Source of the DNA: Gelidibacter salicanalis
Lineage (GTDB): Bacteria > Bacteroidota > Bacteroidia > Flavobacteriales > Flavobacteriaceae
Reading direction: 5' to 3'
DNA: 41,921 bases
Assembly: GCF_016469035.1 (NCBI RefSeq)
Contig: NZ_JAEHJZ010000022.1
Location: forward strand, 1-41,921
In this document: piece by piece, positions 1-41,921 of the stretch
Position numbering within the stretch: position 1 is the stretch's first letter
How the letters are laid out: every line of letters starts with the position of its first letter
The notes under the pieces: model-generated
Seen by the model: the letters and a program-made list of their open reading frames with translations, nothing else
Told to the model about the DNA's origin: nothing
Databases searched by the model: none
Made by a program: the position numbers and the translations under genes

Positions 1-7
1 TTTTTTG

Positions 8-958
8 TCATGTACTTAAAATTGTGGTGTATAATAATTTTGAATTTGGAGAAAACTCGATGCCATAAGGATAAGTATCAGAAATAATGGTTTGCTGGTT
101 AGAGATTAGGCCTGTGGTGTTGTTAAAATCATACAACAGAACTTTACCAGAACGTTTGGTGCCAGTTGTAGGACTCCCTAAAGATATAGCACTATGAGCG
201 ATAGCTAATTTTTTTCCGTCAGGGGAAAATTTCATATAACCAATGGCTGAAATGTTGGCACCAATATCATTGATTCTTGGAAATACAGATTGAGGAACAG
301 TAGATATTACTGGTGTTTCGTTAACGCCGTTATCATCTACTCTAAAGGCATAAAATTTATTAATGAATTGCGTAATTACCCAAATGGTACTTCCGTCGCT
401 ATGCGTAACTGCTGTAATTTTCTCAGAAGACTTGTACTCACTTTGAACAGGGTCATTTATATCATAGGTTATTAAATGGACGTTCTTATTAGCTTCTACA
501 ACACCACCATAACCATTATTTAATGACATGTCTACCTCGGAATAGTTGACCCCATCAATGGGCTCACCATTCGTCAAAAAATAACTGGGTTTATCTATAG
601 TAAAAATATAATATGCATTTAAATTTCCAGGTTTAGGGATAATTAAAGCAGACATGGTACTGGAACTGTGACCCAATAAGCCCATCCCGTTTTTCATAAC
701 GTTATGCTGCCTGTCCCAAACGATGCTGCCGTCAGTATAAAATAACAAATTTCCCTGTGGATCTGAAATGGTAGCGCAACCTTCTTTAGTTATTAATTGA
801 CCATCAGTTAAAGCTACTGGAGCCCCACTATTAAAATCTAAACCCGCTAAGTCGCCAAAATACCAATTTGCTGATTCTTTTTGCGAAAACGCACTGCTAT
901 AAAATAGGAACACGAATAATCCACATGCAATCAGATAGTTATTGGAGTAGAGTTTCAA
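8..958 (-). CDS. secreted beta-propeller-like protein, ends early (possibly broken)
   Basis: Begins with a TTG codon and a clear signal peptide (hydrophobic stretch about residues 9-22, cleavage likely after AFS). The mature start with the motif NWYFGDLAGLDFN is typical of large secreted Bacteroidota proteins that carry a WD40/YVTN-like propeller and end in a type IX secretion or gliding-motility C-terminal domain. Two propeller-like segments of the form FSPDGKKLAIAHS and FSPNSKLLYTT can be seen. The frame stops seven residues after the last of these, in the middle of a blade, at 316 residues; relatives I know of are several times longer. The missing part would lie left of the window, so I cannot tell a pseudogene or frameshift from a naturally short protein. 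Function unknown; probably cell-surface or secreted. Confidence 0.7.
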   Translation of the reverse strand: MKLYSNNYLIACGLFVFLFYSSAFSQKESANWYFGDLAGLDFNSGAPVALTDGQLITKEGCATISDPQGNLLFYTDGSIVWDRQHNVMKNGMGLLGHSSSTMSALIIPKPGNLNAYYIFTIDKPSYFLTNGEPIDGVNYSEVDMSLNNGYGGVVEANKNVHLITYDINDPVQSEYKSSEKITAVTHSDGSTIWVITQFINKFYAFRVDDNGVNETPVISTVPQSVFPRINDIGANISAIGYMKFSPDGKKLAIAHSAISLGSPTTGTKRSGKVLLYDFNNTTGLISNQQTIISDTYPYGIEFSPNSKLLYTTILST

Positions 959-975
959 GAGTAATATTTTATTAT

Positions 976-991
976 AAAGATAAAAATCTTT
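976..991 (-). terminator. weak AT hairpin after the E1 dehydrogenase gene
   Basis: AAAGAT and ATCTTT pair around a 4-nt loop, 28 nt beyond the stop codon of the leftward E1 gene. The stem is only 6 bp and A/T rich, so this is a weak terminator candidate. Confidence 0.25.
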
Positions 992-1018
992 AGTTAATTA
1001 CTTCTTGGTTTCAACAGA

Positions 1019-3430
1019 TTATCTCAATTTCGGATAATCACTAGGGCTGACCTCGTGCATCATGGCATATACACTTTCAAATATATCTTCTAAAGAAGGT
1101 TTTGAAAAATAATCTCCATCTGTGCCGTAAGCTGGTCTGTGCGGGCGGGCTGTTAGTGTTTTTGGTTGACTGTCTAAATATTGATAGGCGTTTTGTGTGT
1201 TCAGAATTGCATTGAGCAAATAGGCCGAAGCACCACCAGGAACATCTTCATCAATAACCATCAATCGACTCGTTTTTTCAACACTTTTTGCAATATCATG
1301 GTTTACATCCAATGGTAATAAGGATTGTACGTCAATCACTTCTGCATCGATACCAACTTGCAATAATTCTTTAGCCGCCTGTTCTACCAAACGCAAGGTG
1401 GAGCCATAAGAAACTAGGGTAATATCTTTTCCTTCTTTAATAGTTTCAATAACGCCAACCGGTGTTTTAAATTCACCTAAATTGGTCGGTAACTTTTCTT
1501 TTAGTCGGTAGCCGTTAAGACATTCTATAATAAGCGCTGGCTCATCACTTTCTAAAAGAGTGTTATAAAAACCGGCAGCTTTGGTCATATTTCTTGGGAC
1601 TAAAACATGGATGCCTCTTATCAAATTCAGCACTCCTCCCAATTGCGAGCCAGAATGCCAAATACCTTCCAATCTGTGGCCTCTAGTACGCACAATCACG
1701 GGGGCTTTTTGTCTTCCGTGGGTTCTGTAATGTAAAGTTGCCAAATCATCACTCATAATTTGGAGAGCATATAAAATGTAATCCAAATATTGGATTTCAG
1801 CAATAGGGCGCAAACCACGCATGGCCATGCCGATACCCTGACCCATAATAGTGGCTTCCCGTATGCCTACATCAGCAATTCTAAGTTCGCCATATTTTTC
1901 TTGAAGACCTTCCAATCCTTGATTGACATCGCCAATAGTTCCTGCATCTTCACCAAAAATTAACGCTTGAGGATATTTTTTAAAAATAACATCAAAATTA
2001 TCACGAAGTACCAATCGGCCATCTACATCATCTGCCGATGCGTCATAGGTAGGTTTTACCTCCTTAATCTGTAAGGCTGATTTTTTTGATTGGCTGTATA
2101 AATGAGAACTGTACTTTGGTTGAATTCTTTCTAAATAGGTGTCAATCCATTGGTGTGCGGCATCTTTTGCTGCCGAATTTTCAGAAATTACATACCGCAA
2201 TGATTTTCTAACTGCTGAAGCAATATCTTTTCTGATAGGGTCGGAAGCATTAGATAATTCAGTAACAAGGTAGTCAATGAAGACCTTATTGGGGCTAGAG
2301 TTAGCCAAGTCAGTAATCAGTTGGATGGCTTCTTGTTGCTCTTCCTTAATGGGATTCTGATAGGCTTCCCAAGCGGCTTTTTTGCCTTCTCTTACTTGTT
2401 TCTTGATGTTTTTATCGATAGCATCCAATTCAATTTCAGTTGAAATGCTGTGGGTGATGATCCAATCGCGCATTTTTTGGAGGCAATCGTGCTCAATTTC
2501 CCAGTCTAAACGCTCTTTGTTTTTGTAGCGCTCGTGAGAACCTGAAGTGGAATGCCCTTGTGGTTGTGTCAATTCTACAACATGTATCAGTACTGGTACA
2601 TGTTCTTCTCTTGCAATTTTGGAAGCGCGCTGATAGGTTTCTACCAACTCGACATAATCCCAACCCTTAACTTTTAAGATTTCGTAGCCTTTTGTATCAT
2701 TATCTCTTTGAAAACCTTTTAGGATTTCTGAAATATTTTCTTTGGTGGTTTGATGTTTAGCGTGGACCGAAATACCATACTCATCATCCCAAACGCTAAC
2801 CACCATGGGCACTTGTAATACCCCGGCTGCGTTAATCGTTTCAAAAAACAAGCCTTCGCTGGTACTTGCATTTCCTATGGTACCCCAAGCGACTTCGTTT
2901 CCATTCTCTGAAAACTTCGGACTGTGGATGCCGCTAACATTTCTGTATATTTTTGACGCTTGTGCCAATCCTAAAAGTCGTGGCATTTGGCCCGCAGTAG
3001 GAGAGATGTCAGCACTTGAATTTTTTTGATGTAATAAATTTTTCCAATCGCCTTTATCATCCAAACTATGGGTGCCAAAATGACCTCCCATTTGGCGTCC
3101 ACCAGACATTGGATCATTGTCAATATTAGCATCGCCATAAAGACCGGCAAAAAACTGTTGGATACTCAGTTCTCCAATGGCCATCATAAAGGTTTGGTCT
3201 CTGTAGTAACCAGAACGGAAATCGCCGTTTTGGAACACTTTCGCCCATGCCAACTGTGGCACTTCTTTACCATCTCCAAAAATCCCGAATTTAGCCTTTC
3301 CGGTCAATACCTCTCTTCTTCCAAGTAAACTACACTCTCTACTCGTCATGGCTATTTTGTAATCACTGAGAATTTCGGATTGAAATTCTTCAAAAGATAT
3401 ATCGGTAGTAGTTTTAGGACTTGTCTGCAT
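1019..3430 (-). CDS. fused 2-oxoacid dehydrogenase E1 alpha/beta (thiamine diphosphate-dependent)
   Basis: An 803-residue fusion of the E1 alpha and E1 beta chains of a pyruvate/branched-chain 2-oxoacid dehydrogenase type complex. It would decarboxylate a 2-oxoacid on thiamine diphosphate and pass the acyl group to a lipoyl E2 in the cytosol. The N-terminal half shows the alpha-chain pattern (TSRECSLLGRREVL, then NASTSEGLFFE and VSVWDDEYGIS around the cofactor site). The C-terminal half begins near VDGRLVLRDNFD and shows beta-chain motifs FGEDAG and IREATIMGQGIGMAMRG. The substrate cannot be read from sequence; such fusions in Bacteroidota are usually labelled branched-chain or generic. An ATG 51 nt upstream (3481) is in frame but lies on top of a promoter-like motif, so I use the ATG at 3430. 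No E2 or E3 gene is nearby. Confidence 0.9.
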   Translation of the reverse strand: MQTSPKTTTDISFEEFQSEILSDYKIAMTSRECSLLGRREVLTGKAKFGIFGDGKEVPQLAWAKVFQNGDFRSGYYRDQTFMMAIGELSIQQFFAGLYGDANIDNDPMSGGRQMGGHFGTHSLDDKGDWKNLLHQKNSSADISPTAGQMPRLLGLAQASKIYRNVSGIHSPKFSENGNEVAWGTIGNASTSEGLFFETINAAGVLQVPMVVSVWDDEYGISVHAKHQTTKENISEILKGFQRDNDTKGYEILKVKGWDYVELVETYQRASKIAREEHVPVLIHVVELTQPQGHSTSGSHERYKNKERLDWEIEHDCLQKMRDWIITHSISTEIELDAIDKNIKKQVREGKKAAWEAYQNPIKEEQQEAIQLITDLANSSPNKVFIDYLVTELSNASDPIRKDIASAVRKSLRYVISENSAAKDAAHQWIDTYLERIQPKYSSHLYSQSKKSALQIKEVKPTYDASADDVDGRLVLRDNFDVIFKKYPQALIFGEDAGTIGDVNQGLEGLQEKYGELRIADVGIREATIMGQGIGMAMRGLRPIAEIQYLDYILYALQIMSDDLATLHYRTHGRQKAPVIVRTRGHRLEGIWHSGSQLGGVLNLIRGIHVLVPRNMTKAAGFYNTLLESDEPALIIECLNGYRLKEKLPTNLGEFKTPVGVIETIKEGKDITLVSYGSTLRLVEQAAKELLQVGIDAEVIDVQSLLPLDVNHDIAKSVEKTSRLMVIDEDVPGGASAYLLNAILNTQNAYQYLDSQPKTLTARPHRPAYGTDGDYFSKPSLEDIFESVYAMMHEVSPSDYPKLR

Positions 3431-3450
3431 GATGTGCTTTTTAGATATTG

Positions 3451-3481
3451 CAAAAGTAGTCAAAACAGACAAGTTTTGCAA
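3451..3481 (-). promoter_or_regulatory. Bacteroidota-type promoter for the E1 gene
   Basis: On the minus strand TTG (3479-3481) is followed after exactly 20 nt by TACTTTTG (3451-3458), a full match to the Bacteroidota -33/-7 consensus TTG-N19..23-TAnnTTTG. Transcription would start near 3444, downstream of the ATG at 3481 and about 15 nt before the ATG at 3430. This decides the start of the dehydrogenase. Confidence 0.7.
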
Positions 3482-3581
3482 TTGAAATTCGTGTTGAAGG
3501 GTTGAACCAGCGTTTAATTACCAGTTCTTAACACGCTATAAGTCTGTGTGTCAAGTGCTGATAATTAAGTTGTTAATGATT

Positions 3582-5948
3582 TTATTTCTTTAAAAGGGTC
3601 GCATTGAAGAGTTTTAGGATGCGCTTGTATTCATCTGTCCAACTACTCGGTTCAACAAAGCCATGGTCTTCTGCTGGGTAAACGGCCATTTCCCAATTGT
3701 CCTTGCCCAATTCAATCAGACGTTGTGAAAGTCGCACCACATCCTGGAAATGCACATTCACATCTACCATGCCGTGAGCGATCAGTAAATTGCCTTCCAA
3801 ACCTTCAGCAAAGTATATAGGCGAGGAGCGTTCATAGGCAATAGGGTCATTGAATGGCTCATTTAATATGTTGGAGGTATACCCGTGGTTGTAATGGGCC
3901 CAATCTGTAACCGATCTTAAAGCGGCACCAGATGTAAATGTTTCCGCTTCTGTAAATAGCGCCATTAAAGTGATGAAACCTCCGTAGCTGCCACCGTATA
4001 TGCCGATTTTTTCTTTGTCTATACCATAATTTTCGATTAAATATTCAGCACCGTCCACTTGGTCAGATAAGTCTTTACCGCCCATATGTCTGTAAATTCC
4101 CGTACGCCAATCTCTACCGTATCCTGCACTGCCACGATAATCAATATCTATAACCGTGTATCCCAAATCTGTCAGCAAATTATGAAACATGTATTCTCTA
4201 AAATACGACGACCACCATTTATGGACATTCTGTAAATAACCAGCGCCATGAACAAAAATTACCGCGGCATTGTTTTTTACTGAAGATTCAGGCACATATA
4301 GCCGTGCCGGAACTTGGACACCATCTTCTGCTTTAAAGGTAATCAGTTGCGGATCTCTCCAATTATAAGATTTAAAATCTTCAGATTGTCCAGAAGTCAG
4401 TTGCACCGCTTCTGCTTTTGACGCATTCTTTTTGTAATAGAGTTCCCATGGTTGATTGCTGTAAGAATGAAGAATGGCCAAATGCTTTTCATCTGGAGAC
4501 AGGCTCACATCATTATTACCGGTCCTACTTGTGAGTTGCTCCATTTTTCCGCCCATTAATGGCATCTTATAGAAATGTCTTTCATCTGGACCTACTTTAG
4601 AAGTAGTTAAATACCAATTTTTTTTGTCTTTGGAGATAAATGGGTCAAAAATCTCATAATTACCCGAAGTCAAGGCTTTTTTATTGCCATTGTTGACATC
4701 CAATAGGTATAAATGAGAATAACCTGTGGCTTCAGATTGGAAGTAAATATGTTTGTTATCTGGTAACCATCCCATCGTACCGCCGCTCATGGTCCAGCCA
4801 ATTCCAGGTCCAGCAATCCATGCTTCATCGCGTTGCCTATCTAAATTGGTAAGTTCACCAGTACTTAAATCCATTTTGGCAATCCAACGGTCTTTGTTGT
4901 CTTTGGAACGCACATTGACGATAGCGTGTTGGCCGTTATCAGAAAAATACGCTTGAGAACTGATGACCTCGCGTTCTTTTTCTTCCCATTCTTTGTCAGG
5001 ATAGTCTTTTACATAATCCGGTAAATCTTTGATGCCTGGTAAGGTGCTGGTATTAGCCGTATACACCGTATCTTTTTCAATATTATAGACGGCCAATTCT
5101 ACTTTGGTTTCATCAGCTCCTACTTTGGAGCGGGTATTTAAATCTTTAGTATAACTGGAGGCATCAATATAATTTGGAACAATCGTATTGTCACTCTTAC
5201 CGCGATCATAAAGTGTAAAGGTCACATATTTGGCGTCTGGAGAGACTTGTAAGTTCATGATTTGACGGTCTCCGGCATAATACGTAAACAGCTCTTTGTC
5301 TTTGCGCGCGTCTCTTAGTTGTTTTGAAGTTTCCTTCTTGTCTTCACGTTCTTTAACCACACTCAGTAACTTGAGATTTTCTTCTTCTAAAAAAGAGGCT
5401 TTATCTGATGACTTTGTCTCTTTCTTTTTAGGTTCTTCTCCCGTTTGGATTTGGGTCAGTTTTTTTAAAACACCGCTTTCTTGTGAATACACATAGGCAT
5501 TATGCTCAATTTCAAAGGCAATCCAATCTTCGTTTGCTAAAAACACCGGATTGCTGATGTTTTTTGGCATTTGCAATACTTCTGTCTCTTTGCCAGATTT
5601 GATATCAAAAAGAACAAGGGTATTGCTTTTGGCATATACCTTCTTTGTCTGTGCTTTATTGTACGTGCCTCTGGCAAAATCAGTGTCTTTTTCTTCTGTC
5701 CAGCTTACCTTTTCTATGCTTTTAGAATTTTTTAACCGAATGCGGTATAAAGAGTCTGCAGGATCACCATCCTTATTGTAATCAAAATAAATAGCGCTGC
5801 TGTTTTGATCCCATTTGATATTTGAAGGGAAGGTGCCCATCCATTGAGGATCTTGCATAATTTTTTCAACGGATAGATCGCTCTGTTGCGCGTAGACGTT
5901 GATGAACAATGCTGAAAAAAGGATACTAAAGAAAAAGGATCTTGTCAT
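3582..5948 (-). CDS. secreted S9 family (prolyl oligopeptidase) serine peptidase
   Basis: A 788-residue exported peptidase with a signal peptide (hydrophobic residues about 5-20, ending VYAQ). The N-terminal 540 residues form a beta-propeller-like region with repeated WD-type segments (for example DAKYVTFTLYDRG, DEKHLAILHS). The C-terminal alpha/beta-hydrolase domain carries the nucleophile motif GGSYGG (Ser654), the acid in AHGMVD (Asp729) and the base in EDHGF (His762), so the triad is complete. A lysine/glutamate-rich stretch near residues 170-220 is inserted in the propeller. Family knowledge suggests a dipeptidyl or oligopeptidase acting on peptides in the periplasm. Encoded by its own unit upstream of the E1 gene, which has its own promoter. 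Confidence 0.9.
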   Translation of the reverse strand: MTRSFFFSILFSALFINVYAQQSDLSVEKIMQDPQWMGTFPSNIKWDQNSSAIYFDYNKDGDPADSLYRIRLKNSKSIEKVSWTEEKDTDFARGTYNKAQTKKVYAKSNTLVLFDIKSGKETEVLQMPKNISNPVFLANEDWIAFEIEHNAYVYSQESGVLKKLTQIQTGEEPKKKETKSSDKASFLEEENLKLLSVVKEREDKKETSKQLRDARKDKELFTYYAGDRQIMNLQVSPDAKYVTFTLYDRGKSDNTIVPNYIDASSYTKDLNTRSKVGADETKVELAVYNIEKDTVYTANTSTLPGIKDLPDYVKDYPDKEWEEKEREVISSQAYFSDNGQHAIVNVRSKDNKDRWIAKMDLSTGELTNLDRQRDEAWIAGPGIGWTMSGGTMGWLPDNKHIYFQSEATGYSHLYLLDVNNGNKKALTSGNYEIFDPFISKDKKNWYLTTSKVGPDERHFYKMPLMGGKMEQLTSRTGNNDVSLSPDEKHLAILHSYSNQPWELYYKKNASKAEAVQLTSGQSEDFKSYNWRDPQLITFKAEDGVQVPARLYVPESSVKNNAAVIFVHGAGYLQNVHKWWSSYFREYMFHNLLTDLGYTVIDIDYRGSAGYGRDWRTGIYRHMGGKDLSDQVDGAEYLIENYGIDKEKIGIYGGSYGGFITLMALFTEAETFTSGAALRSVTDWAHYNHGYTSNILNEPFNDPIAYERSSPIYFAEGLEGNLLIAHGMVDVNVHFQDVVRLSQRLIELGKDNWEMAVYPAEDHGFVEPSSWTDEYKRILKLFNATLLKK

Positions 5949-5974
5949 TATTTATAGTTTAAAACACAAAAAGA

Positions 5975-6007
5975 CTAAACTACATAATTTTAAAAAGATA
6001 AGCCCAA
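5975..6007 (-). promoter_or_regulatory. possible promoter of the S9 peptidase gene
   Basis: On the minus strand TTG (6005-6007), 22 nt, then TAGTTTAG (5975-5982), which matches TAnnTTTG at five of its six fixed positions. It lies 27 nt before the start codon. Confidence 0.35.
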
Positions 6008-6082
6008 TGAATTTCTATTAATTAAACGTGGAATTGATGTGGGGTAGGAGTGATTCTAAAATTTCTTGGTAAGCGCTATAGA

Positions 6083-8911
6083 TCAATACCATCTACGTCT
6101 AAAAAGTCCCAAAAGTGCCTGAGGATCCAGTGTGAATTTAATGCGAATGCGTTGGCTGTAATTAGGTTCATCAACCTCCCAGCCCAAATTGGAATAAATT
6201 GGGAAGTAGAGTTCAAAATAATCAGTCACCAAATTGAGCCTGATCCCAGAATCATACACAAATTCAGGATTTATGGACCTGTTCTTGACCAATCCAATAT
6301 CCCCATAGGCTTCAATATAGCGCCATAAGGTGGTGCTGACGTTTACCGTAGTCATCCATTGATTTGCAAAAGACGGATCTAACTTCGATTTAAAGCCGCC
6401 TTCTGCAATGATGATTTGCTGACTAAAAATACCAGACGCTTCTGAGCGCCCTAAATAGTTATAATCAAACAAATAATCTGTTGGACGGTCTAATGCAAAA
6501 CTGAAATAATCTGAATTCTCGTCAGTTTTATTATAGAGGAAGCTACCCGCAAAAAAGCGGAAGTTAAACTGACGGTTATTTTCTGTAAGTTTTCGCCATT
6601 CATAATTGACGGAGAGTTTCCCGAATTTTTCGGCCGCTTGAAAATCGTAGTAGAACTTTGAATAGTCAATCAAATCTGTATGTGCGTTTACATACCTTAT
6701 GTTGAAGACACTATAATCCGGATTCGTTACGGTGAGCAACGAATTATTGTTGGTACGGGAAATGTCCAGATATCGAAAATTCAGATAGCTCAATTTGTTG
6801 GATCTGTAATTATCTTTATCTCTAAAATAGAAGGATACACTCGGACTAATGAGTGTGACAAAGGCATTTTCAGCAAAAGAGGAGTAGCTGCCACCAAGGC
6901 CGTAATTGATGCGGAATAAATTTCTGTTTTCAACATGTTGTGTATAGACGCCACTAGCACCGCCAGTTAGGGTTTTAGAATTGAAGGAATATTTTGGGGA
7001 CAGCTTATAACTAAAATTTTTCATCAGGAGGGTCTTGTTGTACATTTTAGCCCCTAAGGTAAGTCCGTCGTAAATATTGTTAAACTCCACTAAAGGCATC
7101 AAAAATACCTGATTGTAATTGGGGTCTTCAATGTCTTTAAACAACCTAAATTGTAAGGGTTTATTGTTGAAAAACCAGCCTTGTAAAGATTTCCAATTGT
7201 CTCTCAGGTTGTATTCCGGAATGGTATTATCGTAATTCAATACCAACTTTGTGGCGTCATGGTGCGGAATGGTCAAGGTTTTTGAGCCTTTAACATGCTC
7301 AATCCACTGTTTTGAGAGTATCGAGTCGTGTTTTAACGTAAAGAGCGAAATGGGCACATCGTTGTTTCTTTTGTTTTTGATGGTGAAGGTCACAGAATCT
7401 TTGGTCTTGATTATATCCTTGATTCTGAAATCTATTTTTTTGTTACTGTTGATATAATCAGAAAAAAACCAATCGACGTCTTTATCAGTGTTTTGTTTTA
7501 GTAAACTTTCAAAATCCGAAAGCGTGGTTGGTTCTGAAACAGCCTTCTGAACGTATTGTTGAATGGTTTTTTCGAGCACATCGGCGTTCACAAAATCATC
7601 TAAATATTTAAGGCCGATACCCGCTTTGTACTTTCCAGCAATATTGGCATTAAATTTTAAAAGTGAATCTTTTGCGGTGGTCAATGCCTGATCTCTATTG
7701 GTGCGCGCCATCTGCATAAAATAGAGATTGTATTGTTCGTTAAAATCGACATCAGCGGCATGAAACGACCGCACGCCCCAAAAATCAGATAAGGTGCCCA
7801 ATAATTTTAGGTCCGGATATTGTTCTTTAACATATTTCATCAAATAATATATCTGAATACCATCTTTAAGCCAATAGTCTTTACGCGGGTTTACGACTAC
7901 GGTGTTGTTCAAATAATTTTTTAAAGTGGTTTTTAAAAGTTTGAGTTCATATTGTAAATTTCCAGGGAAAGGATTAATAAATTTAGGGAGTTGATTGATG
8001 CCATAAAGTGGGTCCTTTCGATATTCAATATCCGTGACCAATAAATAATTGTGCGGATAGGGACCAAGGTTTTTAGTGATGAATTTGGTTATTTTATCGG
8101 TGATGATAGCGCGATCCGTTGGGGTGATCCCTTCGGTTTCGATATTGGTGATGACCGTGAAATTATCAGTCTGTACAAAATTGAATTTTGGAAATTTGTT
8201 GAGATATAATTTACTGTCCACACGATCTTTACCATAGAGGTGGAAGGTTTGCGTACTGTCATTCTGGGTGATGTTTTGAATGTCCAACTCAGAAAACAAG
8301 CCGTAATTTTTTGGGAATTCTAACTTGAAATTGACGGTAGCCTTAGGTACAAATAAATCATCGAGATTTTTATTGCTGTAGTAATGCCATACGCCATCAT
8401 AAACGGCAGGCGTGATGTACCAATATTTTAAATTGAACTCATTACTGTCCGTTACCCCATAATCTGTAAACGTATGGTCAGGAAACTGTAAATTATAAAA
8501 TAATTGAATATGGTAAGATTGGTTTGGTGGTAAAGGCTCCGTGAGTTGCACTTCAATAACATCTGGGTACAATTTTAATCTGTTATTGATTAATTCGTCT
8601 CCATTAGTCGCTTTTATAGACGTGATGTTTGTAAAGCCTCGCATCTCGTTTTTGGCAAAGTGGAATTTGGTGCTGTACTCTTCTGTAAACCGATCTGCTA
8701 AAGGGGTGCGTTTGGTTGAAAAACTGTTATTCCAATCGTTAAGATAGATGGTTTTTAAAGTGTCTTGTGAATTGTTTTGATAACGAATAGTTTCCGATAC
8801 TTTGGCGCTCCTATTGGCCATGTTGAATTGGGCATCAATGCTGATCTCATTCTGACCAGACATAATTGCGGAACACAATAGGATGATACTAAAAAGGATA
8901 TACTTGGTCAA
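6083..8911 (-). CDS. M1-peptidase-like domain fused to an outer-membrane beta-barrel, metal site lost
   Basis: A 942-residue exported protein, read from a TTG start, with a signal peptide (residues 4-19). Residues about 20-240 resemble the N-terminal beta domain of M1 aminopeptidases, about 250-500 the M1 catalytic helices, and about 600-942 is rich in alternating aromatic strands and ends in RRRWY, as outer-membrane barrels do. In active M1 enzymes the site is HExxH-18 residues-E. At the matching place this protein has LKTTL (326-330), exactly 18 residues, then Lys349 inside WLKDG, where active enzymes have W(N/D)EG. No HExxH occurs anywhere in the protein, so proteolytic activity of the usual kind is unlikely. 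Role unknown; a surface scaffold or binding protein is possible. The upstream region holds no clear promoter. Confidence 0.8.
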   Translation of the reverse strand: MTKYILFSIILLCSAIMSGQNEISIDAQFNMANRSAKVSETIRYQNNSQDTLKTIYLNDWNNSFSTKRTPLADRFTEEYSTKFHFAKNEMRGFTNITSIKATNGDELINNRLKLYPDVIEVQLTEPLPPNQSYHIQLFYNLQFPDHTFTDYGVTDSNEFNLKYWYITPAVYDGVWHYYSNKNLDDLFVPKATVNFKLEFPKNYGLFSELDIQNITQNDSTQTFHLYGKDRVDSKLYLNKFPKFNFVQTDNFTVITNIETEGITPTDRAIITDKITKFITKNLGPYPHNYLLVTDIEYRKDPLYGINQLPKFINPFPGNLQYELKLLKTTLKNYLNNTVVVNPRKDYWLKDGIQIYYLMKYVKEQYPDLKLLGTLSDFWGVRSFHAADVDFNEQYNLYFMQMARTNRDQALTTAKDSLLKFNANIAGKYKAGIGLKYLDDFVNADVLEKTIQQYVQKAVSEPTTLSDFESLLKQNTDKDVDWFFSDYINSNKKIDFRIKDIIKTKDSVTFTIKNKRNNDVPISLFTLKHDSILSKQWIEHVKGSKTLTIPHHDATKLVLNYDNTIPEYNLRDNWKSLQGWFFNNKPLQFRLFKDIEDPNYNQVFLMPLVEFNNIYDGLTLGAKMYNKTLLMKNFSYKLSPKYSFNSKTLTGGASGVYTQHVENRNLFRINYGLGGSYSSFAENAFVTLISPSVSFYFRDKDNYRSNKLSYLNFRYLDISRTNNNSLLTVTNPDYSVFNIRYVNAHTDLIDYSKFYYDFQAAEKFGKLSVNYEWRKLTENNRQFNFRFFAGSFLYNKTDENSDYFSFALDRPTDYLFDYNYLGRSEASGIFSQQIIIAEGGFKSKLDPSFANQWMTTVNVSTTLWRYIEAYGDIGLVKNRSINPEFVYDSGIRLNLVTDYFELYFPIYSNLGWEVDEPNYSQRIRIKFTLDPQALLGLFRRRWY

Positions 8912-9086
8912 TATGCTATAACGACTTTAGGTTTAAAATGCTTTTGAATGGACCGGTTTTTTGCTTAAAGATGCGCATAAACCTGAACTCTCAATTATAT
9001 ATATCGTATTAAAAGTGTTTCGGGTTTTTTTGATGGGAGTAATTTGTGAAAAATGTCTAGAACATCCAGTACTTTTTTTCTTAAAA

Positions 9087-9127
9087 TTTAGAGCACATTT
9101 TAAATTTCATGAAGAATGTGCTCTAAA
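9087..9127 (-). terminator. perfect 13-bp hairpin after the LOG-family gene
   Basis: TTTAGAGCACATT (9087-9099) and its exact complement (9115-9127) flank a 15-nt loop, 55 nt beyond the stop of the leftward LOG gene. The T-run that follows on the minus strand is weak, so it may act as a terminator or as a 3' stabilising hairpin. Confidence 0.5.
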
Positions 9128-9181
9128 GTGAATTATGTAAGTTAAAAATACTGGTTTCTATACTCTAAAAAGACTATGGCT

Positions 9182-9871
9182 TTAAAAATTAGGACTCAAT
9201 TCAAATTCCTTGTAGAAGGCATCAAGAATTTCAATGACTTCATCAGGAGTGTCTACCAAATGTACGAGGTCTAAATCTTTGTCACTAATGTTGGCAAAAG
9301 AATCTAATAGGGTTGTTTGTACCCATTCTAAAAGACCGGACCAAAATTCAGTTCCTACTAGAATGATCGGGAATTTTTCAATTTTGTTGGTCTGAATTAA
9401 TGTAATGGCTTCAAATAATTCATCTAAGGTTCCAAAACCTCCTGGCATTACCACGAAACCTTGAGAATATTTTACAAACATGACTTTTCTAACGAAGAAG
9501 TAGTCAAAGTCTAAGCTTTTATCGCCATCAATATACGGGTTGTCATGTTGTTCAAAAGGAAGATCGATGTTTAATCCTACAGAGGTCCCGCCTGCAATAT
9601 GAGCGCCTTTATTTCCTGCTTCCATAATTCCAGGACCACCACCGGTAATGACACCATAACCGTGTTCTACTATTTTTTTGGCAACCTCTTCTGCCAATTT
9701 GTAATATTTATGATCTGGCTTGGTACGTGCTGAACCAAAAATAGACACACATGGTCCAATTTTGCTCAATTTTTCATATCCATTAACAAACTCACCCATT
9801 ATTTTAAAAATGGCCCAAGAATCATTTGTCTTTATTGCATTCCAAGCTTTACTGTGTTTTTCTAATCTCAT
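9182..9871 (-). CDS. LOG-family (TIGR00730) nucleotide 5'-monophosphate phosphoribohydrolase
   Basis: A 230-residue Rossmann-fold protein of the LOG/YgdH group. Family members hydrolyse the N-glycosidic bond of nucleoside 5'-monophosphates, in plants and some bacteria releasing cytokinins. The two signatures are present: GGGPGIME (residues 77-84) and PGGFGTLDE (about 150-158), which hold the phosphate and catalytic Glu. A longer frame opens at 9961, but its extra 30 residues (VRILIEKKPSLHHK...) do not look like family sequence, and the likely -7 box at 9959-9966 lies across that ATG. I therefore start at the ATG at 9871, which gives the N-terminus MRLEKHSKAWNAIKTNDSW usual for this group. Cytosolic; no operon partner. 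Confidence 0.85.
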   Translation of the reverse strand: MRLEKHSKAWNAIKTNDSWAIFKIMGEFVNGYEKLSKIGPCVSIFGSARTKPDHKYYKLAEEVAKKIVEHGYGVITGGGPGIMEAGNKGAHIAGGTSVGLNIDLPFEQHDNPYIDGDKSLDFDYFFVRKVMFVKYSQGFVVMPGGFGTLDELFEAITLIQTNKIEKFPIILVGTEFWSGLLEWVQTTLLDSFANISDKDLDLVHLVDTPDEVIEILDAFYKEFELSPNF

Positions 9872-9958
9872 TTTTTGTATTATAAAGTGTATTATTTTAT
9901 GGTGTAGCGATGGCTTTTTTTCAATCAGAATCCTTACCCTGAGAACTGCCAAAACACA

Positions 9959-9966
9959 CAAATTTA
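9959..9966 (-). promoter_or_regulatory. -7 box of the LOG-family gene
   Basis: TAAATTTG on the minus strand matches TAnnTTTG; no TTG is found at the usual upstream distance. It implies an 80-nt leader before the ATG at 9871. Confidence 0.35.
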
Positions 9967-10082
9967 AAAGAAATTGCGATAATAACTTCTATTCACTTGG
10001 TATTTAAAATGATTTAAGCACAAATTGTAGGCAATACGTTTTAAATGAACCTCTTAATACGGTTGCTGTCTAAAATGTAAAA

Positions 10083-10104
10083 AGGCAAATCTTTCGATTT
10101 GCCT
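10083..10104 (-). terminator. intrinsic terminator of the small membrane protein gene
   Basis: On the minus strand AGGCAAAT, loop CGAAAG, ATTTGCCT, followed by TTTTTACATTTT. An 8-bp perfect stem with a T-run, 29 nt beyond the stop codon at 10134. Confidence 0.8.
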
Positions 10105-10133
10105 CATAATAAGTTCTTTGTGTGTTATACTAT

Positions 10134-10376
<243 letters not shown>

Positions 10377-10410
10377 TTAACATTATCCGTGAACGGCATA
10401 AAGACCCGTT

Positions 10411-13266
10411 CTAAGTAGTCTCCTGTTTTCTGGCAATTTCAAGTTCTTTTTTCAGGAATTTGGCGGTATAGCTCTTTTTGTGCTGCGCCACCACTTCTGG
10501 TGTTCCTTCTACAATTATTTGTCCACCACCTTTACCACCTTCATAACCAACATCAATAATATGGTCCATTGTTTTGATGACATCCATGTTGTGCTCTATA
10601 ATTAAAATGGTGTTGCCTTTGTTAACCAATTCATTAAGAACGTTCATCAATACCCTAATGTCTTCAAAATGTAGCCCGGTTGTGGGTTCATCTAGAATAT
10701 AGAACGTGTTTCCGGTATCGCGTTTACTCAATTCTGTAGCCAATTTGATACGTTGTGCTTCGCCACCAGAAAGCGTTGTGCTTTGTTGCCCTAAGGTGAT
10801 ATAACCTAAACCTACATCCTTGATGGTTTCTAATTTCCGATGGATTTTTGGAATATGCACAAAAAAATCAACCGCTTCATTAATGGTCATGTCCAAGACA
10901 TCACTGATGGATTTTCCCTTGTAGCGAATTTCTAAAGTTTCTCTGTTAAAACGTTTGCCTTGGCAGGTTTCACATTCTACATAGACATCTGGAAGGAAAT
11001 TCATTTCAATAACCCGTAAACCACCGCCTTGGCAGGTTTCACATCGGCCACCTTTAACGTTAAAACTGAAGCGCCCAGGTTTGTAACCGCGGATCATCGC
11101 CTCCGGAATTTTTGCAAATAAACTTCTAATTTCATCAAAAGTTTTAGTGTAGGTTGCCGGATTGCTTCGTGGTGTGCGTCCAATTGGCGATTGGTTAATG
11201 TCAATCACTTTATCTATATGCTCCAGACCTTTAATACTTTTATAAGGCATTGGTTTCTTAACGCCATTAAAATAGTACGCGTTAAGAATCGGGTAGAGGG
11301 TTTCATTAATCAAGGTCGATTTTCCGCTCCCTGAGACACCGGTCACACCAATCATTTTGCCCAAAGGAAATTTAACCGATACATTTTTAAGGTTGTTACC
11401 CGTACAGCCTTTCAGTTCTAAAAATTTCCCGTTGCCTTTACGACGTGTTTGAGGGACTTCAATCTGTTTGGTGCCATTAAGATAGTCGGCCGTCAAGGTG
11501 TGGTGCGTTTTTAATTCATCTGGTGTGCCCACACTAATAATTTCGCCACCGTATTTACCGGCCTTTGGTCCGATATCAATGACATAATCTGCACATTCAA
11601 TCATGTCTTTATCATGCTCAACCACAATTACCGAATTACCAATATCACGAAGGGCAATCAACGATTTTATCAATTTTTCATTGTCCCGCTGGTGCAAACC
11701 AATACTAGGTTCATCCAAGATATAAAGGACGCCTACCAGTTGTGAACCTATTTGGGTTGCCAATCTAATGCGTTGCGCTTCTCCGCCTGAAAGTGATTTT
11801 GAACTTCTGTTCAATGATAAATATTCCAGACCAACATCCAATAAAAACTGCAGGCGGGTTCTGATTTCTTTAATGATTTCTTCTGAAATTTTGAGTTGTT
11901 TGTCAGATAATTGGGGTGTAAGATCCGCAAACCAGTTGGCCAAATCCACTATGTCTTTATTGGCCAATTCGGCAATATTGAGTCCGTTGACCTTAAAATA
12001 AAGCGATTCTTGACGCAAGCGTGAACCGTGACAAGCATCACACTCCACTTTATCCATATACTCTTTGGCCCAACGCTTTAAAGACGTGGTTTCTGCCGTG
12101 GTAAATTGATTTTCTATAAAATTGGCCACTCCTTCAAAGTCAATTTTATAATCGCGGGTAACGCCTAAAGTCTTGCTTTCTAAAGAAAATTTTTCGTTAC
12201 CACCGTATAAGATCATTTTTTTTGCCTCTTCAGGAATGTCCTTATAAGCATCGGTCAATTGAAAATTAAACCGTTGGGCAATGGTTTCAAATTGCTTAAA
12301 AATCCAACTGTTTTTATAAGGTCCATGAGGTGCCAAAGCGCCTCCTTTTATGGATAGACTCTCATCAGGGATTATTTTCTTATCATTGACTTGATAAAGT
12401 TTGCCAATACCGTTACATTTAGGACAGGCACCTTTTGGTGAGTTGAACGAGAAGTTATTCGGTTCTGGATTCGGATAGGAAATCCCAGACTTAGGACACA
12501 TCAAACTTCTACTAAAATAGCGAGTTTCATCGGTGTCTTGATCGAGGATCATCAACACGTCATCACCATGATACATGGCTGTATTAATCGTTTCAGTAAG
12601 GCGTTTTTCATTGTCCACCGTATTGTCAATTTTAAGACGATCAATGACAATTTCAATGTCGTGCATTTTGTAACGGTCCAATTTCATGCCTTTCACCAAA
12701 TCTTTCACCTCACCATCTGCGCGAACTTTTACAAAGCCTTGCTTGGCAATTTGTTCAAACAATTCGCGGTAATGGCCTTTACGCGAACGTACGACTGGCG
12801 CCAAAATATTGATACGTTTGCCGTTAAAACTTTCTTTGATCAAACTTTTGATCTGCTCATCGGTATAACTCACCATTTTCTCGCCAGTGTTATAGCTATA
12901 AGCGTCACTCGCCCGGGCGTAAAGCAAACGTAAAAAATCATAAATTTCAGTAATGGTGCCAACTGTAGACCGTGGGGACTTGCTAGTTGTTTTTTGTTCT
13001 ATAGCGATCACTGGAGAAAGGCCATCAATTTTATCCACATCAGGGCGTTCCAAACCTCCCAAAAATTGACGTGCATAGGCTGAAAAGGTCTCGATATAGC
13101 GACGCTGACCTTCCGCATAAATTGTGTCAAAAGCCAAGGACGATTTACCACTACCGGACAATCCTGTAATGACTACAAGTTTCTCTCTAGGAATGGTAAC
13201 ATCTATATTTTTTAGGTTGTGAACGCGTGCGCCTTGAACCTCAATTGTATCTTCAAATTTACTCAT
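10411..13266 (-). CDS. uvrA: UvrABC excinuclease subunit A
   Basis: A 951-residue UvrA, full length for the family. UvrA is the ATPase that finds bulky DNA lesions with UvrB in nucleotide excision repair. Visible parts in order: Walker [10 protein letters not shown] (35-43), zinc motif CPKSG...CPKCNGIG near 250-285, a second zinc-binding CDACHGSR near 415, ABC signature [13 protein letters not shown] near 490, second Walker [10 protein letters not shown] near 640, the [16 protein letters not shown] zinc finger near 740, and the second signature [13 protein letters not shown] near 830 followed by [11 protein letters not shown]. No key residue is missing. Monocistronic, with a -7 box 37 nt upstream. 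Confidence 0.97.
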
Positions 13267-13302
13267 AGTAGTGCAATCTCACCTGATTTACAGATAAGTT
13301 TG

Positions 13303-13310
13303 CAAAGGTA
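13303..13310 (-). promoter_or_regulatory. -7 box of uvrA
   Basis: TACCTTTG on the minus strand, an exact TAnnTTTG match 37 nt before the uvrA ATG. No -33 TTG at the usual distance and no SOS-box palindrome was noticed. Confidence 0.45.
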
Positions 13311-13426
13311 CAGATAATGGTGTAAAAAATAAAGCAGTTGATATTTAGAGTTTTGTTAAATAAATGAGGGGGAAATTATCCTCTATTATTAAATTCCTTC
13401 ATGAACCATTTCAATTGAAAGCACTT

Positions 13427-14143
13427 TTATTCGGCAACAAGATCTGTAATTTCTATTCCGAAGACTAAAAATTTATGGAAGGTGGGCAGGTTGGCTCCAG
13501 ATGCTGTAGTAGTCCAATCGGTCCAGGACGTTTCCAATCCGCCAATAGGTAAAATGTCTACCCACATTTGAAAACTTTCAGGTTTCCCTGAGGCATCCAA
13601 ATGCCATAAATAGGAATCTCCAGGTGTGGTACCTCCAGATTTATAGGTTACTAAAAGTGCTTCCGATCCATTTTCCAAGGTTACCACACTGCGTTCCGTA
13701 CCAAAATCAAAAACCTTGTAAGGTGCCACTACCCAAAACGAATCGTTGTTAAAATAGGAAAGGGCTTTTTCAATGAGGTCGTGAGCATCGTTACCTTCAA
13801 TTTTTTGCTCATTTTGAAAGACTTCACTTTTTGAAGTAGCATTCAAATCTAAATTGACTTTATAATCTTTCCAATAGACCTCGCAGGTGTTTTCTGCTTT
13901 ATTCCATTTAAAATGATGGCGTTTTTTAAAGGTCCATTCTAAATAATTAGTTTTTTTATAGGCTTCATGATCCAAAGCATTGAGCATCGTGCTTGCTAAT
14001 TGTTCTGCGGGTGCACCTTTGGTGCCTGTTGGTAAATCTTCATCGTATTTGAAATATACAAAACCGAAAAGCAGCAAGGTGGGTAACGTAAAGAAGACAA
14101 TTACTCCAGCGATTATTTTAAGAATTTTTTTAGGTTTGGCCAC
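13427..14143 (-). CDS. membrane-anchored protein of unknown function
   Basis: A 238-residue protein read from a GTG codon. After a basic start (MAKPKKILK) there is one transmembrane segment (about residues 9-29), and the rest should be periplasmic. The outer part is rich in Trp and acidic residues and contains YLEWTFKKRHHFKWNK and YLWHLDASGKP, which suggests a beta-rich ligand-binding fold such as those found in secreted flavobacterial proteins with outer-membrane lipid-binding-like barrels. I cannot assign a named family with confidence. It sits between uvrA and the acpH-like gene, but the 287-bp gap upstream argues against a tight operon. Confidence 0.7.
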   Translation of the reverse strand: MAKPKKILKIIAGVIVFFTLPTLLLFGFVYFKYDEDLPTGTKGAPAEQLASTMLNALDHEAYKKTNYLEWTFKKRHHFKWNKAENTCEVYWKDYKVNLDLNATSKSEVFQNEQKIEGNDAHDLIEKALSYFNNDSFWVVAPYKVFDFGTERSVVTLENGSEALLVTYKSGGTTPGDSYLWHLDASGKPESFQMWVDILPIGGLETSWTDWTTTASGANLPTFHKFLVFGIEITDLVAE

Positions 14144-14430
14144 TGATATAGGTGTTTTGTTATTTATTGTTTTTAATTATTGTTCGATAAGAATTAAGAC
14201 CCCTGCGCTTATAGTCCCGATAGCTCGAGACAAGAACAAAAATTTGATTATAACTAACTGATAAACAATCGTTATTCTAAATTAAATTTGCCCAATCGCT
14301 CTAAATGAGATGGGTTTCAATAAGCAAGGCGTCATTTTTAAGATCTCGTACCAAGTCATGCTTTAATGGGGTTTGTAAACTTTTTGCCTTTTCTACCGGA
14401 CACTCATGATAAATTTTACGGGAATGATAA
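14144..14430. other. intergenic gap, no supported gene
   Basis: Between two leftward genes. On the minus strand a 36-codon open stretch just after the acpH-like gene (reading about HECPVEKAKSLQTPLKHD) ends with a stop and has no start codon; it may be chance or a short remnant. No hairpin terminator or clear promoter was seen. Confidence 0.3.
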
Positions 14431-15036
14431 CTATTCTAAAGCGTACAAGTGTTGCAATTCGGCTAGTTTCTCTTTAGAAAAAGCACGCAGTTCTTCAAAA
14501 AAAACGGTGAATTCTTCTTCAAACTCTTCATAAAACTCCTGAAGTTCGTCTGTAGCTTTGTTCATTCCTGAAATATTGTTGGTACGACGGTTCATGCCAT
14601 TTAGTACTTTTTGAATGCCTTCAATCTTAGCGTAGCTCAATAACCAATTATCTGCAATCATATAGGGCATCATTTTCTGAATCCGTACGGGCAGGATGGT
14701 GAAATTTGCTTTCAAGTCTTCGTAAAAGTTTTCAATATAAAGCTCTAATGGTGTATCTGAATAGCGCGACCAATTTTTAGCCAAAAAATGATCGTATAAA
14801 ATATCTACAATCACGCCGCTGTAGTGGCTGTAATTTTCATGAAGCCTTTTGGTACTCAATCTAACGGTAGGATGTGCATCTGTAAAAGTGTCAATTTCAC
14901 GATGGAGCAGGATACCAATTTGAATATCTTTAGGATATTTTGCGTACCGCTTCCCTTTAATGCCGTCTGCTATAAAATTGCCAATGGTAATTGAAGTGTT
15001 GTCTCCTGAAAGATAAATGTGGGCTAAAAAATTCAT
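14431..15036 (-). CDS. acyl carrier protein phosphodiesterase-like protein (AcpH/DUF479 family)
   Basis: A 201-residue protein starting MNFLAHIYLSGDN, the characteristic start of the AcpH family (DUF479). E. coli AcpH removes the 4'-phosphopantetheine arm from acyl carrier protein using a metal site of the HD type. The family metal-binding region can be seen: FIADGIKG near residue 21, HREIDTFTDAHP at 45-56, and DILYDHFLAKNW near 100-111. Length is the family's usual. Cytosolic. It is divergent from glmM, 78 bp apart. The activity itself is inferred from the family. Confidence 0.85.
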   Translation of the reverse strand: MNFLAHIYLSGDNTSITIGNFIADGIKGKRYAKYPKDIQIGILLHREIDTFTDAHPTVRLSTKRLHENYSHYSGVIVDILYDHFLAKNWSRYSDTPLELYIENFYEDLKANFTILPVRIQKMMPYMIADNWLLSYAKIEGIQKVLNGMNRRTNNISGMNKATDELQEFYEEFEEEFTVFFEELRAFSKEKLAELQHLYALE

Positions 15037-15083
15037 TGGTCTAATTTACGGAATTGCAATTTAGATATCCAAGATTGTAATTG

Positions 15084-15091
15084 TATATTTG
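15084..15091 (+). promoter_or_regulatory. -7 box of glmM
   Basis: TATATTTG, an exact TAnnTTTG match 23 nt before the glmM ATG. Confidence 0.45.
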
Positions 15092-15114
15092 CTTTTCACT
15101 TTAAAAAACACATT

Positions 15115-16503
15115 ATGACACTCATAAAATCAATTTCTGGAATACGAGGAACCATTGGAGGTAAGGTAGGCGATAATTTAACGCCAATTGATGCCGTAAA
15201 ATTTGCATCAGCTTATGGTGTGTGGTTAAAGCAACAACGCCACAAAGACAACTATCGGGTTGTGGTTGGACGTGATGCGCGTATTTCTGGAGAAATGATT
15301 CAAAACTTGGTGATGAACACCTTGGTGGGTATGGGCATTCATGTGATTGACCTGGGGTTGTCAACCACCCCAACGGTTGAGGTTGCGGTGCCAATGGAGC
15401 ATGCGGATGGTGGAATTATCTTAACGGCAAGCCATAACCCTAAACAATGGAACGCTTTAAAGCTTTTGAATGCGAAAGGCGAATTTTTAAATGGTGAAGA
15501 AGGCGCCAAGATTTTAGAAATCGCTGAAGCGGGCGACATGATATTTGCAGAAGTAGATTACCTTGGAAAAATTACAAAAAACGAAGCCTATATTGATATT
15601 CATATTGATGAGGTGTTAAAGATGCCTTTAGTCAATAAAAAAGCCATTGAAGAAGCGCAATTTACAGTAGTTGTAGATGGTGTCAATTCTACAGGAGGCA
15701 TTGCTATCCCCTTATTATTGGAACGTTTGGGTGTGCATACCATCAAATTATTTTGTGAGCCTAACGGTCAATTCCCCCACAATCCAGAACCTTTAAAAGA
15801 ACATTTATACGATTTAGCTGCTGAGGTAGTTAAAGAAAATGCCGATTTAGGTATTGTGGTGGATCCAGATGTAGACCGTTTAGCGTTTATGGACGAAAAA
15901 GGAGAAATTTTTGGTGAAGAATATACCTTGGTGGCTTGTGCCGATTATGTATTGAGCAAAACCCCAGGGAACACCGTAAGTAATATGAGTTCAACCAGAG
16001 CGTTGAGAGATATTACTGAAAAGCACGGTGGTACTTATGAGGCGAGCGCGGTAGGAGAGGTGAATGTTGTGGAACTCATGAAGAAAAACAACGCCATTAT
16101 CGGCGGTGAAGGTAACGGAGGAATTATTTATCCTGAACTTCATTACGGTCGTGATGCCCTTGTTGGGGTAGCACTATTTTTAAGTCTGTTGGCCGAAAAT
16201 AAAATGACTACCAGTGAATTGAGAGCAACGTATCCTAATTATTTTATGGGTAAAAAGAAGATAGAACTGACGCCTGGAATGGATGTGGATGGTATTTTGG
16301 CAAAAATGGAAGAGCGGTACCAAAACGAAAATTTAACCACTATTGATGGGGTTAAAATAGATTTCAGTAACAGTTGGGTCCATTTGCGCAAGAGTAATAC
16401 GGAGCCAATCATCCGAATTTACACGGAAGCGCCTTCACAAGAAGAAGCGGATGCCTTGGGCGATAAGATTATTTCTGAAATTAGGACCATTGCAAATATT
16501 TAG
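15115..16503 (+). CDS. glmM: phosphoglucosamine mutase
   Basis: A 462-residue alpha-D-phosphohexomutase, most likely GlmM, which turns glucosamine-6-phosphate into glucosamine-1-phosphate for peptidoglycan and lipopolysaccharide precursors. The four family signatures are all present: the catalytic phosphoserine loop TASHNP (Ser106), the magnesium loop DPDVDR near 250, the sugar-binding loop GGEGNGG near 325, and the phosphate-binding loop RKSNTEPIIRIYTEA near 425. Relatives in this superfamily with the same layout include phosphomannomutase; length and flavobacterial context favour GlmM. Own -7 box upstream; the next gene starts 112 bp after the stop. Confidence 0.88.
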   Translation: MTLIKSISGIRGTIGGKVGDNLTPIDAVKFASAYGVWLKQQRHKDNYRVVVGRDARISGEMIQNLVMNTLVGMGIHVIDLGLSTTPTVEVAVPMEHADGGIILTASHNPKQWNALKLLNAKGEFLNGEEGAKILEIAEAGDMIFAEVDYLGKITKNEAYIDIHIDEVLKMPLVNKKAIEEAQFTVVVDGVNSTGGIAIPLLLERLGVHTIKLFCEPNGQFPHNPEPLKEHLYDLAAEVVKENADLGIVVDPDVDRLAFMDEKGEIFGEEYTLVACADYVLSKTPGNTVSNMSSTRALRDITEKHGGTYEASAVGEVNVVELMKKNNAIIGGEGNGGIIYPELHYGRDALVGVALFLSLLAENKMTTSELRATYPNYFMGKKKIELTPGMDVDGILAKMEERYQNENLTTIDGVKIDFSNSWVHLRKSNTEPIIRIYTEAPSQEEADALGDKIISEIRTIANI

Positions 16504-16615
16504 TAAAATGAAATTCGTTTTACTAGTGATGAGCTTAAGTACGCATCGCACAATTAACGAATGAAAAGGATCTGCATTTTAGCAGGAACACATAGAATTG
16601 AAAATTGTAAACTAA

Positions 16616-18118
16616 ATGATTTCAACACATATAACAGCGAAGACAACCGAACTTGAAGTGTATTTTCAGCAGTTCAGGCAGCACATCATTGGGGTTGATC
16701 AAGAATTTATGACGCCTTACGGAAAGCAGAAGATCATCTATACAGATTGGACAGCTTCTGGTCGTTTGTACAGACCTATTGAAGAAAAGTTGATGAATGA
16801 TTTTGGACCGTATGTTGCGAACACCCATACGGAGACTACAGTATCAGGAACAGCAATGACCAAGGCGTACCATAAAGCAAAACACATCATTAAAGATCAT
16901 GTGAACAGTAATGCTGATGATGTTTTGATATGCTGTGGCAGCGGCATGACGGAAGCTATTAATAAATTGCAACGCATTTTAGGCTTAAAAGTCCCGGAAA
17001 ACTTGCAGAAGCATACCACAGTTCCTGATGAAATGAGACCTGTTGTGTTTATTACACATATGGAACACCATTCCAATCAAACATCTTGGTTGGAAACCAT
17101 TGCTAAAGTTGAGGTGATTCCACCAGGAGAAGACGGTTTGTTTTGTATGGAAAATTTACAAGAACTGCTTAAGAAATATGAGGAGCGACCAATTAAAATT
17201 GCTTCCGTAGTGGGCGGCTCTAACGTTACAGGCATCCAAACCCCCTATCACGAGATTGCAAAACTGATGCATCAACATGGCGGGGTGTGTTTTGTGGATT
17301 TTGCCTGTTCAGCGCCTTATGTGGATATTAATATGCATCCAGAAGATGAAGATAAAGCCTTAGACGGCATTTTCTTTTCACCGCACAAGTTTTTGGGAGG
17401 TCCTGGTACCTCAGGGGTGTTGATTTTCAATAAGAAATTGTATAAAAATATGATTCCAGACAGTCCGGGTGGAGGTACCGTCAGTTGGACCAATCCGTGG
17501 GGAGAGCATAAATATATTGACAATATTGAAGATCGCGAAGATGGTGGTACGCCAGGGTTTTTACAAACCATAAAAACTGCGTTGGCGATTAAACTGAAAG
17601 AGCAGATGGGCGTTGATAAAATGTTAGAACGTGAGCATGAACTCATCGACTATATTTTTAGTGAATTGAGCCCGGTTGATAATATAAATATTCTAGCTGG
17701 ACAGCACCAAGATCGTTTGGGTGTGATTTCCTTTTATATTGATGATTTGCATTATAATTTAGGCGTTAAAATCTTGAATGATCGTTTCGGAATCCAGACC
17801 CGAGGTGGTTGCAGTTGTGCGGGTACTTATGGTCACTTTTTATTGCATGTAGATGTGGAGACTTCTAATGCGTTGACTCAGGAGATTTCTTTAGGAGAAT
17901 TGCTGCGTAAGCCAGGTTGGATCCGGATGTCTATTCATCCTACAACAGCTACTGAAGAAGCGGTTTATTTCTGTAAAAGTTTAAAGGCACTAGCAAAAAA
18001 TCATAAAGAATGGGCCAAGGACTACGATTATATTGCTGCGACGAATGAGTTTGTGCATACATCAAATGCATTGGAAGATAGGTTTGAACTTCCGGTGGAG
18101 GAGTGGTTTGAGTTGTAG
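16616..18118 (+). CDS. class-V aminotransferase (cysteine desulfurase/selenocysteine lyase-like)
   Basis: A 500-residue PLP enzyme of the class-V fold. The PLP lysine lies in FFSPHKFLGGPGTSG (about residues 254-268). The glycine loop CGSGMTEAINKLQ, MEHHSNQTSW and the C-terminal IQTRGGCSCAGTYGHF near 395-410 are also typical. The Cys-containing loop resembles the sulfur-accepting loop of SufS-type cysteine desulfurases, but the protein is about 90 residues longer than SufS and there are no suf/isc genes nearby. The substrate is therefore open: cysteine desulfurase, kynureninase-like or another amino-acid lyase are all possible. Cytosolic, apparently monocistronic. Confidence 0.82.
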   Translation: MISTHITAKTTELEVYFQQFRQHIIGVDQEFMTPYGKQKIIYTDWTASGRLYRPIEEKLMNDFGPYVANTHTETTVSGTAMTKAYHKAKHIIKDHVNSNADDVLICCGSGMTEAINKLQRILGLKVPENLQKHTTVPDEMRPVVFITHMEHHSNQTSWLETIAKVEVIPPGEDGLFCMENLQELLKKYEERPIKIASVVGGSNVTGIQTPYHEIAKLMHQHGGVCFVDFACSAPYVDINMHPEDEDKALDGIFFSPHKFLGGPGTSGVLIFNKKLYKNMIPDSPGGGTVSWTNPWGEHKYIDNIEDREDGGTPGFLQTIKTALAIKLKEQMGVDKMLEREHELIDYIFSELSPVDNINILAGQHQDRLGVISFYIDDLHYNLGVKILNDRFGIQTRGGCSCAGTYGHFLLHVDVETSNALTQEISLGELLRKPGWIRMSIHPTTATEEAVYFCKSLKALAKNHKEWAKDYDYIAATNEFVHTSNALEDRFELPVEEWFEL

Positions 18119-18185
18119 ATACGTTGCATGGAACGCAGATCTGCTGGGCAGGTACGCTGATTGTGCTGATTTGTAATGATTCTTT

Positions 18186-18410
18186 GACACGAATTGCACG
18201 AATTCTCACAAATCACTGTTGGAATTTAATGTGCACAATGTATTTAAAAATACTTCACTTGTGTTAGGTGTAGTTTTTGGACACGAATTGCACGAATTTA
18301 CACGAAACACTGTTGGAACTTGAATAATGTTATTTTTAAATGGTGCAGTGAGTTCGCAGATGTTTCAATTGCGTTAGGCGTAGTTTTTAGACACAAATTG
18401 CACGAAATAC
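18186..18410 (+). repeat. imperfect tandem repeat, about 2.2 units of 94-110 bp
   Basis: GACACGAATTGCACGAATT begins at 18186 and again at 18280, and a diverged copy (GACACAAATTGCACGAAAT) at 18390. Each of the first two is followed by CACTGTTGGAA and ends in a block of the form TTCA-TTG-GTTAGG-GTAGTTTTT. The 372-bp gap 18119-18490 holds nothing else that I can support. Confidence 0.75.
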
Positions 18411-18490
18411 CTACATGAGAAAATTAACATCTTGAGTTGTCTTTTCGACTGCATACAATAATCACAAACTCATTAAAATAGCTTAGCGTC

Positions 18491-19405
18491 TTAATACCTC
18501 TGCGCGCTAACACTTTGTTTAAACGCCTCTGGCACTGAATTTCGATGTTTCCAACGGCGGTGGGTCCATAAATAGTATTGTGGCGCTTCGTAAATTTGCT
18601 GTTCCACTTTCTTGGTGAAAATGTCCGTTATTTCGTAATTTGGATAGTTATTCGGATCGACTGCAAGCGTTTCAAACGTGGTTTCGTAATACCCGCGCTT
18701 CAAACGTTTCACTCTAAAGAATACAACAGACATGTCCAATCTTTTGGCCAGCATTTCAGCTCCTGTGTGGATAGGCACTTTAATTCCCATAAATTCATTC
18801 CAATGGAAAGCCCTGGCCACACGCGGGGTTTGATCTGACACAAATCCATTAATGGTCAATTCGCCATTCTTTTTGGTTTGGGTGAGGGTAGGTACAGTTT
18901 CTTTTGTGGTAATCAGCGTACTGTCATACTTAGCACGAATCCGCTTTACCAACCGATCAAAATATTTATTGCCTAACCTGCTGTAAACCGCGTAACCTTT
19001 GTGGGACACGTATTTTTGGAGAATAAAAATCCATTCCCAACTTCCATAATGTCCGCACATTAAGACGATACTTCTGTTTTGCTTTTCAAGATCATTAATA
19101 AGCTCAACATTGGTAAATTTAAACCGTTCTTTCATCGATTTTTCAGAAATGGTAATAGATTTAATCGCCTCCACCATCATGTCACAAAAATGGTGATAGA
19201 ACTTTTCTGTAATTGTATCAATCTCAGCTTGTGGCTTTTCTGGGAAAACTAATCTAAGATTGTCCTGTACCACTTTTTTTCGATATCCCATAAGTTTGTA
19301 GATGATAATATATAGACCATCAGAAAAGGCGTAGAGCAATCGAAAAGGCAATATTGAAATCAACCAAATTAATGGATAAACCAAGATGTAAACGAGAAAT
19401 TGCAT
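18491..19405 (-). CDS. LpxL/HtrB-type lysophospholipid (lipid A) acyltransferase
   Basis: A 304-residue membrane-bound acyltransferase of the LpxL/HtrB family, which adds a secondary acyl chain to lipid A (in Bacteroidota sometimes to other lipids). It starts with a hydrophobic anchor (residues 3-20), as usual, and has the catalytic HxxxxE/D motif as CGHYGSWE (His119, Glu124). Further family marks are SRLGNKYFDRLVKRIR near 160, a VSDQTPR motif near 210, and HTGAEMLAKRL. It acts at the cytoplasmic face of the inner membrane. Divergent from the rhomboid gene with a -7 box for each direction in the 63-bp gap. Confidence 0.9.
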   Translation of the reverse strand: MQFLVYILVYPLIWLISILPFRLLYAFSDGLYIIIYKLMGYRKKVVQDNLRLVFPEKPQAEIDTITEKFYHHFCDMMVEAIKSITISEKSMKERFKFTNVELINDLEKQNRSIVLMCGHYGSWEWIFILQKYVSHKGYAVYSRLGNKYFDRLVKRIRAKYDSTLITTKETVPTLTQTKKNGELTINGFVSDQTPRVARAFHWNEFMGIKVPIHTGAEMLAKRLDMSVVFFRVKRLKRGYYETTFETLAVDPNNYPNYEITDIFTKKVEQQIYEAPQYYLWTHRRWKHRNSVPEAFKQSVSAQRY

Positions 19406-19415
19406 TTTTTAATAT

Positions 19416-19423
19416 TAGATTTG
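19416..19423 (+). promoter_or_regulatory. -7 box of the rhomboid gene
   Basis: TAGATTTG, an exact TAnnTTTG match 45 nt before the rhomboid ATG; it lies back to back with the box of the divergent acyltransferase. Confidence 0.45.
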
Positions 19424-19429
19424 CAGGTG

Positions 19430-19437
19430 CAAAGATA
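19430..19437 (-). promoter_or_regulatory. -7 box of the acyltransferase gene
   Basis: TATCTTTG on the minus strand, an exact TAnnTTTG match 24 nt before the acyltransferase ATG. Confidence 0.45.
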
Positions 19438-19468
19438 TGCTTAAATATAATTAATACGTTTCGAGTTT

Positions 19469-20119
19469 ATGGGTAATTTAGATTTGGTCACCATTATTGT
19501 AATCGCGGCAAACGCCATTATTTCTTATAAAGGATTTAACGATTATAGTTTTTTTGAACGCTATAAATTCAATGTGGGCGGGATCACCCGAGGGGAGAAA
19601 ATCAGAATGTTTAGTTCCGGATTTTTGCATGTAGACATGATGCACCTTATTTTTAACATGTTTACCCTATACTTTTTTGCACCTGTGGTAATATACCACT
19701 TAGGAACTCTGTATTTTCTGATCATTTATATAGCAAGTTTGCTGTTAGGAAATTTATTATCACTCTATTTCCATAAAAATGAACACCACTATAGTGCGGT
19801 AGGTGCAAGTGGTGCGGTAACGGGGGTATTGTATGCCGCTATTTTATTGGAACCTTCCATGCAATTAGGTCTATTGTTTATACCGCTGCCTATTCCTGCT
19901 TATATCTTCGGGATTTTGTATTTGATGTATTCCATTTATGGGATGAAGAATAAAGTGGGAAATATTGGACATGATGCGCATTTTGGTGGTGCCATTGGCG
20001 GATATGTGGTGACCTTAATGCTAAAACCATCGCTTTTTCAAACAGACTTGTTGATGGTTGGGTTGTTAGCCGTGCCTATTATTGTGTTACTCGTAATGCA
20101 TAAAATGGGTAAACTTTAA
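19469..20119 (+). CDS. rhomboid family intramembrane serine protease
   Basis: A 216-residue polytopic membrane protein with about six hydrophobic segments. The rhomboid catalytic pair is present: Ser114 in GASGAVTG and His171 in GHDAHFGGAIGGY, each inside a transmembrane helix, and HLIFNMFTLYFFAP near residues 59-72 matches the conserved H-x-x-x-N region of the family. It should cleave single-pass membrane proteins within the lipid bilayer of the inner membrane. The length is that of the basic bacterial six-helix type with no cytosolic extra domain. It precedes mnmE by 71 bp, but a shared transcript is not evident. Confidence 0.92.
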   Translation: MGNLDLVTIIVIAANAIISYKGFNDYSFFERYKFNVGGITRGEKIRMFSSGFLHVDMMHLIFNMFTLYFFAPVVIYHLGTLYFLIIYIASLLLGNLLSLYFHKNEHHYSAVGASGAVTGVLYAAILLEPSMQLGLLFIPLPIPAYIFGILYLMYSIYGMKNKVGNIGHDAHFGGAIGGYVVTLMLKPSLFQTDLLMVGLLAVPIIVLLVMHKMGKL

Positions 20120-20190
20120 TAGACTTTTAGATAAAAACTCACGTCTATTAGAATACGTTTATAAATAGTTTTACTGATAAATCTCAAAGT

Positions 20191-21600
20191 ATGATTTCAA
20201 ATGACACTATAGTAGCTTTGGCAACACCATCAGGAAGTGGTGCCATTGCCGTAATTCGACTTTCAGGACAGGACGCCATAACCATAGGTTCAAAATTTTT
20301 CAGATCGGTTTCAGGTAAATTTTTATCAGCACAAAAAACACATACGGTGCATTTAGGTCATATCATAGATGGTCCTCGCATTATTGATGAGGTTTTGGTG
20401 ACTATTTTTAAGAATCCACAGTCTTACACAGGTGAAAACGTGATTGAAATTTCATGTCATGGCAGTCTGTATATTCAACAGGAGATCATTCAGCTATTTC
20501 TTAAGAACAGTTGTCGTATGGCGAATGCGGGCGAATTTACCTTAAGAGCCTTTTTGAACGGTAAATTGGACCTCAGTCAGGCAGAAGCCGTTGCCGATTT
20601 AATTGCGAGTGATAGCGAAGCATCCCATAAAATTGCTATGCAACAAATGCGTGGTGGATTTAGCAATGAGATCAAAAATTTACGGGATGAGTTGTTGAAT
20701 TTTGCCAGTTTGATTGAATTGGAACTCGATTTTGCAGAAGAAGATGTAGAATTTGCCAATAGGGATGAGTTCTATAAGTTGATCACTAGAATCATTCACG
20801 TTTTAAAACGGTTGATCGATTCTTTTGCGGTGGGTAACGTGATCAAAAACGGAATTCCTGTAGCCATTGTAGGAGAGCCAAATGTGGGAAAATCCACCTT
20901 GCTGAACGCCTTACTGAATGAAGAACGCGCTATCGTTTCTGAAATAGCGGGTACGACCCGAGACACAATTGAAGATGAGATTGTAATAGGAGGGATGGCG
21001 TTCCGTTTTATTGACACCGCTGGCATCAGAGAAACTGAAGACGTTGTAGAAAGCATCGGTATCAAGAAAACCTTCGAAAAAATTGAGCAGGCCCAAGTGG
21101 TGATGTTCTTAATAAGTAGTGTACAGTTGGCCTCTGATCCTATGGCGGTGCAATCGTTTACCGTAGAGATTGAAAAAATAAAGAATAAATTTCCTCAAAA
21201 ACAACTGTTAATCATTCTCAATAAAATTGATCAGATTTCAGAAAGTGAACTTGCCAATATTACAACGCAGCTCACACCTCACACGGCACACCTCATTCCT
21301 ATTGCTGCTAAAACAGGTGTTGGGGTAGAGAAATTAACAGACACCTTGCTAAATTTAATCAATACAGGAGCCCTGAGAAACAATGAAACCATTGTGACTA
21401 ATACACGACATTATGATGCGCTATTAAAAGCTTTTGAAGAGATCCAAAACGTAAAATATGGTTTGGATTCTGGACTATCCGGCGATTTATTAGCCATTGA
21501 CATCAGGCAAGCGCTATTGCATTTTGGAGAGATTACTGGTGAGATTACCAATGATGATTTGTTGGGGAATATTTTTGCAAATTTTTGCATCGGCAAATAA
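20191..21600 (+). CDS. mnmE: tRNA modification GTPase MnmE (TrmE)
   Basis: A 469-residue MnmE, full length. With MnmG it builds the 5-carboxymethylaminomethyl group on the wobble uridine of tRNAs. The N-terminal tetrahydrofolate-binding domain shows TPSGSGAIAVIRLSG and FTLRAFLNGKLDLSQAEAV. The G domain has G1 GEPNVGKST, G2 TTRD, G3 DTAGIRE and G4 LNKID. The C-terminal Cys motif CIGK is the very end of the protein. This 3' end is a known integration site for islands such as SGI1 in enterobacteria (established knowledge), and an integrase gene starts 151 bp further on here. The reading frame is intact up to the normal stop, so integration would have rebuilt it. Confidence 0.97.
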   Translation: MISNDTIVALATPSGSGAIAVIRLSGQDAITIGSKFFRSVSGKFLSAQKTHTVHLGHIIDGPRIIDEVLVTIFKNPQSYTGENVIEISCHGSLYIQQEIIQLFLKNSCRMANAGEFTLRAFLNGKLDLSQAEAVADLIASDSEASHKIAMQQMRGGFSNEIKNLRDELLNFASLIELELDFAEEDVEFANRDEFYKLITRIIHVLKRLIDSFAVGNVIKNGIPVAIVGEPNVGKSTLLNALLNEERAIVSEIAGTTRDTIEDEIVIGGMAFRFIDTAGIRETEDVVESIGIKKTFEKIEQAQVVMFLISSVQLASDPMAVQSFTVEIEKIKNKFPQKQLLIILNKIDQISESELANITTQLTPHTAHLIPIAAKTGVGVEKLTDTLLNLINTGALRNNETIVTNTRHYDALLKAFEEIQNVKYGLDSGLSGDLLAIDIRQALLHFGEITGEITNDDLLGNIFANFCIGK

Positions 21601-21691
21601 AATTGATTTCCGATGCTTGCTTAATATCTTCTTTTGATTGATAAACAGTAAGTTATAGTGTTAAAATTTTTCTTTCTATTTCTTTTAGTAT

Positions 21692-21699
21692 TACTTTTG
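21692..21699 (+). promoter_or_regulatory. -7 box of the integrase gene
   Basis: TACTTTTG, an exact TAnnTTTG match directly before the first GTACYACA box. Confidence 0.4.
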
Positions 21700-21749
21700 G
21701 TACCACACATGTACTACATTTTTAAATTATGTAGTACAAACGTACCACA
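21700..21749 (+). promoter_or_regulatory. four GTACYACA boxes in front of the integrase
   Basis: GTACCACA at 21700 and 21742, GTACTACA at 21711, and the same 8-mer inverted at 21730-21737. The middle pair forms a perfect 9-bp inverted repeat (GTACTACAT/ATGTAGTAC) around 9 nt. The outer spacings of 11 and 12 bp are about one helical turn. The cluster ends 2 nt before the integrase ATG. It could be integrase arm-type sites, part of attP/attL, or an autoregulatory operator. Confidence 0.6.
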
Positions 21750-21751
21750 TA

Positions 21752-22882
21752 ATGAAGATAACACTAAAAGAACGCAAACTGCCAAGTGGAAAAATTAGCT
21801 TGCTAATAGAGTACTACAAAGGATCGGAGATATCCCCAGAAGGCAAAAGAAAACACATTCGCGACTATGAAAATCTGAAAATGAATTTACATGGTGAGCC
21901 GAAGAATGCTATTGAAAGAAAAGAGAACAAGGAAACGATGGAATTAGCCAAAAAGATTCTTGCTATTCGGGAAGCAGAATATTATCAAGGCAAGTTTGAT
22001 CTTAAAACCACCTCAAAAGGCATCAGACGATTTTTAGAATTCTTTCGAGAAAAAGCAGAAGAGCGCTATGATAGTCCTAAAAACTATGGCAATTGGACGG
22101 CCGCACTAATACATTTTGAGCGCTGTATTTCTCCAAACACTACTTTTGATGATATTGACGAAGCCTTGGTTAACCGCGTACGGAAATACATCGATAAGGA
22201 AGCACGAACAAAAAGCGATTTACCTTTATCACTCAATTCTAAATATTCCTATTTCAATAAATTTAAAGCGACCCTTAGAGCTGCTTTTGACGAAGGCTAT
22301 TTAGCACTTAACTATGCTACAAAAGTAAAGTCCTTTGAACAAGCAGAAAGCCAACGCGAATATCTAACTTTTCAGGAGTTACAGACCTTAGCCAATACTG
22401 AATGTAAATATGAAGTTTTGAAACGTGCTTTTTTATTTTCATGCTTATCAGGCTTAAGATGGTCAGATATTAATGCCATGACTTGGTCAGAGGTACGTGA
22501 TGAAGATGGTATTAGTCGTGTGAACTTTAGGCAAAAGAAAACTGATGGCGTGGAATATCTTTATATCTCAGATCAAGCCCGTGAATTGTTAGGCGAGCGT
22601 TGTGCTCCCAATGATCGCGTATTTGTAGGTCTAAAGTATTCAGCAGTTTATAATAACGAAATAGTGCGCTGGTGCAATCGTGCAGGCGTATCAAAGCATA
22701 TTACATTTCATAGTGCAAGACATACCAATGCAGTTCTGTTATTAGAAAACGGCGCGGATATTTATACGGTTTCCAAACGTCTTGGACATAGAGAGATAAG
22801 AACTACGCAGATTTATGCCAAAATAATTGATACAAAAATGAAGGAAGCGGCTAATAGTATTCCAGTCTTGAATATTTCTTAG
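21752..22882 (+). CDS. tyrosine recombinase/integrase
   Basis: A 376-residue phage-type integrase of the kind found on Bacteroidota conjugative and mobilizable transposons. The N-terminus (KITLKERKLPSGKISLLIEYY) is an arm-DNA-binding domain, residues about 105-200 form the SAM-like core-binding domain, and the catalytic domain carries the Arg of SGLRWSD near 230, HSARH (His320, Arg323), GH (His346) and the nucleophile Tyr355 in TQIYAK. All catalytic residues are present, so it may still be active. It sits directly after mnmE in the same direction, as an integrase does when its element inserts at that gene's 3' end. A 14-bp palindrome follows the stop. Confidence 0.93.
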   Translation: MKITLKERKLPSGKISLLIEYYKGSEISPEGKRKHIRDYENLKMNLHGEPKNAIERKENKETMELAKKILAIREAEYYQGKFDLKTTSKGIRRFLEFFREKAEERYDSPKNYGNWTAALIHFERCISPNTTFDDIDEALVNRVRKYIDKEARTKSDLPLSLNSKYSYFNKFKATLRAAFDEGYLALNYATKVKSFEQAESQREYLTFQELQTLANTECKYEVLKRAFLFSCLSGLRWSDINAMTWSEVRDEDGISRVNFRQKKTDGVEYLYISDQARELLGERCAPNDRVFVGLKYSAVYNNEIVRWCNRAGVSKHITFHSARHTNAVLLLENGADIYTVSKRLGHREIRTTQIYAKIIDTKMKEAANSIPVLNIS

Positions 22883-22883
22883 A

Positions 22884-22897
22884 CTGAAGATCTTCAG
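22884..22897. terminator. 14-bp palindrome after the integrase stop
   Basis: CTGAAGATCTTCAG is a perfect palindrome 1 nt after the integrase stop codon. It lacks a T-run, so terminator activity is uncertain; it could also be a protein-binding site. Confidence 0.35.
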
Positions 22898-22975
22898 GGC
22901 AATTATGTCCAATTTCCTATATTTGTATAAGATTTTTTCTTTTACTTCAAGTATTTGAATAAATAAAAATAAGGT

Positions 22976-23263
22976 TTGAGAAACAAAATAGACATATCAA
23001 AAGTATTTCCTAAATATGTGTTTTGGGATATGGATAGTAGTAAATTATCTCTTAAAAGAGATAAGGTTATTATCATTCCAAGAGCTTTATATGCCACTAC
23101 CAAAGATTCTTTTCTTAAAGACATTAAGTTATTAGAGGAGTATTATTCTAAAAACGAGATTGTAGAGATTCTGAAGGATACTAAAGAAAATATTAGTAAT
23201 GAAGTATGTGAATTGGTTAGTAACAGATATGGTACTAAACCATTCTATCGTTACGCCTTATAA
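22976..23263 (+). CDS. DUF6922-like protein, likely antitoxin partner of an AbiEii-type toxin
   Basis: A 95-residue protein starting from a TTG codon; no ATG is available in frame near the start. The opening (IDISKVFPKYVFWDMDSSKLSLKRDKVIIIPRAL) and the middle (LLEEYYSKNEIVEILKDTKE) match the pattern I know from DUF6922 proteins: P-x-x-(L/V)FWD, then an IxRAL helix, then a Y-x-x-x-x-(I/V) helix. These small proteins usually sit directly before nucleotidyltransferase toxins of the AbiEii group and probably act as their antitoxins. Here the next frame begins 1 nt after the stop and looks like the first residues of such a toxin, but is cut off. Function is inferred from family and position. Confidence 0.65.
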   Translation: MRNKIDISKVFPKYVFWDMDSSKLSLKRDKVIIIPRALYATTKDSFLKDIKLLEEYYSKNEIVEILKDTKENISNEVCELVSNRYGTKPFYRYAL

Positions 23264-23264
23264 A

Positions 23265-23351
23265 ATGCACGTTGTTTCTTCTACGTTACTGCAAACGATT
23301 AAAGAATTACGGAAATTATCAGGTTTCTCTCTATACTCTCTTGTTTTTTGA
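23265..23351 (+). pseudogene. fragment of an AbiEii-like nucleotidyltransferase toxin
   Basis: 28 codons starting MHVVSSTLLQTIKELRKLSG and then a stop. The beginning resembles the first helix of AbiEii/AbiGii-type toxins, which reads like LLxxLKEL before the catalytic LVGGTAL motif. Here the sequence leaves the expected pattern after GFSLY and the catalytic part is absent. It follows the DUF6922-like gene with a 1-nt gap, as an intact antitoxin-toxin pair would. The match is short, so the identification rests mostly on the context. Confidence 0.45.
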
Positions 23352-23473
23352 TCCGCTCACACGATAATATTCTAAATATCGAGAATAGCAAATCTTGGCA
23401 CGAAGCAAGTATTCATTGGCGAATGAAAGTTAGAGCGCTATACAGTTCATTAAAGATAAAATATCCTCTTTAA
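23348..23473 (+). pseudogene. unidentified gene fragment
   Basis: An open frame of 41 codons without ATG, reading IRSHDNILNIENSKSWHEAS followed by a basic, aromatic-rich end (HWRMKVRALYSSLK). The composition looks like the C-terminus of a real protein rather than noise, and it overlaps the end of the toxin fragment in another frame. I do not recognise the family. It is probably the remainder of a gene whose front was deleted. Confidence 0.3.
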
Positions 23474-23500
23474 TCATTATCGATAACATAACCATAAAAA

Positions 23501-23674
23501 TTATAGGTCAGATAGATCAATTGGGTAATGTTCGTTTTCGTAATTTTCGATAAGCAATGAAAGTATTTCCGCTTCGTCGCCTTCTTTTGTATCGATTGGC
23601 GCATCAAAAACTACTTCCAACCTTTCAAGAGCGTCTCGGTAATCTTTCTCAGATTTAATAGGCTTTAATTCCAT
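23501..23674 (-). pseudogene. truncated HigA-type antitoxin (N-terminal part only)
   Basis: A 57-residue frame starting MELKPIKSEKDYRDALERLE and continuing with DTKEGDEAEILSLLIENYE and EHYPID. This is the N-terminal dimerisation region of HigA-type antitoxins, which then normally continue with PxDPIEAIKFRMEQ and an HTH_3 domain of about 60 residues. Here the frame stops right after YPIDLSDL, so the DNA-binding domain is missing, and no HigB toxin is found on either side. It is therefore a broken solitary antitoxin, or a small protein that kept only the toxin- or self-binding part. Confidence 0.65.
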
Positions 23675-23708
23675 AACTGTTTATTAAAATTTTATCCACA
23701 TTCATTTT

Positions 23709-26315
23709 TCATTTCCACTCAAAATCTCCATTTTCTATAGACCAATCGTTACCAAAAAAACCAGCATGTTTCACGGCGTCAGTACCTTCGTTTAACAAAT
23801 CGCTATTAAATAGAACGACATCAGGAAAAGTAGTCCCGTTTACTAAATAGTGATTAGCATAAGCTGCTTTCATTCCCAAATCCCCTGTAGCGGTAATGAC
23901 ACCGATAGTCGCCACATCACTGTCCTTTCTAGGTACTGTAAAATACATGCCCCATTGGTTTCCTGACAGTATTTTATCGCCAATACGCACTTCGTTGTTT
24001 TTAACCTGAATTGGACTATCCTTCAACAGAACTTTCCAAGCGGAATTATTATCTTTATTTCCATAAACGATAACATTTCTATCAGCGTATTTTTTCAGGG
24101 AAAAATCTGTGTCCTTAATCATTTCTACATTTCCGTTGGCACGATAATAAAATGTCTCAGCATCAAAAAGAGCTTTATGGTAATACCAATCGTTCTCTAT
24201 AGTAGAACCATTTGTTGCATACACAAAAACGACATTATTTCTAAAGGCATCTTTGAATCCACCGTTTCTATGTGGACCTTTTTCGCTTAAGGATGGCTTA
24301 GAGGTCGTTATCCATTTGTCGTTATCCTTTTTAAAGAAATTTTTAAGATTTGAAGACACTTTCAATGTATCTCCATCAAGCGTAATTTCATTTATAGTTT
24401 CGGTTAAAGTCGATAAATCGACTTCCAGTAATGCCACGTTATTTGTGGTCATATTGAAACCGTTTTCTTTAGAGAAATCAAAGGAACTGACCTCAAAAGG
24501 CTTTATTTGTTGATGAATGGTCATAAAATGGGATGTTGCAGAAACTCCTGGAGATCCCGTAAAAAATTCTAATTTCTTAACTTCTGAATTTTGTGGAATA
24601 GTGCGCTGTTTGAAAAAGTCGAAAATTGGTTGCCAATCTACACTGTGATTACCATACCAGTGTGTACCATCAGGATACTCATAATATGTAAAGTCATTAT
24701 GGAATTTGCCCAGACGTTCTCTCATTTCCCTTGCAATAGCAGTAGGAACCACATTATCTTTTTCGCCATGCAAAACATAGACTCCACTTTGTAAATAATT
24801 GCGTTCCAATTTTAAGGTTCTACTAGGTGTACCTGCTCTTTCAATAATATTTTGCAGAGGTGTATTAATGGGTGCCAACTTCATACGCTCCACGCTTTTT
24901 GCTGAAATTCCTCTTTCTTCTAATTGTTCCGGTGCCATTTCTAACAATGCTCTTGAAAATCCATCGCGATACGCCAATAAATCAGGATAACCTGCACAAG
25001 GCGCAATGGCGGCGAATTTGTCAGGATATGTAGCTCCCAAATACCAAGTACCGTGACCTCCCATAGAGTGTCCAGTGAGGTAAATTTTACTTTCATCAGG
25101 TTTATAGATGTTTTTTGCATCTGCCAATACTTCCAAAGCATCCAATCTGCCCCAATCTTCCCAAGCAAATCCGAACGGGCGGCGGTTGGTGGGTGCAACC
25201 AGAGTACCCCAATCTTTCTGAGCATAAGCATTGGCTTGGTTCACCGCTTCAACTGATGCGCCATGCACAGATAAAAACATAGCTTGTGATGCTTCTTTGG
25301 TTGTTGATGGTGCCACACTATAATATTGCACGCTTCCATCTATAGCGCTAACAAACGTTTTTTTATGATGTTTGTATTTTGATTTTACTTCTATGGTTAC
25401 TGTTTGATTGTTTAAAGTCGTATCTTTTTTGTCTTTTAAGTTTAATTGTAAGTCACCACTTTCTTTTGAGGCATCCCCGGCGTTTAAAGTAAATGAAAAT
25501 GGAACTTTTTGTACTGATAAGGGCGGAATATTAGCAATGATCGTATTTGTGGTATGATCTGCTAATTTTGCTTCAATAATCGCCCCATTTATCCAGTTTT
25601 CAGTGGCATTTACCACTCTAATTGCGCCTTTGTATGTTTTGCTTTCTTCTTGTTGAATATCGGGCATGGTCATATCTCTTGATGTAAATTGGAGGCCGAT
25701 GGAAGGCGTGATCAATCTTGCTCTAATTCGCGGGAAACGCCCCACCTTTAGTATGAAAATATTCTCTCCTTTTTTCAGTTTTATAGGAATAAGACTATAG
25801 CCAAAATCGTAGTGGTCACCTTCGTGAGGGAAACCGTTGATTAAAGCAACTGAATGTCCTGAAGCTTCAAAGAGTACAATCTGTTCTGAATTGGAGGTAT
25901 AAGTTAGATACACATAAGCCGACCTTAAATTACTGCCAGAAAAACTGCTCGTACTATCAATTTTTATGGATTGCCATTGTGTTGGATTTCCTAAAAAGTC
26001 AATATCAAAAGTTGATTCTTTGACGGCTCTATATTGATTATCAGTTAGGAAACGATTAAAAACAGGATCGTTCGGAAAAGAAGAGGATTCAAAGCCTATA
26101 TTCTGCATTTGTAATGCCATTCCAGTTTTAAAAACATGTAACACTTCACCTTCGCTCACTTCATTGATTTTTTCTTTACCGAAGTATTCAACGATGTTAC
26201 CCGTTTTCTGGGCTTTAATAGTATTTGTAGAAATACCTAAGAGAAATACAATTACAAAGAATAATTTAAAACTGTTACACATCGTATCTGGATTTTTAAA
26301 GTCATTTATCTTCAA
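23709..26315 (-). CDS. large secreted alpha/beta-hydrolase (prolyl oligopeptidase-like)
   Basis: An 868-residue exported protein. The signal peptide is the hydrophobic stretch FFVIVFLLGISTNTIKA; a second in-frame ATG at 26282 gives a shorter and more usual signal sequence and may be the true start. The middle holds an alpha/beta-hydrolase domain with nucleophile motif GHSMGG near residue 415, a PCAGYPD segment soon after, the acid in VLHGEKDNVVP and the base in DGTHWYGNH. This is the family S9/esterase-D-like layout, placed between a beta-rich N-terminal region (possibly carbohydrate-binding-like) and a C-terminal beta region that contains FVYATNGS. Substrate unknown; an esterase or peptidase is possible. 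It points against its neighbours and is most likely island cargo. Confidence 0.75.
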   Translation of the reverse strand: MKINDFKNPDTMCNSFKLFFVIVFLLGISTNTIKAQKTGNIVEYFGKEKINEVSEGEVLHVFKTGMALQMQNIGFESSSFPNDPVFNRFLTDNQYRAVKESTFDIDFLGNPTQWQSIKIDSTSSFSGSNLRSAYVYLTYTSNSEQIVLFEASGHSVALINGFPHEGDHYDFGYSLIPIKLKKGENIFILKVGRFPRIRARLITPSIGLQFTSRDMTMPDIQQEESKTYKGAIRVVNATENWINGAIIEAKLADHTTNTIIANIPPLSVQKVPFSFTLNAGDASKESGDLQLNLKDKKDTTLNNQTVTIEVKSKYKHHKKTFVSAIDGSVQYYSVAPSTTKEASQAMFLSVHGASVEAVNQANAYAQKDWGTLVAPTNRRPFGFAWEDWGRLDALEVLADAKNIYKPDESKIYLTGHSMGGHGTWYLGATYPDKFAAIAPCAGYPDLLAYRDGFSRALLEMAPEQLEERGISAKSVERMKLAPINTPLQNIIERAGTPSRTLKLERNYLQSGVYVLHGEKDNVVPTAIAREMRERLGKFHNDFTYYEYPDGTHWYGNHSVDWQPIFDFFKQRTIPQNSEVKKLEFFTGSPGVSATSHFMTIHQQIKPFEVSSFDFSKENGFNMTTNNVALLEVDLSTLTETINEITLDGDTLKVSSNLKNFFKKDNDKWITTSKPSLSEKGPHRNGGFKDAFRNNVVFVYATNGSTIENDWYYHKALFDAETFYYRANGNVEMIKDTDFSLKKYADRNVIVYGNKDNNSAWKVLLKDSPIQVKNNEVRIGDKILSGNQWGMYFTVPRKDSDVATIGVITATGDLGMKAAYANHYLVNGTTFPDVVLFNSDLLNEGTDAVKHAGFFGNDWSIENGDFEWK

Positions 26316-26875
26316 TAATAAGCATTATAGTCTGATTTCATAATATTATTAGACCAAGGACAATTCTACGTCGGCTAAGGGAGGAAGATGATACATACTT
26401 GTTTGGTTTGATTGCAAGCGCATAAAAGCGATAAAATAGATCAAAAGAAATGCACAAATTTCAAAAAATCACTTTTCGTTGCACTACATTTTCTGAGTTC
26501 ACGTCTTTCGAGTTTCAATGTATTTCATACTTTTAAAAGTGTCCAAATCAGAATATCAGAGTTTTGAAACCTCATTATGGCTAAGCGTAATTAACTTTCA
26601 TTGTTAATAACTCAAAATAACGCCCAAAAAGGCTGTTTTCCCATTGTTTTATGATGTATCATTTAATGCTATATGATGACATAAAGAGCTAAATGAAATT
26701 CTCGTCAAATCATTTGGTTTAATTTGGTGTAATTTACTGGTTCATAAGTTGTTGTGTATAACTTCGCACGATTCTATTTTCTTTCAACAGCCTCTTTTTA
26801 TACTTTTATTTACATCATCCCATAAGGGAAAACAAAAGCGCTTTTGTTCATTTTAATCATTAAAAACTATTAAAA
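26316..26875. other. 560-bp intergenic region before the excisionase-like gene
   Basis: No convincing reading frame in either direction. It contains a 10-bp imperfect tandem repeat (TTTGGTTTAA at 26713, TTTGGTGTAA at 26723), two TGATG(T/A)-type repeats near 26650-26680, and the 18-bp palindrome listed separately. It may hold the control region for the replication and mobilization genes. Confidence 0.4.
26831..26848. promoter_or_regulatory. 18-bp perfect palindrome upstream of the HTH gene
   Basis: AACAAAAGCGCTTTTGTT is fully self-complementary and lies 27 nt before the ATG of the excisionase-like HTH gene. A dimeric regulator site is more likely than a terminator, because no upstream gene reads towards it. 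Confidence 0.5.
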
Positions 26876-27163
26876 ATGGACACTGTATTATTAATTGAAC
26901 GATTGGATCGTCTAGAAAAATTAATGGTCGGACAAAAAGAAGTTTTGACCTTTAATGAAGCCTGTGATTATACAGGCATATCCCGAAGCTATCTCTACAA
27001 ACTGACCTCTTCAGGGAAAATTCCACACTCCAAACCCAACGGTAAAATGCTCTTTTTCGAGAAACGTAAACTTGTGGAATGGCTACTTCAAAACAAGCGA
27101 AAATCGCAACACGATATAGAAAGTGAGGCATTGGCCTATTCCTTAAGGAATAAGCGTATTTGA
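26876..27163 (+). CDS. excisionase-like helix-turn-helix DNA-binding protein
   Basis: A 95-residue MerR/excisionase-type winged HTH protein. The diagnostic segment is LTFNEACDYTGISRSYLYKLTSSGKIPHSKPNGKMLFF... (residues about 23-60): the HTH is FNEACDYTGISRSYLYKLTS and the wing is GKIPHSKPNGKMLFF. Such proteins precede the replication or mobilization genes in Bacteroidota mobile elements and act as excisionase or as transcription regulator. Upstream lies the 18-bp palindrome. The VapE gene follows after 42 bp in the same direction, so the two probably share a transcript. Confidence 0.85.
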   Translation: MDTVLLIERLDRLEKLMVGQKEVLTFNEACDYTGISRSYLYKLTSSGKIPHSKPNGKMLFFEKRKLVEWLLQNKRKSQHDIESEALAYSLRNKRI

Positions 27164-27205
27164 TCAGCAACATGTGCTAATTCTAATTCACTAAAGCCAA
27201 CGTCT

Positions 27206-28405
27206 ATGGAAACAAATAAACAGCAATTATATATTGTTAAAAATCCCAAAAAGAAAACAATTTTCGATTATGCGATCGACTATCTATATGGAAAATATGA
27301 TATCCTCTATAATGAGATCTCACACGATTTTCAGATATCGTTAAAAGGTCATAAAGAATGGAATTACATCAATTTGAATTCTTTGATCATCGAACTGAAC
27401 AAAGCAGGTGTTGAGATCAATCCTGCCAAGCTTGAAATACTCATAAAGTCCGAGCTTATTAAAAAATACAATCCCATTCAGGAGTATTTTAAGTCGCTGC
27501 CAAAGTGGGACGGAGTGGACCATATTTCAAAATTAGCGTCCTATTTGCCCATCTACGAACCTGAGGTCTTTCTGTATCACTTTAAAAAATGGTTGGTAAG
27601 ATCCATAAAGTGTGCTTTGGAACCTGGTTACTTCAATAAGCAGGCGCTTATTATAAGCCATAAAGGACAGAGCTCAGGGAAATCTACTTGGTGCCGATTT
27701 TTATGCCCACCGGAACTTGCAGAATATATGGCCGAGGACATCAGCAATGATAAAGATGCCAGAATTCAGTTATGTCGGAATTTTTTATACAATCTGGATG
27801 AATTGGCCGTGCTTTCAAAAAAGGATGTCAACGCCCTGAAAGCTTTTTTCTCCAAGACCTTTATTAATGAACGTTTACCCTACGATCGGAAAAACACCAC
27901 ATTGCCCAGAATCTGTTCATTTATGGGTTCCACCAATATGTCTTCGTTTCTAAATGATGAAACAGGATCGGTAAGATGGCTTTGTTTTGAATTAAAGGAC
28001 GTGATCGATTTCTCCTATTCCAATGAAGTAAATATAAAGAACGTATGGACTCAGGCGTACCATCTTGCATACATTGATAAAACCTTTAATCCTGAACTCT
28101 CCGCAAAAGATGTGAACGAAAATGAAGAGCGCAACAAACGGTATACAAAACTGACTTCCGAACAGGAGATGGTTGCCAAGTATTACGAAAGCTCCGACGA
28201 CATTGAAGATTTTGTGACGGCCACAGATGTTATGGTTGCCTTGTCCTGTCTCAACGTGCGGTTGAACCACATCAATCTTGGAAGGGCACTCTCTGGCTTT
28301 AACTTTCAAAAAGTCAAACATCCCCAAAGACAGGTGTACGGTTATTTGGCAAAAGCGATTTTTAAAAACAGCCCTTGGGAACTGGAAGTACCAAAAAAAC
28401 TATAA
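27206..28405 (+). CDS. VapE-type superfamily 3-like helicase/ATPase of a mobile element
   Basis: A 399-residue protein of the virulence-associated E (VapE) family. Residues about 1-85 form an N-terminal domain, then comes EYFKSLPKWDGVDHISKLASY, the usual lead-in to the family. The ATPase core has Walker A GQSSGKST (154-161), an acidic Walker-B-like YNLDELAVLSKKD, and the NDETGSVRWLCFEL segment near 255 typical of VapE. Phage- and island-borne VapE proteins work with a primase to replicate the excised element. Here the primase gene lies 216 bp downstream, across a repeat cluster. The protein appears intact. Confidence 0.88.
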   Translation: METNKQQLYIVKNPKKKTIFDYAIDYLYGKYDILYNEISHDFQISLKGHKEWNYINLNSLIIELNKAGVEINPAKLEILIKSELIKKYNPIQEYFKSLPKWDGVDHISKLASYLPIYEPEVFLYHFKKWLVRSIKCALEPGYFNKQALIISHKGQSSGKSTWCRFLCPPELAEYMAEDISNDKDARIQLCRNFLYNLDELAVLSKKDVNALKAFFSKTFINERLPYDRKNTTLPRICSFMGSTNMSSFLNDETGSVRWLCFELKDVIDFSYSNEVNIKNVWTQAYHLAYIDKTFNPELSAKDVNENEERNKRYTKLTSEQEMVAKYYESSDDIEDFVTATDVMVALSCLNVRLNHINLGRALSGFNFQKVKHPQRQVYGYLAKAIFKNSPWELEVPKKL

Positions 28406-28412
28406 AACAACC

Positions 28413-28594
28413 TACCTACTTACCTAATGGTTCTAATGCCCAAAGAATGCTTGGGTTTATTTAGGTAAGATCATTTAAAAAGAAGTTACCTCAATCCTAC
28501 CTAACGACCTCAATAGGTAAGTTAGGTAACATAAAAAGGAACTTACCTTTTGTTATATGCCTTATGATTACTGGCATAGGTAACTAGGTAGGTA
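28413..28594. repeat. cluster of nine TAGGTA/TACCTA hexamers (iteron-like)
   Basis: Exact TACCTA at 28413, 28421 and 28498; exact TAGGTA at 28462, 28514, 28523, 28577, 28585 and 28589; near copies at 28487 and 28544. Several are 8-9 bp apart. TTACCTAA (28420-28427) and TTAGGTAA (28461-28468) form an 8-bp inverted repeat around the CCCAA/TTGGG hairpin (28439-28455), and TATGCC/GGCATA (28556-28578) forms another hairpin. It fills the gap between helicase and primase genes, a natural place for a replication origin or a strong operator. Confidence 0.8.
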
Positions 28595-28621
28595 AATACT
28601 AACTTATAAAAGAAGAAGCTG

Positions 28622-29476
28622 ATGAAAAGAAAAATAAACTGTGAAAGAGCCCGAGCTTTTCCCATCGAAAAGGCGCTGGCAAAACTCGGGCACTTTCCCG
28701 TAAAAACAGCGGAAAAAGAAGCTAGGTTTCTGAGTCCTTTCAGGTCAGAAGCCCAAGCCTCTTTTAAAGTCTCCAGAACCATGAACCGATGGTACGACCA
28801 TGGAGAAGGAATGGGAGGCAATGTGATTGATTTGGTCTGTAGGATTTTGAATTGTTCGGTGAAAGAAGCTCTGGCGTATTTGAATCAAGATTGGCCTTCT
28901 TTTTCTTTTCAACAGCAACAAAATTTCAACACGAATGACATTGGGATAACCACCACTAAAATTCAGAACATCAAACACCCGGCATTGATCCAGTATTTGA
29001 ATCTGAGAGGGATTCCATTACATATTGCCGATACCTATTGCCATGAAGTGTGGTACAGTTTTAAGAACTCTAAATTTTTTGCGATTGGGTTACGGAACAA
29101 TAAGAACGGGTGGGAATTGCGCAATAAGATTTTTAAGAATGGATGTAGCCCTAAATCCTATACCTATCTCCAAAAGAACAATATGCAGCTTGTCATTTTA
29201 GAAGGGATGTTTGATTTGCTATCCCTGGCCGTAATGAATGAAACTTTGATAAACGTTTCAGATATTTTAGTTTTGAACTCCCTTGCGTTTATCAGAGATA
29301 TTGAGGTGCATATTTCAAGTTATGAATTTGTACATCTCTATTTAGATAACGATGAAGCGGGAAAAAAGGCAGCACTTTATTTGACAAACAAATACGGCCA
29401 TGTTCTGGATGGAAGTTACGGTTATAAAGACCATAAGGATTTAAACGACTTTTTGTGCCATGAGAGAAAAGAATGA
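28622..29476 (+). CDS. toprim-domain DNA primase of the mobile element
   Basis: A 284-residue primase-like protein. The N-terminal 90 residues have the fold pattern of the CHC2 zinc domain (FLSPFRSEAQASFKVSRTMNRWYDHGEGMGGNVIDLV), but the zinc-binding cysteines of classic DnaG are not there, as is common in mobile-element versions. The toprim domain shows VILEGMFDLLSLAV near residue 188 and the acidic motif VHLYLDNDEAGKKAA near 240, which bind the metal for primer synthesis. Partner of the VapE helicase for replication of the element. The MobC-like gene overlaps its end by 17 nt, which shows a shared transcript. Confidence 0.88.
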   Translation: MKRKINCERARAFPIEKALAKLGHFPVKTAEKEARFLSPFRSEAQASFKVSRTMNRWYDHGEGMGGNVIDLVCRILNCSVKEALAYLNQDWPSFSFQQQQNFNTNDIGITTTKIQNIKHPALIQYLNLRGIPLHIADTYCHEVWYSFKNSKFFAIGLRNNKNGWELRNKIFKNGCSPKSYTYLQKNNMQLVILEGMFDLLSLAVMNETLINVSDILVLNSLAFIRDIEVHISSYEFVHLYLDNDEAGKKAALYLTNKYGHVLDGSYGYKDHKDLNDFLCHERKE

Positions 29477-29864
29477 AATTGAACGGGACAAGAAACAGCA
29501 GCAGGTTCTAAAGATTCCTGCCCAATTACTCAAATATTCTGAAAGTGTGGAATTGGATATGGAAACGGATGCCAATGGAATGGGAATTATTCTGGGTAGG
29601 AATTCGAGATGTGTGTCTGTGGACACATTCTCGTTTGCTCCCGATGGTCGCAAAGAAAAAAAAAGAGTGTTTAAGGGGAAAAGTGATCTGGTCAAGTTCA
29701 GATGTTCCATCTACGAAAAGAAGCTCTTGAATATTAAGTCAGCAGCCTCAGGATTGAGCCTTAGCGAATATATCCGGCGTACCGTTTTTGAAAAGAAAAT
29801 TACCGAACGGTTTAGCAAGAGGGTAACGGGCAGAGCCACGTTACATATTCCTTTTAGTTTATAA
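29460..29864 (+). CDS. MobC-like relaxosome accessory protein, probably shortened
   Basis: A 134-residue protein whose start overlaps the primase gene by 17 nt. Residues about 88-120 (VKFRCSIYEKKLLNIKSAAS then GLSLSEYIRRTVFEKKI) are the ribbon-helix-helix region of MobC/NikA-like mobilization proteins, which bind oriT next to the relaxase. Normal relatives go on for about 50 more residues with a KYHxNF motif; here the frame runs into TERFSKRVTGRATLHIPFSL and stops, so the end is probably altered. The N-terminal 85 residues are polar and not recognised. A terminator hairpin follows directly after the stop. Confidence 0.7.
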   Translation: MREKNEIERDKKQQQVLKIPAQLLKYSESVELDMETDANGMGIILGRNSRCVSVDTFSFAPDGRKEKKRVFKGKSDLVKFRCSIYEKKLLNIKSAASGLSLSEYIRRTVFEKKITERFSKRVTGRATLHIPFSL

Positions 29865-29868
29865 ATAA

Positions 29869-29894
29869 TTGATTTTCAATTACTTGAAAATTAA
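29869..29894 (+). terminator. hairpin with T-run after the MobC-like gene
   Basis: TTGATTTTCAA and TTGAAAATTAA pair over 11 bp (one G-U) around TTAC, followed by TTGATTTTTTAG, 4 nt after the stop codon. It fits an intrinsic terminator. Confidence 0.6.
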
Positions 29895-29915
29895 TTGATT
29901 TTTTAGATTTCATCA

Positions 29916-29969
29916 ATTTGCGTCAAATGCCCCGAAACCACCTGTAAACTGGGATGGATTTACGTCAAA
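29916..29969 (+). repeat. direct repeat ATTTrCGTCAAA, candidate oriT region
   Basis: ATTTGCGTCAAA (29916-29927) and ATTTACGTCAAA (29958-29969) lie 42 bp apart between the MobC-like and BfmA/BtgA genes. The C-rich stretch between them and the position inside the mob block make it a possible transfer origin, without direct proof. Confidence 0.3.
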
Positions 29970-29990
29970 CACACAAAAAAGCGAAAGAAA

Positions 29991-30389
29991 ATGGATTCAT
30001 TCATCACCATCAGGTTCAAAAGGAAAACTGCCAAACGTTTTCAGGAATTTTCAAAAAAACACTTCAAGACACATACGGAAACGATGGAAGCCATTCTTGA
30101 CTTTTTCTTCTATAACGAGATATCACCAAAAGAAAAATTAGGTCCGACAGGGAGAACCATCGAAGCCAAGTTGCTTAAAAGAATCAATGCAGTAATCGCT
30201 ATAATAAGGGATGTTGAAAAGACCCAAACCAAGCCTACGGTTGCAATGATTCAATCCCTTTTTGAGACAGAACAGCCAAACAAAAAACCTTTGATAGTGG
30301 AAAAGAAATATGCCGAGGAAAAAAAGGAAGTTCACTTTCGCGAAATCGAGTCTACGAGATTCACGACCAAAGGGAGAGCGAAGCGGTAA
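29991..30389 (+). CDS. BfmA/BtgA family mobilization protein
   Basis: A 132-residue protein starting MDSFITIRFKRKTAKRFQEF and containing HTETMEAILDFFFYNEISP and KRINAVIAIIRDVEKTQTKP. This is the pattern of BfmA/BtgA proteins of Bacteroides mobilizable plasmids and transposons, DNA-binding partners of the relaxase with a ribbon-helix-helix-like start. The C-terminal third is charged and not conserved. It precedes the relaxase remnant by 37 bp, the normal order for this mobilization system. Confidence 0.85.
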   Translation: MDSFITIRFKRKTAKRFQEFSKKHFKTHTETMEAILDFFFYNEISPKEKLGPTGRTIEAKLLKRINAVIAIIRDVEKTQTKPTVAMIQSLFETEQPNKKPLIVEKKYAEEKKEVHFREIESTRFTTKGRAKR

Positions 30390-30426
30390 AAGCAAAATCT
30401 CAAAAATGAACTTTAAATTATAGGTA

Positions 30427-31017
30427 ATGTACCTCACGATCACAGCTCAAAAAATGGGAGGCAATTATTCTAAAAGTTCGACTGATTTTGTTGGCTATCT
30501 GGAGAAGGAAAACCAAGGCTTGGAGCAACAGGAAAAGGAACATTTCTTTAACCAATATGGCGAGGGCATTTTAGGGGAGGAAGTGGTCAGGGAAATTGAT
30601 GGCAATACTGCAAAACTTGAAAAGCACGAACCACGGTTTTATTCTATTACCGTAGACTCCTCAAAATACGAACTGAAACGGTTGCAGGACCATAGCGAGG
30701 ATCTATAAAAATACACCCGTGAGATTATGAAGGATTGTGTGGCTTCGTTTAATCGTGAAATCAATGGACGACCCATTACCATCGATGATATAAAATACTA
30801 TGTAAAAATTGAACATCAACGAACCTTCAAGGGAATGGACTTTCAGATTAAAGAAAACCAACCGTATGCCCCTAAAGCACTTCTGACACATCCCAGATGT
30901 CAGGTTTTAAAACGATGTCGCACTTTTCGAGATCCTTCAAAAACCGATATGGGTTTTCTCCAAGTGAGCTCCGTAAAAATTGATTTTTCAAAGACATATA
31001 GTATTGACTACAAGTAA
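30427..31017 (+). pseudogene. broken relaxase (MobB/DUF5712 family)
   Basis: The frame starts MYLTITAQKMGGNYSKSSTD and shows the N-terminal relaxase pattern (FVGYLEKENQGL, EHFFNQYGEGI, NTAKLEKHEPRFYSITVDSS). It is cut by an in-frame TAA at 30706-30708 after QDHSEDL and continues in the same frame with KYTREIMKDCVASFNREINGR and KIEHQRTFKGMDFQIKENQPYA. Relatives have Lys at the stop position, so a single AAA to TAA change explains it. After about 30870 the sequence no longer looks like a relaxase and ends at 31017; the C-terminal region with the HxH metal motif is missing. The element could therefore only move with a relaxase supplied from elsewhere. Confidence 0.85.
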
Positions 31018-31095
31018 ATTAATCCCGATTAGGCAAATAATACTCCTTTAAGATCAAATGTAAGTAACGACCTTTACCATATCAAATCAAATGAT

Positions 31096-31548
31096 ATGAA
31101 AGTGCCAAGATCTTTCCTGAAAAATATACCGCCGGTGGTCAGTTTGCTGTTCATCCTGTTGTTCGTGTATGCAGGGATGAGTAAACTCTTGGATTTTGAA
31201 ACCTTTCAAGCACAATTGGAGCAATTTTTATTTTTTGGTGGGTTTGTAGCCTGGGTATCTCATGGGGTAATTCTCTTAGAACTGCTGATCGCGGGTTTGT
31301 TATGTTTTGGAAAGACCCGCCTTTTGGGTTTCTATCTCTCCTTTTTCCTGATACTCCTGTTTACCGCATATATCCTTACCATAATAAATCTTGCTGCCAA
31401 TGTCCCCTGTTCCTGCGGTGGCGTATTGGACGCGTTGGGGTGGAAGGAGCATTTGATTTTTAATGTTTTTTTTATTGGGCAGGACTTGATTGGAATTCTA
31501 ATAGAAAGGAACCGGAAACATGATTTCAATTACAAAAATACTACGTAG
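31096..31548 (+). CDS. MauE/DoxX-family redox membrane protein
   Basis: A 150-residue inner-membrane protein with four hydrophobic segments (about 13-30, 47-70, 76-98, 118-136). The motif NVPCSCGG (Cys105, Cys107) is the hallmark of the MauE group; MauE of methylotrophs is needed for correct disulfide formation in the periplasmic methylamine dehydrogenase small subunit. It is followed 62 bp later by a small exported two-cysteine protein in the same direction. The pairing suggests that it handles the disulfide state of that peptide or of its partners. It is the first gene after the broken relaxase, and no clear promoter box was seen before it. Confidence 0.88.
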   Translation: MKVPRSFLKNIPPVVSLLFILLFVYAGMSKLLDFETFQAQLEQFLFFGGFVAWVSHGVILLELLIAGLLCFGKTRLLGFYLSFFLILLFTAYILTIINLAANVPCSCGGVLDALGWKEHLIFNVFFIGQDLIGILIERNRKHDFNYKNTT

Positions 31549-31610
31549 TGACAGGGGAAGATCGAAAACCTGAACAATAGAGTAGATCATAATTTATAAA
31601 TTTAAATATT

Positions 31611-31859
31611 ATGAAAACAAAAGTTTTTAAATCCGTATTGCCAATTATTGCAGTAGTTTTTGCAATGGGATTGGCATTTGCAACAGAGACTACAAATAGT
31701 AGCCCTGCTTTTTACGATGATCCTGCAATTCCTGGTGTTCAGCGATTGACAGGGGGTACAGATTGTCCTACAGTTGGACAAATTCCTTGTATGTACCAAG
31801 ACTTTCAATTATTTGCAGATGAGGATCTGTCTACACCCTTATTTATTAAAAAACAATAA
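31611..31859 (+). CDS. small secreted two-cysteine protein (DUF6520-like)
   Basis: An 82-residue protein with the start MKTKVFKSVLPIIAVVFAMG and a likely signal peptide cut after LAFA (residue 24). The mature part is about 58 residues, acidic, and holds two cysteines seven residues apart (Cys52 in TDCPTVGQ, Cys60 in IPCMYQDF). This is the layout of the DUF6520 family of Bacteroidota: short exported peptides with an almost fixed signal sequence and a variable Cys-containing tail, often beside MauE genes. Function unknown. The two cysteines, the MauE-like gene upstream and the convergent SusCD-protease operon suggest a secreted, oxidised peptide. A bidirectional terminator follows. Confidence 0.8.
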   Translation: MKTKVFKSVLPIIAVVFAMGLAFATETTNSSPAFYDDPAIPGVQRLTGGTDCPTVGQIPCMYQDFQLFADEDLSTPLFIKKQ

Positions 31860-31880
31860 GAGGTGATTGAAGTTTTGATG

Positions 31881-31906
31881 AAAAGGTGTCACAGTTGACA
31901 CCTTTT
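31881..31906. terminator. bidirectional terminator between the peptide gene and the protease operon
   Basis: AAAAGGTGTCA (31881-31891), loop CAGT, TGACACCTTTT (31896-31906): an 11-bp perfect stem with A-run before and T-run after, so it works in both directions. It lies in the 73-bp gap between two converging genes. Confidence 0.8.
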
Positions 31907-31932
31907 CTGCTATCTAATAGTTATCTTGTGTT

Positions 31933-34251
31933 TTAATGAATGCCATCCATCTGGTGTAATAGCAGTTTTAAATGACCCGAGGTTTCAGGGTCCATCTTTT
32001 TCTTTACCTGTTTTGTCAGTTCTTTTTTAAGGATTACTAAATTATTCATAAACAGACTTTTGGAGCGACCATCATACATGGTGTTTCCCACAGCATTTAA
32101 TGTTCCTCCCTTTTGGGAAATCGCTTCCATTAACGCATCAATATATATGCGTTGTATTTCCTGTTTTCGAGAATTTACTTTGGGTATAGGTGTATTTAGT
32201 TCCGCAAACAGACCCGATTGTAATGTGGTCAACATTTGATGTGATATGCCCTTATAGTCGGTATGGAACTCCATCCTTCCAAATCGTTTCATTCTGCGTT
32301 GGCTTATGAGTTCAAATAACACTAATTTTTGATATTCCATAAGCTGATCTCGATACGTCGAATATTTGAATGTATCAGAAAATGATGGATTGACCAACCA
32401 TTCAGGTGCGGAAAACGCATGTTTGATCAGGAAGGTCATCGCTTCCTCCTGAACAATGCGGGGAATGGGGGTATATACACCGCCTAGTTGGGATGGGCAT
32501 TTATATTGAATTTGGTAACCACCGATTAAGGACATCACATGTTCCATTTGCTTATACCAATAGGTCAGAATTTGTCCGTAAAGTCGTTCTATAAGCGCAT
32601 AATCTTTTTGGTTCTGGTTGACGATGGGCAATAGTTCAATCACCCTTTTTAGATTGGCTAATCCTAGCACGGTGCTTTTTATGGGATCATTATTTTCAAC
32701 AACTTCATTTGTAGATCCTGGTCCAATTTGTTCGTAAACAGGTATGTTGTATCTATACCAGGCTACTGAATCTTGTTCCCTAACCATCGCTTCTAAAGCA
32801 GTGCCTTCAACATCAGGGGTTGTGTCGTCATATGGTGTGTAGGCCCATCGAATACTGTACAAATCAGTTGGACCAACTTTTTGAAGTAGTAGTGATGCCG
32901 GGATATGATCTGTTGGTTGAGGAAGGTTGTTATTCCTGGCATAGGTCATGATGCTAGGGGTGTGACCCATGGTCTTTAACCATTCGGCATCACGCATTTT
33001 CTCGAAGGGATAGGCATACTCTCCATAATGGCCATCTCTTAAACCAAAAGCATGGCCTGCCTCATGTGCAACCAGAGATTGGATCAATGCTCCCGTTAAT
33101 TCATCGGGAAAAGGATAGTGCAGGGTGCGGTCATCCAAGGGAGCACAACTTACAAAATACCTATCCATTAAACTTAAATAGGATGCACCGATGAATAGAT
33201 CTGATTTTAAAATTTCACCGGATCTTAGATCCACTATCGTCATTACAGTGCCTCCTTCGGCATCTTCAAATCCTCTAACATCGCGTTGATCTCCCCATCT
33301 CACCATAGAACTGTTGACACTGTTAAAATGTAAATCTGAATCCCCATGGGAGACCTCTTTTACCACAAGGGCATTTTTAAAACCTGCTGCTTCAAATGCT
33401 GGCAACCATTCCAAAATGCCAGCTTTCACATAAGGTGTCCACTTTTTTGGGATGTCCATTGGTAAAAAAAAGGTTATTGGTTTGATGGGTTCACTCATTG
33501 GCAGATCACTATCTTTTTTTTCCAAGCGCCATCTGGTAATATTTGCGAGCGGACTTTCTGGTTTATAATTAATGGTACTGGAACTGGATTGATCTTCGCT
33601 GCCAAACCCCATACGATGGTCAAATAGCCTGGGTGTCATTGGTTTGGGCAGAAGATAAACACTAAAGTCAACCGATGAAGACCAAGTTTCACCATTTTCT
33701 GAACTTACCTGCAGAGTCCTTACAATAATTTCGTTTGGAAGATATTTGACATCAGTTATACGCGAATGTTCCTTTAGAGCTCTCAATTCAGAAAAGAGGT
33801 TCCATTTGGCTATTGTATGATCTGTAAACAGGTCAGTGGCATTAATCCAAATATTTTGGTCGGTCCGCTTTTCCTTTAAGATTGGAAATATGGATATAAT
33901 CTTTTGGCTCAAGGGTTGGTCTTTCTCAACGGGAATGATGACCCCTGACGAGGATTGGACAGTAGAGGAAGATTCCAGAAAAATCCGATTATCATGGATC
34001 TTCCAGACGATGTTCTTAAACTCAATGCTAAGGCCATCAAAGTGATTGACCAACAGCATGGGCTGGTTGAGCATTGCTACAGGTATTCCAAAATAGAGTT
34101 TGTCATTTTCTAGGGATGCGCTGATGAAATTGGAATCAAAGGTCTTTTCCGTTTCTAAACGCTCACTGATAGCTTCAAGCTGTGTTACTTTAGGTATGCT
34201 AAAACTTTTGAATTGTATCAGCATACAGAATATTAATACATACAATCTCAT
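31933..34251 (-). CDS. exported zinc-dependent metalloprotease (DUF4953/DUF5117-type metzincin)
   Basis: A 772-residue exported protein with signal peptide (residues about 3-18, ending FSIP). The N-terminal 230 residues are the beta-rich part found before these proteases; the catalytic part starts near ITFFLPMDIPKKWTPYVKAG. The zinc site is HEAGHAFGLRD (His396, Glu397, His400, Asp406) and the Met-turn is SIMTYARN (Met435), so this is a metzincin. The third ligand position holds Asp where DUF4953 relatives normally have His; some metzincins do use Asp there. Last gene of the susC-susD-protease operon, 88 nt after susD. Probably periplasmic or at the surface, cutting a peptide that SusCD handles. 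Confidence 0.85.
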   Translation of the reverse strand: MRLYVLIFCMLIQFKSFSIPKVTQLEAISERLETEKTFDSNFISASLENDKLYFGIPVAMLNQPMLLVNHFDGLSIEFKNIVWKIHDNRIFLESSSTVQSSSGVIIPVEKDQPLSQKIISIFPILKEKRTDQNIWINATDLFTDHTIAKWNLFSELRALKEHSRITDVKYLPNEIIVRTLQVSSENGETWSSSVDFSVYLLPKPMTPRLFDHRMGFGSEDQSSSSTINYKPESPLANITRWRLEKKDSDLPMSEPIKPITFFLPMDIPKKWTPYVKAGILEWLPAFEAAGFKNALVVKEVSHGDSDLHFNSVNSSMVRWGDQRDVRGFEDAEGGTVMTIVDLRSGEILKSDLFIGASYLSLMDRYFVSCAPLDDRTLHYPFPDELTGALIQSLVAHEAGHAFGLRDGHYGEYAYPFEKMRDAEWLKTMGHTPSIMTYARNNNLPQPTDHIPASLLLQKVGPTDLYSIRWAYTPYDDTTPDVEGTALEAMVREQDSVAWYRYNIPVYEQIGPGSTNEVVENNDPIKSTVLGLANLKRVIELLPIVNQNQKDYALIERLYGQILTYWYKQMEHVMSLIGGYQIQYKCPSQLGGVYTPIPRIVQEEAMTFLIKHAFSAPEWLVNPSFSDTFKYSTYRDQLMEYQKLVLFELISQRRMKRFGRMEFHTDYKGISHQMLTTLQSGLFAELNTPIPKVNSRKQEIQRIYIDALMEAISQKGGTLNAVGNTMYDGRSKSLFMNNLVILKKELTKQVKKKMDPETSGHLKLLLHQMDGIH

Positions 34252-34339
34252 TTTTATTGCGGTTTTATTTGGTAAAGAAGGATGATAGGCAGGGGATTCC
34301 TTTCAATTACAGAATGCCAAGCCCAATTTTAAAAGTCAA

Positions 34340-35758
34340 TTAATATCCAGAATTTTGAGGCCTCAGTTTGGGGTTAATCTCCAGTTCAGTTTCTGGGATA
34401 GGCCACAGTGCGTCAGTGGGTTGGTAATTGGGTTTATAAGCGCCTAATATGTCGCCATCCCTGCCTGTACGTTTTAAGTCGAACCACCGATGTCCCTGCT
34501 CCGAAAATAATTCTACAAAACGTTCCTGTAGGATCGCATCCAATATATCCACTTTTGTTGCAGCGGTAGTGGCCTCCAGGCCCGCGCGATTTCTAATAAC
34601 ATCTAAATCGTTTTTGGCACCCGATACATTCCCTAGATGTGCCCTAGCCTCCGCACGGATCAGGTACTGCTCTGCCAATCGAAAAACAATGGAGAATTCC
34701 AAAGATTCCTTGTCGCTCAAACTGGCCTTATATTTATAGGGATAGTATAGGGTAGTCAATCCATCGTTGCTGGTGAAGCTCCCAACCCAACTCGAACGTC
34801 TCAGATCATCCGTTTCAAAAGCGTCCAACACTGTATTGGTGAGAGAATATGTTTGGCCGGGGATGGCCTTTATAATAAACTGATTGGCCTGAAAGGTGTT
34901 CCTGCTGGTAATCAGGTCATCTTTAAATTGCCATATTGTTTCCTTGGAGTCTTTTATGAACACCTTGTTGAGGTCCGGTTCCAGCTGAAAAGCTTCAATA
35001 AGTTCGGTAGCATTGTGTTCAGCCAATTCCCAATTCTCCAATTTTAAATAGATGTTGGCTAAAAGCGCAGTGGCGGCAGATCGGTTTGGAATAACAGACA
35101 TCCCTGTTGGATCATCGGTAGTCATGAGACTTTGCGCTAAAACCACATCTGCCAATATGCTTTGGTAAACGTCGTTTTTGGGCCTACGTGCAGTAGTGTT
35201 GTTTTCTATATAATCGGTTGTTTTTATGTAGGGAATGTCACCATAAAGGGAAACCAATAGGCTATGCAGATAACCACGTATAAATAAAGCTTGTCCCTTG
35301 AATTTTTCTTTTTCCTCTACGGTTAACGTGGTTGATTTAGTAACCCCTTCAATGACGTCATTTGTTGCATAAATAATGCTGTAGGTGTTTTTCCAATATT
35401 CCAAAACGATAGAATTTTCTGGCAGTAGACTATTGGTATAAAGGGAGAGTAAATTGAAATCAGCATAATAGTAGTCCAACTCGTCGGCATAGAGTCCCAG
35501 ATGGGCACTTAATCCATAGGTGGCCATTCCTTCCTCTCTCATACGGTAATAAATATTTGCCATGGCAGATTCTACGGTTGAAGCGTTCTCAAAAACGGTT
35601 TCCGAAATCAGGACGTTTTTTGGTGCATCCACTTCAATAAAATTAGAGCAGGACACCACAGCCAAAAATAAACAGCAGGTTTTAAGGTACCTTTTCAAAT
35701 GGATACCATTAGAGTAGAATCTTGATTGGAATATTAAATGGGAAATGTGATTTTTCAT
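34340..35758 (-). CDS. SusD/RagB-family outer-membrane lipoprotein
   Basis: A 472-residue SusD-like lipoprotein. The lipobox is AVVSC (Cys about 37), after an unusually long basic start. The SusD family pattern follows: ENASTVESAMANIYYRMREEG near 58-78, KFKGQALFIRGYLHSLLVSLYGDIPYI near 150, the TPR-like helices with AATALLANIYLKLENWELAE, and the C-terminal FRLAEQYLIRAEARAHLG then RNRAGL and LQERFVELFSEQGHRWFDLKRTG. SusD proteins form a lid on the SusC channel and bind the substrate at the cell surface. It starts 15 nt after susC, so they are co-transcribed. Substrate not predictable, but no carbohydrate-active enzyme is near; the partner is a protease. Confidence 0.93.
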   Translation of the reverse strand: MKNHISHLIFQSRFYSNGIHLKRYLKTCCLFLAVVSCSNFIEVDAPKNVLISETVFENASTVESAMANIYYRMREEGMATYGLSAHLGLYADELDYYYADFNLLSLYTNSLLPENSIVLEYWKNTYSIIYATNDVIEGVTKSTTLTVEEKEKFKGQALFIRGYLHSLLVSLYGDIPYIKTTDYIENNTTARRPKNDVYQSILADVVLAQSLMTTDDPTGMSVIPNRSAATALLANIYLKLENWELAEHNATELIEAFQLEPDLNKVFIKDSKETIWQFKDDLITSRNTFQANQFIIKAIPGQTYSLTNTVLDAFETDDLRRSSWVGSFTSNDGLTTLYYPYKYKASLSDKESLEFSIVFRLAEQYLIRAEARAHLGNVSGAKNDLDVIRNRAGLEATTAATKVDILDAILQERFVELFSEQGHRWFDLKRTGRDGDILGAYKPNYQPTDALWPIPETELEINPKLRPQNSGY

Positions 35759-35773
35759 GAGATTGTTTTTAAG

Positions 35774-38700
35774 TTAAAAGCCAATTTGAGTGCCCAAGGT
35801 TATTTGACGCAAGGGGGGCAGGGCCACATGTGAAGGTTGCTCAGGGTCGGGACCATCAAATTTTGTGACCGTCCATAGATTCTGACCCTGCAGATAGATG
35901 CTTATCGCCATTTTATTGTTTCCCTTCGGGAGGTTATAATTCAAAGAAACATTTCTGAGCCTTATAAAAGAAGCATCGGAAAACGCTTTGTTGCTCGAAC
36001 TATAATTGAACCTGCTGGGGAATAAACTAAAATTACCGCCACTGGTAGCCATCATTAGTGGTGCTATGTCTCCAGCTTTTTGCCATCTGTCATAAAAATA
36101 GGAAGGTGCATTGTTTAGAATCCCAGGTGCCGATGCATATCTTAAATGGTTAAATGCCTTTTGTTTTTTGAATTGGAAAAAAACATCCAAGGAAAGATTC
36201 TTATAAGTGACCGTGTTTCCAAGACCTCCAAAGAATTTGGGCGCCAAATCTTCAATAAAATTCCGATCGTCCAGGCTGGTTATTTCACCGTCCTGATTAT
36301 AATCTTCAAATTGATAGATACCAGTTTGAGGGTCTACCCCAAGCGATCGGTAGAGACGAATAATAGATAAGGGTTCGCCAATGATATAGTCGGATGAGAA
36401 GGTGGAGGTTTCCAAACCGGGGAATTTTACCAATCTATTTTTGGGAACGCTGATATTAAATGTAGTTTTCCACTGAAAGTCTGCACTACGGATATTAATG
36501 CTAGTTAAATCTATCTCTAACCCCGTGTTTTCAACAGTAGCATCAAAATTACCCGTCACACTGCCAAAGCCAGTGGTAGCTGCCAATGGAATCCCGACCA
36601 GTTGATTTGAGGATCTATTTTGGTACCAGGCCGTATTTATTACAATGCGATCCTTAAGGAAGCCCAGCTCCAGAGCTGCTTCCATTTTCTTATTGGCTTC
36701 CCAACCAAATAGGGGATTAAAGATTCCGGTAGGCTCCAAAACCAAGGTGCCGTTGTAATTGGAACCGGTAACGTTATAGGTATTTAAAAACTTATAATCG
36801 CCTATATTGTCACTCCCGGTGGTACCGTAGCTGCCTCTGATTTTTCCATAGCTAAGGATTTTATTGGTCTTCAAAAAAGCTTCTTCTGAAAATATCCAAG
36901 CAGCACCGACGGCTCCAAAATTCCCATATTGCCTGTTGGGGCCAAAGCGTGAAGAGCCATCCCGTCGGCCAGTCAGGTTTAGTATGTATGTATTCTTTAA
37001 TTTTAAGTTGACCCTACCAAAAAAAGCCTGATAATTATAGTCACTATCGTCCGCTTCCCTGACTTCCATACTATTTGCTGCGGCAATATTTTTTAACAGG
37101 CTATTGCTTGAAAATCCTCTGCCCTTAAGTACCAACTGTTCTGAAGTCTGACTTTGAAAAGTGGTTCCCACCAGGACATCCAGATCAAGATCCTTCCAAT
37201 TTTCCTTCCAGTGCAATTGTGGTTCCACAATCCAACTGTTGCGTGAGCTGTTATTTGTCGTGATTGAAGAATACCCTTGCGGCGTGAACCCAAACTTGGG
37301 ATTTCTGGCCGTATTGGGCAGCAATTTATAGGAGTCAAGCTGGTAGGTGTTATATCCTAAATTCGCTTTCAATTCCAGTTTGGAAAGTAATTTATAAGCA
37401 ACGCCCACATTGGTCAGCAGGGTATTTATACGGACATTATAATCTTCCTCCAACGTTGCCAAAGGATTGTCCCAAGTGTTGTTTTCCCAGTTAAGCTCAC
37501 CTTCTGGTGTGTAGAGCTCGGGCGCATTGGGCGGTAACCTATAGGCCACACCCGACAAATCCGTGCGGGGCATTTGGTTCTGTTCACTCGTGTAATTGGC
37601 GGTCATGGTAATATTGAGCCGTTCATTACTGGATTGATGGTTGATGTTACTGAGCGCAGAAGCTTTTTTGTAATTCGACTCTCCCGGAAAAACCGTGGTT
37701 TCCTTTTGATACCCACCGCTGATTAAAAATTGGGTCTGGGCACCACCTCCCGATACGGAGAGCTGCGCAACATTGCGGTAGGCCGTGCCACCAATAAGTT
37801 CTTTTTGCCAATCAGTATAACGATTTTGGCTCCACGTTTTAAGTTCAGGATACAGGTAATTAAACTGTGGATTTTCCAAACGATCCCCGCGGCCATCATT
37901 AATAATGCCTTCCCGTCTTAATTGTAAGTACTCGGGAGTTTTCAGCAGATCCAGAAAATGGGACACCTGCCCGAGTGTACTGCTTAGGTTTACAGTTACC
38001 TGTGTGGCTCCTGCCTTTCCTTTTTTGGTAGTGATCAGGACTACGCCATTGGCGCCCCTAGCGCCATAAATAGCAGTGGCATCGGCATCTTTTAAAACTT
38101 CAATGCTTTCGATATTGGAAGGGTTGATAGCGTTTAGCGGACTGATATCAGCGCCGTTGATGCCCGCAGAGATATCGGCAGATTCCAATGAGAGCGACCC
38201 ATAGGGCACACCATCAATGATGTACAATGGAACGGTGCCTCCGTTAATAAAATTCCTTCCCCTGATCTGGATGTCATACCCACCACCCGGAACGCCCGTA
38301 TTCTGGACAATATTTACCCCAGACAGATAACCCTGCATGGCCCCTAACGGGTTATTGACCGGCTGTTTTTCAATATCCTTGGTCGTAATCCGTGCAATAC
38401 TTCCCGTTTTTTCACGGTCAGTGGTACTGTAATACCCCGCATTGATGCGTACCTCGCCCAGGGCGGTGGCATCTTCATACATGATGATGTTGATGGTACT
38501 GCGGTCTTGGATGGGGATGGTAAGGGAGGTATAGCCCAAATAGGAAATTTGGAGGCTGTCCGTTGGTCTGGCCGTAAGGGTATAGCGCCCGTCAAAATCA
38601 GATACCACACCCGTATTGGTGTTTTTTATAAGCACATTGGCGCCAGAGATGGGCAATTGCCCATTGGTAACCTGGCCGGAGACCAGCAGGTCTTGGGCAG

Positions 38701-38782
38701 AAAGGGTCAGGGAAATACTTAGGAAGAAGAGACAGCAGGCATATATACGCGGCCGCCTACACAAGTTATGATTTTTTGTCAT
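35774..38782 (-). CDS. SusC/RagA-family TonB-linked outer-membrane transporter
   Basis: A 1002-residue TonB-dependent transporter. After a signal peptide (hydrophobic stretch YACCLFFLSISLTLSAQ) come the carboxypeptidase-like N-terminal extension (VSGQVTNGQLPISGANVLIK...GYTSL), the plug domain (IRGRNFINGGTVPLYIIDGV, then SIEVLKDADATAIYGARGANGVVLITTKKG) and the 22-strand barrel, ending in a phenylalanine (TLGTQIGF). A longer frame opens at 38809, but the ATG at 38782 places the signal sequence better. With SusD it imports (or exports) a large ligand powered by TonB. The transporter is typical in length and complete. Upstream lies a 1-kb gene-free, structured region rather than a sigma/anti-sigma pair. 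Confidence 0.95.
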   Translation of the reverse strand: MTKNHNLCRRPRIYACCLFFLSISLTLSAQDLLVSGQVTNGQLPISGANVLIKNTNTGVVSDFDGRYTLTARPTDSLQISYLGYTSLTIPIQDRSTINIIMYEDATALGEVRINAGYYSTTDREKTGSIARITTKDIEKQPVNNPLGAMQGYLSGVNIVQNTGVPGGGYDIQIRGRNFINGGTVPLYIIDGVPYGSLSLESADISAGINGADISPLNAINPSNIESIEVLKDADATAIYGARGANGVVLITTKKGKAGATQVTVNLSSTLGQVSHFLDLLKTPEYLQLRREGIINDGRGDRLENPQFNYLYPELKTWSQNRYTDWQKELIGGTAYRNVAQLSVSGGGAQTQFLISGGYQKETTVFPGESNYKKASALSNINHQSSNERLNITMTANYTSEQNQMPRTDLSGVAYRLPPNAPELYTPEGELNWENNTWDNPLATLEEDYNVRINTLLTNVGVAYKLLSKLELKANLGYNTYQLDSYKLLPNTARNPKFGFTPQGYSSITTNNSSRNSWIVEPQLHWKENWKDLDLDVLVGTTFQSQTSEQLVLKGRGFSSNSLLKNIAAANSMEVREADDSDYNYQAFFGRVNLKLKNTYILNLTGRRDGSSRFGPNRQYGNFGAVGAAWIFSEEAFLKTNKILSYGKIRGSYGTTGSDNIGDYKFLNTYNVTGSNYNGTLVLEPTGIFNPLFGWEANKKMEAALELGFLKDRIVINTAWYQNRSSNQLVGIPLAATTGFGSVTGNFDATVENTGLEIDLTSINIRSADFQWKTTFNISVPKNRLVKFPGLETSTFSSDYIIGEPLSIIRLYRSLGVDPQTGIYQFEDYNQDGEITSLDDRNFIEDLAPKFFGGLGNTVTYKNLSLDVFFQFKKQKAFNHLRYASAPGILNNAPSYFYDRWQKAGDIAPLMMATSGGNFSLFPSRFNYSSSNKAFSDASFIRLRNVSLNYNLPKGNNKMAISIYLQGQNLWTVTKFDGPDPEQPSHVALPPLRQITLGTQIGF

Positions 38783-38823
38783 AGTTTTGTAATGGTTAAA
38801 GTGATACATTTATTTTAACTTTT

Positions 38824-38868
38824 GGCCTGCTCCAACGTCGTCGAAAACTGGGAGCGGGTCTTTTTTTT
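38824..38868 (+). terminator. plus-strand terminator-shaped hairpin in the susC leader region
   Basis: GGCCTGCTCC pairs with GGAGCGGGTC over 10 bp (two G-U) with a 17-nt loop, followed by eight T. The orientation is opposite to susC. No plus-strand gene ends here, so it would stop antisense transcription or, on the other strand, act as a 5'-leader hairpin. Confidence 0.5.
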
Positions 38869-38890
38869 GGTCAATCTATAGGTTGACCAA
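38867..38890. promoter_or_regulatory. 8-bp inverted repeat upstream of susC (operator or second terminator)
   Basis: TTGGTCAA (38867-38874) and TTGACCAA (38883-38890) are exact complements with an 8-nt spacer. It lies 85 nt before the susC start. A dimeric regulator could bind here; on the plus strand a T-rich run follows, so it may equally be a second terminator. Confidence 0.45.
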
Positions 38891-39006
38891 TTTATTTTTT
38901 TGTAAATTTTATGTCATAGGCATCTATATTAAGTGATAAGGGAAGCGGGGCCGCCGGCCTTAACCAGTTTTCCATTAACCGGCAGCCCATTCCCAAAAGA
39001 CTAAAT

Positions 39007-39087
39007 CCAATTGCTCGCTATGTGGCACTATTTTTTTATAGTGCTGCCATTTCTTAGGGATGGAGGATTGCAGTTGGCAATAGCGAG
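39007..39087. other. nested/pseudoknot-like structured element
   Basis: CTCGCTAT (39014-39021) pairs perfectly with ATAGCGAG (39080-39087). Inside it GCACTAT (39025-39031) pairs with ATAGTGC (39038-39044). CCAATTGC (39007-39014) can pair with GCAGTTGG (39070-39077), crossing the outer stem, so a pseudoknot or two alternative folds are possible. Confidence 0.45.
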
Positions 39088-39520
39088 GTATTTATGGCAA
39101 GCTCCATTGGTGTTGTATGGTATCAGTTATGAGGTGTAAGCATAGGCAAATGAGTTGGTTTTAAAATGTTAGTATTGTTTTGTAAAAGCCCTTTCTGTCC
39201 TATATTTTAGGTAAAACCTCAAAACATTTGGAAAACGTTAAGATTGATACTACTTTTAAGCTGTCGCGTTTTAAAATAAGCACCAAACTGGGTTTCTTCC
39301 AAAAAATGGGGAACCTAGGGCGGTTTTGGATGTTGCAATATTTAGGTGTCACACCCAACTATTACAGCATCTCTTGCGAGTATGATTTTTTGAAGCCATT
39401 TTCTTTCTAAGAAAGTAGTGAAGACTACTGGCTAAAAACAAAAAATCGTTCTCACAATTGAAATTATGGAACGATGTTTCTCTTAGGGAAATATTATGAA
39501 GTTTTGAAAATAACCAACAA

Positions 39521-39611
39521 GTGGTCTAGCTCCTTCGATAATGTGTGGAAATCCGGTCGAAAACCTTAGAGATAAATCTCTTACCCATCGAAGTACAAAC
39601 GCATAGACCGC
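39521..39611. other. two-layer stem element, candidate structured RNA
   Basis: GTGGTCTA (39521-39528) pairs with TAGACCGC (39604-39611); inside it CTTCGAT (39533-39539) pairs with ATCGAAG (39587-39593); and AGAGA-TAAA-TCTCT (39568-39581) forms the inner hairpin. All three stems nest in order. No known RNA family was recognised. Confidence 0.45.
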
Positions 39612-39643
39612 CCATTGGAAGATTCAAAGATATGAAAAATCCA

Positions 39644-39708
39644 AATAAGGCGACCTTATGGTTGACTCTCTAGGGTGACAATTTACCGGATTATTCCCAT
39701 ATAGAGAG
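39644..39708. other. two further stems next to the structured element
   Basis: ATAAGG-CGA-CCTTAT (39644-39658) is a 6-bp hairpin, and CTCTCTA (39666-39672) pairs with TAGAGAG (39702-39708). They directly follow the two-layer element and may belong to the same transcript. Confidence 0.35.
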
Positions 39709-39770
39709 ACATCATGAGTTAAAACGCTAAGCGCCTAACTATTAGTGTCGCATTAATTATAATACAAACA

Positions 39771-39805
39771 TAACAAAAGTTTGAGTAATACCCAAACTTT
39801 TGTTA
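39771..39805. promoter_or_regulatory. 13-bp perfect inverted repeat upstream of the XRE gene
   Basis: TAACAAAAGTTTG (39771-39783) and CAAACTTTTGTTA (39793-39805), 9-nt spacer, 21 nt before the XRE start codon. It is a likely self-operator of the regulator; on the minus strand a T-rich run follows, so a leftward terminator is an alternative. Confidence 0.5.
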
Positions 39806-39826
39806 TAAAAAAAACATTGTTTTAAA

Positions 39827-40222
39827 ATGATTAATAATAAAGTCAGGAATAGAATAAAAGAAGTGGCTAAACTTAAAGGGGTTAATAATAAATTAATTGC
39901 TGTTTTACTTGATGTGCACCATACTACGGTTAGTCAATGGATGAATAATGTCTATCAACCTAATAATGAACATACGAACAAACTTATTGAATTATTAGAA
40001 GTAGGATATCATGATTTGATTATAAATGAAGAGTCACCTGTAGATACTGGACTTGGAAAGGTTTTACAAAACGAGTTTGATAATCTGACTAAGACTAAGA
40101 ATCTTCCACTTAAAGTTACAATTGTCAATAAAAAAACTGGTAAAGAAGTAACTGTATATAACCCAGAGATTGTAAAAGTTCTTGAGGACTTAGGAAAGGA
40201 ACATAAAAAGAGGAATGGTTAA
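39827..40222 (+). CDS. XRE-family transcriptional regulator
   Basis: A 131-residue protein with an HTH_3 domain at residues about 4-60: VRNRIKEVAKLKGVNNKLIA, then VLLDVHHTTVSQWMNNVYQP as the recognition part. The second half (LPLKVTIVNKKTGKEVTVYN) is short and charged and may serve dimerisation. Such proteins regulate mobile or accessory genes and often themselves; the inverted repeat just upstream is a plausible operator. It reads away from susC, and its target is not known. The nearest downstream genes run in the opposite direction. Confidence 0.85.
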   Translation: MINNKVRNRIKEVAKLKGVNNKLIAVLLDVHHTTVSQWMNNVYQPNNEHTNKLIELLEVGYHDLIINEESPVDTGLGKVLQNEFDNLTKTKNLPLKVTIVNKKTGKEVTVYNPEIVKVLEDLGKEHKKRNG

Positions 40223-40454
40223 TTGAAAATTATTGCAGATGGCATTGGGAGAATAAACAATTTCTGACGTAGAACATAATGTTTAATATAACATTGTTGG
40301 CAAACATCCAAGAAAAGAAACGTCGTAAAAACAAAGAAACAATAACTAAAAATGATACTAATAGCAGGATTATTTATAATGTTAACAGTAACAACCTTAT
40401 TCATTACAGGACTTGTAATGGGAATTTGGTATTATATATCTACAAGGAGTGTAG

Positions 40455-40940
40455 CTAAAAATACTTATAAAGATGTGGATATAGAAATCTCCCAATTTCC
40501 ATCAGGTAGTATAAAGAGGCTACAGCAGTCAAAACAACAAGAACTCTTGTTAAGGACGTCATCTTTTTGGATTGTTCCTCTATTTTTTGGGCGTTAGTTA
40601 ATTGCTCCTTCTCAACTTTAATTAAACGTTGTTTTTCTTCGTTCTCTCTATAATATTCTCCCATATAACCTCCTTGGAATAAAAAGAAATTTCCTTCCCA
40701 AGTAAGCTCATAAGTAAATATATCTGTGGAATCTTTAGTTAGAGTTTCGGAGGTTATCTTAACAACATAATTATCTGAAATAAGTTTTTCCAAAGATTTT
40801 TCTATCATCAAATGTGTTAGTTTATTCTTATAAATAATATTTTGATAAAGGAGAATTTCTATAGTTTTAAAATATTTCTTATGGGTTGTCTCTTTATGAA
40901 AAGATGCAAGGATAGAATCTAGAACTTCAAGTGTGAACAT
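40455..40940 (-). CDS. winged-helix-like protein with C-terminal membrane anchor, function unknown
   Basis: A 161-residue protein that I cannot assign to a named family. Residues about 20-95 alternate helices with a short beta end (LEKLISDNYVVKIT...YELTWEGNFFLFQGGY), the pattern of a winged-helix fold. Residues 100-130 are strongly charged and likely coiled coil (EEKQRLIKVEKEQLTNAQKI). A single transmembrane segment (LVVLTAVASLYYLMEIGRFL) lies at the C-terminus. Proteins of this layout are common on Bacteroidota mobile elements. It follows the lipoprotein gene with a 2-nt gap, so both share a transcript. An overlapping 81-codon rightward frame (40352-40597) is less convincing. Confidence 0.6.
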   Translation of the reverse strand: MFTLEVLDSILASFHKETTHKKYFKTIEILLYQNIIYKNKLTHLMIEKSLEKLISDNYVVKITSETLTKDSTDIFTYELTWEGNFFLFQGGYMGEYYRENEEKQRLIKVEKEQLTNAQKIEEQSKKMTSLTRVLVVLTAVASLYYLMEIGRFLYPHLYKYF

Positions 40941-40942
40941 AG

Positions 40943-41341
40943 TTATTTTAGTTTTACAAGTTCAATTTCAGAGGAACCACTATTTAACCACAGAATTTTT
41001 GACGAAGATACTTTTTGAAAGTTCAAAGTAATTGTAGTTCCGCCAACGCTAACAAATTTCGATTCATAAATAGTGTCAGAACTGCTGTCTGAGCCTGAAT
41101 GAATTTGTGGGAAGTCCATAACTGACTCTTTCCAACATAGCGAAGAAACTTGGGTTAATTGACAAACATTATCGGAAGTAAATTTATAAAAAGGATTTTC
41201 GTCAGAGAATTCAGTTTTAGCAAGTCCCCAAGTTCCGTGAATCCAAGATGGAGGATTATAAGGAGAGTTATTTGAAGAGCTGTCATCTGATGAACAAGAA
41301 ATAAAAGCAACAATAAAAAATAGTAGAAGTGAATTTTTCAT
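40943..41341 (-). CDS. small lipoprotein, function unknown
   Basis: A 132-residue exported lipoprotein: signal MKNSLLLFFIVAFISC with the lipid-bearing Cys at residue 16, then the serine/aspartate linker SSDDSSSNNSP usual for Bacteroidota surface lipoproteins. The mature part begins WIHGTWGLAKTEFSDENPFYKF, which resembles the start of lipocalin-like or META-type domains, and has two cysteines (VCQLTQVSSLC). A frame from 41401 is longer, but its extra 20 residues would precede the signal peptide, so I start at 41341. It is co-transcribed with the membrane-anchored protein that follows. Confidence 0.7.
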   Translation of the reverse strand: MKNSLLLFFIVAFISCSSDDSSSNNSPYNPPSWIHGTWGLAKTEFSDENPFYKFTSDNVCQLTQVSSLCWKESVMDFPQIHSGSDSSSDTIYESKFVSVGGTTITLNFQKVSSSKILWLNSGSSEIELVKLK

Positions 41342-41422
41342 ATAAAGTTTATTTTTAATAGATAAATATAAAGTAATTAAACTTGCGGTATCCCGTGTCA
41401 AAATAGAAATTAAATGTAAAAT

Positions 41423-41575
41423 GTATTAATTGAACAACTAACTATATCGCTAAAATCAGAAATAGAATACTTGAATAAGAAAATTGAAAACCTCAATCAT
41501 CTAAAAGAGATTCGGGAAGAAGTATTAGAAGTCTATGAAAATCTCCAAAAAGAAGAGATAAAGCGTCTGTATTAG
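41423..41575 (+). pseudogene. coiled-coil reading frame without start codon
   Basis: 50 codons reading VLIEQLTISLKSEIEYLNKK and then mostly Glu/Lys/Leu, ending EEIKRLY. The regular heptads look like real protein, but no ATG, GTG or TTG start with a fitting context lies before it, and a stop sits two codons upstream. It may be the remainder of a gene or start at a rare codon. Confidence 0.3.
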
Positions 41576-41608
41576 CAATGTTATTAATATATGAATCTGT
41601 AGTAATAT

Positions 41609-41779
41609 CTAATAAACGCATTCTTGATTCTTTATGATTGTTTTAGATTCGTTAAAAGGGATAGTTTTATATAGAACTAGGATTTCTCTTTTCAATCCTA
41701 TCAATACATTAATGTCCTTTTCTTCTAAAAACTTAACAAACAAATTCGCAAACTTTGTAACAGATTCTGATTTTCTCAT
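41609..41779 (-). CDS. short hypothetical protein
   Basis: A 56-residue frame with an ATG, starting MRKSESVTKFANLFVKFLEE and containing a basic amphipathic helix (INVLIGLKREILVLYKTI). No family recognised; no membrane segment or signal. AT-rich accessory DNA surrounds it, and no promoter was seen. It might be a small regulator or an orphan of a mobile element, or chance. Confidence 0.4.
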   Translation of the reverse strand: MRKSESVTKFANLFVKFLEEKDINVLIGLKREILVLYKTIPFNESKTIIKNQECVY

Positions 41780-41921
41780 GATAAATAAATTTTCCCTAAT
41801 TTAACAAAATTAACCAGAACAATAACAATTAGAAAAAAGGACGATTTGCCAATAACTAAGAACGGCTCGCCGATAGGCCAGAGCTGACTATTGTGTTGAT
41901 GAATCCGGTTGGTTTGCCGTC

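Follow-up and report, generated by a model that had tools for sequence, protein, structure and literature searches.

The window, a stretch of 41,921 nucleotides of the Gelidibacter salicanalis genome, carries one copy of a widespread, modular cassette of the Bacteroidota. In this copy, genes for a MauE-family protein and a DUF6520 peptide on the forward strand face a SusC-SusD-metzincin operon on the reverse strand. The gene set suggests that the cells produce a peptide, reimport it, and then unlock it. Our preferred reading, which we rate just short of evenly balanced, is that this modular locus handles its own disulfide peptide, which would be oxidized with the help of MauE, imported by the cognate SusCD pair, and unlocked by a peptidase or thiol enzyme. 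The reading draws on the gene set, the conserved layout, the swapping of enzymes, the paired cysteines that track the kind of MauE, and a core that varies next to flanks that stay constant, all of which are features of the sequences.

Organization of the cassette

30892..30983, + strand: 3' remnant of an AraC-type regulator gene; the regulator precedes MauE in sister cassettes, and the remaining AraC gene and DUF7793 are missing here
31096..31548, + strand: MauE-family inner-membrane redox protein (PF07291, 98.3 bits; CSCGG motif)
31611..31859, + strand: DUF6520 peptide precursor of 82 aa (PF20130, 46.4 bits versus a cut-off of 25.4)
31933..34251, - strand: DUF5117-DUF4953 metzincin-like peptidase (PF16313 DUF4953, 245 bits, plus DUF5117); the swappable enzyme slot
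34340..35758, - strand: SusD/RagB-type outer-membrane lipoprotein, the transporter lid (PF07980 and PF14322)
35774..38809, - strand: SusC/RagA-type TonB-dependent outer-membrane transporter (TIGR04056, 687 bits; CarbopepD_reg_2, PF13715, and Plug, PF07715)
38352..39481, - strand: constant flank, comprising the susC 5' end (codons ~1 to 150) and upstream DNA, near-identical across the genome's five cassettes

A preliminary description of this DNA had proposed that a redox membrane protein with a CSC motif and an 82-residue signal-peptide protein with two cysteines converge on a susC-susD-protease operon and that no glycan enzyme is present. Profile matches bear out the convergence: the membrane protein belongs to PF07291 and the small protein to DUF6520, and the five-gene block contains no glycan enzyme. 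The window MauE scores over the family cut-off and has its CxC in a helical membrane protein; the predicted model of a fused MauE homolog shows long helices, and P104, C105, C107, G108, G109, W116, and H119 are invariant among 37 MauE sequences. The SusC protein has a plug and an N-terminal CarbopepD_reg domain and is followed by a SusD lipoprotein, as in SusCD/RagAB pairs. From the neighboring genes only, we infer that the cargo of this pair is a peptide rather than a glycan.

The cassette regulators have been lost from the window copy. Positions 30892 to 31208 are 95.3% identical to positions 8330 to 8646 of the sister locus L022, a part that spans the 3' end of the AraC gene and the 5' end of the MauE gene; the reading frame of the AraC remnant in the window is FSRSFKNRYGFSPSELRKN, closed by a stop codon. 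Promoter and terminator scans of positions 31000 to 32100 gave counts close to those of shuffled sequence.

The cassette recurs across the Bacteroidota

The preliminary description had proposed counting the co-occurrence of these genes in other genomes and had named rarity of the neighborhood as the refuting outcome. Rarity was not what we saw: MauE, peptide, and SusCD-enzyme genes occur together in most loci examined. The layout is present in 59 of the 65 loci around DUF6520 genes (two of them loosely), and SusC/SusD plus an enzyme were found at 73 of 80 MauE-motif loci; the sets of loci with and without species names overlap at least for Gelidibacter maritimus (L146, L189). DUF6520 matches above an E value of 1e-5 were left out, except for G008:C9 (2.2e-4), as was G164:C2. 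MauE upstream on the peptide's strand is absent from seven of the 65 loci (L018, L070, L075, and L079 to L082), one of which, L070, starts at a contig end and three of which (L079, L080, and L082) also have no SusC. The cassette occurs in four classes of Bacteroidota with a patchy spread, being carried by 30 of 249 family genomes, G. salicanalis included.

Within the G. salicanalis genome there are five cassettes, and all five DUF6520-type genes face a SusC-SusD-peptidase operon; the set includes the L022 peptide, which was added at 18.4 bits, below the cut-off. This genome has 48 SusC genes over the cut-off in 5.16 Mb. None of the other 43 had a neighbor recognized as DUF6520, MauE, M16, or DUF4953 (phmmer, E value of 1e-4) in stretches of 13 to 20 kb, some ended by contig ends.

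An interchangeable enzyme slot

The third enzyme of the cassette is swappable: it is either a thioredoxin-like protein or a peptidase of the M16, S9, or DUF4953 type, and the M16 enzymes of sister cassettes stand beside SusCD. Enzyme classes were recorded in 62 rows, 55 of which have a SusC facing the peptide at no more than 5 kb, as the script required. The other seven are L061 and a second L096 match, assigned by hand from the gene schematic; a second L077 peptide at 5.07 kb; three L078 peptides at 7.2 to 10.4 kb with other genes between; and L072 at 7.4 kb with a transposase gene between.

The window enzyme had been described as a zinc metzincin. It matches DUF4953, named Met-zincin in Pfam, but where metzincins have the zinc motif HExxHxxGxxH with a Met-turn, the window protein has HExxHxxGxxD (HEAGHAFGLRD; HEAGHAFGLRDGH); the third putative ligand is Asp instead of His, and zinc binding is putative. 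Asp holds this position in all 20 cassette homologs compared, at least two of which are duplicate records, and SIMTYARNN is a likely Met-turn. Because a lipobox pattern is absent from 17 of 20 homologs, the window peptidase is probably periplasmic.

A protease as the partner enzyme is correct for the window but too narrow for the cassettes at large, where it is one option of several. A thioredoxin-like protein fills the slot in 9 of 59 cassettes, which rules out a strict protease theory. Because many cassettes have M16 or S9 in the slot, and some a thioredoxin-like protein, the proposed step should read "unlocked" rather than "cut." Three of the ten listed thioredoxin-like slot proteins have no CxxC, so not all of the slot proteins are plain reductases. 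The presence of three unrelated peptidase families or a thioredoxin-like protein in one slot points to a small disulfide peptide as the shared substrate.

A conserved leader and a variable mature peptide

The window peptide contains two cysteines, C52 and C60, and a Sec-type signal at about residues 1 to 24 that, judged by eye, ends in AFA. C52 is invariant and C60 is at least 90% conserved among 45 aligned sequences, 44 of which match PF20130 at an E value of 0.001; the window protein lies above the curated cut-off. Its predicted model has a pLDDT of 90 to 94 in blocks across residues 31 to 80. No known fold was found for it (best Foldseek E value, 4.7; best PDB sequence match, E value of 0.43), and a Kunitz-inhibitor fold was rejected, such Foldseek matches being at chance level only. 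Across the cassettes, the cysteines of the peptides are paired, the leader is conserved, and the core varies: mean pairwise identity is 46% in the leader and 21% in the mature part, and it is 15 to 23% in the N-terminal regions of the partner proteins.

Alternatively, the SusCD-enzyme operon might feed on environmental peptides or proteins, with the DUF6520 protein as a periplasmic helper (a chaperone, a SusCD docking factor, or an inhibitor that shields the cell against the peptidase) and MauE only keeping its fold oxidized. Conservation and enzyme specificity would be expected of an inhibitor or helper, but the mature part varies the most, and the peptide type appears similar by eye across a change from DUF4953 to a thioredoxin-like enzyme (L090 and L099 versus L086 and L093). 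We consider such a helper possible but unlikely.

Cysteine number and MauE type

The window MauE is without the C-terminal beta-propeller that many other cassettes have. Where MauE stands alone, the peptide has two cysteines in 29 of 30 rows; where MauE comes with the propeller, it has at least four, again in 29 of 30 rows. The table has 69 rows, and the nine without an upstream MauE fall outside these two groups (three with two, three with four, and three with five cysteines). In a second set, both propeller exceptions were parsing faults, the L188 and L185 peptides having four cysteines; no peptide was found at loci L204 and L216. The propeller gene of L108 (352 aa), missed by the distance filter of the cysteine table, was entered as present on the SusD tree, and L096 is represented in the tree count by its other peptide. 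On this tree, MauE type changed two times and cysteine number three times, and because only two switches are independent, the rule cannot reach significance. In the sequences compared, paired cysteines appear to follow MauE type. The claim that the peptide is oxidized with MauE assistance gains indirect support from this match, which spans two independent switches.

A variable core beside constant flanks

The constant flank at the susC 5' end is 91.5 to 93.5% identical to its counterparts in L016 and L017 (both to about position 39480) and in L018 and L022 (to about positions 39110 to 39130). The mature peptide, SusD, and SusC barrel differ between cassettes of the G. salicanalis genome as much as between genomes, which makes for a variable core next to flanks that stay constant. 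The regulators are likewise as divergent within this genome as between genomes, and the variable part is therefore not only the peptide, enzyme, and SusCD.

The nearest neighbor was of the same enzyme class for 47 of 59 peptides, 47 of 58 SusD, 44 of 57 SusC, and 32 of 52 MauE proteins, as well as for 17 of 37 RteC, 14 of 42 AraC, 14 of 38 DUF7793, and 9 of 27 AT800 proteins. Among same-class pairs from 34 loci, rho for the peptide was 0.59 with each of SusD and SusC, 0.09 with MauE, 0.18 with AraC, and 0.12 with DUF7793. In 50 S9-type loci with species names, the values were 0.33 for the propeller, 0.32 for SusD, 0.29 for SusC, 0.27 for S9, and 0.26 for MauE; all five partners being about equal, the special peptide-SusCD tie was not replicated. 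Support for peptide-SusCD coevolution is thus partial, strong in the 34-locus set and absent as a special tie in the S9 set. The peptide-MauE rho of the 34-locus set is the weaker one although susD and susC are much farther from the peptide gene than the MauE gene is.

A more speculative idea, which we hold to be doubtful, is that every cassette represents one allele of a private system of peptide exchange. A specificity core, made up of the mature peptide, the enzyme, the lid protein SusD, and the barrel of SusC, would be exchanged as a unit next to flanks that stay constant (the AT800/RteC side and the susC 5' end). Cells could then read or recover no peptide type but their own, which might serve in kin-specific signaling or might carry a scarce metal or cofactor and be returned. 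If this were true, we would know of no earlier case of a protein ligand dedicated to SusCD and encoded by the cell itself, and the peptidases and thiol enzymes would be interchangeable unlockers.

It seems quite improbable to us that the peptide serves in antagonism or kin sorting, in which case one strain would release it, it would enter only cells with a matching SusCD, and the enzyme there would disarm it. Such a factor would accord with the hypervariable core beside constant flanks, with the presence of several divergent cassettes in single genomes (G125 has six and G000 five), with the patchy spread, and with the mobilization genes that adjoin two cassettes. However, no toxic domain or immunity protein was apparent among the proteins scanned, and the enzyme's place beside the importer suits processing no less than immunity. 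PADLOC gave no match for five proteins (the window MauE, peptide, and peptidase; the L016 800-aa protein; and the L017 AraC protein), and a defense role for these was rejected. An accidental neighborhood has a negligible chance of being right: SusC is common enough that one nearby copy is not rare, but the layouts at 59 of 65 and 73 of 80 loci, versus none of the 43 other SusC genes of this genome, refute it.

Proposed fate of the peptide

For a locus that handles its own disulfide peptide, our preferred reading, we infer that the peptide is oxidized with MauE, gets out of the cell, is imported by SusCD, and is then processed and sensed. The DUF6520 precursor would be exported by Sec, and MauE would help to oxidize its cysteines, alone for one disulfide and with the periplasmic beta-propeller for two. 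The folded miniprotein would then get to the cell surface or the medium; we know of no route across the outer membrane for a Sec-exported peptide, and it may stay periplasmic. The cognate SusCD pair would capture the miniprotein and move it into the periplasm with TonB energy, and the third enzyme (metzincin-like here; M16, S9, or thioredoxin-like elsewhere) would cut or reduce it, freeing a fragment or bound cargo. The freed product may be sensed by cassette regulators, either DUF7793 and AraC or a TPR histidine kinase.

SusCD pairs, the hallmark transporters of the Bacteroidota, are generally taken to import glycans. If SusCD serves the cell's own disulfide peptide, a good number of SusC genes would acquire a different role, over four Bacteroidota classes, and the label "nutrient uptake SusCD" would probably mislead for such loci. 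Why a cell would import a peptide that it made itself becomes a testable question, and the constant flank, variable core, and swap of unrelated enzymes offer a natural experiment on which steps the peptide has to pass through.

Comparison with known systems

The NVEALA-peptide loci of Bacteroides, to which the preliminary description had likened the cassette in logic, combine genes for small secreted peptides with genes for MauE and beta-propeller proteins. In Pfam, DUF6520 forms a family of its own. In profile searches, the window peptide matched PF20130 alone and not the NVEALA family PF14055, which had no match at an E value of 1e-5 in the G. salicanalis genome and 197 others (198 in total). 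Literature searches, which left most subscription journals outside, found no paper naming DUF6520 or NVEALA and, among the matches listed, no title on such MauE-peptide-SusCD loci.

Lasso isopeptidase clusters have proteobacterial hosts, and the window cassette seems to resemble them in logic only. No lasso precursor or maturation family matched the five block proteins or the neighboring ORFs scanned, which are part of the window ORFs. The clusters for astexins and sphingopyxin hold their own peptide, a peptide-specific POP-type enzyme, and a TonB-dependent transporter in one locus, and their role is reported as unknown in the passages of PMC9266682 that describe them. The combination of peptide, enzyme, and TonB-dependent transporter is shared, S9 (the POP family) being among the enzymes of the present cassettes. 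In contrast, those passages describe a threaded isopeptide where the present cassettes have disulfides, a GntR-like regulator with a sigma/anti-sigma pair, and a plain TonB-dependent transporter where the present cassettes have SusCD, and they do not mention MauE.

In the Fus and YddB-PqqL systems, a TonB-dependent receptor goes with an M16 protease of the periplasm; some clusters have a different protease, or a redox enzyme in the protease's place (PMC6793856). An outer-membrane importer with a protease, or with a redox-type protein in its place, is common to both. In the relevant sections of that survey, however, foreign ferredoxin-like proteins are imported and a self-encoded peptide is not described; Proteobacteria are reported, and SusC is named once in the main text, as a distant family in a supporting legend. 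The window receptor is SusC and its enzyme DUF4953, rather than a FusA-family receptor and a FusC-type M16 protease.

The RagAB and BT2263-BT2264 pairs share the SusCD architecture and carry or hold peptides (PMC11817032). These are nutrient peptides from digested protein, unlike the self-encoded peptide proposed here, and the sections of that paper on these pairs mention neither a dedicated peptide gene nor MauE. The same sections describe RagA alleles with a highly conserved N terminus.

A peptide gene facing a SusC-SusD-enzyme operon recurs in the genome

All five genes named in the preliminary description exist at the positions assigned to them. In the window, a MauE/peptide pair on the + strand faces peptidase, SusD, and SusC genes on the - strand, and the ends of the peptide and peptidase genes lie 73 bases apart.

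31096-31548, + strand, MauE
31611-31859, + strand, DUF6520 peptide
31933-34251, - strand, DUF5117-DUF4953 metzincin-like peptidase
34340-35758, - strand, SusD
35774-38809, - strand, SusC

The G. salicanalis genome (G000, 5.16 Mb) contains five such cassettes: the window and four sisters, on contigs C56 (L016), C662 (L017), C89 (L018), and C242 (L022). Each has a SusC-SusD-enzyme operon and, opposite it, an operon with the peptide gene in last place; MauE is missing from L018. The enzyme position holds a DUF4953 protein in the window, an M16 protein in L016 and L018, and an S9 protein in L017 and L022, and the three remaining DUF4953 genes of the genome lie outside such cassettes. The four sister SusC proteins score 924 to 1275 bits against that of the window, and the other 43 SusC proteins score at most 423 bits against any of the five. 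As a control, we fetched 37 stretches covering these 43 non-cassette genes (48 SusC genes in the genome exceeded the cut-off, including one with an internal stop and one partial). No recognized peptide, MauE, M16, or DUF4953 homolog was found around them by phmmer at an E value of 1e-4, a search that a strongly diverged peptide could escape. In one control stretch (L141), the second gene after SusD is TlpA-like (50 bits), and another (L142) contains a short ORF on the opposite strand that resembles S9 (33 bits).

Genes for DUF7793 and AraC-type regulators lie upstream in all four sisters (assigned by Pfam for L017; the other AraC genes by their sequences), and the four DUF7793 genes of the genome are all within these cassettes. 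Because window positions 30892-31208 match the 3' end of AraC and the 5' end of MauE in L022 (95.3%) and positions 29813-30758 match mobilization genes adjoining L017 (97.0%), the regulators absent from the window copy were probably removed by rearrangement. Mobilization genes (BfmA-type and DUF5712 relaxase-like) adjoin two cassettes, at 29813-31017 in the window, where they are interrupted, and at 6707-7652 in L017; this position and their 97% identity suggest that the cassettes or their flanks were carried by a mobilizable element. Also near mobilization genes, window positions 23709-26315 encode a large protein with a weak, below-cut-off match to esterases/PHB depolymerases.

The cassette is widespread in other genomes

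DUF6520 was present in 30 of 249 same-family genomes (E values up to 1e-5) and in 14 of 60 relatives (up to 1e-3), our genome included in both. We examined 65 loci, comprising 60 stretches fetched around DUF6520 matches and the five cassettes above. At 59 loci, from 36 genomes, the peptide gene faces a SusC-SusD-enzyme operon, with M16 (19 loci), S9 (16), DUF4953 (15), or thioredoxin-like (9) enzymes; these include loci in which no SusD was recognized (L089), SusC is incomplete (L052 and L078), or other genes intervene (L072 and L078). In the 55 rows with a tight layout, the peptide is 2.1 to 4.7 kb from the SusC start/end. Among the other six, L073 has SusC with an amidohydrolase as the third gene, L081 has SusC and SusD but no recognized enzyme, and L076, L079, L080, and L082, all from genome G278, have no SusC nearby. 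MauE is upstream of the peptide on the same strand at 58 of the 65 loci.

A second set came from a scan of the species genomes in which two MauE motifs were the sole query and neither SusCD nor the peptide was used. This gave at least 587 confirmed relatives, of which the best 80 were analyzed. Among these 80, SusC and/or SusD was on the facing strand in 74, an enzyme of the four classes was present in 75 (S9, 68; DUF4953, 5; TlpA, 2), both occurred together in 73, and the peptide was recognized in 65. The S9 bias arises because the motifs were derived mostly from S9-type sequences. Nine of the loci without a recognized peptide were reinspected, and in seven of them the gap contains a short ORF with a secreted, Cys-containing product. 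The loci came from Flavobacterium, Chryseobacterium, Empedobacter, Kaistella, Winogradskyella, Gelidibacter, and others, as well as from Pedobacter (Sphingobacteriia), Dyadobacter (Cytophagia), and Draconibacterium (Bacteroidia). There is some overlap with the first set, at least for Gelidibacter maritimus, whose loci L146 and L189 appear to correspond to C67 and C69 of G006, a genome of the window's genus. The clustering of peptide, MauE, SusCD, and protease first noticed in the window is confirmed, and it is far more general than that one stretch.

Unrelated enzymes occupy the same slot

Twelve changes of enzyme class are needed on the SusD tree, and counting only well-supported branches still leaves at least three each for S9, DUF4953, and TlpA. 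Thioredoxin-like loci L090 and L099 are nested in a DUF4953 group, S9 locus L102 groups with DUF4953 loci L100 and L103, and L077 (DUF4953), L078 (S9), and L096 (thioredoxin-like) form one group with support of 100. On this tree, therefore, unrelated enzymes substitute for each other beside related SusCD pairs. We infer that every slot enzyme is of a kind able to undo a small disulfide peptide. HExxHxxGxxD occurs in all 20 cassette DUF4953 proteins shown (two or more being duplicate records). The putative third zinc ligand is Asp in the cassette protein (window 31933-34251) and His in the noncassette paralogs L019, L020, and L021 of the same genome, making Asp at this predicted site a handy marker of the cassette subfamily.

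The peptide has a conserved leader and a variable product

Mean pairwise identity among 45 peptides was 46% in the leader (positions 1 to 24) and 21% in the mature part; the corresponding value for the first 26 residues of SusD, of SusC, and of the peptidases was 15 to 23%. Judged by these values, conservation is unusually high in the leader and unusually low in the product, a pattern shared with families of processed peptides. Among 69 rows, 33 peptides have two Cys residues, 32 have four, three have five, and one has eight. The model of the window peptide (mean pLDDT, 84; residues 31 to 80 at 90 to 94) has three strands, and comparison of its fold and sequence revealed no convincingly similar solved fold.

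Peptide, enzyme, and SusCD largely vary together

Identity between cassettes of the G. salicanalis genome versus between genomes
SusC residues 10-145: 90% (10 pairs) versus 41% (1451 pairs)
SusC residues 261-600: 38% versus 42%
SusD: 41% versus 42%
Mature peptide: 18% versus 20%
AraC: 31% versus 35%
DUF7793: 40% versus 43%
AT800 (about 800 aa): 80% (3 pairs) versus 60%
RteC (flanking gene): 75% (6 pairs) versus 45%

AT800, RteC, and the SusC N terminus are more alike within the genome; SusC residues 261-600, SusD, the mature peptide, and the regulators are as divergent within it as between genomes, so that a variable core adjoins a constant flank. The 5' end of susC is nearly identical in DNA in 10/10 own-genome pairs; three further genomes also have such a block (G173, G061, and, over a short stretch, G131). 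Some block above 82% identity was found in 22 of 67 within-genome pairs and was absent from 45. In G173, G125, and G009, the similarity block reaches or traverses the peptide signal sequence (about 70 to 79 bases into the gene) and ends there.

The nearest neighbor was of the same enzyme class for the peptide in 47/59 cases, SusD in 47/58, SusC in 44/57, and MauE in 32/52; counts for RteC (17/37), AraC (14/42), DUF7793 (14/38), and AT800 (9/27) fell within the shuffled-label range. In same-class pairs from 34 loci, the peptide correlated with SusD and SusC (rho of 0.59 each) and hardly with MauE (0.09), despite the MauE gene being much nearer. This preference was absent from 50 S9-type named loci (rho of 0.26 to 0.33 for all partners). 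Taken together, the identity, nearest-neighbor, and rho comparisons suggest that mature peptide, enzyme, and SusCD are largely one exchangeable unit, with gene closeness explaining part of the pattern.

A possible route for the peptide

In the simplest account, a self-encoded disulfide peptide would be oxidized with MauE help and exit the cell, outer-membrane passage being the least supported step; it would then reenter via its own SusCD and be unlocked by a periplasmic peptidase or thiol enzyme. The preliminary description envisaged MauE oxidation, movement or sensing through SusCD, and cleavage by the protease. Part of this holds up: the genes are indeed linked, the peptide-MauE redox link is plausible, transport and processing are inferred steps, and the protease proved to be one of several enzymes in the slot. 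The peptide may be a signal, a carrier, or a helper protein. The closest known parallels in logic are lasso-peptide clusters in which a POP-type isopeptidase accompanies a TonB-dependent transporter (PMC9266682) and Fus/PqqL import systems, in some clusters of which the M16 protease is replaced by other proteases or redox enzymes (PMC6793856); neither is homologous to the cassette as a system. An own peptide with a TonB-type receptor and an unlocking enzyme is already a known kind, and there is a fair chance that the cassette is more than that.

Accessory genes

Cassette-kind regulators occur at 49 of the 65 loci (DUF7793 and/or AraC at 41). At seven, L058 (1280-5425), L067, L071, L088, L101, L104, and L106, a TPR-containing histidine kinase and a response regulator replace them, five with an additional LytTR protein (labels based on Pfam matches of L058); this set is a possible peptide sensor. 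AT800 and/or RteC is found at 40 loci. AT800, at 29 (including L016 11893-14298, L018 5274-7676, and L022 4441-6846) and often with RteC beside the cassette, is a divergent alpha-oxoamine-synthase-like protein nearest to AONS, KBL, and SPT, with CAI-1 synthase more distant and a weak C-terminal GNAT match; it might make a small molecule belonging to the system. Two or three differing DUF6520-like peptide genes lie near one cassette at L077 and L078 (G278) and at L174.
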